Shown piece by piece: positions 1-64,000 of a stretch of DNA of 64,000 nucleotides (position 1 is its first letter; each line of letters opens with the position of its first letter). The notes below the pieces were generated by a model, which saw only the letters and a list, made by a program, of their open reading frames with translations, had not been told where the DNA came from and searched no databases. Source of the DNA: Rhizopus arrhizus (lineage: Eukaryota; Mucoromycota; Mucoromycetes; Mucorales; Rhizopodaceae); the NCBI GenBank assembly GCA_024220505.1, contig JAKZZE010000013.1:806001-870000 (forward strand). Direction: 5' to 3'. A program made the position numbers and the translations under genes.

Positions 1-314
1 GTTTTTATTTTATGTTAAAGTAAAATATGTCAAAAGTAAGTAAAAAGTAAGTTATATCAAAAGTAAGTATATATCAAAAAGTAAGTATATATCAAAAAGT
101 AAGTAAGTCTTTCAAAAGTGAAAGGATAAAGGGATATTTATAGGGTTGTGATTTTTTTGTGTTTTTCTATTTTTGAACTTTTTTTGTTTATCTTTAGGGA
201 CTGATGTCCCTCCTAGGACTGAGGTCCCTCCTACGACTGAGGTCCCTCCTACGACTGAGTCCCTCCTAGGACTGAGTCCCTTCTTCCGCAAAAGTTACAC
301 CAACTGCGTCACAT
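1..314 (-). repeat. Truncated LTR with 18-bp minisatellite
   Basis: Cut by the window edge. It matches the LTR at 42,895-43,461 and ends at the same CTGCGTCACA border. Near its end are five units of about 18 bp (core GACTGAGGTCCCTCCTAC, 197-285); the other copy has three. Orientation is inferred from shared sequence with the minus-strand gypsy LTRs. Confidence 0.7.
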
Positions 315-346
315 TATTTTAACAATCCATGTCGGAGTTGGTCTGC

Positions 347-893
347 TGTAATTTTTGGTGTTGCTTCAATGGCTTGTAAGAGTTAATGGTTTTGAAATAG
401 AGTAAAGTTGATGAAAATGGATAAAAAATAAGAGTTGGGTAGAGTATTGATATTAGGTTCGCTTGTAAGTGACCACCGGATCTTGTTAAGTAGATCAAAC
501 TTGTTTGTAATAAGGTAACTTGATAAGAGTTTTAAGAATGTTTACAATGAAGATAATTGGCTTCAAGGGACTTGTCTTGCTTGTATTTTAAGAGTGTTAT
601 ATCAAAAGATTCAGAGATAAGGATACTTGGTTTATTGATAAAATATATTTATATTGTTAAGAGAAGTAAAGTCAAGAAAAGTAAGTCAAGATAAGTGAAG
701 TGAAATCAAAAGAATAAAAAGCTAGGCTTTTATAGGCAAAAATATAAAGTTCAATTTTTACAAAATGTAAAAATATCAAAAGGTTAAAAAAAATATCAAA
801 AGGTTAAAAAAATATCAAAAGGTTAAAAATATATCAAAAAGTAAAAAATATATCAAATGGTTAAAAATTTGTCAAATAGGAAAAATAATGACA
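347..893 (-). repeat. LTR-like terminal repeat, TGTAAT...GACA
   Basis: It starts with TGTAATTTTTGGTG and ends AATAATGACA. It resembles the LTR at 43,996-44,688 and, inverted, the repeats at 60,628-61,663. It carries the motif GTGACCACCGGATCTTG (from 469) found in every LTR of the window. The distal half has repeated TATCAAAAGGTTAAAAA units (about 770-870). I see no matching target duplication. Confidence 0.6.
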
Positions 894-970
894 ATTTGTA
901 AAGTGATTTACAAAACGTCAAAAATTAAAGCTTGAAAGAAGTTTCGGAGTTCAAATATTCATAATCATAG

Positions 971-1560
971 TGTGAGATTGGAGTTTATAGGGTTTATATA
1001 GTATAAACTAGGTTTGTTTTATAAGATTCTTGATGTGAGACCAAAGTTTCGTATAGAGTTTGGTTCCAAAAGTAGTAATAATTTGAATATAAGTTCGCAT
1101 GTAATAAGTGACCACCAGATCTTGTTAAGTAGATCAGACTGTTGTGAATAAAATAAAGTAAAAAAGATAAAAAAAGGGATTACAATGAAGTGTATTTGCT
1201 TCAAGGGACTTCTTGTTCTTGATATTAGATAAAATAAAAGGAAAACAAAAGAGATTTACTTTGTATGATATTTATTAAAATAATCAAAAAGTAAAGTAAA
1301 TAAGTGAAGTAAAACAAAAGTTAAAAGTGAAGTAAGTAAGTAAGTAAGTATAAGAAATATTGAAGTTATTTATATGTTTTTGGCTTTTCTGATTATATGC
1401 TGTTTTTGATGATTTTGTGGATATTCTGTATTTTTTTGTATTTTTCTGGATTTATCTGTATTCATACGTGTTCATACGTATTTGTTTGTATTTTCCTGGA
1501 TTTGAATTAGTTGGAGAGAGAAAAGTCAAATGCTGCAAAAGTTTGCTGCATTGTGTTACA
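971..1560 (-). repeat. 3' LTR of the gypsy element
   Basis: 590 bp bounded by TGTGAG and TGTTACA. It is closely related to 13,854-15,009 once the nested LTR there is removed. It contains GTGACCACCAGATCTTG near 1,108, and the last residues of the 310-aa ORF lie inside it. Confidence 0.8.
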
Positions 1561-2382
1561 GATGCCCGGGGTGGACAAAAGTTCGTCCTCGAACGTTCCA
1601 TGGCGTGGGACATGTAAGTGGGCCCAAGAGTCTTCTTGTTTTATTACTTTCTTTAGGATGGGATCGATTCGTCCCTCTATGAGTATCTCTTTCAATTGAT
1701 GATGTTTGGCGTTGAGATATCGATTGACACTAGCTTGAGTAGCATTAGGACGCTGGAAAACGAAATGACTCCAACGGTTGACGTACGTAGCTAGTTCTTC
1801 AATAGCATTTTGTTTCTTTCGGTGGGAACGTTTGAGTTCTTGTTGCGCTTTTTTATATTCAGAATAGGATTCCAGTATGTGTTTTTTTGTGATATTGGCA
1901 GCCTCCAGATTTCCTTTTTGCCAATCTTCTAGTAATAAATCATCCCATTCTTTGATACTTTGATCGGAACAAGGATAATAAGGCAGTGGATTATAAGAGG
2001 TGTTGATATGAGCTACTGTAGGTTGCAGTACTTCTTTAAAGGAAGCTGAAATAGGCCAGTCCATAATTTGTGCTTGCTCCTTTACTCTTTCTTGGATTGC
2101 CTTTGCAAAATGAATAGCACTGTTATGGGTCGTAGGTTCCATTCCTTCATCAACTTCAGGAATAAAGCAGTCATATTCATTAAAGTCTTCTTGACAACCT
2201 TGTAACCATTGTTCAAGAGCAATAACCAAATCTTCGTATCCTTCTTGCTGATAAAAGGTATGAAAGTAATCCTGCAGCATGTTCTTGTAATATTCATCAG
2301 GATCAGCAAAATCTTCTTTCTTGGGTGCATAGGGTCTCCACCAGGATCCCTTGTTATTTTCAGTGTACAGGTTTGTATTCAT
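1507..2382 (-). CDS. Gypsy third ORF, unknown function (about 291 aa)
   Basis: An open frame downstream of integrase, read from ATG at 2,382 (MNTNLYTENNKGSWW) to TAA at 1,507. The frame stays open further upstream to 2,547, but that part is Tc1 terminal repeat, so I start at 2,382. The product is soluble-looking, with no signal peptide or membrane segment, many acidic and aromatic residues (PDEYYKNMLQDYFHTFYQ), a Lys/Arg-rich stretch (KRSHRKKQ) and a C-terminal FEDELLSTPG motif followed by a tail encoded in the LTR. Fungal gypsy polyproteins can end in FEDE-like peptides, so it may be a detached polyprotein C-terminus rather than an env-like gene. I do not recognise a domain. Confidence 0.6.
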   Translation of the reverse strand: MNTNLYTENNKGSWWRPYAPKKEDFADPDEYYKNMLQDYFHTFYQQEGYEDLVIALEQWLQGCQEDFNEYDCFIPEVDEGMEPTTHNSAIHFAKAIQERVKEQAQIMDWPISASFKEVLQPTVAHINTSYNPLPYYPCSDQSIKEWDDLLLEDWQKGNLEAANITKKHILESYSEYKKAQQELKRSHRKKQNAIEELATYVNRWSHFVFQRPNATQASVNRYLNAKHHQLKEILIEGRIDPILKKVIKQEDSWAHLHVPRHGTFEDELLSTPGICNTMQQTFAAFDFSLSN

Positions 2383-2427
2383 TTTCCTTTTCTTGAGTTT
2401 GTCTTCTTGGATAGATAGATGATTATA

Positions 2428-4067
2428 CAGTAGGTCAAAAAATTGCTGCAAGGAATTGCAAAATACCGGTTTTACAGCTGGTTGTCTATGGATACTGCAT
2501 GAAACTATCTCAAACATTGATTGTTTGTACCTCACTAGAAGGGGCATTTATTCGTCGATTATCTGATATGGGCAATAGTTATTGGTGGAATTTGATATTG
2601 TTAAAGGGAATTTTATAAACATCCGGCATTTTTTACTTGTTTACATATGTTTGGAATAACAAATTTTAATACGACCCAACCTGTTGCTATCATAATTTTT
2701 CACATTCTTGACATGATTAGAATGTTGCCAGTATATAAAAGCGCTTACAATTCCTTTATTCTAAATTTTAAATTTTCTTATTTAACTTATTTCTCTTTTT
2801 TACCTTATTACCAATCGCATGCCTAAACGACTGCCAGAAGAAAAAGTAAACGATCTCAAGCAAGCATTAACTGGATCCACATCAACGTACGATATTGCTA
2901 AGGAGGTTGGAGTACATGAATCAACTGTTAGTAGATACTCTAGGCGGTTGTTTTCAAATAGGACAATGGGCTCAGCTGGTAGACCTACATTAGTCTCCAA
3001 AGTGACCAAACGGCTAATCAAAAGAAAAGTCATTGAAGGGGTTCTAAAGACTGCCAAAGAGGTACACCGGGAGCTGGTTCAACTTGGCTATGATATCTCA
3101 TACCAGTCAGCAATTAACGTCCTGAAATCAATGGAGTTCCATTCTTCAATAAAAAAAAAAGAAGCCGTTTCTGACAAAAGCTCATATGCAGCATCGATTA
3201 GAATGGGCCAAGAAGCACCAGGATTGGACAGTGGAAGAATGGCGAAAAGTCGTCTTTTCTGATGAAACCAAGATCAACGTATGGGGCTCTGATGGTTGTA
3301 AGTATTATTGGAAAAGACCAAGTGATCCTCTTCAACCGCATCATCTAGAGTTTACAGTCAAGCATGGAGGCGGCAAGTTGATGATGTGGGGCTGCATAAC
3401 ATCTGAAGGACCAGGATATGCTTGTCAAATTTACGATGGGAACATGAACGCGGATGTTTATCAGCATATATTAGACACTACACTTCGTGATACTATGGAG
3501 TACTACAATTTCAACTGGTCCAACATTTACTTTCAGCATGATAATGATCCAAAGCACAAGGCAAAATCCACAATAGCCTGGTTAGATAATTATCAAGTGC
3601 GCTATATTAGCGATTGGCCAGCTCAGAGTCCGGACTTAAATCCAATAGAACATGTATGGCATCAACTGAAGTTAAAGCTCAGCTGTTACGAACGTAGAGC
3701 AAAGAATACGGATGAGCTTTGGGAACGAGTAGAAAAAGCATGGAATGAATTTGATAAAGAACTTTGCCAAAGGTACATTGATAGCATGCCGGCAAGAATT
3801 CAAGAGGTTATTAATAAAAAAGGAGGACCAACTAAATATTAATAAATAAACCCATTTCGTTCAAATTTTCGTTTTTTCAAATTTTCAAATTGCGCGCCTC
3901 ATACTTCCTTCAATACTTATCCAATGGGGCTTAAACTCTTTCGGATTTTTCAAGACATGTAGGAAATCTACTATGTAGAAACAGAAGCAGTTTGTACCAT
4001 TGTGACAGGATGTACGCTACAAAAACTGAGAAAAATGGATTCCTTGCAGCAATTTTTTGACCTACTG
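2428..4067 (+). mobile_element. Tc1/mariner element, copy A1
   Basis: 1,640 bp, bounded by CAGTAGGTCAAAAAATTGC and its inverted copy, with TA on both sides. It is inserted between integrase and the third ORF of the gypsy element. A close relative lies at 38,074-39,711. Confidence 0.9.
2819..3842 (+). pseudogene. Tc1 transposase, one frameshift
   Basis: The N-terminal helix-turn-helix half (MPKRLPEEKVNDLKQALTG onward) is open from 2,819, then shifts frame at a run of ten A's near 3,152-3,161. The catalytic half is open to TAA at 3,842. Catalytic landmarks are all visible: VVFSDETKINVWGSDG (first Asp), FQHDNDPKH (second Asp) and SPDLNPIEHVW (third acidic site, DD34E type). Removing one A from the run would make a single frame of about 340 aa, the normal family size, so inactivation is recent or reflects a homopolymer reading error. 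The product would bind the element ends and cut and paste at TA. Confidence 0.9.
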
Positions 4068-4141
4068 TATATTTTTTTGTAGTATTTATATTATTTCTAT
4101 ATTTTTGTGCTTGTGAATTTTTTTTTTTTTATAACAAAGTT

Positions 4142-5488
4142 TTAGTCAAAGAGTTCCTTTGTTTCATCATCTAAGACACTTGAAACAATCCGCTGATGTT
4201 CTGTTCTCCATTGGGTATTTGGTATCGAATAAGGTTTTAACCTATTCCCATGTACTCTTTTAATTCTTGTGTCTTGTACTTCGGTATTTTTAATATGATA
4301 AGTTCCTTTGCCTAAAGCTTGGTGTATGATGTATGGTCCTTCCCATTTGTCTTGAAGTTTTCCAGACCATGAAGTTGATAAGTAATCCTTATATAACAGC
4401 ACGACATCACCTAATTTGAATGGTGGTTTTAATTCTTTTCTTTGATCGAGGATCTTATTTTCTATCGCCTTTTTCTGTGCATTCTGTGTGGTCTTTATTG
4501 CTTTGGCTGCTTGTTCCCTTATACGATTGAGACTATGCAACTGATGAGCGGTGCGATGGAATAAGATAGCTTCAAACTTTGGTGAGTTTCTCTCATGGAT
4601 CAAGTGATTCATGTCAAATGGTGTTTTAGGTTCATATCCGTATGTCAGATAGAATGGACTTTGCTTTGTAGTAGCTTGTTTCATTGATCTGTAAGCGAAT
4701 AAGGTAGCGGGTAAATATTGGTCCCAGTCTTTCTTTTCTTCATCTGAACGTCGTTGCAATATTTGTCCAAGAGTTTTATTGAAACGTTCTATGAGTCCAT
4801 TACTCTGTGGATTGTATGGTGTAGTTGTTTTGTGTATAATTGAGTAATTTCGGCAGCCTTGTCGAATTAGATCGCTAACAAAAGGCTTTCCATTATCAGA
4901 AACAATAATAGTTGGGCAGCCATGTCTACAAATTATTTCTTCGTACAAGAATAGTGCTATTTCCGATGCATTTTGGAATCTCATTGGCCTGGCCTCTACA
5001 TATTTTGTAAGGTAGTCAATTCCAGCAATTATATAACGATAGCCTGCTCTTGATGCTTGTACGTGCTTAACATCTAGTGCTATACGATCAAAGGGTTTCT
5101 TCGACACTGGTACTGGATATAATTCTTCATTAAGACTTTTACTTCCATATACTTGGCATCGAGGGCATTTTTTGACTTATTCTTGGATATCTTGTGACAT
5201 TTTTTCCCAGTAGTATCTTGTTGCAATTTTGTGTAGCGTATTGTTATAAGCAAGATGTCCTCCTAAAGGATGTTGATGGTAGGTATGAATAATGTTTTCA
5301 GCCTCTTCCTTATTTAAAACTTTGCGAATGATCCCATTGGATGTGTTGTAGCGATACAAAGTATCTTTATATATTGTATAATTGATTGATTCTCTTTCAA
5401 GATATTTTATCATTTTTGTTGATATGTTATCAGGTATTTTTAGTGTGAGTATATATTGTTTCATCTTTTTCATTTTTTCTTCTTCCAT
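4142..5488 (-). pseudogene. Gypsy integrase, internal stop codon
   Basis: The N-terminal zinc module (HTYHQHPLGGHL, then CPRC across the break) is in 5,488-5,177. A stop at about 5,176-5,178 separates it from the core, which is open from 5,107 to 4,142. The core shows the DDE triad as LDVKH, VSDNG and GLIERFNKTL. The C-terminal part has a GPY/F-type motif (DKWEGPYIIHQAL) and no chromodomain that I can see. The ORF ends ETKELFD. Integrase would insert the cDNA; here the stop and a stop-rich A-tract upstream (5,489-5,680) prevent one polyprotein. Confidence 0.85.
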
Positions 5489-5682
5489 TGTGTGTAACTT
5501 TGTTATTGTGCTTTAAGGTGGTACTATTTCTGTAATTTTCTGTATTAAGGTTTTGTCTGTTTGTGTGTGTGTGTATAATTTTTTTTTTTGATTTTGTTTG
5601 TTTCAACTACCCTCCCAGCCTCCTTGTAGTTTTTTTTATTTTTTTTTTTTTTTTTTTTTTTTATAGGATGTTCTTTTGTTCT
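5489..5682. other. Stop-rich spacer between RNase H and integrase
   Basis: It contains a T run of more than 20 bases (about 5,640-5,662), a GT dinucleotide run (5,560-5,573) and in-frame stops on the coding strand. It may be a degenerated polyprotein linker. Confidence 0.5.
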
Positions 5683-8246
5683 TTAGTAGCCTAATCTTGA
5701 CAAGAAGTCGGCACTTTCATTAACTCGGCCTGGCCGATACTTGATTTCGTACTCATATTCTGCTAATATGGTAATCCATCTTGCAATGATACCAGTAGGA
5801 TTGGTTGTATTAAGTAAGCCTTTTAGTGCTGAATGATCTGTAATGATGGTGAATTTTCGTCCAAGAAGATAAGGTCTAAATTGTTTGATAGCCCAAATTA
5901 AGGCTAAGCATTCTAACTTTGATACTCCATAATTGGTTTCACTTGACTTTAAGCTTCTGCTTGCGTATATTATAGGGTGCTCGTGACCATTGTCGTCTAA
6001 CTGAGTTAAGATGCAACCAAGACCTAGTCTAGAAGCGTCTGTTACAAGTATAAAATCCTTGTTGAAATCTGGCCTTGCTAAAACTGGTGCCTGTGTCAAT
6101 AATTTTTTCAGGGATTCAAAAGATTCAGTTGTCTTGCTAGTCCAGGGGATTCTTTTTGTCGTCTTGGTTTGATCATGTAGTGGGCGTGCTATTGCAGCAA
6201 AATTTTTTATAAATCTACGGTAATATGAGGCCAAACCTAGGAATCCTCTAATTTGGGTGAGCGTTTTGGGGACAGGATAATTTTGTATCTTTTCTATCTT
6301 GCTTGGGTCGGTTTGAATTCCTTCTTTTGTTACAATATATCCAAGGAACTTCAGATGATCTTTAAAGAAAAAGCACTTTTCTGGGTTGAGCTTTAGGTTT
6401 CCCATTTTGATACAATTGAAAACTTGTTCTAAGTGAATTAAGTGTTCTTGACAGTTATTTGAATAGACATTTAGATAATCGATATATGCTACCAAACATT
6501 TGTTGATTAATGGTCTGAAGCAGAGATCAATGAGACGTTGGAACGTTGCGGGTGAATTTACTAATCCCATAGGCAATGTGTTGTAATGATATACTCCGTA
6601 TTTTGTGGTGAAAGCTGTTAATTCCTTGCTACTCTCTTCCAAGGGTACTTGATGAAAACCAGCTCTCATGTCAAGAGCGGAAAATACTTTAGCTTTTCCC
6701 AAAGTGTCTAATAAATCGTCGATTCTTGGCAAAGGGTATGAATCTTTCTTTGTTACAGCGTTTAACTTGCGATAATCAATTACCATACGGTATTCACCGT
6801 TTTTCTTTTTAACAAGTATTACCGGAGCAGCCCAAGGACTGTTTGATGGTGCAATTACACCTAACTTGCAGTATTTATCCAATTCCTTTTGTAAATAGTC
6901 AGATTCTATAGGACTAAGTCGATAGGATCTATGACTAATAGGCTGAGTATTCTCTTCTATGATAATTTTGTGCTTCAAAATTGATGTGTAGCCAATGGTA
7001 TTATTATCCCAATCAAATATTTCCTTGAATCTATATAGCAATTTTCGTAGTTTCTGATTCATTTCTTTTGATATATCTCCAACTTCCACTTTTGCATATG
7101 AATCTTTGTCTATCATTTCTTCTTTATCACTTTCGGTTTCTGAGTTCTGATTATACTCCATAGTATATAAATCTGCTTCTTTGTTAAGTTGATACGCTTG
7201 TATGACTTCCTCATCTTGTAAATCAATTTTCTCAAGCTTTCCTATCTTTTCAAACAACTTTAGGTGGATGTTTTTCTTTGATCGGTTGTATAGATGTATT
7301 TCGATGCTCTTGTTGTTTAATACTATAGTGGCATTTAAGTCGAAATATCCCATTGCTTGAATAATGTCAGGGTTGGTTAGTTCAAAACTATAAGTGACTG
7401 ACTTTAACTGTCCAGGTGGTTTTTTAAGCTGAAATGTGCTTGACGTATAGGCTTTTAAGATCATCCCTTCTTTTGGAGCACGAATGATTTGATCATTGTT
7501 ATTTGTTATTATCTCAATTTCTTGGTCAGATTCTTTTTCCAATACTAATAATGATTGATCATTGTCTTCTTCTTGATGTTCTTTGTCGGATAGTTCATCT
7601 TCAGCACTGTAAATATCTTCATCACTATGTTCTATTGATTCATCCTCCGTACTGTATTCCTCTTCAGTGCTTTCATCGGCTTCTTCTTCAAAATGGACAT
7701 GTTTTGAATTTGAATTAGTTTGACTGACTGGATTTTTGTATGTTTGCGTATAAGTCGTAATTTTTGGTATGTTTTCTTGCTTGCGTAAGAAGGTAATAGG
7801 CAATTCGGCTTTTTGGTTCTTGTATGTTACTTTTAAGGATTCACTATTAAAATCAATCTTCGCTTTAGCTCTAATTAACCAATTGTTTCCAAGGATGAAG
7901 TGAGTGGGACATGAAGGTAATACTTCTACTGTACAAGGTATAATCATATTTTCTTTTACTTCCACAGGTACATCATAGATAACTCCTAATCCTGCTTGTT
8001 TTGTTCCATTTCCCATAGTAAATATAGTTTCGGAGGCAGCGTCTATAGAGAGTCCTAATTTATCAGCTAAAGCTTTCGACATACAAGTCTTTGCTGCTCC
8101 ACAGTCGATTAACGTTCTAATCCTATGGTCTCCAATGGTAGTTTTTGAATATACAGCGGTGGTATTAAATTCATCGTCTTCAATTATTGCAACCGTTTGT
8201 TGAGAACCTTGATTTTTAGTAGCAGTTCTTCTAGTTCTACAAACAC
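5683..8246 (-). pseudogene. Gypsy protease-RT-RNase H, RT site mutated
   Basis: The frame enters from about 8,246 and stays open to TAG at 5,683. Protease: LIDCGAAKT at about 8,115-8,090 (the D-[TS]-G site reads DCGA) and the flap/core FILGNNWL. A very acidic linker follows (EEEADESTEEEYSTEDE region). RT: SPWAAPVILVKKKNGEYRM, DYRKLN, LPMGL and PATFQRLID. The catalytic YxDD box reads YIDY, so the second catalytic Asp is Tyr. RNase H: VTDASRLGLG, KLECLALIWA and TDHSAL. Length and order fit Ty3/gypsy Pol. Protease cleaves the polyprotein and RT/RNase H copies RNA to DNA. The YIDY change should abolish synthesis. Confidence 0.9.
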
Positions 8247-8739
8247 CAGCTAACTGTCTGCGGTGATTTATCCAAGAATAGAAAGGAACAAGAGAGGACG
8301 AGACTCGATAAGGAGATTGCTTTATTTAATAAGAAAATGATACTCTATTTATACTTTTCATACACGGATAATATTTCATGTTATGGATTAATAATTAATG
8401 AGTATGATATAACTGATGACAAATAGATAATGGTTACGTGTTCTTCCATTGTTATCTTTGTCATCATAAGCATTTATCCATAGAATACTCGTATATGATT
8501 GACTGCGATTGACTATGATTTAGTTCCTGGATTTAATATAATTTAACCGTGCAATTACGCAGCATCTTATCCTTAATGAAGATTATCCGAATTAACCTGT
8601 AGCCTATCTATTGGATATATTTTACATGTAGCTTATTAATACTGTTTTCATATCGAGTTATGAATGATGGATACATCATGCGGTATTTAGGGACATCATT
8701 GATTAGGTCTCTAAATGTTGCGTTGGTAGGTCGGTCTAA
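8247..8739 (-). repeat. Probable solo LTR inside the gypsy element
   Basis: 493 bp of non-coding DNA between the protease and Gag regions. On the minus strand it has a TATA-like AAGTATAAATAGAG, then AATAAAG, and ends GCAGACA. The other border is obscured by the Tc1 insertion at 8,742, so the call rests on promoter/poly(A) layout and position. Confidence 0.4.
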
Positions 8740-9340
8740 TACAGTGGGTCAAAAAACTGCACCAACCTAACCTAGTTTTTCGGAAATAAGAGCACAGGTC
8801 TGTCAGTTTATTAGCAAACATTATGAAACTTGAACCAAACAGAGTTAATACTATTATGATTTATTGACAAAAATTTCAAAGTCAGAAGCTGAGTATACAC
8901 TTAAAGCGCGTCCAGAAAAAAGCGGAGGTCGGTTGGTGCAGTTTTTTGACTTCCTTAAAATCGAGTGGATCCGCCCTTTTCTGCTAATACTGCTTGTATT
9001 CTGTCGGGCATACTGTCTATATATTTGATGCACTGTTCTTTAGTAAACGAATTCCATTCATTTTCGACTCTTTCCCACAGTTCATTGATGCTGGTCGCCC
9101 TATTATTATACATGCTCAGCTTTAACTTCAAATGATGCCATACATGTTCAATAGGATTAAGATCTGGACTTTGTGATGGCCAATCGTCAATGTAAACCAT
9201 GCCACTATCTTTCATCCACTGCGTTGTGGACTTTGATCGGTGTTTAGGGTCATTGTCGTGCTGAAATACCGATGTTTTCCAATTCAGACCGTAGTACTCC
9301 ATAGTGTCTTTCAGACTTGTACCAAGAATTTCTTGGTATA

Positions 9341-10971
9341 CAGTAGCGGACAAAACTGGTGCACAAAACTTTTTTTCGGCTTTTAACTACCAGTACTTGC
9401 TCATGTTAGTTGCGATAGCTATGAAACTATACCAGATAGAAGACATACTAAACATTGCAACTTACACGAAGTTCCATCATTGTAGTGCTAAAAATGAGGG
9501 AGAAACATGTTTTTTATTTATAAGAATACATATTTTTAAAAAAACAATAAAAATAGTTAAAATCTAAAAATTCGTATAATTGCCTCGTCGTTTGATAACA
9601 GCAGCAATTCGTTTTGGCATGCTTTCGTAGTATGGCTGCATATCATTTTCAGCAAAAGAGTTCCACTCTTTATCAATTCTTTTCCAAAGATTGTCTATAC
9701 TTTTGGGTCTGGTATCGTATCGAGATAGCTTTGACTTTAATTGTCGCCAAACGTGTTCAATGGGATTTAAATTGGGACTTTGTGGCGGCCAATCTTTTAA
9801 TACCGATATCCCATTATCAGATATCCATTTGGTGGTGTGCCTTGACTTGTGTTTTGGGTCATTGTCATGCTGAAACAAGACATCACGATGTTTCAGACCG
9901 TAATATGCTAGGCTATCTCGGTACGTAGTGGACAAAATATGCGTGTAGACTTGTGAGTCCATTGCACCATCGTATATTCGACAAGCATATCCCGGTCCTC
10001 GAGATGTAATACAGCCCCAAAGCATAATAGAGCCTCCACCATGCTTCATTGTTTGATCAACATGAAAAGATCGCCAAGGTTGCTCGACTTGCTTCCAATA
10101 GTAGCGTATACCATCGGCACCCCAAACATTGATCTTTGTTTCATCACTGAAGACCACAGATTTCCAGTCTTCCACAGTCCATGATGCTTTGTCACGACAC
10201 CATTTTATTCGCTTTTTCTGGTTTGTGTAGCTGATGAAAGGCTTGTGTTTCTTAATTCCAGACTTGAAACCTAGCTTTCGAAGAAGCCTTCTGACCGACC
10301 GTTTGCTTATATTGTAACCTAGCGATCTCAAAAAGTGCTGAGCATCGGAAGCTGTGCCTAAGAGACCTTGTCGAAACTTTAGGCGGATGATCGCACTAGT
10401 TATTTTGCTGACTACAAGCGGTCGACCACCACGGCCATGGGTTTTCATGTTCTTTTCTTCCTTCCTTATCCTGTTGATCGTCCATTTAGAGACTCCCGTT
10501 GTTCTAGAAATATCCATTGTCGTACGACCTGAGCGTATTCCAGATTTCACAGCTTCTTTTTATCGTAGCTAATTTTTTTGGGCATAGAGTGCTGGTACTT
10601 TGTTATAATGAATAGGGTAAAAGCAAGAAGTGAGATTCAATGAGAAATGCAAATTAAGCAAGGATTTATATATTTTTTAAAAGCCATCGGAATGCACTAG
10701 TGTATTATGAAATTTTACAGTGAACTACAAAGAAATGGATAAATTCGAAAGAAGGCTAAACAAGTACTACATTTTTGGCGAAAATTGAAATATTCAAAAG
10801 ATCACTAAAAATGACCTTACAGCTGGGGATTGTCCGGTACATTTCCGGCTTATCTATCACAATGTATATTTTAGACTGCCTTTCAAATAGTATATGCCAC
10901 AAAAGTCACAAACATATAGCGGAGATGCAATGATGATTTTAATTTTTGTGCACCAGTTTTGTCCGCTACTG
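9341..10971 (-). mobile_element. Tc1/mariner element C, nested in B
   Basis: 1,631 bp with ends CAGTAGCGGACAAAACTGG and the inverse, flanked by TA. Relatives are a decayed copy at 28,787-32,074 and an end fragment at 57,631-57,735. This is the only copy here with an open transposase. Confidence 0.9.
9564..10550 (-). CDS. Tc1-type transposase, intact (328 aa)
   Basis: Cut-and-paste transposase acting at the element ends and at TA targets. From ATG at 10,550 (MKSGIRSGRTTMDISRTTG) it has a paired-like helix-turn-helix DNA-binding region (about residues 1-110, with the GRGGRP linker between the halves). A DDE/D catalytic core follows: VVFSDETKINVWGADG (about residue 135), LFQHDNDPKHKS (about 225) and SPNLNPIEHVW (about 262). 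The length is normal and there is no internal stop. It lies alone inside its element, so promoter signals must be in the terminal region. It is a candidate source for mobilising related copies. Confidence 0.93.
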   Translation of the reverse strand: MKSGIRSGRTTMDISRTTGVSKWTINRIRKEEKNMKTHGRGGRPLVVSKITSAIIRLKFRQGLLGTASDAQHFLRSLGYNISKRSVRRLLRKLGFKSGIKKHKPFISYTNQKKRIKWCRDKASWTVEDWKSVVFSDETKINVWGADGIRYYWKQVEQPWRSFHVDQTMKHGGGSIMLWGCITSRGPGYACRIYDGAMDSQVYTHILSTTYRDSLAYYGLKHRDVLFQHDNDPKHKSRHTTKWISDNGISVLKDWPPQSPNLNPIEHVWRQLKSKLSRYDTRPKSIDNLWKRIDKEWNSFAENDMQPYYESMPKRIAAVIKRRGNYTNF

Positions 10972-12012
10972 TAGCTCTGAATTCATGGTACCATCATAGA
11001 CCTGACATGCGTATCCAGGTCCTGCGCTGGTTATACAACCCCATAACATGAGACCACCGCCTCCATGCTTCACAGTAACGTCGATATGGTGGGGCTGTAA
11101 ACGATCGCATTTTTGTTTCCAATAATATTTGCAACCATCAGAGCCCCAAATATTAATTTTGGTCTCATCAGAGAATACCACACGTCGCCAATCATGTACA
11201 GTCCAGTATTGATGCTTTTTTGCCCATGCCAATCGAGCCTTCTTGTGTTTTTCAGTCAATAAAGGCTTCTTCTTTTTGATCTCAGCATAAATTTCAACTG
11301 AATGTAAAACATTGATGGCCAATTGATACGACATAGGGTGTCCAAGCTCCTCCAACTTCATTTGCACATCCTTGGCAGTCTTCAAATAACCCGTGAGTAC
11401 TTGTCTCTTGATGTATCGACGCGTTGATTCTGTCACAATGCTCGGTCTACCTCCTCTTTTACGTATTCTATTATGCATCCACTTATTTGCATACCTATTA
11501 ACGGTATTTCTATGCACTCCAACTCGTTTCCCAATGACTGTAGGGTCAACGCTATCTTCTAATAGTGCTTTGATACTGTTTTGAACATCGGATGGAAGCG
11601 TTTTGGGCATTTCTAATGATGGATGGACACTGGTGATGTATGATGCGCTTGGGTAAAGTAAGAAAGAAAAAAAAAAGAAAAACAATTGCAAAAAAGTTTA
11701 TTTTAAGGTCCCCAGTGTGACTATGTATACCACAGACTAATTTAAATCTGCCGGAAAGGCCACAGTCCGGACATATGATATCAAACCCACTTTTATTTTA
11801 GAAGTCAAAAAACTGCACCAACCGACCTCCGCTTTTTTCTGGACGCGCTTTAAGTGTATACTCAGCTTCTGACTTTGAAATTTTTGTCAATAAATCATAA
11901 TAGTATTAACTCTGTTTGGTTCAAGTTTCATAATGTTTGCTAATAAACTGACAGACCTGTGCTCTTATTTCCGAAAAACTAGGTTAGGTTGGTGCAGTTT
12001 TTTGACCCACTG

Positions 12013-13720
12013 TATATCCGTAGCGATATCGTAGGATGGAATTGGTTGTGTTCTTTTAGGCTGTTTCTTTTTGATAGGCTCAATAGGTAAATCAGTTTCC
12101 ATTTCTATATCTTGATTTGTATGTGTTTGATTGTTATTTGAAGGTTTGATTTCTTCCAAATGACTTCTAGTAGTAACGCGTTTGGTAACAACTGTTGGTT
12201 TGGCTGTTTTCTTTTGAGCTGTGGTACGTGTTTTAGTATAAGGAACAGCTCTGGTGACTTCGGGTGGTTTATCAGGTCTGATGGCAGTATACAATTCTTT
12301 CTCGTTTCTATTTTCATTTTCTGTTAGGATGGCATTTAAATGTTGTGTTTGTTTTTGTGATTGTTGTTTGGTTTCGTTAATGAATTTTGTTTGATTTTGG
12401 GTATTCGATTGACCATTGCTTTCGTTATTAAAAACAATCGACCCATCTAGTTTTTTGAAGGCTGATTTTGTTGAGGTTGTTGCAATGGAAGTTCATCATT
12501 TTGATTACTGTTGGGTTGATTACGATATCGGCTGTTGTAATTAGATCTTTCATATCCATTATTATAGTTATTTCTGAATCTATTATTGTGTCCATTATAG
12601 TTGTTATTTCCGTTGTAGTCGATGTTTCGATTATTGTTATAACCGTTATTGCTATAATAGTTATGGTTACTATTATTATTGTTGTTATATCTTTGATAAT
12701 TGTCTTTAACGTTGGGATTGTAATTGTTGAAATTGTTATAGTTGTTGCGAGCATTGCGATTGTAAGGTCGGTTATGTTGATCATGTGTATTCAATTCGTT
12801 GCGGATAGCTTGTTGAATCATATTAAGAATCTCTTGTTGATTATTGAGATGAGTATGACCGTGATGATACCTAGTTGAATGATTCACATGATATTGGGTG
12901 TCATTAGGATAACCTACTACTTCCATTGTTGACAACCGATTAACTCCTGTTGTAACATTGGTATTGGTAGCTAGATTTCCTGATGATTTACCAAATATTT
13001 GAACATCACTGACTGGTAAAATTTGTGCAGGTCTTTCATCAATATCTACAAGCTCAACATTATGATTATTTATGTTGTATCGACCAGCATGTGCATTATC
13101 GTTGTGATATATCAAGGCATTGTTAATGTTTCGAGGTATGAAGGGGTTGTCGACCATGGCAATCTTACGAGGTCTATTTGCGTTCCACCATCCTTCAGAA
13201 TGTGTGAGCCAGTCTTTAAAGTTCTTGGAACTGCTTTGTATACAGAAATTTTTTATTTCGTTTAGTAATCCAGCACGAAACTGCTTTCTATCAATGCTTC
13301 ATTATCAATATTGGCCAAATCGGCTGCTTCTCTTAATCTTGCAAGAAATATTTGTGGATGCTCTTGTTCTCCTTGGAACATATCATTAAATTCCATTTCA
13401 TAGCTTTGTATTAGTTCCGGGGTGATATAATGATTCTTGAGTGCCTCTATTGCTTGGTCATACTTGATCTCTGGCTGTTCTTTTAAAATAACACGTTCAA
13501 AGTAGACTTTGGCAGCACGTCTTAGTTGTGATTTGAGAATGGCTATTTTTCTTGATTCTCCCTGCGTATTGTTAACTGCAAGGTAGGAGTCTAGGATTTC
13601 TTGAAAATGACGGAAATCTTCTCCTTCATATCCGTAAAATTCGATGAGTCTTGGTCTATAACCTTGTATTACGCTTTTGTTGCTGACTGAAGCCAACACG
13701 TTAGGTCCTGTAGTTGTCAT
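12013..13720 (-). pseudogene. Gypsy Gag and Gag-Pol linker, frameshifted
   Basis: Gag starts at ATG 13,720 (MTTTGPNVLASVSNKSV). A retrotransposon-Gag-like helical domain runs to a frameshift near 13,270-13,280, after which the reading continues in another frame (WWNANRPRKIAMVDNPFIPR). An Asn/Tyr-rich low-complexity region lies at about 12,500-12,750. I see no CCHC knuckle. A second frameshift falls at an A run near 12,458. The third segment (ELYTAIRPDKPPEV onward) ends where Tc1-B is inserted at 12,013. Gag would form the particle; this copy cannot make one continuous protein. Confidence 0.8.
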
Positions 13721-13829
13721 TGCTGCTAATAAGTGTTTTGAGATTGTTGGTTCGATTTTGAGTAAATTTTTTTTTTTTTTTTGAATAAGTCTGTTGATTT
13801 CTTGATAGATTTTAAGTAGTTTTCAATTT

Positions 13830-13853
13830 TGATCCCTCGTAGTGACCACCAAA
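13830..13853 (-). promoter_or_regulatory. Primer-binding site of the gypsy element
   Basis: Directly next to the right LTR. On the coding strand it reads TTTGGTGGTCACTACGAGGG, with TGG two bases from the LTR end, as for a tRNA 3' CCA primer. I could not name the tRNA. TGGTGGTCACT also occurs inside every LTR of this group. Confidence 0.55.
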
Positions 13854-15009
13854 TGTGAGATTGGAGTTTGTAAGGTTTTTATAGTGTTAAATAGGTTTGA
13901 TTTAAGAGAGTCTTGATATAATATCAAAGGTTTAGGTAGGATTTGATTCCAAAAAGAGTAATGATTTGAATATAAGTTCGCTTGTAATAAGTGACCACCA
14001 GATCTTGTTAAGTAGATCAAACTGTTGCGAATAAAATAAAGTAAAAAGATAAAAAAAAAGGGATTACAATGAAGTGTATTTGCTTCAAGGGACTTCTTGT
14101 TCTTGATATTTGATAAAATAAAAGAAAAACAAAAGAGATTTACTTTGTATGATATTTATTAAAATAATCAAAAGTAAAGTAAGTAAGTGAAGTAAAATAA
14201 AAGTAAGTTCAAAAGTAAGTAAGTAAGTCAAGAGTAAGTTAAAAGTAAGTAAGTTTTAAAAAGTATAAGAAATATTGAAGTTATTTATATGTTTTTGGCT
14301 TTTCTGATTATATGCTGTTTTTGATGATTTTGTGGATATTCTGTATTTTTTTGTATTTTTCTGGATTTATCTGTATTCATACTGTAATAAATTCTTACTA
14401 GTTTGCTTGAGTGTGTTGAGTTGAGGTTTAAATAAACAGATTTAAGTTGTAATTGGTATAATAATTGCTTTTATATGAGTTGGATTGGCTTGATTCGCTT
14501 GTTATAGTGACCACCAGATCTTATAAAGTAGATCAAACTGTTTTAGTTAAGGTAGAATAAAAATAAAAAGATAAAGTAAAATAAAAAAGGGGATTTACAA
14601 TGAAGTATAATAGCTTCAAGGGACTTCTTGTTCTTGATGTTAAATAAAATAAGAGATAGTTTGCCTCTTTAAAAGAATATTTATTTGATAAAAAGAATAA
14701 GTAAAAATAAAATAAGAGAGAAGTTAGGAAGTTAGAAGTGAAGTCCTATTTTTTGAGATTATTATGTGAGGTTATTTATATGTTTTTGGGTTTTATGATT
14801 TTGTTCTGTTTTTGGTATTTTGAATGGTTGTTATAACATAAGAGGCGGTTGTTGTAAACTGCAAGGCGTTCGTTATAAACTGCAACGATTTAAATTCCGA
14901 CGTTTCATTCCTGTTTGTTACAATACGTATTTGTTTGTATTTTCCTGGATTTGAATTAGTTGGAGAGAGAAAAGTCAAATGCTGCAAAAGTTTGCTGCGT
15001 TGTGTTACA
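13854..15009 (-). repeat. 5' LTR of the gypsy element, split by a solo LTR
   Basis: Borders TGTGAGATTGGAG and TTGTGTTACA. After removing the nested LTR (14,383-14,922 plus one ATAC) it is about 612 bp, like the 590-bp partner. Its right edge lies 41 bp from the 3' end of the tRNA-Ala gene, and the first T4 run downstream of that tRNA straddles the junction (15,009-15,012). Confidence 0.8.
14383..14922 (-). repeat. Solo LTR nested in the gypsy LTR (TSD ATAC)
   Basis: 540 bp, TGTAATAAATTC to TTTGTTACA, flanked by ATAC on both sides (14,379-14,382 and 14,923-14,926). The partner LTR at 971-1,560 shows the uninterrupted site. It has the GTGACCACCAGATC motif at 14,507. Confidence 0.85.
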
Positions 15010-15050
15010 AAAGAACACCGTGAATTCAATTCATGATTAATGTGATACCT

Positions 15051-15123
15051 TGGAGAAGCTGGGCGTCGATCCCAGTGCCTCTCGCATGCTAAGCGAGCGC
15101 TCTACCATTTGAGCTACATCCCC
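15051..15123 (-). tRNA. tRNA-Ala (anticodon AGC)
   Basis: 73 nt that fold as a cloverleaf. The acceptor is GGGGATG with CTTCTCC (one T-T mismatch), the D arm starts GCTC, the anticodon arm is CTCGC-TTAGCAT-GCGAG, and the T arm is CTGGG-ATCGACG-CCCAG, with A73. A and B boxes are present. The gene looks functional despite a LINE directly at its 5' end and an LTR 41 bp past its 3' end. Confidence 0.93.
15110..15123. repeat. 14-bp tRNA segment duplicated at insertion junctions
   Basis: TGAGCTACATCCCC, the antisense of the first bases of tRNA-Ala. The same 14 bp recur at 19,987-20,000 (after the LINE), 20,533-20,546 (after the SINE-like unit) and 33,463-33,476 (after LINE copy 2), each directly after a TCTTTAACC tail. 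This is read as the target-site duplication of the LINE machinery. Confidence 0.75.
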
Positions 15124-15312
15124 ACCTTTCTTTCGCTCTTCCGACCGTTACACAAGGTATAGTACGCGTAATCAACTTTGAACTCAAATATCTCTGCGAA
15201 TACGATACATCCATCCACCGTTTTAACACCAAAATAATCGTCGTATTTTTCTCTACAAACTATATTTTTTTCAACTCGATTGCTGTATTTTTCACCATTT
15301 TCGACATTTCCC

Positions 15313-16317
15313 ATGTCTCAACAATCTGGCTCCCCCATTTCGCTCATCTCGCAAGATGGAGTGGCAAATGTCAACATTCCAAACCCTTCTGACATGCAAC
15401 AAGCTTTGCAATATTTATTGCACAACTTCCAAACCCTCCAGCAACGTGTTTCAACACACGATGACTTGTTTGCTGAACTGACTGCTTTACGCAGTGAAAA
15501 TGCTACTTTGAAGGCGAAAATCGCCTCGCTTGAAGCTCAAATCTCCGCTGGCGCTGACGTCAACAGTTCTTCCGCTTTTTCCTCTTTGGCTTCCGACCCG
15601 GCATCCATACGTGCGCCCCAAAATGCACCCCAAATGAACAATGCAACCTATAGTGCTATTGCTGCCAAGGCTGCTGCTACTACTGCTACTACTACCCGTC
15701 GCCCACCTAGCAAGAAGCGAAAGCTTGCTGCTAGTCGTCCATTCCAACCAGTTGACCCTTCTGCTCCTCGTGGTTTTGAATACCTGTACCTGCATAGAAA
15801 CCGCAAGCTGTCCCGTGCTGAAATTAGACGCAACCTGCGTTTACTTGGTCTTGATCTTTCCCGTGTCTTGGACATCTGCTTCCCTGGCCCAAAGGCCATT
15901 GGTCTCTTGGTCCACGTTCTTTATAAAGAAGAGGTGATCTCTCTTCTCTCTGCTGCCAAGGTTCCGTTGGTTGATGGTTTTGATCCTCTGGATCCTATCA
16001 ACTTGGCGGATCCTGAGCTCCAGCATCTTTCGTCGGCTGACAAGGCTAATGAATGTGCTGAGCTCCAGTTCACTCGCTGCTCCCGTGCTCTCTCTCGTCT
16101 TGGTGCTGGCCGTGCTCATCTAGTGGGTCCCGTAGGTAAGTACTTTTCTTCTAAGGGTTGGATCGATGAGGACTCTTTGAGTCAGATTCTGTCTTCCCTT
16201 CCCCCTTCCTCTTTTGCTTCTCGTGGTCGTGACCCAGGCGCTGCTTTCCGTGGTGACACGGTCATGTCAGATGCTTTGGTCTCTGATTCCGCTAGTGCTG
16301 GATCCCACTCATTATGA
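15313..16317 (+). CDS. LINE ORF1 protein (334 aa), coiled-coil RNA-binding type
   Basis: I start at ATG 15,313 (MSQQSGSPISLISQDG), because the second copy begins at the equivalent ATG; an in-frame ATG at 15,280 is less likely. Residues about 35-80 are a leucine-rich heptad region (LTALRSENATLKAKIASLEA), which should form a coiled coil. Residues about 115-140 hold a basic RRPPSKKRKL stretch, a possible nuclear signal. The C-terminal half (RGFEYLYLHRNRKLSRAEIR onward) is conserved in copy 2 but is not a domain I recognise, and there is no CCHC knuckle. By analogy with other LINEs it should bind the RNA and help form the RNP. It ends in an ATGA overlap with ORF2. Confidence 0.88.
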   Translation: MSQQSGSPISLISQDGVANVNIPNPSDMQQALQYLLHNFQTLQQRVSTHDDLFAELTALRSENATLKAKIASLEAQISAGADVNSSSAFSSLASDPASIRAPQNAPQMNNATYSAIAAKAAATTATTTRRPPSKKRKLAASRPFQPVDPSAPRGFEYLYLHRNRKLSRAEIRRNLRLLGLDLSRVLDICFPGPKAIGLLVHVLYKEEVISLLSAAKVPLVDGFDPLDPINLADPELQHLSSADKANECAELQFTRCSRALSRLGAGRAHLVGPVGKYFSSKGWIDEDSLSQILSSLPPSSFASRGRDPGAAFRGDTVMSDALVSDSASAGSHSL

Positions 16318-19300
16318 GTGAGGTCCAACACCTTTCTATAAGCCTTTGGAACGCGAATGGTCTTCGGACCACGACCGTTCATGAGGTCTTGTCTCATTGT
16401 CTCTCCTCTACTCTCCTTTTCATCACCGAGACTTGGCTTCTTTCCCCTTCGCTCCTTCCTACAGACTGGATGCAGTATCATGTGTATGGTGTTCCTGTAC
16501 CTTCGGCCAACCGTGGTTCGATGGGTGTTACTGCTCTGGTCTCTCCTTCTTGTCCCTTTCCTGTCTCTCAACTTCCTTCAGCGAATCGGTATACCCTTTC
16601 GTTGAAGGTCGGACCCTTTCGCATTCATTGTTTGTATGTTCCTCCTCCTCTTTCTACCTCAGAATTTATTAATGTACTTTCCTCCATCCCCTCCTTACCC
16701 AATTCTTTCATTTGTGGCGACTTTAATGCTCGTCTTGGTGACCTCACTGGTGATGCATTGGTCTCTCCTCGTGGTGCTGCTATGGCTCGCTGGCTTGCTG
16801 ATCGCTCCTTGACCGTTCTGAACGGCCCACTGGCTCATGGTATTCCTACCTGGGTCGGGTTTCGTGATGATCGAGAGATGAGTAGCATCATTGACATGTT
16901 TCTAACAAACGCGTCATTGATGTCTCCTCGCCTTGACATCGCGTCTGACTTGTCTCTTGGTTCTGACCATCGTCTACTTACGCTGTCATTTTCTTTTGCT
17001 CAGTCAAGTGCCTCTGAGTCAATGCCTGATACATCTGATACAACACTACATCCTCGTCGACTATGGAACTTGTCTCGCCTTGGTGAACCTGATCCATGTC
17101 AACTCTATCAAGATACCTTTCGTTCGTTTTCTGCTCCTTTGCTTTCTCAACTGAAGAGGTTGGTTCAACACCCTCCTTCTTCACGTCCGCCTATTGACGA
17201 CCTCAACGCGTCGCTCAACAACATAATCTATCGTTCTCTTGACTCTTCTGTCGGTGATCGTCCACCTCGTCCATCCCATTGGAAAAAGTACTGGACACAA
17301 CAACTGCAAGATGCTGCTGACTTCCGCAACAGGTGCTACCGTAGATGGCGTCGTGCCTTTGGCATTGACAAAGTCTATTGGTGGCATCAACATCAACAAG
17401 CAAATGTTTCTTTTCGTCAAGCTGTTGCCAATGCCAAACGTCTCTCTTGGCAAGCATTTTGCAAGTCCCTTGAGTCTGACTTTACGAAAGCCATATCCAA
17501 AGTAAAGCAGCTTAAACGTCGTCATCTCACATCATGCTCTTACACTCATCCTGATGGTCCGGCTACGGCAGTGGAAGTAATGGCTCGTCACTTGGCTTCT
17601 GTCTATGATGGTCACTTGCTTCCATCTGTCCGTCCGCCTGCTCCTCCTGATTCGTCTTCTCTTGGTTTGCCCTTTGGTCCTCCTGGTTCGTCTCCTTTGG
17701 TTGTCTCCCCTGGTGCTGCTACTCATACTTCTTTGTCTACAACTCATTCCACTCATTTCAACACTTCACTATTCTCGCCTGCAACATTGGCTTTACTTAT
17801 CGGTCAACTGCCTACGCGCAAAGCTCCTGGTGCTGATCACATCAAGGCCGAGATGCTCAAGCCGATCAGTACTGACCTGTCATTCATTCTTTCCTGGTTC
17901 TTCACTCTATGCTGGCAATGGTCCTATGTTCCTTCTCTCTGGCGACATGCTCAAGTTTATCCTATCTTCAAGAAAGGTGATTCATCACTTCCCTCAAACT
18001 ACCGTCCTATCTCACTTACTTCTGTATTCCGCAAGCTACTTGAGCTGTCGCTCTCTCCATGGTTGTCCTCTGTCTCTCCTCCTCTTGACCTCGCTCAAGG
18101 TGGTTTCCGTCCTCGTCGATCTGCTCTAGATCAGGCTCTGTGTCTACATGAGCTAATACAATCGTACTACCGTCGATCTCATCGATTTCCTGTGGTAGCA
18201 TTCCTAGATATCAAGTCGGCCTACGATACCGTCGACCGGCGTGTTATCTGGGATGCTCTCTCTCGCTCTGGTGCTGGTTCCTCTTCTTGTTTGCCTCTCT
18301 TGGTCCATCTCTTTGATGATGTCTCGGTGTCTGTCTTGGTGTCAAATCACTCGTCCGCTCCTTTTTCTCCTGTCACCGGTGTCCTGCAAGGTTCTGTTCT
18401 CAGTCCTCACTTGTACTCGGTGTACATCAACACTCTTCCTTCTCTCCTTCGTCAAGTCGCTGCTCCTGCCACTCATTTGGTTCCCTCTTCTGGTTCTGCT
18501 GATGCTGGTATGGTCCCAGTCAACTCTCTCCTCTTTGCTGACGATGTCGCAGTCATTGGCTCGGCAAAGTCAGTCAAAGAGATGCTCAAGCTCTGTGAAC
18601 AACACTCGCTGTCTCTGGGTTATCGATGGAACCCAACAAAATGTGCGGTGCTCAACCACCCACCATTGTCATCTTCCTCGTCTTCCTCTGATCGCCTCCA
18701 GTTGTACGATACTCCTCTGCCTTTGGTAGATGAGTTCGTATATCTTGGAGTGCCCTTCGTCAAGTCTGGTCTCTCTGCTCCCTCCTTGGTTTCTCTCCGG
18801 TCTCCTGGTGTCCTCAAGGTCATGGCTATTCTGAACAAGATTGGTGTCAACCGTCAAGGTTTCTCTCTGCTGCTCTGCTCTCGCCTGTATGCTACCTTTG
18901 TTCGCCCGAAGTTTGAGTATGGCCTAGCCATATCTCGGCTGACGGCAACTGACCTCAAGTCTATTGAAAGCTTACAAGATCGCTGTCTCCGTCTCTTGGT
19001 TGGTGGTCATCGTACCTCGTCTACTATTATTATCAAGCACATTACAACACTGCCATCCATGCGCCATCGCATAGATGTGCTTGTCACTCGTTACTGTCTT
19101 CGTGCCCGCTCTCTTCCTAGATCTTGCCTGCTGTCTCTCTTGTCATCAACACTGCCTGTCTCTCGAATCAAGATCCATCTTGAAAAGAATCCGCTTTTCT
19201 TGGCTCTGCCTTCTCCTCTTCCGTCCTCCGATGCTCGGCTCAAGACCTTCTTTCGCCAGTATCGTGAGCGTCAGGTCATCTCTCTCGTCACCTCCACTAC

Positions 19301-19718
19301 TCAGGTTCTCCTACGCGCATGTCGCCCTGCTCTGGTGGTTGATCCCATCTTATACGTTCCTGCAACCCGTGCAGAACGCTCTCTCTTGGTTCGTTGGCGT
19401 CTTGGCTGGCTGCCAGGTAAGCCTGAAGACTGTCCTTGTGGACGTGATCGTCGCTCTCGTCGTCACTTTCTCGAGTGTGATTTGATCCCGTCTTTCCTTT
19501 GGTCTGACCTTCCTCGCTGTCCTCCTGGGTCCTACCCTATAGACTTTGCTCTTTCCTCGTTGCCTCTTGGTCGCTCAGCTCGCTGTCCTCCTTGGTGGTC
19601 ATCTCTCTTGTTGATGCTCTGGCATATACAACGTCTGTGCCGTCCTGATAGGAATCTTCCTATTGACTCTTCTCCTGGTGCCTTATGGTATTCAAGTCCT
19701 TCTCGTAGCCCTGACTGA
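16314..19718 (+). CDS. LINE ORF2: endonuclease and reverse transcriptase (1,134 aa)
   Basis: The apurinic-like endonuclease at residues about 5-230 shows SLWNANGLR, ITETWLL, CGDFNARLGD, DMFLTN and GSDHRLL. The RT at about 500-800 shows KKGDSSLPSNYRPISL, GGFRPRRSALDQA, FLDIKSAYDTVDRR, GVLQGSVLSPHLYS and the catalytic LLFADDVAV. The C-terminal zinc motif CPCGRDRRSRRHFLEC is C-x-C-x8-H-x3-C-like. No RNase H is evident. It nicks the target and primes cDNA there (target-primed reverse transcription). It is uninterrupted. The ATG overlaps the ORF1 stop (ATGA), which suggests coupled reinitiation. Confidence 0.95.
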   Translation: MSEVQHLSISLWNANGLRTTTVHEVLSHCLSSTLLFITETWLLSPSLLPTDWMQYHVYGVPVPSANRGSMGVTALVSPSCPFPVSQLPSANRYTLSLKVGPFRIHCLYVPPPLSTSEFINVLSSIPSLPNSFICGDFNARLGDLTGDALVSPRGAAMARWLADRSLTVLNGPLAHGIPTWVGFRDDREMSSIIDMFLTNASLMSPRLDIASDLSLGSDHRLLTLSFSFAQSSASESMPDTSDTTLHPRRLWNLSRLGEPDPCQLYQDTFRSFSAPLLSQLKRLVQHPPSSRPPIDDLNASLNNIIYRSLDSSVGDRPPRPSHWKKYWTQQLQDAADFRNRCYRRWRRAFGIDKVYWWHQHQQANVSFRQAVANAKRLSWQAFCKSLESDFTKAISKVKQLKRRHLTSCSYTHPDGPATAVEVMARHLASVYDGHLLPSVRPPAPPDSSSLGLPFGPPGSSPLVVSPGAATHTSLSTTHSTHFNTSLFSPATLALLIGQLPTRKAPGADHIKAEMLKPISTDLSFILSWFFTLCWQWSYVPSLWRHAQVYPIFKKGDSSLPSNYRPISLTSVFRKLLELSLSPWLSSVSPPLDLAQGGFRPRRSALDQALCLHELIQSYYRRSHRFPVVAFLDIKSAYDTVDRRVIWDALSRSGAGSSSCLPLLVHLFDDVSVSVLVSNHSSAPFSPVTGVLQGSVLSPHLYSVYINTLPSLLRQVAAPATHLVPSSGSADAGMVPVNSLLFADDVAVIGSAKSVKEMLKLCEQHSLSLGYRWNPTKCAVLNHPPLSSSSSSSDRLQLYDTPLPLVDEFVYLGVPFVKSGLSAPSLVSLRSPGVLKVMAILNKIGVNRQGFSLLLCSRLYATFVRPKFEYGLAISRLTATDLKSIESLQDRCLRLLVGGHRTSSTIIIKHITTLPSMRHRIDVLVTRYCLRARSLPRSCLLSLLSSTLPVSRIKIHLEKNPLFLALPSPLPSSDARLKTFFRQYRERQVISLVTSTTQVLLRACRPALVVDPILYVPATRAERSLLVRWRLGWLPGKPEDCPCGRDRRSRRHFLECDLIPSFLWSDLPRCPPGSYPIDFALSSLPLGRSARCPPWWSSLLLMLWHIQRLCRPDRNLPIDSSPGALWYSSPSRSPD

Positions 19719-19985
19719 AACCCTTCTTTGTCTGTCTCCTGCTGATCCCCCACGGAAGTAAAGCCATCAAAGTTCCTTACCGTTGGGTTGTGACAGTAGG
19801 TCAGCTAAGTTGTGGAAGTAGGCAGCAAGTCTCATCTTTTTTCTGTAACTTTTTTTTGGAGTTTTTCTGTTTCTCAGGCTCCTTTTTTTGTACTTATTCT
19901 TATTCTTTGTACTTGAAGATGCAACAATGACTTTTTAGTCGCCTGCAATATATCTTCGTAATTAAATAAAAACAAAATCTTTAAC

Positions 19986-20021
19986 CTGAGCTACATCCCC
20001 GGGGATGTGGATGTAGCTCAG
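19986..20021. repeat. 13-bp inverted tRNA-head palindrome
   Basis: CTGAGCTACATCC and its exact inverse GGATGTAGCTCAG, separated by ten bases. The left arm belongs to the LINE-side target copy and the right arm to the SINE-like tRNA head. The same structure is at 20,532-20,567; at 33,462-33,482 only the left arm and GGGGATG remain. Confidence 0.8.
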
Positions 20022-20532
20022 TCGGTAGAGTGTCTGACTATTATTGGTGTGGTCGCAAGTTCGACCCCTGATAGGATCTTTGGATCTATCCCTTCCCTGC
20101 CCCTCTACATGTTCTCTTTGCCTAGTGCACCAAGCACTTTTGTTTCTCCGCCTGTGTGTTGCGTTGCGTAGCAGCTGAGTATCTGCCTACTTTCCTTCCC
20201 TTTCGGGGGACTTTGGTGTGCGCTCTTGACGATAATACTGGTTTTAACGCCACTGCTGTTCTGGTCGGTTGGTCTGCGTTGTTTGTTTGTCGAGCGTTGT
20301 TGGTCCGCGGTGCCGGGATGCCCAGCCCTGGCTTAATGAAGCGCGTTCTGTTCTGCCTCAAGTCTTCGTCTCTGGTTCCAGCTCCCCCCAATATTAATTC
20401 GTTCCTTCTTTCTCCCTTTCCCTCCTCCCCCATAATAGTTTGTATGCTTTCCAGTTTATCACTGTGGATAGCAATAATGGCATATTTGCCGCCTGCAATT
20501 GTCCAATAAAAATATAAAAAAAATCTTTAACC
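20001..20532 (+). mobile_element. tRNA-derived SINE-like element with LINE-type tail
   Basis: The head (20,001-20,070) holds TAGCTCAGTCGG, a perfect Pol III A box, and AAGTTCGACCCC, a near B box. The anticodon arm does not pair well, so it is not a working tRNA. A body of about 440 bp follows with no credible protein. The last 65 bp (GCCTGCAAT, an A-rich stretch, then ATCTTTAACC) resemble the LINE 3' end, and the 14-bp target copy follows. Sharing of 3' tails is how SINEs use a partner LINE. An alternative is a 5'-truncated divergent LINE next to a tRNA pseudogene. Confidence 0.65.
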
Positions 20533-20546
20533 TGAGCTACATCCCC

Positions 20547-20603
20547 GGGGATGTGGATGTAGCTCAGTCGGTAGAGCGTCTGACTATTATTGGTGTGGTC
20601 GCA
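20547..20603 (+). mobile_element. Second SINE-like head, truncated
   Basis: It repeats the first 57 bp of the unit at 20,001 (A box TAGCTCAGTCGG, one base different in GAGCG versus GAGTG) and stops at GGTCGCA, where a CACTG-type transposon end begins. The B box is lost. Confidence 0.7.
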
Positions 20604-22437
20604 CACTGCACCCAATCCCTATATTCTAAATTATTATACTTCGGGTGTTTTAACAGTTGAACTTCGAATAAAATAATACAAATTTGAATTTGCAGGATAG
20701 AGATATAATATTTGTATCAAAAAAAACCTAGAAAAAAATATATGTTATTTCTATAACGATATGTATATGTTTATAATCTGTATATTGAATAAAAAGAAAT
20801 TGTATTTCTTGTAAAAAAATTTTTGTCTCTTTTGTACTACATGAATCCATGCAAACTTATAAACTGGGAAAATGAAAAGTTTTCAAATTCAGTGTATGAT
20901 TTTTTAATTTCAACAAAGGTCAATGAAGTAAATCCATTGGACTGTAAGCTCGGAAATTTAACTGCTTGAGCTGCGACCTCCTCTTGCCAAGCATACTCGA
21001 TTTGCTATACTGCAAAAAAAAGAAAGTACATAGTACATCTACCCAAAAAAATAATTTTGTAGGTTTATAATGAAAAGATAGAGAGCAACATTACTTAAAT
21101 TGTGAAAGGGAACATGAGTTCGATGCTTTTATCCAACGAAGAGTAAAATTAATTATTTATAATTGAAATAAAAGAATGGTCTATAGGGAAGTAATAAATA
21201 TAAACGTTAAATAAAAGATAAAAGCTAGAAACAAAAATGAACAAGGAAAAAGGAAAAAAAAAAAAAGAAAAAAGAAAAAAGAAAAAAGAAAATGGTATTT
21301 CTTTTTTTGACCGTAAGGAAAATAGCATCTATCAAAGATGATAGTGCAATGTTTAAAGGACTAAAGCTAAGCAGAAAATAGAAGGGTATGGGTTTGGTAA
21401 TCATTTTTATTTTTAATTGCAAAAAGAAACAACAATATTAACATCAAGTGAATTTACATGTCTTGAGATTCCTTATAACAGAGACTATAAGAAAGAGTTA
21501 TTGTTAATGAAATAAAATAGAACATTTTGATAGATTTAGAAAAAAAAGAAAGTGATGTTGAAATTAGAGAATTGCAATGTCGGAATTACTTGCATGTCAA
21601 AAAAAAGCAATGTTGGAATTACGTGCATGTTAAAAAAAAGAATGTTAAAAGTGACATTGCAAAAGAATACTTACTTTTACAAATTGTCTTAAGTTGAACA
21701 AACCTACTTACAGGATCTTCGTTTTATTCATAGAGCATACAGAGACTTACTTTAGGTTATAGAAAGCGGTTTTAGAAATTGCACTGAAATTGGAAATTTT
21801 TTTTGATTAAGTACTTTGAAAAAAAAAAATCTAGCTGAGACGTCAACTACAAATGTTTTAATTCATTTACCTTTGTGTGCTAATTACAATTTATTATTCA
21901 GTATGTATGCCTTTATTTATGAGCTTTTTGTCCTATCTTTGATAAAGAATATCATCACTTTGCCTTTTTTTTTTTTTTCTTTTTTTTTGGATTACCGCAG
22001 TACACTTAACTAAACTCCATCATTTCTTTTTTGTAAAGTAGTGCACTTATGTAAACTAATCAATATAATACTGAATATGATGGGAAAAGATTCAAATATC
22101 TTATCACAAAAGTTGAATTGATTTTACTCGATGAAAAATTTATTCTTGTTTAGCGGCACTTGTATAATGTCGGTAATGTAACAACATCAATTGAAACTTG
22201 TTCTTCCTCTGGAACTTCAAACTGAGTATTAAAGATTCTTATTGTTTGATTTTGGAGCTGTATATAAGGAGTTCATAAAGCGACATATCAATTGTATAAA
22301 AGTTTTTGTTGTATTTATACAAAAAGTAAATACTCATAGATAAATTTAATACTACTGAATTACAGTAAAACTATATCTCTATAAATAAATATGAGACCTC
22401 TGCAATGATCACCTTTGATGTATTGTTCATATCGGTA
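20604..22437. mobile_element. CACTA-like 5' terminal region (non-coding), copy C
   Basis: It starts CACTGCACCCAATCCC and is nearly identical over about 1.83 kb to 48,888-50,728, which leads into a Tnp2 transposase gene. Similarity ends after CATATCGGT. No coding sequence is visible: AT-rich DNA with A and T runs and GAAAAAA repeats (21,253-21,290). The right end is missing. Probably a deletion derivative or a truncated copy of the Tnp2 element. Confidence 0.65.
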
Positions 22438-23712
22438 GAGCTAGGATTACGAGCATTGACAGGTGCAGGGTTGAATTCGATAATACGGTCAGACATATTG
22501 ATATAAGGTACTTTGAAGGAAAAGTAAAGAAACTTAACATTGAAGCTAGATACATTTTAAATACTATTGCGTTGAATTGTAAACTCAGTTCTATTCAAGT
22601 CAAAAAATCTATAAAAGGATTGATGTCTCAGATGAATCTTTTCTTTTCTTTCTTTCTTTTTTTTTGATTTGTTATCCCAGGTAAGTCTCTCTTTTTTTAA
22701 ATTTTTTTTTCTAATGTTCTTTATTAAAGATTTATAGATATGCTCATGGCTATCATAAGCTCTTGAGTCTTTCTGTATCTGTTTATGTGGTAAGTATGCT
22801 CTTAAACCTTCATTATCTTTATTAACAATCAAATTTAGTTTTTTAGGCTTGATTCTGAAGCTGTTTGAATAGTTTGGCATCGTCTTCTGGTTTTGAAAGA
22901 GGTTTAATGTAAGAAAATCGGGTACATCATGTTTCACTGTAATTAATCTTTCATTTTATCTAGCTTTGACTCTACTTTCCTCCTGCTTAGTCTACTGTCT
23001 TTATCTTTATATTGCTTTTGATCTCTTTTGAGGCTGCTTCATTGTATTTGTTTATTTTGCCTGATTTGTCTGCTATATTCTATTGTTTGATGCTTCTGAG
23101 GTCAAGGTAAGTGCAATTTTGAAAAAAGAATTTTTTTTTGTATCTACCGTTTAAAGATGATGTTTCATTATTCCCATAAATTCCCTGCTCCCCCCCCCCC
23201 TCTTTTTTTTTAAAATCATATTTAATAATCAAATGAACCAATAATATATAATCAATATGGCAAAAGAGCCCAAAAATAAATGAATAAAACCACATTTTTG
23301 ACCAATAATACTGTATTTTAAGCCTATTGTTTTCCTAATACAAATCATCCAGAGCTATATATAATCATAATAAACCAATAAGAAAGTATTGTGAAAAGGC
23401 AATAAGCCAATAAAGAAGTAATATTAAAGAGAAATAGACCTATAAGGAAGCTTTGCTAAAAGGCTATAAGCCAATAAAGAAAGAGCATCAAAGAGAAACA
23501 CAAGCATGTAAGGTCCAATGGAAAAGCGTTATGTTTGTGTAGAATCGTAGAAAGAACAATGAAGCGGCGCGTCACCAAAAGTAACACGGTATTTTATATA
23601 CATATCTTAACATTTCGAGCAAAATATACGAAGTACATATTTTATGGAATCTGTAAATATATTGACGTAAACCCGAAATATCTCATTATATTCTGTCAAA
23701 TATAATGCTATA
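22438..23712. other. AT-rich region without a recognisable gene
   Basis: Only short low-complexity frames (for example a Lys/Asn-rich frame on the minus strand at 22,557-22,937). It contains repeated ATAAGCCAATAAAGAAG-like units (23,370-23,480) and homopolymer runs (C10 near 23,192). I see no domain, tRNA or transposon end. Confidence 0.5.
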
Positions 23713-23714
23713 TA

Positions 23715-25351
23715 CAGTAGGTGAAAAAATACGAGCAACCTCTGTTCGATTTGTCTTCATATCTTTTTATTTTCGTGTGTACATTCGCCAGAGCTTTGAT
23801 GTCACACAAACTAATTAAGACAACAAAGATACATACAATACACTAAAGAGATTGACTCTACTTGAAGTACAAGCTTTTTAAAAAGGGAAAGACAGTCATA
23901 AAAAAGCCAATGATGATTTTTCAAAATTCGCTATGTTAATTTAATATTTTCTATATCTTCCCTTTGCTTTAAATAGTGCTTCTACTTTGGCTGGCATACT
24001 ATTGATGTACCTCTTGCAAGCATTTGCATTGAGTTTATTTCGCTCTACATCCACAAATGGCTAAAGCTTTCTGACACCTCTTTCTCCGACTTCATGTGGT
24101 GTCAGATTAAGTTTGAGCTGATGCCAAACATGCTTTATATGATTTAAATCCAGACTTTGAGCATACCAATAATTTATATACCTTACACTGATACCGCGTA
24201 CCTATGGAGTTATGAATTTTAATTTATACTTTACGCCGCTATCACTCTGAAGGTATACATCAGACGTCTTCAAATAATGGTACTCTAACGTATTCATGTA
24301 AATAATGCTAAGTATATGCAGACAAGCCGTTGAGTTTATGTTACCACCATAAAGCTGACATGTCTAAGCTGGTCCCGGAGTAGCTATGTGACCGCATATG
24401 TTGGTCCTACGGCTGCAGTGCTTTACTGTAATGTCGATGTGATGAGGGAGCAAAATGTCATTTGATACTACCCCATAGTATTTTACTCCATTTGATCACT
24501 AGATGCTAATCTTTGCTTCAGCTGAGAACGCTACTGGTCGTCACTCTTGACTTGACCAGTTGCGATGCCTTTTTGCTCAGGCCATCTGCTTTTTTCAATG
24601 ATCCTTTTTTAAAAATGCCTTCTTTTTTTTAGCCCTCGGTGGCGCTTTATGGATCTCAGCGCATTTACTCCTGAACGGTACATCAACAAGTAACCAAACT
24701 TACCTAAGTCCCTGAATAGTTCATTCGCTATTGTTCGATGACCAGTAATAAGACACAGCTCGATATAGTGCTTCATGGCAGAAGAGACAACAGCATGTCT
24801 TCCAGCAGACAGGTGTGAATTTCATGGAAAAAGCTTCCTAGTATATCTTTTAACTGTGCGAGAATGAACGTAATATTTATTTGTAATATCCTCTAGCTTC
24901 ATGCTATTTAGTGATATATCTTTTATTTCTGGATTGCTTTTCCATTGGTATAGATTTAGGCATGATGATGAGAAGTAGTGAGAGAAGTTGAGTAAAAAAA
25001 AAGAAACCAAGGGCTCCTGAAGTCGCACTTGCTTTTATATGAATACAATAAGGAACACTCACAGTTCCATACAAGTACGCTATATAGTCTTCTGATATGT
25101 TCTTTGTTGACTTAAATGTAAACGTATGATTACCGTACATAATTTAAGCTGTTCGGAAGTCAAATTTTTAAATTCGGATTCTCATTCCTCTCTCAATTTC
25201 CAGTATTGCTACATGAGACCTTTACTGTTTCAAGACACATGACCCCGAAAATATACCATAGGAGCCCCAAACCGGTAGTTGGCATGCACCTTTTGATAAA
25301 GTGAAAAAAGTCGATTTTGCCAAAAGGTTGCTCGTATTTTTTCACCTACTG
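23715..25351 (-). mobile_element. Tc1/mariner element D, decayed
   Basis: 1,637 bp, ends CAGTAGGTGAAAAAATACGA and the inverse, flanked by TA. It lies just upstream of, or within, the 5' end of LINE copy 2. Confidence 0.85.
23944..24966 (-). pseudogene. Tc1-D transposase, many stops
   Basis: Recognisable from an N-terminal MPKSIPMEKQSRNKRYITK near 24,966, through an AGRH-like linker, to a C-terminal SMPAKVEAL-like segment near 23,970. Between them, stops and frame changes interrupt the SDE..W, FQ.D.D and LDLN regions. It is clearly older than the other Tc1 copies here. Confidence 0.75.
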
Positions 25352-25508
25352 TATATAGCAATTATGTGCAGTGTTGAACTCGATTATCTCGCTCAATACA
25401 ATACATCCATCAACCGTTTTAACATCAAAAAATTCGCCTATTTTTTCTCTACAAAATATATTTTTTTCCAGCTAAAAACTTTACTTTTGAACATTTTCGA
25501 CATTCACC

Positions 25509-26513
25509 ATGTCTCAACAATCTGGCACTCCCATTTCGCTCATCTCGCAAGATGAAGTTGCAAATGTCAACATTACAAACTCTTCTGACATGCAACAAGC
25601 TTTGCAATATTTATTGCACAACTTCGAAACACTCCAGCAACGTGTTTCAACACACGATGACTTGTTTGCTGAACTGACTGCTTTACGCAGTGAAAATGCT
25701 ACTTTGAAGGCGAAAATCGCCTCACTTGAATCCCAACTCTCCGCTGGCTCTGACGTCAACAGTTCTTCCGCTTTCTCCTCTTTGGCTTCCGACCTGGCTA
25801 CCATACGTGCGCCCCAAGATACACCCCAAACGAACAATGCAACCTACAGTGCTATTGCTGCCAAGGCTGCTGCTACTACTGCTACTACTACCCGTCGCCC
25901 ACCTAGCAAGAAGCGAAAGCTTGCTGCTAGTCGCCCATTCCAACCAATTGACCCTTCTGCTCCTCGTGGTTTCGAATACCTGTACTTGCATAGAAACCGC
26001 AAGCTGTCCCGTGCTGAAATTAGACGCAACCTGCGTTTACTTGGTCTTGATCTTTCTCGTGTCCTGGATATCTGCTTTCCTGGCCCAAAGGCCATTGGTC
26101 TCCTGATCCATGTTCTTTACAAAGAAGAGGTGATCTCTCTTCTCTCTGCCGCCAAGGTTCCGTTGGTTGACGGTTTCGATCCTTTGGATCCTGTCAACTT
26201 GGCAGATCCTGAGCTCCAGCATCTTTCATCGGCTGACAAAGCTAATGAATGTGCTGAGCTCCAGTTCACTCGCTGCTCCCGTGCTCTCTCTCGTCTTGGT
26301 GCCGGCCGTGCTCACCTAGTAGGTCCCGTAGGTAAGTACTTTTCCTCCAAGGGTTGGATCGATGAGGACTCTTTGAGTCAGATTCTATCCTCCCTCCCTT
26401 CTCCCCTTTCTGCTTCTCGTGGTCGTGACCCAGGCGCTGCTTTCCGTGGTGACACGGTCATGTCAGATGCTTTGGTCTCTGATTCCGCTAGTGCTGGATC
26501 CCACTCATTATGA
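25509..26513 (+). CDS. LINE ORF1 protein, copy 2 (334 aa)
   Basis: Same length and layout as the copy-1 protein: leucine-rich coiled coil, RRPPSKKRKL basic stretch and the conserved RGFEYLYLHRNRKL region. Substitutions are scattered with no stops. It overlaps ORF2 by ATGA at 26,510-26,513, exactly as in copy 1, so the overlap is conserved. This copy can still make ORF1 protein although ORF2 is disrupted. Confidence 0.88.
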   Translation: MSQQSGTPISLISQDEVANVNITNSSDMQQALQYLLHNFETLQQRVSTHDDLFAELTALRSENATLKAKIASLESQLSAGSDVNSSSAFSSLASDLATIRAPQDTPQTNNATYSAIAAKAAATTATTTRRPPSKKRKLAASRPFQPIDPSAPRGFEYLYLHRNRKLSRAEIRRNLRLLGLDLSRVLDICFPGPKAIGLLIHVLYKEEVISLLSAAKVPLVDGFDPLDPVNLADPELQHLSSADKANECAELQFTRCSRALSRLGAGRAHLVGPVGKYFSSKGWIDEDSLSQILSSLPSPLSASRGRDPGAAFRGDTVMSDALVSDSASAGSHSL

Positions 26514-29189
26514 GTGAGGTCCAACACCTTTCTATAAGCCTTTGGAACGCGAATGGTCTTCGGACCACGACCGTTCATGAGGTCTTGTCTCATTGTCTCT
26601 CCTCTACTCTCCTTTTTATCACCGAGACTTGGCTTCTTTCCCCTTCTCTTCTTCCTACTGACTGGATGCAGTATCATGTGTATGGTGTTCCTATACCTTC
26701 GGCCAACCGTGGTTCGATGGGTGTTACTGCTCTGGTCTCTCCTTCTTGTCCCTTTCCTGTGTCTCAACTTCCTTCACCAAATCGGTATACCCTTTCGTTG
26801 AAGGTCGGACCCTTTCGCATTCATTGTTTGTATGTTCCTCCTCCTCTTTCCAACTCTGAATTCATTGATGTACTTTCCTCCATTCCTTCTCTTCCCAATT
26901 CTTTTATCTGTGGCGACTTTAATGCTCGTCTTGGTGACCTCACTGGTGATGCATTGGTCTCTCCTCGTGGTGCTGCTATGGCTCGCTGGCTTGCTGATCG
27001 CTCCTTGACCGTTCTGAACGGCCCACTGGCTCATGGTATTCCTACCTGGGTCGGGTTTCGTGATGATCGAGAGATGAGTAGCATCATTGACATGTTTTTA
27101 ACAAACGCGTCATTGATGTCTCCTCGCCTTGACATCGCGTCTGACTTGTCTCTTGGTTCTGACCATCGTCTACTCACGTTGTCTTTCTCATTTGCTCAGT
27201 CAAGTGCCTCTGAGTCTTCATCTGATACTCCTGATTTCACTCTACATCCTCATCGACTATGGAACTTGTCTCGCCTTGGTGAACCTGATCCATGTCAGCT
27301 GTATCAAGATACTTTTCGTTCGTCATCTGCTCCATTGCTTTCTCAACTGAAGAGGTTGGTTCAACACCCTCCTTCTTCACGTCCGTCTATTGACGACCTC
27401 AACGCGTCGCTCAACAACATTATCTACCGCTCTCTTGACTCTTCTGTCGGTGATCGTCCTCCTCGTCCATCCCATTGGAAAAAGTACTGGACACAACAAC
27501 TGCAAGATGCTGCTGATTTCCGCAACAGGTGCTACCGTAGATGGCGTCGTGCCTTTGGCATTGACAAAGTCTATTGGTGGCATCAACATCAACAAGCGAA
27601 TGCTTCTTTCCGCCAAGCTGTTGCCACTGCCAAACGTCTCTCTTGGCAAGCATTTTGCAAGTCGCTGGAGTCTGACTTTACGAAAGCCATCTCTAAAGTA
27701 AAACAACTCAAACGTCGTCACCTCACCTCATCATCATTCACTCATCCTGATGGTCCGGCTACGGCAGTGGAAGTAATGGCTCGTCACTTGGCTTCTGTTT
27801 ATGATGGTCACTTGCTTCCATCTGTCCGCCCGTCTTCTCCTGATCCGACTTCTCTTGGTTTGCCCTTTGGTCCTCCTGGTTCGTCTCCTTTGGTTGTCTC
27901 TTCTGGTGCTGCTGCTCAAATTCTTACATCTACTGCTCATTCCGCTCATTTCAACACTTCAATATTCTCGCCTGCAACATTGGCTTCACTTATCGGTCAA
28001 CTGCCTACGCGCAAAGCTCCTGGTGCTGATCACATCAAGGCCGAGATGCTCAAGCCGATCAGTACTGACCTGTCGTTCATTCTTTCCTGGTTCTTCACTC
28101 TATGCTGGCAATGGTCCTATGTTCCTTCTCTCTGGCGACATGCTCAAGTCTATCCTATCTTCAAGAAAGGTGATTCATCACTTCCCTCAAACTACCGTCC
28201 AATATCACTTACATCTATATTCCGCAAGCTACTTGAGCTGTCGCTCTCTCCATGGTTGTCCTCTGTCTCTCCTCCCCTTGACCTCGCTCAAGGTGGTTTC
28301 CGTCCTCGTCGATCTGCTCTAGATCAGGCTCTCTGTCTTCATGAGCTAATACAATCGTACTACCGTCGCTCCCATCGGTTTCCTGTGGTGGCATTCCTGG
28401 ATATCAAGTCGGCCTACGATACCGTCGACCGGCGAGTTATCTGGGATGCTCTCTCTCGCTCTGGTGCTGGTTCGTCTCCTTGTCTGCCTCTCTTGGTTCA
28501 TCTTTTTGATGATGTCTCGGTGTCTGTCTTGGTATCAAACCATTCTTCTGCTTCCTTCTCTCCTGTCACCGGTGTCTTGCAAGGTTCTGTTCTCAGTCCT
28601 CACTTGTACTCGGTGTACATCAACACTCTACCCTCCTTACTTCGTCAAGTCGCTGCTCCTGCCACCCATTTGGTTCCCTCCTCTGGTCGCTCTGATGCTG
28701 GTATGGTCCCAGTCAACTCTCTCCTCTTTGCTGACGATGTCGCAGTCATTGGCTCGGCAAAGTCAGTCAAAGAGATGCTCAAGCTACAGTAGCGGACAAA
28801 ACTGGTGCACAAAAATTAAAATCAACATTGTATCTCCGCCATATGTCTGCGACTTTTGTGGCATATACCATCTGAAAGACAGTCCAAAATATACATTATG
28901 TTATGTAAACCGGAACTGTGCCGGACATCCCCCAGGCATAAGGTCATTTTTAGTGATTTTTTGCATATTTCAATTTTCGCCAAAAATGTAGTGCTTGTCT
29001 AGCCTTCTTTCAATTTTCCCCATATCTCTCCCGTTTGCTTTCAGATTTCACAGCATATTAGTAAATTTTAGTAGCTCTTAAAAAATATATAAAACTGTAC
29101 TTATTTTGTATTTCCCATTGAGTCCCCCCTTTTGTTTTTACCCTATTCACTATAACAAAGTATTAGCCTTATATGTTTAAGAAAATAAG

Positions 29190-30180
29190 CAACTGTAAAA
29201 ACGAAACTCTGAGATCTCGAACACGCCTAGTTCGTACGACAGCAGATATTTCTAGAGTAACAAGGATCTCTAAATGGACAATCAACAGGAGAAAGAGGGA
29301 AGAAAGAAACTTAATGTCTTGTGATCATGAAGGTATTCCGCTATTAGCCTGAAAAGTTATTAGTTCAGTCATCAACCTAGAGCTTGGACAAGATCCGCTA
29401 CACACAGTTCCTGATGCTCAGCACATTTTGAGGACCTTAAGATACAGTGTTAGCAGACTGTCAGTCTAAAGGCACAGTAGGAAGCTAGATTTTGAGTCCG
29501 GAAGTAAGGAATCGAAGAATTTCATCAGCTGTATAAGTCGGAAAAAGCGATGAATGTGGTATCACAACAAGCCATTGTATACTATAGAGGGCTGGAAGTC
29601 TGCTATCTTTAGCAATGAAACAAATATGAACATTATGGATGCAGATAGTATACACTAATATTGAAAGCAAGTCGAGCAACCTGAGCGATTTTTTCACGGT
29701 GATCAAACAATGAAGCATGCTGGCTGCTCTGTTATGTTTTAAGGCTGTATTAGATATTGAGGACCAGAATATGTGTGTCAGGTATACGATGGTATAATGA
29801 ACTCATAAATATACACATATATTTCGCTTACTTCATACCACAAAAGCCTAGCGTATAGTGGTCTAAAACGTCGTAATCTCTCGTTTCAGTATGACAATGA
29901 CACAAGGCACAAGTCAGCGCATGTCACAAACTCAATATTTGATAACAGCGCTTCTGTGCTACAAGTTTAGCCGCCACTAATCCCGGCCTAAGTCCGCTTA
30001 AGCATGCCAGGTCGCAATTGATGGCAAAGGTATGATGATACGACACTAGATCAAAAAGGGTCGATGATCTTTGGAAAAGAGTAGTTAAAGAGCCGGGTTC
30101 TTTTATTGAAAATGATATACACGCATATTATTAGCATATGCAAAGAAGAACATCCGATGATATCAAGAGATGAGATGATT
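29190..30180 (+). pseudogene. Tc1-E transposase, many stops
   Basis: Clear but degraded relative of the intact 328-aa transposase at 9,564-10,550: TTADISRVTRISKWTINR at about 29,230, FDNETNMNIM-like remains of the first catalytic region near 29,610, and QYDNDTRHKS near 29,888. Stops are frequent. Its host LINE is nearly intact, so this element was either already dead when it landed or has decayed faster. Confidence 0.75.
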
Positions 30181-30290
30181 ATATAAAGTCTAAGGTCTTA
30201 GCCACTTTTGCGGTTTTTAGAAAATATAAAATTTTATAAATTTAAAGCACGCTTATCGCTCAGTTTTAACAATGTCATGCTTAGAACATA

Positions 30291-31945
30291 CAGTGACTCC
30301 CAAAAGTGTCCCAATGTTTTGTAATTTTGTCTTTCACTGTCATTGGTGCTATTGCTGTTTGCATAAAATATGTCTTGTTGTACCTCATTTGAAAGCTACG
30401 GTAGTGTAGATGTACGTGGTACAAGTTACGTCTCAATTGATGTAGCACTGGCGGAGATAAAACATATACAAAACGAGCGGTGCATTGGGACACTTTTGGG
30501 AGCATATTGAAAAAATCGGAATCTCTTTATTTATCTATTATTAATAGTCTGTCCAACGTCCTTTGTTCTGAATACACTTTTGTATACGTTGTGACATACG
30601 TTCTATAACTTTTTGACACTCTTCCGGCTTCATAAGGTCGTACCAGACCTTAGTCACACGTTCATAAAGCTCGTTCATGCCTTTTGGTGCAGTTTCATAG
30701 TCATTAAGTCTCCTTTTCAACAATGACCACATATTTTCGATAGGGTTTAAGTCAGGAGATTGTGCAGGCCATTGTAAAACAGTATAAGATTGTTTTTGAA
30801 GGTACTCCTTTACTACTTTTGATGTATGCTTAGGGTCGTTGTCATGCTGGAAAATCACCTGGTGACGTTCGAAGCCTAATTTACTGACACCATACTCAAT
30901 TGTACGCTCCAGTTCATCCTCCAAAATCTCTTTATACAATTCTTTGTCCATATTACCATTGATTTTGCACATCCAACCGACTTCAGCATAGGTAATAGCA
31001 CTCCACAACATAATACTGCCTCCACCGTGTTTAACAGTCATCTTCACATGATGGGATTTTAGGCTTTCCCCTGATCGAATCCATGCCCAGGTGCGTCCAT
31101 CCGAATTAAATCTATTAATTTTTGTTTCGTCTGACCAAATAACACGTTTCCAGTCATCTACTGTCCAGTCCTTGGGAGTAATACACCAAGAAAGTCTGTT
31201 TCGGATATTCTTCGCGCTGAGTAATGGCTTCTTTGGCTTCTCAATCGCACCTAAGCCTGCCTTCCGAAGGGCTCTACGAACCGTTTCGACACCTACTTTC
31301 TTTCCAATATCGTTTTCAAGGCATTCGCTAACCTTCACAGCACTTGGAACACGATTTTTGGTGACCTGGCGTACACAGTAACGTTCATCGGCTGCAGACA
31401 ACACCTTGGGTCGACCCATGTTTGGCTTCATAACAGCAGTGCAATAGGCTTTTCGGAGTCTCCCAACCGTACTCTTGCTTAAACCAGTCAATTCTTCCAC
31501 CTCCCGAACCGACTTACCTTGTTTAAGGAGAGAAATAGCTTGAAATACCATATCTTGGGGGACTTGTTTCATATTGAGATTTAATGAGCGAGTTATAGCA
31601 GAGTAGGAGCTTAAAACTTCAGCAGATAATAATTAGGACATCAGATACGTTTGCGACGCTAATATATGCAGTTTGGTGATTGCATGCAAATCGTGGGTGG
31701 ATATTTTGTAGATATTCCAATGTTTTCAATATGCTCCCAAAAGTGTCCCAATGCACCGCTCGTTTTGTATATGTTTTATCTCCGCCAGTGCTACATCAAT
31801 TGAGACGTAACTTGTACCACGTACATCTACACTACCGTAGCTTTCAAATGAGGTACAACAAGACATATTTTATGCAAACAGCAATAGCACCAATGACAGT
31901 GAAAGACAAAATTACAAAACATTGGGACACTTTTGGGAGTCACTG
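30291..31945 (-). mobile_element. Tc1/mariner element F, apparently intact
   Basis: 1,655 bp, ends CAGTGACTCCCAAAAGTGTC, flanked by TA. The terminal inverted repeats are about 222 bp (30,291-30,512 and 31,724-31,945) and nearly identical. Each has an inverted copy of CTCCCAAAAGTGTCCCAATG at its inner edge. Near-perfect ends and an open transposase imply recent movement. Confidence 0.93.
30541..31572 (-). CDS. Tc1-type transposase F, intact (343 aa)
   Basis: ATG at 31,572 (MKQVPQDMVFQAISLLKQGK). Two helix-turn-helix segments occupy residues about 10-115 (VREVEELTGLSKSTVGRLRK, then a GRPKVLS linker). The catalytic motifs are VIWSDETKINRFNSDG (about 145), IFQHDNDPKHTS (about 240) and SPDLNPIENMWSLLKRRL (about 275), a complete DD34E core. 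Length and motif spacing are normal. It is sequence-divergent from the other Tc1s here (IENMW instead of IEHVW), so it is a separate family. Likely competent if expressed. Confidence 0.94.
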   Translation of the reverse strand: MKQVPQDMVFQAISLLKQGKSVREVEELTGLSKSTVGRLRKAYCTAVMKPNMGRPKVLSAADERYCVRQVTKNRVPSAVKVSECLENDIGKKVGVETVRRALRKAGLGAIEKPKKPLLSAKNIRNRLSWCITPKDWTVDDWKRVIWSDETKINRFNSDGRTWAWIRSGESLKSHHVKMTVKHGGGSIMLWSAITYAEVGWMCKINGNMDKELYKEILEDELERTIEYGVSKLGFERHQVIFQHDNDPKHTSKVVKEYLQKQSYTVLQWPAQSPDLNPIENMWSLLKRRLNDYETAPKGMNELYERVTKVWYDLMKPEECQKVIERMSQRIQKCIQNKGRWTDY

Positions 31946-33476
31946 TACATAAATTACAATGACTAGTATATCCTCCTTCTAGTACAGTTTCATGACTATT
32001 GCAACTACCATGAGCAGGTAATGGTAGTTAAAAGCTGAAAAAAAGTTTTGTGCACCAGTTTTGTCCGCTACTGTATGTGAACAACATTCGCTGTCTCTGG
32101 GTTATCGATGGAACCCTACAAAATGTGCGGTGCTCAACCACCCACCATCATCTTCTTCCTCGTCCGATCGCCTCCAGTTATATGATACTCCTCTGCCTTT
32201 GGTGGATGACTTCGTATATCTTGGAGTGCCCTTCGTCAAGTCTGGTCTCTCTGCTCCTTCTTTGGTTTCTCTCCGGTCTCCTGGTGTCATCAAGGTTATG
32301 GCTATCCTGAACAAGATTGGTGTCAATCGTCAAGGTTTCTCTCTTTTGCTCTGCTCACGCATCTATGCCACCTTTGTTCGCCCGAAGTTTGAGTATGGCC
32401 TAGCCATATCTCGGCTGACGGCAACTGATCTCAAGTCTATAGAAGGTTTACAAGATCGCTGTCTTCGTCTCTTGGTTGGTGGTCATCGAACATCTTCCAC
32501 CATTATCATCAAGCATCTCACTACCTTGCCATCTATGCGCCATCGTGTAGATGTGCTTACAACTCGCTACTGTCTTCGTGCTCGCTCTCTCCCTGCTTCT
32601 TGCTTGCTGTCTCTGCTGTCGTCAACATTACCTGTCTCTCGTATACAAGTCCATCTTCAAAAGAATCCGCTTTTCTTGGCTCTGCCTTCTCCTCCTCCGT
32701 CCTCCGATGCTCGGCTCAAGACCTTCTTCCGCCAGTATCGTGAGCGTCAAGTCATCTCTATCGTCACCTCCACTACCCAGGTTCTTTTACGCGCATGTCG
32801 CCCTGCTCTGGTGGTTGATCCCATCTTATACGTTCCTGCTACTCGTGCAGAACGCTCTCTCTTGGTTCGTTGGCGTCTTGGCTGGCTGCCAGGTAAGCCT
32901 GAAGACTGTCCTTGTGGACGTGATCGTCGCTCTCGTCGTCACTTTCTCGAGTGTGATTTGATCCCATCTTTCCTTTGGTCTGACCTTCCTCGCTGTCCTC
33001 CTGGGTCCTACCCTATAGACTTTGCTCTTTCCTCGTTGCCTCTTGGTCACTTAGCTCGCTGTCCTCCTTGGTGGTCATCTCTCTTGTTGATGCTCTGGCA
33101 TATACAACGTCTGTGTCGTCCTCATAGCTTCTATGCTATTGACTCTTCTCCTGGTGCCTTATGGTATTCTCGATCTTCTCGTAGCCCTGACTGAAACCCT
33201 TCTTTGTCTGTCTCCTGCTGATCCCCCACGGAAGTAAAGCCATCAAAGTTCCTTACCGTTGGGTTGTGCCAGTAGGTCAGCTAAGTTGTGGAAGTAGGCA
33301 GCGAATCTCATCTTTCTTCTTTATCTTTTTTTTGGAGTTTTTCTGTTTCTCAGGCTCCTTTTTTTGTATCTTATTCTTATTTTTTTGTACTTGAAGATGC
33401 AACAATGACTTTTTAGTCGCCTGCAAATATCTTCCTATTAAATAAAAACAAAATCTTTAACCTGAGCTACATCCCC

Positions 33477-33886
33477 GGGGATGTTGTTGTCGTAGCAAAA
33501 CGTAGATTTGTTCCAACTCCACGCCAAAGACCTTCTGGAACCTTAAAAAGGAAAGCGTCATTAAATGTCTTGAAGTTGCGTTTTGCACATAGCTCAAAGA
33601 ATATCACGCGCCCATTGGCAAAGTACAGAGACCGTCGTACAAGTAACCATGGTAACTTGACCGCAGCAATGAACCGCAGCAATATGATTATTTTAGGAAG
33701 TCATAAGACCATTATGAAAACATATAAATACTCGTTATTATTTTAAGAAAATAAACATTATCTTTTACAAGTTCAAATAATTCTTTTATTAACTTATACA
33801 AACTATTATTGGTTGGCTTTCCCTCAAGCACGACATTGTTGTGTAGAGCACCAACAGACAAATGTAGACGAGGATAGATATAAGGT
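33477..33886. other. Unidentified segment after LINE copy 2, ORF tail
   Basis: It begins GGGGATGTTGTTG directly after the 14-bp target copy. A plus-strand frame without its own start runs from 33,480 to TAA at 33,746 (about 88 codons; basic, with AKRRFVPTPRQRPSGTLKRK and KYRDRRTSNHGNLTAAMNRS). I do not recognise it. It could be the end of a gene or element cut off by the LINE. The remainder to 33,886 is AT-rich. Confidence 0.35.
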
Positions 33887-34407
33887 CACTGCAAATAATT
33901 GGTGATTTTCAGCGTTATCAGTCATTGACAGTCATTTCTAACATCAAAATTTCAACGATTTAAATAACTTTGATTAAACGAAAAAAATTAAAATGCTCTG
34001 TATTGCACCTTTTTGAATTTTGAAAAAAGATTTAGGTGCGAAAAAAATAAAGAAATTTAATAATTTTATTATTTTTTTTGTGGTGTAAGTATTCATAGAG
34101 TTATTCATGTTTTAAAAAAGTGTCTTTTTTTTTTCAAATAGTCTCTTTTTGGAAAGCCTGTTCTCCTCTATCGTTGAAAGACCGATATTTTCTTTTTTTA
34201 TTTTTGAGGGCAAAATGCGGAAAACAAAAACACATTGTGATTATTTTGATCAAAAGAATACATATTAGGAAGGCAGTCTGTGATCTTTAGCTTAGTTCAT
34301 TTGAAGCGTGTAACAGAACGTAACAAAATAGTTGCGTTTGGGAAAAAAAGAAGCTGAAGAATTAAAAGAAAAAAAAGAAAAAGACAAAGTCAAAAAAAGA
34401 TCTAGTG

Positions 34408-34449
<42 letters not shown>

Positions 34450-34560
34450 AGCATAGCAATAAAAAGCTCCTTATTCAAATGAAAATAATCTAAGAGCAAA
34501 TATGTTTTATAAAAATACAAATGCTTTTACATTATAACAAAAGAATACGTGTATATTCTA

Positions 34561-34956
34561 TGTGGTATTTACACATATAATAAAGTAATACTGTAAATTA
34601 CTACGAACAATGATCATCCAAATTAGGAATATCGGACATTGTATTATGCCACGTCAAATAAAATTATATCCCGATCCACTCCAGAATATTCTAACAAGTT
34701 CCTGAATCAGGATTAATAATTACTTCTTGATAAAAGATGTTAAACAATACCAATCATATAATTAACGCATCGTCTAATATCGACTAATAATCAATAATCA
34801 TATACTGTGAATACTATTATTTAGCCGTGGATAGAAAAGTATAAATACCCTCATATTTTTAACTTGAATAAAGGACAATCTACTTTGAGTCTCACTTATT
34901 TTTATATTTGTTGATTGACTTAGTACTTTTTTATATTATAAACCCTAAATATCACA
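34561..34956 (+). repeat. Solo LTR with TTCTA target duplication
   Basis: 396 bp, TGTGGTATTTAC to AAATATCACA, flanked by TTCTA on both sides. The copy at about 46,860-46,880 retains the empty site. TATA-like AGTATAAATACCC at about 34,839 and AATAAAG at 34,867 give plus orientation. Confidence 0.85.
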
Positions 34957-35419
34957 TTCTAAAAAGAATAAAAAAAAAAAGAAGCTTTGTTAACATCTTG
35001 TTACAAGGCAATTATAATTAATAGATACAAGCACAATTTTTTTGTTTTTCAAGTAAATAAAGTGCTTTATTATTTTTTATGACAAATAATATAAAAGAAT
35101 ATATGCTTTTAAGCTTATATTGGTTCATTAATTACTTTATGTTTGCACATGGGTGTAATTTGCCATTAGCCATTAGCCATTAGCCATTAGAGATGTTAAC
35201 ATTGCCAACTTCCTTTATCAAAAAGGGCTTTTCAACAACAAGCAGTAATATAAGTTTGATATTCTTATAGTTTTATCGTGTTAAAACGAACAACTTTGCT
35301 CATGAGGCTCATGTTCGTCATCCGAATGTGACCCATTAGGAATTCCTAATGTAAAAAAAAAAAAAAAAAAAAAAAAACTGACATTAGACTTGGTTGTTAT
35401 TATTATTTTTATAAGCTTA

Positions 35420-36873
35420 CAGTGAGTTAAAAAATACTAATATATAGTATTTCCACCCTTAGCTTTTATTACAGCTTGAACTCTAGCCGGCATACTATCA
35501 ATATATTTACAGCAAATATCTTTATCAAATGTTTCCCATTCAATTTTGACTCTTTCCCATAGTTCATGGACACCTCTTGCCCTTTGCTCGTATAAAGCTA
35601 ATTTCAACTTTAAGTGTCGCCACATGTGCTCAATTGGGTTCAGGTCAGGCGATTGAGAAGGCCAAGGCAATACTGGGTACTTTGCTTCTTCTATAAGATA
35701 AGTCGTCGTTATTTTGGCAGTGTGTTTCGGATCATTATCGTGCTGAAAGATGAAATCACCATCTCCTAATCGGTAGTAATGAAGGGTATCTGCCAGTTCG
35801 GTTTTTAGGATATGGATGTAATCGGATGCAGTCATTCTGCCGTCGTATATCTCGCAGATATATCCAACTCCATGAGAAGCCATACAAGCCCACACCATAA
35901 CACTTCCACCGCCGTGTTTTACGGTTGGGATTACATGATGAGGCTGTAATGGGCTTCCAGGTAGACTCCAATAGAATTCAACTCCATCAGAGCCCCAAAC
36001 GTTGATTTTCGACTCGTCAGAGAAGATAACCTTTCTCCAGTCGTCAGTAGTCCAGTACCTGTGAGCATGTGCCCATTCCAAGCGTGCTTTCCTGTGTTTT
36101 GCTGACAAAAGAGGTACCTTTCTTTTTGGTCGGGCTTTGAATCCTAGGCTCTTTAAGGCGTTTAGGGTGGTGTTGTAAGTCAACCTTGGGTAAATGGCCT
36201 TAAAATAATCGAAGACCTCAACACCTGACTTCAATCGTCCTAAGATTACCATTCTCTTCATGAGGGACTTGCTTGCTTCAGTTAACATCTGAGGTCGTCC
36301 GCCAGTGTTATCAGGTCTTTGGATATTCCATTTTTTGCAATATCGATGAACAGTGGCTTTAGAGAGAGTCAAGCGATTAGCAATCTCTTCATAAGACAAA
36401 TCAGACTCTAAGAGCACTCTCAAATCATTTTGAGTATCTTGGGAAACGGAGCGAGTCATTTTTAATAAAGATTGGGTTGAAAATGTAAAATGAAAAAGGA
36501 TGAAATTTGTTACGCGTCTATTAATAAAATAACGTGTTTATATACTCGTTTTTTTAATAAATGCAAAGTATTATACTCTTCCCCTAACTTTATGTGTATT
36601 GCATAAATGAAAAATGAAGTCTGCATAATTGTAATTGGTATTTACGTTTTTTTTAATGGAGTTAAAAAACCGTTTCAGTGCACCGACTGTAGTAATTTTA
36701 TAAGTTTTAGGGAGCAAATATTTAAAAAGCAATACTATTTTTATATTGTATTATACATCAGAACTAGTGCTTTCATATGATGTATGAAATGTAGCATTTT
36801 ATTTAGTATATCAGTAGTTATGGTAGCAAAACCATATTTAGGAAAAACACTGAAACGGTTTTTTAACTCACTG
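35420..36873 (-). mobile_element. Tc1/mariner element G, left end shortened
   Basis: Flanked by TA. The empty site is preserved near 47,320-47,335 in the sister copy. The right end is long, with CAGTGAGTTAAAAAACCG outermost and an inverted copy at about 36,660. The left end keeps only about 16 matching bases before coding sequence begins. Confidence 0.88.
35437..36459 (-). CDS. Tc1-type transposase G, intact (340 aa)
   Basis: ATG at 36,459 (MTRSVSQDTQNDLRVLLESD). The helix-turn-helix region includes YEEIANRLTLSKATVHRYCK and a GGRPQML linker. The catalytic core has VIFSDESKINVWGSDG, FQHDNDPKHTA and SPDLNPIEHMW. No internal stop. The stop codon lies only about 17 bp from the shortened left end, so the 3' untranslated region and most of that terminal repeat are gone. 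It may still act on other copies in trans. Confidence 0.93.
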   Translation of the reverse strand: MTRSVSQDTQNDLRVLLESDLSYEEIANRLTLSKATVHRYCKKWNIQRPDNTGGRPQMLTEASKSLMKRMVILGRLKSGVEVFDYFKAIYPRLTYNTTLNALKSLGFKARPKRKVPLLSAKHRKARLEWAHAHRYWTTDDWRKVIFSDESKINVWGSDGVEFYWSLPGSPLQPHHVIPTVKHGGGSVMVWACMASHGVGYICEIYDGRMTASDYIHILKTELADTLHYYRLGDGDFIFQHDNDPKHTAKITTTYLIEEAKYPVLPWPSQSPDLNPIEHMWRHLKLKLALYEQRARGVHELWERVKIEWETFDKDICCKYIDSMPARVQAVIKAKGGNTIY

Positions 36874-38073
36874 TACATTTGACCAGTGCTTGAGCTTTCC
36901 CTTTTTTTTGTTTTGTGCCTTTGGCATCTAGTGTATTCCATGAAACAAAACAAGGGAGAAAAAAAAAAGATATTGTTTTATTGCTATAATTTGTTAAGAT
37001 ACCGACTTTTTTTTTTATTTCAAGTAAAAATAAAATAAAATAAAATAATAACCTTCCTCCTAAACATATTGCATTCAAGTAATAAAACTTACTCAAGCAA
37101 TGTATTAGTTATCTTTTGGGATACCATTAAATGTAAACTATATGAAAAGCAACAGTTTTTGATTTCTAATATGGATAGACATTGAATAAGTGTAACATTG
37201 GTAAAATAAGGCTACAAAAAACGCACTTCTGTTTTTTTTTTTTCTTTTTTTTTCTTCTCTTTTTTATAAAAGGTAAGTTCTTAATATTATATATATTCTA
37301 TCCCAGATCTAATGGTGCTTTTACTGTAGTAAAGATGTATCGGCTGCTTTCTTTATGGTTTAAATGGTCTTTATAAAGCCTTTTTCCCAGGATTATCATT
37401 GCTTCTTCTTTTCCTTGTTGGTATAAGCTTGACTGGTATCTTTTTTTTTTCTTTCTTTTTTTTTTCATGGTCCATCTAAAGCAAGGTACTATTACTTTTA
37501 CTACATACACTCAATAGCTAATAATTACTATAGATGCGTGCTGCTTTTTTTAGTCTTTTGTGTACGCTTAGCTAGTTTTATTCCCATGGTCTATCTAAAG
37601 AAAGGTACTATTACTTTCACGATATATACACGATAGCTAATAATTGTTATAGATGAATGCTGCTTTGCTTTGGTCACTTCTATCTCTTTTCTCTCTTTGC
37701 TTTGGCTCTTAAGTACTGTTGTCTTTTCTTTTGCTTTGAGTGCCCAAGTCCTTGAATTCTTGAATCCTTGTGTCTCTGAATCCTTGAGCTTGGCTTTTTT
37801 TTTTTTTTTTTTTTTTTTCTTTTGAGAACTTTTTGAGTTCCACGAGACTAGTTGATGTATTTTTAGATTAGATGCTGCTATTCTGGTGACATTAGGTAAG
37901 TCAAGTATACTTTTAAAACGCTACAAGCAAAGAAATATCATATTTTGTTATTATTATTTTATTTAAATAAAAAAAAGCTATTTTTTATAAACAAAATCCC
38001 TATTTTTTCATGTGTATAAAGCAATATGTATTGCAATATGAATGGTCAATAAAGAAGTATATAAAGAAATATA

Positions 38074-39711
38074 CAGTGGGTCAAAAAACTGATGCAAGGA
38101 ATTGCAAAATACCGGTTTTACAGCTGGTTGTCTATGGATACTGCACGAAACTATCTCAGACTTTGATTATTTGTACCTCACTAGAAAGGGTATTTATTCG
38201 TCGATTATCTGATATGGGCAATGATTATTGGTGGAATTTGAGATTGTTAAAGGGAATATTATAAACATCCGGCATTTTTTACTTGTTTCCATATGTTTGG
38301 AATGACGAATTTTAATACGACCCAATCGGTTGTTATCATAATTTTTCACATTCTGGACATGATTAGAATGTTGCCAGTATATAAAAGCGCTTAAAATTAC
38401 TTTATTCTAAACTTTAAATTTTCTTATCTAAATTATTTCTCTTTCTTACCTTATTACCAATCGCATGCCTAAACGACTGCCAGAAGAAAAAGTAAACGAT
38501 CTCAAGCAAGCATTAACTGGACCCACATCAACGTACAATATTGCTAAGGAGGTTGGAGTACATGAATCAACTGTTAATAGATACTCTAGGCGGTTGTTTT
38601 CGAATAGGACAATAAACACAGGTGGTAGGCCTACATTAGTCTCCAAAGTGACGAAGTGGCTAATCAAAAGAAAAGTCATTGAAGGGGTTCTAAAGACTGC
38701 CAAAGAGGTACACCGGGAGCTGGTTCAAATTGGCTATGATATCTCATACCAGTCGGCAATTAAGGTACTGAAATCAATGGAGTTCCATTTTTCAATAGAA
38801 AAAAGAAACCGTTTCTGAAAAAAGCTCATATGCAGCATCGATTATAATGGGCCAAGAAGCACCAGGATTGGACAGTGGAAGAATGGCGAAAAGTCGTCTT
38901 TTCTGATGAAACCAAGATCAACGTATGGGGCTCTGATGGTTGTAAGTATTATTGGAAAAGACCAAGTGATCCTCTTCAACCGCATCATCTAGAGTTTACA
39001 GTCAAGCATGGAGCCGGCAAATTGATGATGTGGGGCTGCATAACATCTGAAGGACCAGGATATGCTTGTCAAATTTACGATGGGAACATGAACGCGGATG
39101 TTTATCAGCATATATTAGACACTACACTTCGTGATACTATGGAGTACTACAATTTCAACTGGTCCAACATTTACTTTCAGCATGATAATGATCCAAAGCA
39201 CAAGGCAAAATCCACAATAGCCTGGTTAGATAATCATCAAGTGCGCTATATTAGCGATTGGCCAGCTTAGAGTCCGGACTTAAATCCAATAGAACATGTA
39301 TGGCATCAACTGAAGTTAAAGCTCAGCTGTTACGAACGTAGAGCAAAGAATACGGATGAGCTTTGGGAACGAGTAGAAAAAGCATGGAATGAATTTGATA
39401 AAGAACTTTGCCAAAGGTACATCGATATCATGTCGGCAAGAATTCAAGAGGTTATTAATAGAAAAGGAGGATCAACTAAATATTAATAAATAAATTCATT
39501 GCGTTCAAATTTTCGTTTTTCCAAATTTTCAAATTGCGCGTCTCATACTTCCTTCAATACTTATCCAATAGGGCTTAAACTCTTTCGGATTTTTCAAGAC
39601 ATGTAGGAAATCTACTATGTAGGAACAGAGGCAGTTTGTACCACTGTGGCAGGATGTACGCTACAAAAACTGAGAAAAATGGATTCCTTGCATCAGCTTT
39701 TTGACCCACTG
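38074..39711 (+). mobile_element. Tc1/mariner element, copy A2
   Basis: Close relative of 2,428-4,067, 1,638 bp, flanked by TA. It sits exactly at the junction between CACTA-like copy A1 (left) and the second gypsy relic (right). Confidence 0.9.
38465..39484 (+). pseudogene. Tc1 transposase A2, frameshift and two stops
   Basis: Starts like copy A1 (MPKRLPEEKVNDLKQALTG). It loses frame near 38,800 in an A-rich stretch, has a stop in the region of LEWAKKH (TTATAATGG, about 38,844) and another where SPDLN is preceded by TAG (39,268; Gln to stop). The catalytic landmarks SDETKINVWGSDG and FQHDNDPKHK persist. It is more damaged than A1. Confidence 0.9.
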
Positions 39712-40041
39712 TATCTCTAGGTGTCTTAATAATAGCATTTAATTGTTGTATCAATACAGATAAATCCATGGGGTCATCAACAAAGGAGCCTTTTTGCCTT
39801 GCTGGTAACACAATTCCTGCTTGTTTGGCACAATCATAGGCTATAGCAAATCTGTTTGCCTCTTCTAACGAACGTGGTTCTTTTGTTAATACATGTATAC
39901 GAACATCATCTTTTGTCGTATTTACATCATTAAATACTTATTATTCGTATGAGATTACTCAGATCTTATATAAGAAATAACAAGTACTAAATACATAATA
40001 CTACGTATTACATATTCCTTAAAGCTCATATACAGTATTTA

Positions 40042-41650
40042 CAGTGGGTGGAAAAATGGTTCCAATGTTTTCGTCTCGCAACTTCAATGCTTTATAACTT
40101 TTGAACTACAAATACATGCATTTTGTAGCGCTTTTGCAGCTTATATTAGTGAAAAAAAAATTTGTTTGAACTGTTACACAATCGCGAATAAACTAACATT
40201 AAGTACAAAAACCAACATTGGAACCATTTTTCCACTACAACTCTAGATAACTTTATTTGTTATTTAATGGAATATTCACTAGAGCGTTTTAGCTGATTAT
40301 GAGTTATACCATTCCGGCTATCGCCGAAAACGTCTACGTGACTTATAAAATTAATTTATCCCCTGTCAAAGCTTTTTTTTTCCTTTTCTTTCTCCACATA
40401 TCAAAGGTTTGGGGTATCACTACACATATGGTTCGCGCTCTCTCTAAAAACAAGCCATACTCAGTGATAATGGAACGTATCCCTAATTTAAAAAAATCTA
40501 CTTTAAGTAGATATGCCAACAAGTTTTCTCCTGGTAGAGTAACTGCAAACCCTGGTAGAAAGGCTGCTCTAAGCGTTACCACCAAGTCTTATATACGTGA
40601 GCAGATTGTCAATGGTACACTCAAGACTACGAAGGCTGTCCATAAGTATCTAGTATGCACTGGCCATAATATTAGCTACTCAGGTACCATTAAGGTTATG
40701 AAAAGCATGAAATTCCATGCTAAGATAAAGGTAAAAAAGCCTTTATTGACTAAGGTTCAGAGAGCAAGACGACTAGCATGGGCGGAAGAGCGTAAAAATT
40801 GGACAAGCGATGACTGGAGTCGTATGGTATTCAGTGACGAAACAAAAGTCAACGTTTATGGGTCAGATGGTTGCAAATACTTTTGGAGTCGACCAGATGA
40901 TAAACTTCAACCCCATCATCTCGACTTGACAGTTAAAGGAGGGGACGGTAGCATCATGGTATGGGGTTGTATTACCTATGACGGGCCTGGTTATGCATGT
41001 TGGATTAGTGAAGGCACAATGAAAGCTTCTGATTATGTCGGGATTCTTAGTACAACTCTCATGGATAGCCTTGATTACTATGATTACAATCCTCAGGACA
41101 TCTATTTTCAACAGGATAACGATCCTAAACACACATCAAAGCTAGCTATGCAATGGTTCAAGAACAACAACTTCAAGTGTGATCATACCTTCAACTGGCC
41201 ATCACAAAGTCCAGATCTAAACCCAATAGAGCACATCTGGCACCACCTTAAGCTCAAGTTAAGTGCATATGATACTAGGGCAAAAGGTGTGCATGAATTA
41301 TGGGATCGTGTTGAAAAAGAATGGTCTACTTTTACAGAAGAAGACTGTAGGAGATACATAGACAGTATGCCCGATCGTTGTAGATTTGTAATTGCTGCGA
41401 AGGGCGGTCATACGAGATATTAATAAAATAAAGCATGTAGTGGAAAAATGGTTCCAATGTTGGTTTTTGTACTTAATGTTAGTTTATTCGCGATTGTGTA
41501 ACAGTTCAAACAAAATTTTTTTTCACTAATATAAGCTGCAAAAGCGCTACAAAATGCATGTTTTTGTGAGTCGTTACCATTTGTAGTTCAAAAGTTATAA
41601 AGCGTTGAAGTTGCGAGACGAAAACATTGGAACCATTTTTCCACCCACTG
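40042..41650 (+). mobile_element. Tc1/mariner element H, apparently intact
   Basis: 1,609 bp, ends CAGTGGGTGGAAAAATGG and the inverse, flanked by TA. Terminal repeats are about 196 and 213 bp; the difference is a short internal gap. Each has an inverted GGAAAAATGGTTCCAATG copy at its inner border. A truncated relative is at 57,738-58,912. Confidence 0.92.
40428..41423 (+). CDS. Tc1-type transposase H, intact (331 aa)
   Basis: I use ATG at 40,428 (MVRALSKNKPYSVIMERIPN), which matches the family start; the frame is open further upstream to 40,299 without family similarity. The DNA-binding half includes LKKSTLSRYANKF and an NPGRKAA linker. The catalytic core has MVFSDETKVNVYGSDG, YFQQDNDPKHTS and SPDLNPIEHIWHHLKLKL. 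No stop. It ends GHTRY. Confidence 0.92.
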   Translation: MVRALSKNKPYSVIMERIPNLKKSTLSRYANKFSPGRVTANPGRKAALSVTTKSYIREQIVNGTLKTTKAVHKYLVCTGHNISYSGTIKVMKSMKFHAKIKVKKPLLTKVQRARRLAWAEERKNWTSDDWSRMVFSDETKVNVYGSDGCKYFWSRPDDKLQPHHLDLTVKGGDGSIMVWGCITYDGPGYACWISEGTMKASDYVGILSTTLMDSLDYYDYNPQDIYFQQDNDPKHTSKLAMQWFKNNNFKCDHTFNWPSQSPDLNPIEHIWHHLKLKLSAYDTRAKGVHELWDRVEKEWSTFTEEDCRRYIDSMPDRCRFVIAAKGGHTRY

Positions 41651-42654
41651 TATATTGTTCAAGCTCAATACTAAAATTGACCTTGAACTCATTTCGGTCC
41701 CTGAATAATTTCATTTCCTATATAAAGGCGTAGTTTGATTAAATGGGTTCTCTCTCTCGTCTTGAAATCTAATAAAGAGGTTACATAGAGACTCATTCAC
41801 TAGTTTTCAAGTACTATTTCCTTTCTTTTTCATCACTTTATTATCTGCAAATATCTCATCTTTTAAACCACGAACGAAGCGATCAAGTGCTTCATCATCT
41901 GATACTCGAGGTAAATCCAACAGTATATCTTGGAATGCGTCAGCATATTCGGATACTGATGTCATTTGCTTGATTGAGGCTAACTTGTCTCTTGCAGGTT
42001 GTTCAGAATCAGAAGGTTTAAATGCATATTCCAAATCAATTTTGAATCTTTCCCATGTTGTTGATTCTGCTTTCTTTTGTGATAGTTGGTTCCACCATTT
42101 CTGTGCACGGCCTCTCAATAGTGTTATCGCATAAGGTAACCAACGCTGCTGAGGTACACAATTGAATTCAAGATAACATTCAACTTCTTGTAACCATAGG
42201 TTGATTATTGCTGCGCTTCTTTCACCACTGTAGGATGAAGGAATTGGTATATGTACATTTGCATTTTCGTTTATTGGTTTGTTGTTTATCGCTGTAGCTA
42301 CTGCTGTGGCAATTACATGTGCTAAATCTTGCATGTCAATATTATTGTTCATTGTATCTTCTTCTAATAAATATTCTTTAATGTCTGTCCAATCGTTGCT
42401 ATTAGATATAAATTCTGCTGCTAATTTTTGAGCTGTTCTGTCAAAGTATGTTGCTGTTAATCTGGATAATGGTTTTCTTTGTTCTTCAGGAAAATTTTGT
42501 ATTCTTCTGTAATTTGTATATTTATTCTTGAATTCAGGTGTTAATTGTGCTTGTACTCTTTCTTCTATTTCAAATATCTTCTGTGCCTTGGATATATTAT
42601 TTGAATATGACATAGATTTATACTATGTTATTTAATGCAACAGATGCTACCAAT

Positions 42655-42893
42655 TGTCGTGCTTGATCAGGAACAGATATTTTATAAGATAATTAATAAA
42701 GGTACCAGATGATACATTAAGTAGTAAAAAGCTTTCTTCTTTATTTAATAACTATAAGGTCTATTATATTATTTATGTTTGCTGCGGTGGAGATGTTTAA
42801 TAATTGTAGCTATGATGTTATTATTGAAGATACTGCGGTTCTACTGCGGTTGATATTTTACAATTGAAAGGCCAAAAGAATAATCGTGTTACA
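42655..42893 (-). repeat. LTR (partial) of the second gypsy element
   Basis: It begins TGTCGTGC next to AATT and a possible primer-binding site (coding strand TGGTAGCATCTGTTGC), just upstream of the Gag start. It reaches GTGTTACA, where another LTR begins, so it may be incomplete. Confidence 0.55.
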
Positions 42894-42894
42894 T

Positions 42895-43461
42895 TGTAAT
42901 TTTTCTTGTGATAGGTATTGTTTCGTTTAAATGGCCTTAAGAGTTTAGAGATAATTTGACTTTTCTTTGAAGTGTAAAAGAATTTGAGATCAAAAGCTTG
43001 TGTTTATGTTGATAAATTTGGTTTGCTTGTAGTAAGTGACCACCAGATCTTGTATTGTAGATCAAACAGTAAAAAGTAATAAGAGTTTTCTTGATAAGAG
43101 AATATAAGATTGATACGATGAAGATAATTTGACTTCAAAGGACTTGACTTGATGTATATGTAGGGGATCAGAAAGATTTTAAATGTAGATCCTTGAAGAT
43201 ATTCTTTTTATTTATATTAAAGTAAAATATGTCAAAAGTAAGTAAAAAGTAAGTTATATCAAAAGTAAGTATATATCAGAAGTAAGTAAGTCTTTCAAAA
43301 GTGAAAGGATAAAGGGATATTTATAAGGTTGTGATTTTTTTGTGTTTTTCTATTTTTGAACTTTTTTTGTTTATCTTCAGGGACTGAGGTCCCTCCTAGG
43401 ACTGAGGTCCCTCCTACGACTGAGTCCCTTCTTCCGCAAAAGTTACACCAACTGCGTCACA
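42895..43461 (-). repeat. LTR with minisatellite, full-length copy
   Basis: 567 bp, TGTAATTTTTCTTG to CTGCGTCACA. The GTGACCACCAGATCTTG motif is at 43,036. Three 18-bp GACTGAGGTCCCTCCTAC-type units lie at 43,380-43,430. Same family as 1-314. No clear target duplication (ACAT versus ATAC). Confidence 0.7.
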
Positions 43462-43995
43462 ATACTCCGTTTTCAAATAGATTGTTACGCAGAAGTTCAT
43501 TTTCTAACTGGCGTGGTACAAAAAATATTTACTGTTTGTCTTCTTTCAATAGACATTATCTTTATTAAATAAAATTTATCAATCTTTTACTACTGTGAGA
43601 TTGGAGTTTGTAAGGTTTTTATAGTGTTAAATAGGTTTGATTTAAGAGAGTCTTGATATAAGATCAAAGGTTTAGGTAGGATTTGATTCCAAAAAGAGTA
43701 ATGATTTGAATATAAGTTCGCTTGTAATAAGTGACCACCAGATCTTGTTAAGTAGATCAGACTTTTGTGAATAAAATAAAGTAAAAAGATAAAAAAAAAA
43801 GGGATTACAATGAAGTGTATTTGCTTCAAGGGACTTCTTGTTCTTGATAAAATAAAAGAAAAACAAAAGAGATTTACTTTGTATGATATTTATTAAAATA
43901 ATCAAAAAGTAAAGTAAATAAGTGAAGTAAAACAAAAGTTAAAAGTGAAGTAAGTAAGTTTTAAAAAGTATAAGAAATATTGAAGTTATTTATAT

Positions 43996-44688
43996 TGTAA
44001 TTTTTTGTTGCTTCAATGGCTTGTAAGAGTTAACGGTTTTGAAATAGAGTAAAGTTGATGAAAATGGATAAAAAAAATTAAGAGTTGGGTAGAATATTGA
44101 TATTAGGTTCGCTTGTAAGTGACCACCAGATCTTGTTAAGTAGATCAAACTTGTTTGTAATAAAGTAACTTGATAAGAGTTTTAAGAGTGTTTACAATGA
44201 AGATAATTGACTTCAAGGGACTTGTCTTGCTTGTGTTTTAAGAGTGTTATACCAAAAGATTCAGGGATAAAGATACTTGATTTATTGGATAAAATATATT
44301 TAAGATAAGTAAAGTTAAAATATATATAAGTCAAGAGAAGTAAGTCAAGATAAGTGAAGTAAAATAAAAAGTAAAAACTTGTCTATTTTATAGACAAAGA
44401 AAAATAAAGTTTCATTTCGATATAAGGTTTCATTTCGATATAAGGTTTGATTTCGATATAAGGTTTCATTTTGATATAAGGTTTGATTTCGATATAAGGT
44501 TTAATTTCGATATAAGGTTTAATTTCGATATAAGGTTTCATTTTGATATAAGGTTTGATTTCGATATAAGGTTTGATTTTGATATAAAGTTTGATTTTTG
44601 AAATAAAGTTCAAAAAGGAATAAGGTTCAAAATTAAAAAATCACAAACCGCAGCCATTGCTGGGGTTAATGTTGTAATCTTTGTTACA
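43996..44688 (-). repeat. Solo LTR (TSD ATAT) nested in the gypsy LTR
   Basis: TGTAATTTTTTGTTGC to CTTTGTTACA, with ATAT at 43,992-43,995 and 44,689-44,692. The uninterrupted site is seen at 1,365-1,385. The GTGACCACC motif is at 44,119. Confidence 0.85.
44405..44595. repeat. 18-bp minisatellite in an LTR
   Basis: About eleven units of GATATAAGGTTTGATTTC with small variation, inside the LTR 43,996-44,688. The minus-strand frame through it (KPYIEI repeats) is a by-product. Confidence 0.85.
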
Positions 44689-44862
44689 ATATGTTTTTGG
44701 CTTTTCTGATTATATGCTGTTTTTGATGATTTTGTAGATATTCTGTATTTTTTTGTATTTTTCTGGATTTGAATTAGTTGGAGAGAGAAAAGTCAAATGC
44801 TGCAAAAGTTTGCTGCATTGTGTTACACTACTTAATAAGTTCTCGGTACCTTTGTTAATTAC

Positions 44863-45422
44863 TGTGAGATTGTTAGGCTTTCGGGTTTAAGTAGGTTTGA
44901 TATAAGTTTTTGAGACAAAGTTTTGATAATTGAATAAGGTATCGGACAAAGTAATATCCAAAAAGAGTAGATAATTTGAGTTGTAAGTTCGCTTGAGTAG
45001 AGTGACCACCAGATCTTGTTAAGTAGATCAGTCTGAATTGAATAAAAGTAAAATAAAAAGATGAAAGATAAAAGATAAAATAAAAAAAAGATTACAATGA
45101 AGTATATGATTCAAGGGATTATTAGTTCTTCCTATTTATAAAATAAAAGAAGTATTTTGTTTCAAAGGAGATTTATTTGGATAAGGTAAGATAATAATAA
45201 TAATAATAATTCTTGATAAATTGTTGATATTTATATGTTTTTGGTTTTCTTGATTATGTGATGTTTTTAGATTTTTGTGTTTTCCTTTGAATTGTGAATT
45301 TAGTTGAGTTATTCAATGTCATTGAGTTTATCAAAAATATTGAGGACATGAACTTAGTTCAGGTCCGAACTTTCTTCGTCAAGTGGTACAGTTTGATTGA
45401 AAAAATTTCTATTTTCGTCACA
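44863..45422 (-). repeat. Solo LTR (TSD TTAC)
   Basis: 560 bp, TGTGAGATTGTTAGG to TTTCGTCACA, flanked by TTAC on both sides. The GTGACCACC motif is at 45,002. An ATA trinucleotide run lies at about 45,192-45,208. Confidence 0.85.
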
Positions 45423-45428
45423 TTACTA

Positions 45429-45990
45429 TGTAAGGTTCGTTATGTTTTCGGGTTTCGATAGGTTCGATATAAGTTGTTGAGATAAAGTATTAGGTCAATT
45501 GAGATCCAATAAGGGTAAGTAATTTGAATTATAGGCTTGCTTGTATATAGTGACCACCAGATCTTGTTAAGTGGATCAAACTTGATTTGTAAAGTAAAAT
45601 GTAAAGAAATATAATAAAAATATAAAATAGATACAATGAAGATAATTTGCTTCAAGGGAATTCGACTTGTTTGTTATAAAATAAGAAAAATAGATTTTGT
45701 CTTTTAAGAGACTATTTATTCAAAGTAAAAATAGGTTTTTGAATAGAAGTGAATTTAAGTGAACTAAAGTGAATTGAAATAAAAGATATAGAGATATTTA
45801 TATATAAATGAAAGAGAAAAAAGAAAAGGAAATAAGGTTGATATTTTTACTTGAGTTAATATTTTTACTTGTGTCGATATTTTTACTTGTGTCGATGTTG
45901 TGTATTTCAGTTAAATTACTGAAGTAAGTCGATTTCAAAGTCAGTTGTACTGTCCAAAATTTTATAGATGTCTTCATCATTCTCGTTACA
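45429..45990 (-). repeat. Solo LTR (TSD ACTA), nearest to tRNA-Arg
   Basis: 562 bp, TGTAAGGTTCG to TCTCGTTACA, flanked by ACTA on both sides. It ends 99 bp before the 3' end of the tRNA-Arg gene and abuts the preceding LTR's duplication. Confidence 0.85.
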
Positions 45991-46089
45991 ACTATAAAAA
46001 GACTATTCGTGATCAAACACGACAAGTGGAACAAAAGGTATGGCATGTTACATGTACAAAAATCTTATCTCCTTCTACCGAAGGAGGTG

Positions 46090-46162
46090 CGAGGCTACCA
46101 GGGGTCGAACCTGGAATCTCCTGATTCGTAGTCAGACGCCTTATCCATTGGGCCATAGCCCC
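46090..46162 (-). tRNA. tRNA-Arg (anticodon ACG)
   Basis: 73 nt. Acceptor GGGGCTA pairs with TAGCCTC; D arm GGCCCAATGGATAAGGC; anticodon arm CTGAC-TACGAAT-CAG region with ACG; T arm CCAGG-TTCGACC-CCTGG; G73. The T5 run (46,054-46,058), about 32 nt past the 3' end, is the likely Pol III terminator. Confidence 0.95.
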
Positions 46163-46218
46163 TCTTTTATATTTGACATTACCCGGAAATATGTGATTGT
46201 AAACTCCATTTGTGTGTA

Positions 46219-48884
46219 GCACTGCAAATAATCGTTCCAATTAGGTACCGGATTGCGCAAGATTGCTCTTCGTTTGGGTAACAAATTGCTACTTTTTTTC
46301 GTGAAAAAAATTAAATCTTGCTGTATTGATCATTTTCGAATTTTGAAAAAAGATTTAGATGCGAAAAAAATAAAGAAATTTAACGATGTTATTATTTTAT
46401 TTGTAGGGTAAATATTCATGGAGTTATTCACATTTTTAAAGAAATGTTTTTTTTTTACAAACGATCTTTTTTTGGAAAGCGTATTTCTCTCCATTGTTTA
46501 AAGACCGATATTTTCTTTTTTTTATTTTTGAGGGCAAAATGCGGAAATCAAAAGCACCGTGCGATTATTTTGTACAGAAGAATACATATTAGGAAGGCAA
46601 TCTGTGATCTTTAGCGTAGCTCATTAGCAATGTGTAACAGGGCGTAACAAAATAGTTGCGTTTAGTAAAAAAAAAAAAAAAAAGAAGCTGAAAGATTAAA
46701 AGTAAAAAAAAAAGACAAAGTTAAAAAAAGACCTAGTGAAAAAAAAAAAAAGAGCATAGCAATAAAAGATTCCTTATTCAAATGAAAACAATAATCTAAG
46801 AACAAATATGTTTTATAAAAATACAAATGCTTTTACATTATAACAAAAGAATACGTGTATATTCTCAAAAGAATAAAAAGTAAAGAAGCTCTGCTCACAT
46901 TTTGTTGCAAGGCAGTTATAATTAACAAATACAAGCACAATTTTTTTGGTTTCAAGTAAAGAGATTACTTTATTATTTTTTATGACAAATAATACAAAAG
47001 AATATATGTTTTTAAGCTTATATTGGTTCATTACTTACTTTGTATTTGCAGATGGGTGTAATTTGCAATTAGCCATTAGCCATCAGCCATTAGGGATGTT
47101 AACATTGTCAACTTTCTTTATCAAAAAGGGCTTTTTAACAACAAGCAGTAATATAAGTTTGATATTCTTATAGTTTTATCGTGTTAAAGCGAAAAACTTT
47201 GCTCATGAGGTTCATGTTCGTCATCCGAATGTGTCCCATTAGGAATTCCTAATGTAAAAAAAAAAAAAAAAAAAAAAAAAGAAACCGACATTAGACTTGG
47301 TTGTTATTACTTTTTTATAAGCTTACATTTGACCAGTGCTTGAGCTTTCCTTTTTTTTTGTTTTATGCCTTTGGCATCTAGTGTATTCCATGAAACAAAA
47401 CTAGGGAGAAAAAAAAAAAGATGTTGTTTTACTGCTATAATTTGTTAAGATACCGACTTTTTTTTATTTCACGTAAAAAAAAAATAAAATAAAATAAAAT
47501 AATAACCTTCCTCCTAAACATATTGCATTCAAGTAATAAAACTTGTTCAAACAATGTATAAGTTATTTTTTGGGATACCATTAAATGTAAACTACATGAA
47601 AAGCAATTGTTTTTGTTTTCTAATATAGATAGACAGTGAATAAGTGTAACATTGGTAAAATAAGGCTACAAAAAAGCACTTCTCTTTTTTTTTTTTCTTT
47701 TTTTTTCTTTTTTTTCTTTTTTTTTCTTCTCTTTTTTATAAAAGGTAAGTTCTTAATATTACATATGTATTCTATTCCTATTCTAATGGTACTTGTACTT
47801 TAGTAAAGATGTATCGATTGCTTTTTTTATGGTTTAAATAGTCTTTATAAAGTCTCTTTCCCAGAATTGTAGTTGCTTCTTCTTTTATTTGTTGGTATAA
47901 GCTTGACTGGTATCTTTTTTTTTTCTTTTTTTTTTCATGGTCCATCCAAAGCAAGGTACTATTACTTTTGCTACATATACTCAATAGCTAATAATTATTA
48001 TAGATGCCTGCTGCTTCCTTTTTTTTACTTATTGGTAAAAGCTTAGCAAGTTTTCTTCCCCTTGTCTATCTAAAGAAAGGTACTATTGCTTTTACGATAT
48101 ATATACGATGGCTAATAATTATTATAGATAAATGCTGCTCTGCTTTGGCCTCTTTCTGTTTCTTTCCTGGTTTTACTTTGGTTCTTAAGTACTGATGTAC
48201 TTCCATCTTTTGCTTTAAGTGCCCTGGTCCTTGTGTCTTTGAATCCTAGAATCCTTGAGCTTGCTTTTTTTTTTCTTTTCTTTTGAGAACTTTTTGAGTT
48301 CCACGAGATTAATTGATGTATTTTTAGATTAGATGCTGCTATTCTGGTGACATTAGGTAAGTCAAGTACACAGTTAAAACGCTACGAGCAAAGAAATATC
48401 ATATTTTGTTATTATTATTTTATTCAAATAAAAATAAAGCTATTTTTTATAAACAAAATCCCTATTTTTTTGTGTATATAAAGCAATATTTATTGCAGTA
48501 TGAATGGTCGATAAAGAAGTATATAAAGCAATATGAGTGGTTTATAAAAGAGCAAAAAGACAAATAAAGTAGTGTTTTACAAAGCGTGATTGGTTGCCAA
48601 GCACCATTAGATGTCAAATTGATAATAAACAAGAGCCACAACGTAACTGATGAAAGGTCCACCTTGCAAGATCAGTTAACGAAAAAGTCTCCCAACAGTC
48701 TCCTGTGTTGGCCACAAATCTTGCACCATCACATAACCAAAGGGCGAACAATAACTTACACGATTTGTGGCAGAGACAGGAGGCTGTGCGTGGATAAATC
48801 TCTTACCTGATTGTACACGATTGTAAATTATTTCGCAAGATTGGTAAACGATTTGTTACCCAATTTACACTATTATTTGCAGTG
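46219..48884. mobile_element. CACTA-like non-autonomous element, copy B1, complete
   Basis: 2,666 bp. Both ends read CACTGCAAATAAT inward (13 exact bases), with TAG on each side. Subterminal motifs GGGTAACAAAT and GCAAGATTG recur near both ends, as in CACTA elements. There is no transposase; the interior is AT-rich with homopolymers and GCCATTAG-type repeats. It lies against the CACTG end at 48,888. Copy A1 at 33,887 is the same family. Confidence 0.7.
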
Positions 48885-48887
48885 TAG

Positions 48888-51800
48888 CACTGCACCCAAT
48901 CCCTATATTCTAAATTATTATACTTCGGGTGTTTTAACAGTTGAACTTCGAATAAATAATACAAATTTGAATTTGCAGGATAGATATATAATATTTGTAT
49001 CAAAAAAAACCTAGAAAAAAATATATGTTATATCTATAACGATATATATATGTTTATAATATGTATATTGAATAAAAAGAAATTGTATTTCTTGTAAAAA
49101 ATTTTTTGTCTCTTTTGTACTACATGAATCCATGCAAACTTATAAATTGGGAAAATGAAAAGTTTTCAAATTCAGTGTATGATTTTTTAATTTCAACAAA
49201 GGTCAATAACGTAAATCCATTGGACTGTAAGCTCGGAAGTTTAACTGCTTGAGTTGCGACGTCCTCTTGCAAAGCATACTCGATTTGCTATACTGCAAAA
49301 AAAAAAGAGAGTACTTAGTATATCTACCCAAAAAAAAAAATTTGTACGTTTATAATGAAAAGATAGAGAGCAACATTACTTAAATTGTGAAAGGGAACAT
49401 GAGTTCAATGCTTTTATCCAACGAAGAGTAAAATTAATTATTTACAATTGAAATAAAAGAATGGTCTATAGGGGAGTAATAAATATAAACGTTAAATAAA
49501 AGATAAAAGCTAGAAACAAAAATGAACAAGGAAAAAGGAAAAAAAAAAAAAAGAAAAAAGAAAAAAGAAAAAAGAAAAAAGAAAATGGTATTTCTTTTTT
49601 TGACCGTAAGGAAAATAGCATCTATCAAAGATAGAAGTGCAATGTTTAAAGGACTAAAGCTAAGCAGAAAATAGAAGGGTATGGGTTTGGTAATCATTTT
49701 TATTTTTAATTGCAAAAAGAAACAACAATATTAACATCAAGTGAATTTACATGTCTTGAGATTCCTTATAACAGAGACTATAAGAAAGAGTTATTGTTAA
49801 TGAAATAAAATAGAACATTTGATAGATTTAGAAAAAAAGAAAAAGTAATGTTGAAATTAGACAATTGCAATGTCGGAATTACTTGCATGTGAAAAAAGCA
49901 ATGTTGGAATTACGTGCATGTTAAAAAAAAAAGAATGTTAAAGTGACATTGCAAAAGAATACTTACTTTTACAAATTGTCTTAAGTTGAACAAACCTACT
50001 TACAGGACCTTCGTTTTATTTATAGAGCATACAGAGATTTACTTTGGGCTATAAAAAGCGGTTTTAGAAATTGCACTGAAATTGGAAATTTTTTTTTTGA
50101 TTAAGTACTTTGAAAAAAAAAATCTAGCTGAGACGTCAACTACAAATGTTTTAATTCATTTGCCTTTGTGTGCTAATTGCAATTTATTATTCAATATATA
50201 TGCCTTTATTTATGAGTTTTTTGTCCTATCTTTGATTAAGAATATCATTACTTTGCCTTTTTTTTTTCTTTTTTCTTTTTGGATTACCGCAGTACACTTA
50301 ACTAAACTCCATCATTTTTTTTTGTAAAGTAGTGCACTTATGTAAACTAATCAATATAATACTGAATATGATGGGAAAAGATTCAAATATCTTATCACAA
50401 AAGTTGAATTGATTTTACTCGATGAAAAATTTATTCTTGTTTAGCGGCACTTGTATAATGTCGGTAATGTAACAACATCAATTGAAACTTGTTCTTCCTC
50501 TGGAACTTCAAACTGAGTATTAAAGGTTCTTATTGTTTGATTTTGGAGCTGTATATAAGGAGTTCATAAAGCGACATATCAATTGCATAAAAGCTTTTGT
50601 TGTATTTATACAAAAAGTAAATACTCATAGATATATTTAATACAACTGAATCATAGTAAAACCATATCTCTATAAATAAATATGAGACTTCTGCAATGAT
50701 CGTCTTTGATGTATTGTTCATATCGGTATTTAAAGAACCATATCGGAACCTGTTTTTAAGGATAGCAGATCAATGTAATCCTATTTGATAAATATTGTTA
50801 AATCAATGAACAATTCACACCATTCTTGATTGATTCGTCAAGAAGACAACATGTCATATTTATCCATTATCTTTCCTGCATCTTCCCATCCTCCTTGTAT
50901 TATTATTTTTAGCCGATGAATTGAAATAACGGTAAAAATTTGTATATTCAAAAAGTATAAATAACATCAATTGTTGCTATTAATTAAACAGTATATATCT
51001 AGTAACACACATTCTTTATTGTATTTATAATGTACTCTTCAAGCCCATACAAATTCCATTGTTACTGTACCCAATGCTCTGGAGGAGAAGTAGGCAAGTA
51101 CCAAGTTGTTACGCAATGGACTCTTGCTCGCCATAGAAAAAAAGAAGCTGTTAAAGGTTTGTTACTTACATTAAAATAATTCTTTTGCTAACGCATCATA
51201 TATAAACAGGTGAATCAGAGGCAACTCCAGAAGTTAATGCCAATAATGAAGTGATTCCGTCAAGTGAAAATGATTCTGAGAATGATGGTGATGAAGACTT
51301 TTCTAATTGGCAAATCACTGACGATGGTGAAGATGATGCCTCCAGTTGTATGGATGTTGTTGAATTTAATGTGCCCAAAGGTAAACGTCTTCTAAAATTG
51401 TGTTAGTAAAAGATAAAATACTTACTTTGTCAACTTTTAGTTAAACTTGAAGGATTCCAAAATGATGTTGTTGCTTTTATAGCAATTTTCTTGACCTATT
51501 TCCAGCTGTTTTTCATTTCTGAATATGCTGCGGAAATAGTAATGAAATTTGCTAACGATCTTGTTATCCTCTTGAATTACGAACCAATCTTTCCTGCCAA
51601 GTTGGATACTCTTCGAAATGCTGTTGGAATCCATTATACCTATAAAGGTATGTTTCGCCTTGTTGTCTGCCCTGAATGCCACACACTATATGAACCTGAA
51701 GCAATTCATTGTGACTCAAGGTGTACTTTTTCCGAATTCCAAGGCATTTGCAATGCACAGCTCTTTCAATCTGTGAATATTGGTGCAAGCAAGATGTACG

Positions 51801-53152
51801 CTAACAAGGTCTCGGCATTCAATTCGATCAAGTACGCTTTGACAGTGATGTTCTCACGACCAGGCTTTGAATCAGCAATTGAAGCATGGCGCTATCGTAC
51901 TCGTCATAACAACACTATGTACGATATCTATGATGGTCAATTTTGGAATGAATTCAAAGATAGAGATGGTAATATATTTACCAGTCAAGCTAGATCTCTT
52001 CTGTTCACTTTGAATGTCGATTGGTTTCAATCTTCAAAAAGAACCGTGTACTCTGTTGGTGCTGTTTACTTGACGATAAATAATCTTCCAAGATCCATCA
52101 GATACAAAAAAGAAAATATCATCTTGGTTTGTGTTATTCCTGGACCCAAAGAACCTAAAGACATGCAAATCAACAACTATTTGCAAGTTTTGGTGAAGGA
52201 GCTAAAGGATCTCTATTATGGTGACTTCTTCACATGTACAGCTGATTCTCCCAATGCTCCTGTCAAAGTTCGTGCTGCTCTGTTTTTGATTGCTTGCGAT
52301 ATTCCTGCTAGCCGAAAGGTTAGTGGGTTTACTTCATTCAATGCAACTGTACCTTGTAATAAATGCTCAACAGCATTTCCTGCTCGTTACAATACAAATC
52401 TTCAACGTGATTTTTCTTTTGGTCTTGAAGATCTTGGTGCTTGGTCACTTCGTACCAATATTGAAAATCGTCATCATGCAAGAAATTGGAAAGAAGCATC
52501 TACAAAGAAACAAAAAGTTGACTTGGAACAGAAGTTTGGTACTCGATTTTCTGCACTACATGATTTGGAATACCTTGATCTTGTTCGTTGTACTGCCATT
52601 GATCCTATGCATGGCCTTTTCCTAGGAACAGCAAAGAAAATGGTTAAAATATGGCGTACTACTATTTGTGACCTTACCCATGAATTATATTTGACCGATG
52701 CTGACTTGAAAGAAATGCAAAAGGAAGCAAACGACATTATATTGCCAGCACAATACACGCCAATCAATCGGAAAATTGCCAACAATTTTTCTGACTTAAA
52801 GGCTGATGAATGGAGAACCTGGTGTCTTGCACTTTCGCCCCTTTTACTGAAGTCTCGTCTTCCAGTCCGTCACAAAGAAAATTGGGCAAAGTTTGTACAG
52901 GCCTGTCACATCGTATGTCGTCCATGCATTACTCAGAATGAAGCCATGATGGTCCACAAGCTATTCCATGAGTTTGTCATTGGTGTTGTTGAATTGTATG
53001 GTCCAGAGATGGTCACTCCAAATATGCATCTTCATCTGCATTTAAAGGACTCTATCCAAGACTTTGGTTCAATCTATGCATTTTGGTTGTATGGCTTTGA
53101 GAGGCTTAATGGCGACATTAAGAAGATGACAGTAAACTACAAAACAGCGTTC
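48888..53152 (+). mobile_element. Tnp2/CACTA element D, right side cut off
   Basis: The left end CACTGCACCCAATCCC follows TAG. About 2.1 kb of non-coding DNA (also present as 20,604-22,437) precedes a Tnp2-type transposase gene at 51,030. The element is broken at 53,153 by a Merlin inverted repeat, so its right end is missing. Confidence 0.6.
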
Positions 53153-53170
53153 GGCAAGGGCAAAAGATAG
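51030..53170 (+). pseudogene. Tnp2-type transposase, three exons, C-terminus lost
   Basis: Exon 1 51,030-51,156 (MYSSSPYKFHCYCTQCSGGE, zinc-like cysteines), intron 51,157-51,209 (GT...AG), exon 2 51,210-51,380 (acidic), intron 51,381-51,440 (GTAAAC...TTTTAG), exon 3 from 51,441. Splice phases agree. The core shows VCPECHTLYEP, NVDWFQSSKRT, VIPGPKEPKDMQINNY, ACDIPASRKV, CNKCSTAFP, IDPMHGLFLGTAKKM and FWLYGFERLNGD, the pattern of fungal Tnp2/CACTA-like transposases. About 675 residues remain; the frame ends within the inserted Merlin repeat (after NYKTAF). TATA-like AGTATAAATAAC lies about 75 bp upstream of the ATG. Confidence 0.8.
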
Positions 53171-53765
53171 GTCCCGGAGATCGCTGGCCTCAATTAAGCT
53201 CCGATCTGCATGAAACTCCGAATATGCATTCTTTTACCTTGTATCATTTTTGATGCCAAATTTGGTAATATTTCAATCAGCGAATCTGGTTCTATTGGCC
53301 ATTGAATTTGCCTAGTCTACCACTTAGTAAAATGAAATTGGGTGACCAAGATTTCAGAATTGGTCCAGCAGTTGCGGATGAGAAATTTATAGGAGTAGAT
53401 ATAATAAGCTTTATTAAAGTCTGTAACAGTAATTAAACTTTATTAAATGAATAAAACTGCACTGGCTATGCTCGATGAACTCTACGAGACCTTCTGTGTT
53501 GTCTAGTAGTAGGTGTTTCCAGACTAGAGCGACCAGCTAAATCGGTCATTGCATCCATTATTGGAGCTGTGGGATCAATCATTCCAGGAGTTACTGCTGT
53601 AGAGCGAGTAGGGGGCATCCAGTCCTCGTCATCTGTACTATCCTCGCTTGAAGAAGCATCAGAATGATAGTCGTGCTCGAACTGGAATGGCTCATGCCGG
53701 TCTTCTTGACTATCATCGATCTCAGCACCAACGTTTCCATCTGCAGCACGAGTAATCCATTCATA

Positions 53766-55412
53766 CAGTTGTTGGAATAATTGTTCGGATGTTTTGCAAT
53801 TTTATACTTTTCGCTTTGTATCTCTGCAGTCAGATAAGATAGAGCTGCTGACAATACCTCATTAGAAAGCGACAGTTGTCATGTAGAACATATAAAAATT
53901 TAAGGTTATGGGATTACTTCCATATATAGTAAGGTCAATTTGCGTCAAGCATATGCATTCGAACAATTTTTCCAACTGAATCATCTTTTATTTAATATCG
54001 TGTATAACCGCCTTTAGCTTTAATGACTGCTCTACAACGAGCTGGCATACTCTTGATATATGCTTGGCACTACTCTTTAGTAAAAAAGTTCCATTCTTTC
54101 TCGATTCTAGACCAGAGATCATGCACTCCTTTAGCCCTACCTTCATATAAACTCAGCCTCAACTTCAAATGGTGCCAGAGATGCTCTATAGAACTCAAAT
54201 CAGGACTTTGAGCTGGCCAATTGAAGGTGTGCTCTTCTTTAAACCCATTTTCTTTAAACCAAGCACGAGCAAGCTTCGATATGTGTTTAGGATCGTTATC
54301 TTGTTGAAAATAGATAGCCTCCTGCTTGTAGCCACAGTAGTTCAGGCTGTCCATCAGTGTAGTTGACAGGATATGAACATAATCTGATGCTTTCATAGTA
54401 CCGTCCTCAATCGTGCAGGCATATCCAGGACCATCCCACGTCATACAACCCCAAAGCATTACACTGCCAGCTCCTCCTTTGACTGTAAGGTCAAGATGAT
54501 GAGGTTGCAATTTATCACCAGGTCTTCTCCAAAAGTATTTACAACCATCTGAGCCCCAAACATTAATCTTGGTCTCATCAGAAAACACCATACGTCTCCA
54601 GTCATCTTCTGTCCAATCTTTGTAAGCTTTAGCCTATTTTAGTCTAGCTTCCATGTGTGATTTTTTGAGGAGAGGCTTTTTCTTCTTAATTTGGGTACTG
54701 AAACCCATGCTGTGAAGCATTTTTACTGTATCAAAATAGCCAACATTATAACCAATGCTGCTTAATTATGACCATATGCTCTTTGCTGTCTGAAGTGAAC
54801 CATTTATAAGCTCTCTCTTCAGGTAATTCTTTGTTATTGAGCTTATAGTAATCTTTCTACCAGCATGACCTCGAGTACGTTTAGGTGCATACAAGTTCTT
54901 GTACTTGCTCAAAGTGGACCTTGATACTCCTGGAACACGTTTCATAATTTCTGAGTATGATAAACCCTTTTTTAACAACGACCGGATTCTTTCTTGCTTG
55001 CTACGAGATAAAGGGTGTACCATGATATAAAAAAGTATAGGCTGTACGAGATAGAAGGGAAACACTGCAAAATCCAGCCTTATTTCTATATTTTAAGCTC
55101 TGACTAAAAGCAAAAGCGCTATTTCATTATTACGTCATTTTGTAATGCTGTATTTGTGACGTCAGAAACGTCAATGATATCGTCATTATAGAATGCATTG
55201 AGTTGGAAAAATTGTTCGAATGCATATGCTTGACGCAAATTGACCTTACTATATATGGAAGTAATCCCATAACCTTAAATTTTTATATGTTCTACATGAC
55301 AACTGTCGCTTTCTAATGAGGTATTGTCAGCAGCTCTATCTTATCTGACTGCAGAGATACAAAGCGAAAAGTATAAAATTGCAAAACATCCGAACAATTA
55401 TTCCAACAACTG
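53766..55412 (-). mobile_element. Tc1/mariner element I
   Basis: 1,647 bp, ends CAGTTGTTGGAATAATTGTT and the inverse, TA on both sides, terminal repeats about 220 bp. An inverted copy of the end (CATTCGAACAATTTTTCCAA) borders each repeat internally. Confidence 0.9.
53992..55023 (-). pseudogene. Tc1-I transposase, nonsense mutations
   Basis: Starts MVHPLSRSKQERIRSLLKKG at 55,023 and shows the helix-turn-helix and a GHAGRKI linker. Stops occur near 54,765 (after TAKSIW) and about 54,633 (before SLA-type sequence), plus one near 54,069. The catalytic part is otherwise readable: MVFSDETKINVWGSDG, YFQQDNDPKHIS and SPDLSSIEHLW. In the last, DLNPIE has become DLSSIE. Confidence 0.88.
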
Positions 55413-57046
55413 TATGAGTCAATATTATCTTCTGTTACTCCTTCACTAACTGTTCGCTGAAATGATACCTCTTGCAAGCATCGTTCCATCCCGCGGATAA
55501 GTCCATTGTCCCGATTTTCATACCTCCATAAGTACTCTAATAAACATGCTGGGCAATGCTTTGCGGTGCGATAACGAGGGTGAACCAAAGATTTGACATC
55601 TCGCCATAGACCTTCTATAGTGTTTGTATTTATCATGCCCTCTGTATGGCTACCCTCTACATTATCCCGAGTAGCAAAGCCATGGGAATGGTTAACAACC
55701 TCATGCCGACGGAAAAAAAAACTCACTAGAGCTATAGTTTGCTGGAGCGAATGTATGATTCTGCAATCTTACATCATCAGGATGAAGTGAGGAATAGGCC
55801 CTCCATCCATCGCTACGGATGACTGCTCCTTCCTTGCAAAACTGGTAAAGGATAGGCAACAATGTAGCAGCAGTCCTATTCGGAACGGTACAGAGCATAC
55901 GGCGTCCAGCAGAGAACTTCTGTCTCGTCTCTTGAACACCAGTTGTAGGATCGGTATAGCTGTACGTAATACCAGTACGAAGGGCTTCTACCATTCCAAA
56001 AACCCAAACTCCATCTCTGCGTGATCCACGATTGTATTTACGCTTGCCAAATTTGGACTCGTCAATTTGAATATGATTACAGAGTTCGTTGTCACCGAGC
56101 TTGTAGTCACCAAAATACCTGATAAAATCGTTGTGCATAAGCATCTGACAATCAACAGCAAGCTGACTAACAGTAGGACCACTAATGCGAACCGTTCTGA
56201 TGATAGTAGCAATTGATGCCTTACGAAAATACTCCGAAAGTACTATGTACACCTTGTTGATGTCCGACTTCTTATTAAAAAATACAGATCCCTTCGTAAT
56301 GGATTCTTGTCGATCATTATGAATCCCAATTGATGAAGGAGTGCGACAACGATAGCAGAACTGAGATTTGCTACGTCTGTACCTAAGGACCATCTCATTC
56401 GTGCATCCATTGAAGTTGCAAATGCGGTTTTCCCTGTAGAACGCACCAATGGATTCCCTCAGGTGACTGTAATTCCATCAGTAAACATGCCCTACTTTCC
56501 TTTTATATCACTTACGTCCATGTAGTTTCTTCTGACACAATGATTCTTGCTTCGCTCACTCTGTCACCATCCGAAGGAGTACGAGACCCATAAGGAGCAG
56601 ACAATTGGCCAGAAGTACGGCCACCACGACGTGATAAGGATACAACAGAGCTTGAGACGGACATAGACGAAAATAAGTAAAATACAGAGAAAATACAAAA
56701 ATGCAAAGGGGTATTTATATTCTTCCTACAAAAAATGACGCAACATAAGTATCCAATCACATTGGTGATTATCTATCCCGAGCCAGAGTCCAGGGTCAAC
56801 AAAAAAAGCGCAAAATACCACAAAAGGAAAGAAAAAAAATTATTCTAAAAAGTCCACTGACGCTGACTTATCTAAGCGGTAGACTAGGCAAATTCAATGG
56901 CCAATAGAACCTGATGCGCTGATTGAAATCTTACCAAATTTGGCATCAAAGATGATACGAGGTAAAAAAATGCATATTCGGAGTTTCATGCAGATCGGAG
57001 CTTAATTGAGGCCAGAGATCTCCGGGACCTATCTTTTGCCCTTGCC

Positions 57047-57630
57047 ACAACCTGAAGTTTGATGAATCTCTTCGTCTGAGCGGACATAACTATCGGTCTA
57101 CCACCAAGCCCACGCTGTCGGTTAGGAAAAAACTTGTTCGCATAGTTATTAACTGTTGCATACGTAACCCCAAAGCAGTTTGCAACACCCATAGAGTCTT
57201 TTCCGGAAAGTTGAGCGGACTTTATATTTTTTTGATGTCAGCTGAGAGGGATTTAGTCATGATTGAAGTGTTCAGGAAATTTAAAAAATTAAACGGAAAA
57301 ATTTGAAGAAAAAGAGAAAAATGACTTTTTTTATACTTCTGGAGACTTTATGACTCATAATATGTCAATAAAAGTCCCCAAAGTCTGTCGGTCGGTCCGT
57401 ATATCCAACATTTATGGAAGTGAAAAAACTCTAAAAATAAACCAGTCTCCTTTTAGCGGTTGATTCCGGATCAATATTTACCATCTGAGATTGAAAATAT
57501 AGCATACGATATGTTATTGTCAGTGCTACATATGTGCAAAAATTCACGGTGATACACCTATTTCGTAAAACAGAACAACCAAAAACGCTAATAATATCAT
57601 AACGTTTTTAGAGTTTTTTCACACACTGCA
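57047..57630 (-). mobile_element. Tc1/mariner element X, right-hand remnant
   Basis: N-terminal transposase coding on the minus strand (GVTYATVNNYANKFFPNRQR, then GLGGRPIVMSAQTKRFIKL), broken at 57,047 by the Merlin end. Its outer end reads TTTTTTCACACACTG at 57,614-57,628, with an inverted inner copy at about 57,418. The catalytic half is missing from the window. Confidence 0.75.
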
Positions 57631-57735
57631 TATTTTAGACTGTCTTTCAGATGGTATATGCCACAAAAGTCACAAGCATATAGCGGAGATGCAATGATGA
57701 TTTTAATTTTTGTGCACCAGTTTTGTCCGCTACTG
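57631..57735. mobile_element. Family-C Tc1 end fragment (Y)
   Basis: About 105 bp matching the right end of the element at 9,341-10,971 and ending TTTTGTCCGCTACTG, followed by TA. Element X sits at its left, so it was the host of X; the rest is missing. Confidence 0.75.
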
Positions 57736-57737
57736 TA

Positions 57738-58027
57738 CGTCTAAGCTAACTAGACAATGGTTCAAGGATAATAACTTCAATTGTGACCATGCCTTCAACT
57801 GGCCTTCACAAAGTCCAGATCTAAACCCAATAGAGCACATCTGGCACCACCTTAAGCTCAAGTTAAGTGCGTATGATACTAGGGCAAAAGGTGTGCATGA
57901 ATTATGGGATTGTGTTGAAAAAGAATGGTCTACCTTTACAGCAGAAGACTGTAGGAGATACATAGACAGCATGCCTAATCGTTGTAGAGCTGTAATTGCT
58001 GCGAAGGGCGGTCATACTAGATATTAA
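57738..58027 (+). pseudogene. Tc1-Z transposase fragment
   Basis: Open from the Y insertion (KLTRQWFKDNNFNC) through SPDLNPIEHIWHHLKLKL to GHTRY and TAA. Very close to the intact 331-aa protein of element H. Only about 95 C-terminal residues remain. Confidence 0.85.
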
Positions 58028-58233
58028 TAAAATAAAGCATGTACTGGAAAAATGGTTCCAATGTCGGTTTTTGTACTTAATATTAGTTTATTCCCGATTG
58101 TGCAACGATGCAAGCAAAATTTTTTTCCACTAATGTAAGCTGCAAAAGCGCTACAAAATGCATGCTTTTATGGGTCGTTACCATTTGTAGTTCAAAAGTT
58201 ATAAAGCGTTAAAGTTGCGAGACGAAAACATTG

Positions 58234-58886
58234 TGTTAAGGATACATAAGATTATAGTCACTTTATTTTAGTAAAAGGAATCGGATATGATCCTAAATAG
58301 TATGCTGACATAACTTGGAATCATTTATAACATTATTCCCAACACAGATCAATAGAATACTTTGATTAGATTTTTATATTAAGCTTTATTCATATTTACT
58401 TCACATAGTCATATAAGATGATATGGTTGTAATGTAGTTTATTAATAATATGAGCATGCTGAATAAGGAATGATGATTACTTACCGGATCATCATTAGTC
58501 ATGAAAACATTTATCCTGACTGAGATATTATTGTTAACAATGATATCCAATCACGGAACTAAAAGTCTTTATATTCATCCGTACCGTCTCCTTAAATAGT
58601 TATATCTGAAACCATCCCAATAGCATAATTGACAATACAAGCTAGGAACAGGCTAAACTAATAAGTAGAAATAGTAATCATCTATTCTGTCAAGTTGATT
58701 ATAAATCTGTCCTAATCCTTTATCCGTATCATGTCTATAAATACTCTCACTTTTTACATGTAGAATTTATTTTTTTAATCTTAATCATAGTTATCTTAAC
58801 TTAATAAAGAGATACCAAGTTCTAACAGTATTTCTTTATCTTTGATTGCTCTATTATATTTACTTAAAACTCCCCTTTCCTAAACA
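58234..58886 (+). repeat. Solo LTR with CATTG target duplication
   Basis: 653 bp, TGTTAAGGATAC to TTTCCTAAACA, flanked by CATTG on both sides (58,229-58,233 and 58,887-58,891). CTATAAATACTCTC at about 58,735 and AATAAAG near 58,803 give plus orientation. The duplication comes from the Tc1-Z end (ACATTGGAACC), as seen intact at about 41,630. Confidence 0.9.
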
Positions 58887-58915
58887 CATTGGAACCATTT
58901 TTCCACCCACTGTAT

Positions 58916-59620
58916 GTCGACGCAAGCAACACTGGCTGGGGATGCAGTTGGAGGCATTATCAGGCGCATGGCTATTGGACTCCTCTCGAAACTCAACAGT
59001 CAATCAACTGGAGAGAACTGAAGGCAGCGCAGTTCGCATTACAGACATTCCCGCTTTAAAAACTCGACAGTCCTTATCCGTACCGACAACACCACCAGCC
59101 TTTCATACATCAACAAGCAAGGCGGCACTCGGTCCCTGCCTCTGATGGAATTAGCAACGGAAGTATGGAACTGGTGTCTACAACACAACATTTCTATCCA
59201 GGCTCAACACGTTCAAGGAATTCACAACAAGATTGCCGACATGGAATCTCGACGTACGTTCACCAAGAACCTATGGCAAGTCAAACCTCAAGTGTTTCAG
59301 TGGATACAAGAGATCTGGAGGCCTCACTCTGTGGACCTATTTGCAGACCGTACTACGCATCTCCTAACAAAGTATATCTCGTGGCTTCCGGATCCTGGCG
59401 CTATCCATACGGATGCGTTTACGACGACGTGGACCAGATGGCAGAACCCCTTCATCAATCCTCCTTGGAATCTAATAGGCAGAGTACTGAACAAGATCTG
59501 GCTAGAACAATTACCTCAGGTGACCCTGGTGGTTTCCTTTTGGCCCAGCGCTATTTGGTTTCCCAGTTGAAATCTTTGGCAACGGCTCCTCCTCTGTTCC
59601 TCAGCGAGAACGATATATAG
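58916..59620 (+). pseudogene. YR-element RNase H and linker, frameshifted
   Basis: VDASNTGWGCSWRHYQAHG (first Asp), NWRELKAAQFALQ (Glu) and, after a 1-nt shift near 59,055, LIRTDNTTSLSYINKQGG (next Asp). Then MELATEVWNWCLQHNISIQA and HNKIADMESR (Ala-Asp), VDLFADRTTHLLTKYISW and FINPPWNLIGRVLNK, the typical stretch between RNase H and recombinase. A further frame change lies near 59,565. Product degraded. Confidence 0.8.
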
Positions 59621-60658
59621 GTGACAACAACTTCAACCCCTCACCCTCTCCGCATGAACTAGATGCTCTCCGTTTGGCGATTATCAGCAATAAATATAGC
59701 AAGAATCAATTAAACGACAATGCTACACAAGACCTTCTCCAACCACTTCTAGAACCTACGGCAACAAACAGAGATTACCGCAAGAACCAATTACGCTTTC
59801 TCGCTTGGGCAACTGCCCATAACGTTTCCCCAACAATGTTCACTGGTGCAGACGTGGTAAATTTTTTGGCAAGACTTAAGCATGATCACAATTTACAACT
59901 TGGTACATTGAAATCAATTAGAACAGCGATTGCACATTTACATGACGACTCTCGTTCCATCAGCTCATATCCTCTTATCAACACATATCTCGATTCCATA
60001 GCAAAACAGGCACCTCCAGTGTCCATACACAAGCCTCAAGTAGATCTCACTCCCTCCATGGTGTATGCACGCCCAGTCCCTTCTTGTTTCAGCACATCAG
60101 TCTCACTACTGCAGCAGAAGTTGGCTTTCTTGTTGGTTATGGCGACTTTTCTTAGACCATCCGATCTAGCACGCATACCCTTTAATTCCTCCAAGGTAAC
60201 TCCCTCCGATGGTTGTCTGCATTTCAAGGTTGTCTCTCTGAAGGAACGACGAAAGAAGCATAAGATTGTCAAGGACTTTCGGGTACACCCTCATCAAGAC
60301 AAGGAACTATGCCCTGCTTTCTGCTTCACGATCCTTAAGGACCACCCTCGGTTACAGGGATGTACAAGACATTCCGCTCTATTTGTCTAGGCTAACAACA
60401 TTAATCAACCTGTACTTTCTAGTACTATTTCCTCTTGGTTGCATCGATGTTTTATCTCACTGTCTACTACCGAGCCTCACTTATCCATCCGGTCTCTTTC
60501 TTCCTCTGCAGCTTTGGACAAGGGCGTAGACTTGCAAGATATTGTCACCCTAGGCAACTGGACTTCTTCCGACACGTTCCGGCAGCATTATCAACGAAAC
60601 CACATGGCCGACGTCAACTTTACAAACTGTCAATATTTTACCTACTTGACAAATTTTT
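59621..60658 (+). pseudogene. Tyrosine recombinase, one internal stop
   Basis: An N-terminal core-binding-like helical region (RKNQLRFLAWATAHNVSPTM), then the catalytic domain: FLRPSDLARI (Arg), KERRKKHKIVK, a TAG stop at about 60,388, then PHLSIRSLSSSAALDKGVD (His and Arg) and DTFRQHYQRNHMAD, whose Tyr in QHY is the likely nucleophile. Without the TAG the frame is open throughout. It would integrate a circular DNA intermediate. The last residues (QYFTYLTNF) are encoded in the terminal repeat. Confidence 0.85.
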
Positions 60659-61125
60659 AACCTTTTGATATATTTTTTAACCACTTTAAACTTTTTAACC
60701 TTTGCCAATATTTTTACATTTTGTAAAAATTGAACATTATATTTTTGCTTATAAAAAGCCTAGCTTTTTATTCTTTTGATTAAATTTCTCTTCAATTACC
60801 TTTACTTCAATTACTTCTCTTTGTGATATTTTTATAGATAACCAATAAACCAAGTATACTTTATCCATAAAAAAAAGCTCTCCGATTACTTCTATATAAA
60901 GAACAAGACAAGTCCTTTAAAGCCAATTATCTTCATTGTAAAACATTTTAATACTCTTATCAAGTTACCTGATTATAAAACAAGTCTGATCAACTGAACA
61001 AGATCTGGTGGTCACTATTATCAACAAATTTACCTTTGAAACTCTTATCAAACCTTTGTTATCAACTTTATTACCAATTTAAAGGTCTTCTCAAATCCCA
61101 AGCCATTAAACCAACAAAAATTACA
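60628..61125 (+). repeat. Terminal repeat 1 after the recombinase
   Basis: 498 bp, TGTCAATATTTTACC to CAAAAATTACA. The inverse of 347-893, with the motif inverted (AGATCTGGTGGTCAC at 61,001-61,015). Overlaps the recombinase stop. Confidence 0.65.
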
Positions 61126-61663
61126 ACATTAACACCAGTAATGGCTGCGGCTTGTGATTTTTTTAATTTTGTACCTTATTTAATATTTGAACCTTATTTC
61201 AAAAAACAAACCTTATTTCAAAAATCAAATCTTATTTCAAAAATCAAATCTTATTTCAAAAATCAAATCTTATTTTCCTTTGTCTATAAAATAGACAAGT
61301 TTTTATTTTTATTTTACTTCATTTCTCTTGACTTACATATCTTAACTTTACTTATTTTAAATATATCTTATCCAATAAATCAAATATATTTTTCCCTGAA
61401 TCTTTTGGTATAACACTCTTAAATAATAAGCAAGACAAGTCACTTGAAGCCAATTATCTTCATTGTAAACATTCTTGAAAATTCTCGTCAAGTTGCCTTA
61501 TTACAAACAAGTTTGATCTACTAACAAGATTTGGTGGTCACTTACAACAAGCGAATCTAATATTAATACTTAACCCAACTCTTATTTTTATTCAAATTTT
61601 ATCGATTCTATTCTATTCCAGAACCGTTAACTCTTACAAGCCATCGAAGGAACAAAAATTACA
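61119..61663 (+). repeat. Terminal repeat 2, tandem, closest to 43,996-44,688
   Basis: From ATTACAACATTAACACC (5' few bases merged with the preceding repeat) to GGAACAAAAATTACA. Contains AAAATCAAATCTTATTTC units (61,195-61,275) and TTTGGTGGTCAC at 61,531. Confidence 0.65.
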
Positions 61664-61991
61664 TTATTCTTTTTGATCTAATGTTTAAACTATCACGAAT
61701 CAAGAGAGGTCTCTTTTGTTATTCTTTATCTTCTATAGAATAATCTTATTCTTAACCTTATTGATCTATAAAGATCTGGTAATCACTACTCAAAGCCAAA
61801 TTGCTCTATCAAAAGAACTGTTAAACATTCAATCAAGTTAATCAAACTCGTCATCCAAAGTGAAGGGTTTTGTGTGTTATAGGTAGACATAATAAAATAA
61901 TAAATTATGCTATAAACCAAACATCTCCAACACTAGCATAGTTAAGTCATAAAGATCTGACGATGAATTATATCATAAAGAGTAATAAATG

Positions 61992-62280
61992 TGTCATGTT
62001 TTGACATGTCAATAAGATACAGTCTTATCATTCTGGACTAAATCTTTACAAATGAGTTTGAATAAGAATAAAACCTGATAATTATCACTGCCCTAAACAG
62101 CCAAGTTTCACTTTCATCTCAAGTTGATTATTAACATCAGTCTATAAAATTTTTCTTATACATGTCAAATCATATCGGTCGTAACTATTTTTGTCATCTA
62201 ATCTCAGGTCTTGCTCAACTAATATAAATAGCCTTGAAATCTTTCTTTAATAAAAGTATTCGACTTTAGAACTATTGTTC
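61992..62280 (+). repeat. LTR-like inverted repeat, left arm
   Basis: Begins TGTCATGTTTTGACATG, contains CTAATATAAATAGCC and AATAAAAG, and is the inverse of 63,560-63,845. Also, TTCGGTCTCGTTAATTC just after it recurs inverted at about 62,990. Confidence 0.6.
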
Positions 62281-63559
62281 GGTCTCGTTAATTCTTCTTT
62301 GTCCTATTTTAAATACTTAAAACACTCCAAAATGTCTTGCATATATAATACCAACCTGTTATAGTATTAAGTCTTTGCATAATCTCTTTTATGATCCAAT
62401 GTATTAAGTTGCATTGAGACTATGTATGTCAGAATAGTATATTGTTTTTCTTGCATAGTAACTTTGTCGATCTGAACGAATGATTGAGAAATAATCTTAT
62501 CAATAGTCCGATTGGTGTCTTAATGACTCCTGTTGTCTCCATTATTAGGTTTCAGTCTTTCTGTACTTATTTAGTAACCGAGTTTACTCAAACCCAATAA
62601 CCATTCAGGAACAAAATACAAGTGCCGTCGTAAACAACAATTCCATGAATGCCTATTTATAAATGCAACACTAGTAGCTTAGAACAACGATTTATAATAT
62701 AACTATATAAGATAAGATTCCATGGAACAAGATATGATGACAATGCCCTAATCCAGAATGAAACATCAAGAAAGAACCAATTGATTTAACACAATCATCC
62801 CCATGAATTATTCTTCAAAAGAATATAAATATCCCACCTAAATCCTCATTGAAAGGGGGATAGCTTTAACTTGGATATAATTTAGAATAAAAAGTAGCTC
62901 AAAGTAATTATCATTTTGGTGCTTTTTTATTTCTTTTTATCTCCGTTTATTACATTGTGGGGCACTGTATAAGAAATATGAGCAAGAAGAATTAACGAGA
63001 CCGAATAAGAGTTTTGTAGAACAGTAACTGATTGTAGTAGACATTGATAAATATAAGTCTTAATACAAGATCATAATTAAAAAAAATAAAAATATAAGTT
63101 TATTTAAATAAGATCATACAATCAATTTCAATTAAACATATTCTAAAAGAATATGATTTGTATTAATGAGAGTTCTTTAATAAGAAGAAGTATCAACTAA
63201 AATAACATGATCCAATCCAATATCAGGAATATTGCTAATCTTTCACATAATTGAAATAACGCGTAAAATAACCTTATTCAAATCAGTGAGGAATTCCCAG
63301 AATAAAAGATAATTTATGACAGACATACAAAAGAACAAATGAAAAGTTTTCATAATCATAATTATAGATGACACTTGCTAAAGTGCCTGAAGATCAGAAG
63401 ATATCAAGCCACTCACTCAATAAGATATAAGTACCTGCCTTCAATTAGAATAGTTTTGACTTTAACTTAAACTGCAATAAAGATCAGTCTCAAAAAGTAT
63501 CCAAACTGTTTATTTTTGTTTCTACTTTTTTCTAAATCATTATTACCATTATACAATAA

Positions 63560-63845
63560 AGATTTCTTCAGTTGAATACTTTTATTGAAGAAAGATTTTA
63601 AGGCTATTTATATTAGTTGAGCAAGACCTGAGATTAGATGACAAAAGATAGTTACAATCGATATGATTTGATATGTATAAGAAAAACTATAAACTGATGA
63701 TAGTAATAAACTGTCTAGATACAAACTGAAACATATTATTCAGGGCAGTTACTAATCATCAGGGTCTATTCTTATTCAGACCCATTTGTAAAGATGTAGC
63801 CCAGAACAATAAGACTGTATCTTATTGACATGTCAAAACATGACA
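63560..63845 (-). repeat. LTR-like inverted repeat, right arm
   Basis: Inverse of 61,992-62,280. It begins at 63,845 on the minus strand with TGTCATGTTTTGACATG. Shared tracts include GAGCAAGACCTGAGATTAG and TATTTATATTAG. Confidence 0.6.
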
Positions 63846-64000
63846 GTACTGGTTTACAATTCATTCTGACATAGATATAGTATGAATAAATTTTAACATG
63901 AAGATCTTTTCCTGGTTATGCAAATGGACTGTTTATATCTATTTCTTAAGTTGGTCTATCTTTCATTTATATACCATTGCGGCAGACGTTATATTACAAC

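Follow-up and report, generated by a model that had tools for sequence, protein, structure and literature searches.

The window analysed here is a stretch of 64,000 nucleotides of the Rhizopus arrhizus genome (C5:806001-870000 of 50.3 Mb in 41 contigs). Its anchor is an intact tRNA-Ala(AGC) gene on the minus strand, followed on the plus strand by a full-length LINE, a SINE (SINEa) and the head of a second SINEa (Table 1). The 14 bp TGAGCTACATCCCC, antisense to nt 1-14 of the tRNA, lie inside the tRNA gene and recur exactly behind the LINE and behind the SINE. This repetition had been claimed in an earlier note on the same DNA; the order given there (tRNA-Ala, LINE, 14-mer, SINE, 14-mer, SINE head) is likewise found, and the series continues to a fourth 14-mer behind a second LINE. 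The remark that each repeat follows the same tail is also correct: ATCTTTAACC occurs exactly at 19977, 20523 and 33453, each time directly before TGAGCTACATCCCC.

Table 1. Features of the array in the window (positions count from the first letter of the window).
Feature	Position	Strand	Remarks
tRNA-Ala(AGC), intact, array anchor	15051..15123	-	ARAGORN 15050-15124; ends by comparison with other copies
14-mer TGAGCTACATCCCC, antisense of tRNA nt 1-14, target	15110..15123	+	inside the tRNA-Ala gene
LINE no. 1, full length, 4,863 bp	15124..19986	+	two open frames
ORF1 of LINE no. 1, 334 aa	15313..16317	+	ATG the same as that used by the second LINE
ORF2, 1,134 aa, APE-type endonuclease and reverse transcriptase	16314..19718	+	Pfam, fold model
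3′ stem-loop of LINE no. 1	19915..19957	+	structure common to SINEs
LINE tail ATCTTTAACC	19977..19986	+	exact match
14-bp target duplication behind LINE no. 1	19987..20000	+	exact TGAGCTACATCCCC
SINE (SINEa), 532 bp	20001..20532	+	stem-loop 20466-20504, tail 20523-20532
tRNA-like head of SINEa	about 20001-20068	+	likeness judged by eye
14-bp target duplication behind SINEa	20533..20546	+	exact TGAGCTACATCCCC
Second SINEa, first 57 bp alone	20547..20603	+	98% identity to SINEa over 57 bp; interrupted at 20604
LINE no. 2, same family, two pieces	25374-28785 and 32076-33462	+	about 93% identical
Fourth exact TGAGCTACATCCCC, behind LINE no. 2	33463..33476	+	outside the stretch 15051..20603

With up to two mismatches, TGAGCTACATCCCC has six matches in the window against 0.22 expected, none of 100 shuffles reaches six, and chance is excluded as the source of its repetition here. 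The tail is not rare as a 10-mer (eight window matches at up to one mismatch against 7.8 expected), so chance could account for the tail taken by itself. In the SINEa head, TAGCTCAGTCGG and GTTCGACCC are seen by eye as A and B boxes; ARAGORN calls no tRNA there. Behind the second SINEa head, a DNA-transposon-like stretch with the end CACTGCACCCAAT begins at 20604. LINE no. 2 is split by a Tc1-type element and lacks its first 54 bp.

ORF1 matches no Pfam family above its cut-off. In ORF2, the Pfam scan returned PF14529 (E 4.9e-10, above the cut-off), PF00078 (E 1.3e-22) and, just below the cut-off, PF03372 (E 8.6e-5); it found no RNase H, no restriction-like endonuclease and no other nuclease family at E 0.1. 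The protein contains WNANG, TETW, GDFNAR, SDHR and FADD, which we take to be catalytic motifs. A fold model of moderate quality (mean pLDDT 66.5, pTM 0.46) has human LINE-1 ORF2p as its best PDB match and also matches LINE-1 endonuclease structures. A PDB sequence search with ORF2 gave nine sequences, all reverse transcriptases of R2 and LINE-1; the endonuclease part alone gave a single match, to a ribosomal protein (E 0.19), and a scan of viral contigs gave three pattern matches and no confirmed relative. With a predicted endonuclease and reverse transcriptase in one ORF, the element classifies as an APE-type non-LTR retrotransposon.

ORF2 is complete and open in 32 of 41 copies scored among 1,193 candidates. 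Among the matches listed, partial R. arrhizus proteins are up to 96% identical to it and a full-length protein of R. stolonifer is 85% identical; the Mucor proteins listed are 46-53% identical, and none of them is named Grem-LINE1. A second LINE behaves in the same way at tRNA-Pro and carries a different tail, TTCGTC. In protein the two LINEs are about 50% identical; fragments of the Pro LINE (L011, L015) are about 53% identical to ORF2 and about 78% identical to R. delemar RO3G_05927.

The common 3′ end of LINEs and SINEs

Upstream of the tail, a three-helix stem-loop is found in 58 of the 63 3′ ends examined; by eye, three of the other five are off by a base or two and two lack it. The outer helix reads GAAGAT/ATCTTC in the LINE and GGATA/TATCC or GGATT/AATCC in the SINEs; in the Pro system it is GAGTA/TACTC in the LINE and GGTC/GACC in its SINE. 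The inner helix varies between TGACT/AGTCG, TGACA/TGTCG, TGATT/AATCG and TGATA/TATCG. These are compensatory changes, in which both sides of a helix alter and the pairing is kept. Folded singly, the sequences have energies modestly below those of shuffles (z -2.4, -2.1, -1.5 and -0.6). Since the search patterns fixed part of the helices and the energies are modest, the argument is carried by the compensatory letters and not by the energy. LINE and SINEs have an identical tail and an equivalent stem-loop, as would be expected of SINEs mobilised by a partner LINE.

tRNA starts behind the tails and tRNA genes at the array heads

A similarity search with the LINE end and the SINE gave 47 matches, 30 of which made up the first set of loci. 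These contain 44 TCTTTAACC tails, and 40 of them are followed by TGAGCTACATCCCC, TGAGCTAAGCGACC or TAAACCAAGAAGCC, which are antisense to nt 1-14 of tRNA-Ala(AGC), tRNA-Ile(AAT) and tRNA-Pro(AGG), respectively (ARAGORN and flanks). Of the remaining four, two precede TGGACCATTGAGGA (L011, L025), which by eye resembles a tRNA-Glu start, one precedes TTAACCATCCGCGC (L024), a 14-mer with no tRNA assigned to it, and one precedes TGAGCTA followed by a Tc1-type end (L028).

A map of 311,561 distinct bases holds 86 exact Ala, Ile or Pro 14-mers. Twenty-two lie in tRNA genes (five judged from the few bases before a stretch edge) and 64 behind a LINE or SINE tail (two behind a tail with one changed base); within the mapped bases, none of the 86 lies elsewhere. 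Seen from the tails, 52 of 58 mapped ATCTTTAACC strings stand directly before an exact Ala, Ile or Pro 14-mer, at nt 14/15 of the tRNA sequence, as befits a target-specific LINE, and all 58 are followed by T; the map comprises tail strings with a surrounding element tail and leaves out five that match without one. The second type of tail, mapped eight times, stands before the Pro 14-mer in every case. When adjacent 14-mers on a strand are compared, 44 of 46 pairs are of the same type, the exceptions being Ala to Ile in C41 and Pro to Glu in C8. Together with the existence of 5′ truncated copies, this is the pattern of target-site duplication with 3′-anchored insertion.

In the whole genome, AATCTTTAACCT, a string that requires T after the tail, occurs 115 times and its reversed control 18 times; 100 places are listed, and four of the 115 fall outside the reading. 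After the T, GAGCTAC follows in 20 and GAGCTAA in 76 of the 115, in counts for which the leading AA was optional (over the 100 listed places the totals agree). The census further holds five Pro 14-mers, one TTAACCATCCGCGC and six strings with a base other than G after the T, of which five were read and judged chance strings and the sixth lies outside the reading. The last seven comprise two Glu-like cases, two LINE-like tails (C4:1110623 and C28:362169) that precede sequence matching no tRNA start, and three neither listed nor read. The earlier note had named two results that would speak against it, namely mostly unrelated 3′ flanks at other copies and a 14-mer that is a fixed part of the LINE 3′ untranslated region; neither was found. 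As the 14-mer varies by locus and equals the tRNA at the array head, TGAGCTACATCCCC does not belong to the LINE 3′ untranslated region; judged by these junctions, it is a target-site duplication of nt 1-14 of tRNA-Ala, read in antisense.

The tails form arrays. A tail spacing near 4.86 kb recurs in C3, C9, C12, C18, C24 and C31. The Pro 14-mer is present 50 times in the genome, 49 times in groups, and 17 of the 41 steps between grouped Pro 14-mers measure 4.95-5.05 kb (the LINE size) and 15 measure 500-570 bp (the SINE size). The array heads read are intact tRNA genes, in agreement with the claim that the tRNA is left whole, which the ARAGORN call in the window also bears out; in C9, for example, three LINEs as well as SINEs come after tRNA-Ile. 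Where tRNA genes are paired, in C11 and C24, the arrays extend away from the pair. The sequences demonstrate that elements directly abut, in antisense, the starts of intact genes for tRNA-Ala, -Ile or -Pro, each with a copy of nt 1-14 of that tRNA behind it.

Occupancy is high. Each of the seven tRNA-Pro genes read has an element at its 5′ end (a LINE or SINE in six; the seventh is in L014), and three further Pro 14-mers picked as possible heads are tail junctions. Of 11 tRNA-Ala genes (26-nt match), nine have a tail on the 5′ side at a distance of at most 7 kb; at the 5′ end, the C40 gene is joined to a SINEb head and the C29 gene to unassigned sequence. For tRNA-Ile, a tail lies within 10 kb on the 5′ side in six of nine genes (27-nt match). 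The gene at C24:212100 has unassigned sequence at its 5′ end, with the next tail 17.8 kb off. Two C25 genes, identical over 100 bp upstream, look empty in the 100 bp read and are the only candidate empty sites in this genome. The element at tRNA-Ile in C3 and C14 opens with letters unlike those of the standard LINE, and for the C13 and C18 arrays these tRNA-Ala and tRNA-Ile matches supply no exact tRNA at the head.

From these sequences, the targets are tRNA-Ala(AGC), tRNA-Ile(AAT) and, mainly for the second LINE, tRNA-Pro(AGG). In C8, C26, C32 and C40, SINEa copies with the TTTAACC tail also occupy Pro sites and are flanked on either side by the Pro 14-mer, so the passengers are not strictly tied to one target. 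Complementarity between tail and target was considered by eye as a rule of specificity: the tail CTTTAACC resembles CTCTAACC of antisense tRNA-Ile, but the second tail, TTCGTC, has no such likeness to tRNA-Pro.

Probable insertion mechanism and its alternatives

Very probably, the arrays are the work of a tRNA-gene-specific LINE with SINE passengers, whose target-primed insertion duplicates nt 1-14, rebuilds the tRNA and so grows queues of elements. The APE-type endonuclease of ORF2 would nick the sense strand of the tRNA gene between nt 14 and 15, inside box A, and the freed 3′ end of A14 would prime reverse transcription of a LINE or SINE RNA, picked by the reverse transcriptase through the common stem-loop and tail. 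The second strand would be cut 14 bp away, at the first tRNA base. Fill-in would then duplicate nt 1-14 and thereby rebuild the tRNA gene, head to head with the element; since the rebuilt gene would be a fresh target, elements would queue up. The earlier note had placed the cut at the tRNA boundary itself, which fits the second cut, at the 5′ end; the junctions place the priming nick inside the gene, after nt 14. We infer endonuclease specificity and insertion order from sequence. In the simplest order each new copy would land between the tRNA and the previous insert; insertion at an internal 14-mer would look alike.

Some 5′ junctions bear on the start of the RNA. At C17:330036, a LINE at tRNA-Ala with the Ala 14-mer on both sides starts with the five bases that end the Ile 14-mer, CGACC; this fits an RNA begun within the antisense tRNA-Ile sequence of the parent copy. 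The junction at C41:1963428 reads CGACCGACC, in a copy that ends in the Ile 14-mer and may be recombinant, and that at C8:1174215 (Pro) reads AAGAACGCC, near the end of the Pro 14-mer. One clean junction, and perhaps three, thus point to a LINE RNA whose first few bases come from the antisense tRNA next to it.

Sequence reading by the endonuclease is set here against a tether to Pol III factors, as for TRE5-A and Ty3, with an endonuclease of little specificity of its own. Such a tether would suit main targets that are all tRNA genes and an inferred nick inside box A, and dictyostelids and yeasts commonly have elements close to tRNA genes, according to the parts of the source consulted (PMC5911963). 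The junction here is base-exact, however, whereas the same source describes windows of tens of bases for TRE5 and TRE3 (PMC5911963). Moreover, 24 further tRNA-like places (23 of them also among 63 scored tRNA hits) have TAGCTCA at nt 8-14 but other flanks, and none has a correctly oriented tail within 20 kb on its 5′ side, three census tails being unplaced. Twenty-two of them have no tail at all within that distance, and the tails close to the genes in C9 and C13 do not lie on the strand that would assign them to these genes; nor does the map hold any tail at the box A of a SINEa head. Box A by itself is therefore insufficient as the signal, and this favours reading of the sequence over a general tether to Pol III. 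The tether by itself is improbable; tether and sequence reading could also act together.

Slightly less probable still is growth of the arrays mainly through unequal crossing-over or some other tandem duplication of a single first insertion, with the 14-mer copied as part of the unit. Regular steps of 4.86 kb and 5.02 kb, very similar scores for some copies in different arrays and the changed 14-mers in C41 and C8, explicable by recombination, would agree with it. Yet neighbours were not nearest relatives among the 11 LINE-sized units compared (one of which, C23_760216, is mostly other sequence): within C9 the identities are 93.3, 87.0 and 86.2%, against 95.6% for C9_1166628 and a C41 copy, and C31_70322 shares 97.2% identity with C41_1957083 but 93.3% with the unit next to it. 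Neighbouring LINEs are thus separate insertions, and tandem amplification was rejected as the main cause. In addition, LINEs alternate with different SINEs, and 5′ junctions differ from copy to copy (an extra G, an extra C, a missing ACC, truncations). Outside the arrays read, as in C3, C12, C18 and C24, tandem duplication may be at work. Two other readings deserve almost no credence. Were TGAGCTACATCCCC a fixed 3′ end of LINE and SINE that matches the tRNA by accident, the same 14-mer behind all three exact tails in this window would be expected, but the same tail is followed at other loci by different 14-mers, each matching a tRNA start, and this refutes a fixed LINE sequence. Equally far-fetched is a tRNA gene carried along by the LINE as its 5′ part, for example as a promoter. 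The LINE 5′ end does adjoin an antisense tRNA start or 14-mer in all junctions read, and the junction with CGACC is a hint that the RNA takes up some letters of the tRNA; there is, however, one tRNA gene per read array, at its head, and not one per element, tRNA 3′ flanks are mostly unrelated between loci (two C11 genes excepted), and no copy read supports the tRNA as part of the element.

Meaning and comparison with known systems

Insertion of site-specific elements such as R1, R2 and Dada often disrupts the target gene or consumes the site. With insertion beside a resident tRNA gene, the length of the duplication would just rebuild the gene, so that the gene stays whole and the site is renewed. 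A self-renewing site would explain the near saturation of tRNA-Pro genes and the continued growth of arrays. Two families about 50% identical in a single genome, with different tRNA targets and many intact copies, would make a good system for studying the retargeting of an APE endonuclease, and the mechanism is a possible lead for inserting DNA beside a gene without breaking it. We tentatively put forward, as a possibility we consider rather doubtful, that tRNA targeting is a founding trait of a Mucoromycotina-wide LINE lineage including Grem-LINE1, that the APE endonuclease was retuned among tRNA isoacceptors (Ala/Ile versus Pro), and that tRNA genes, through a target that restores itself, seed LINE/SINE arrays tens of kilobases long. 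Such arrays could make up pericentromeric blocks whose fixed boundaries are tRNA genes. Should Mucor relatives show the same behaviour, tRNA genes would be linked to pericentromeres in fungi without CENP-A.

The comparisons that follow draw on parts of the cited papers. Specificity for particular tRNA genes is shared with the non-LTR retrotransposons NeSL-1_TV (tRNA-Pro), LIN15_SM (tRNA-Arg) and LIN25_SM (tRNA-Glu); the NeSL-related lineages have a restriction-like endonuclease, whereas the Rhizopus LINE has an APE-type domain instead (PMC4640811). R1 and Tx1-clade LINEs resemble it in being APE-type with a strict target, but their targets are others (PMC4640811). Among the literature examined, the nearest published position is that of NLTR-A of Dictyostelium purpureum, which has APE and reverse transcriptase and inserts 2-6 bp upstream of the mature tRNA. 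Its reverse transcriptase is followed by an RNase H domain, unlike the Rhizopus ORF2 in the Pfam scan, and its description, in the portion consulted, contains no 14-bp duplication into the tRNA such as the Rhizopus LINE has (PMC5006619).

TRE5 and TRE3 of Dictyostelium are LINEs with two ORFs, an APE domain, a reverse transcriptase and a zinc finger. Like the Rhizopus LINE, TRE5 is oriented opposite to the tRNA gene and sits on its upstream side, but 40-54 bp away, and TRE3 lies 40-150 bp downstream, whereas the Rhizopus elements abut the tRNA 5′ end; TRE5 and TRE3 have an oligo(A) end and contact TFIIIB, in contrast to base-exact nt 1-14 and a TTTAACC end here (PMC5911963). Dada DNA transposons insert base-exactly into tRNA genes, and for several families the site is at nt 8-13, close to box A (PMC3706591, PMC8869645). 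They differ in a DDE transposase, a 6-7 bp duplication and a site inside the gene, against APE, 14 bp and a site beside it. Dewa, in the tRNA-Leu spacer, is mentioned in the same literature (PMC3706591).

Within the fungi, Grem-LINE1 of Mucor is described as a pericentric, L1-like Mucoromycotina LINE (PMC7377519, PMC7763443). Both it and the Rhizopus LINE are Mucoromycotina LINEs. The word tRNA is absent from the main text of the first of these papers (PMC7377519), and the consulted part of the second gives no tRNA link (PMC7763443). The Rhizopus oryzae genome paper, in the part seen, ties Ty3 elements, not LINEs, to tRNA genes (PMC2699053). A fungal LINE with a base-exact tRNA target was not found in the open-licence literature, of which parts were consulted, and may be described in Repbase or in subscription papers. 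As far as searched, what is new is the way in which several features are combined: the host is a fungus, the endonuclease is of APE type, the nick would lie at nt 14/15, the duplicated 14 bp rebuild the tRNA, and SINEs accompany the LINE in long arrays.

Elements and sequences interrupting the insertions

Several sequences other than the LINE and its short partners were found within the arrays or near tRNA genes, and most of those located in the window are collected in the table. One end of the Tc1/mariner-type element, CAGTAGCGGACAAAACTGG, also interrupts a 14-mer target duplication at another locus of the genome (L028). Ends (CACTGCAAATAAT) similar to those of the sequence with CACTGCA-type ends interrupt SINEs at five loci (L019, L024, L025, L028, and L054).

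Additional features of the window
Feature	Position	Strand	Relation
LTR-like sequence	14494-15009		3' side of tRNA gene
Sequence with CACTGCA-type ends	20604-25373		flanked by truncated second SINE and 5'-truncated LINE no. 2
Tc1/mariner-type element	28786-32075		interrupts LINE no. 2
DDE_3 transposase frame of the Tc1/mariner-type element	30541-31572	minus
LTR-like sequence	44863-45422		3' side of tRNA gene

Sequences behind the target duplications

Some 14-mers are followed by sequences starting with GGGGATGTTG or AGGTATG (window 33477-33886; loci L009, L053, and L055), which match neither the LINE nor either of the two SINEs and are perhaps additional passenger families or old flanks. A tRNA-Glu-like start, TGGACCATTGAGGA, which occurs 11 times in the genome, lies directly behind two copies of SINEa on contig C8 (L011, C8:1226517; L025, C8:1236356). 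The flanks of the L011 copy are discordant, with a Pro 14-mer in front and TGGACCATTGAGGA behind.

Paired arrays and LTR-type neighbors

Paired tRNA genes with LINE/SINE arrays directed outwards were found at C11:54664-67283, around a 12.5-kb core occupied by an LTR-type element, and at C24:133669-212100, around a core of ~78 kb. LTR-like sequences on the 3' side of a tRNA gene are located ~41 bp from the tRNA-Ala of the window, ~670 bp from the tRNA-Arg, and, at other loci, at 75 bp (C11) and ~145 bp (C9). Ty3 elements near tRNA genes are noted in a passage of the Rhizopus oryzae genome paper (PMC2699053).
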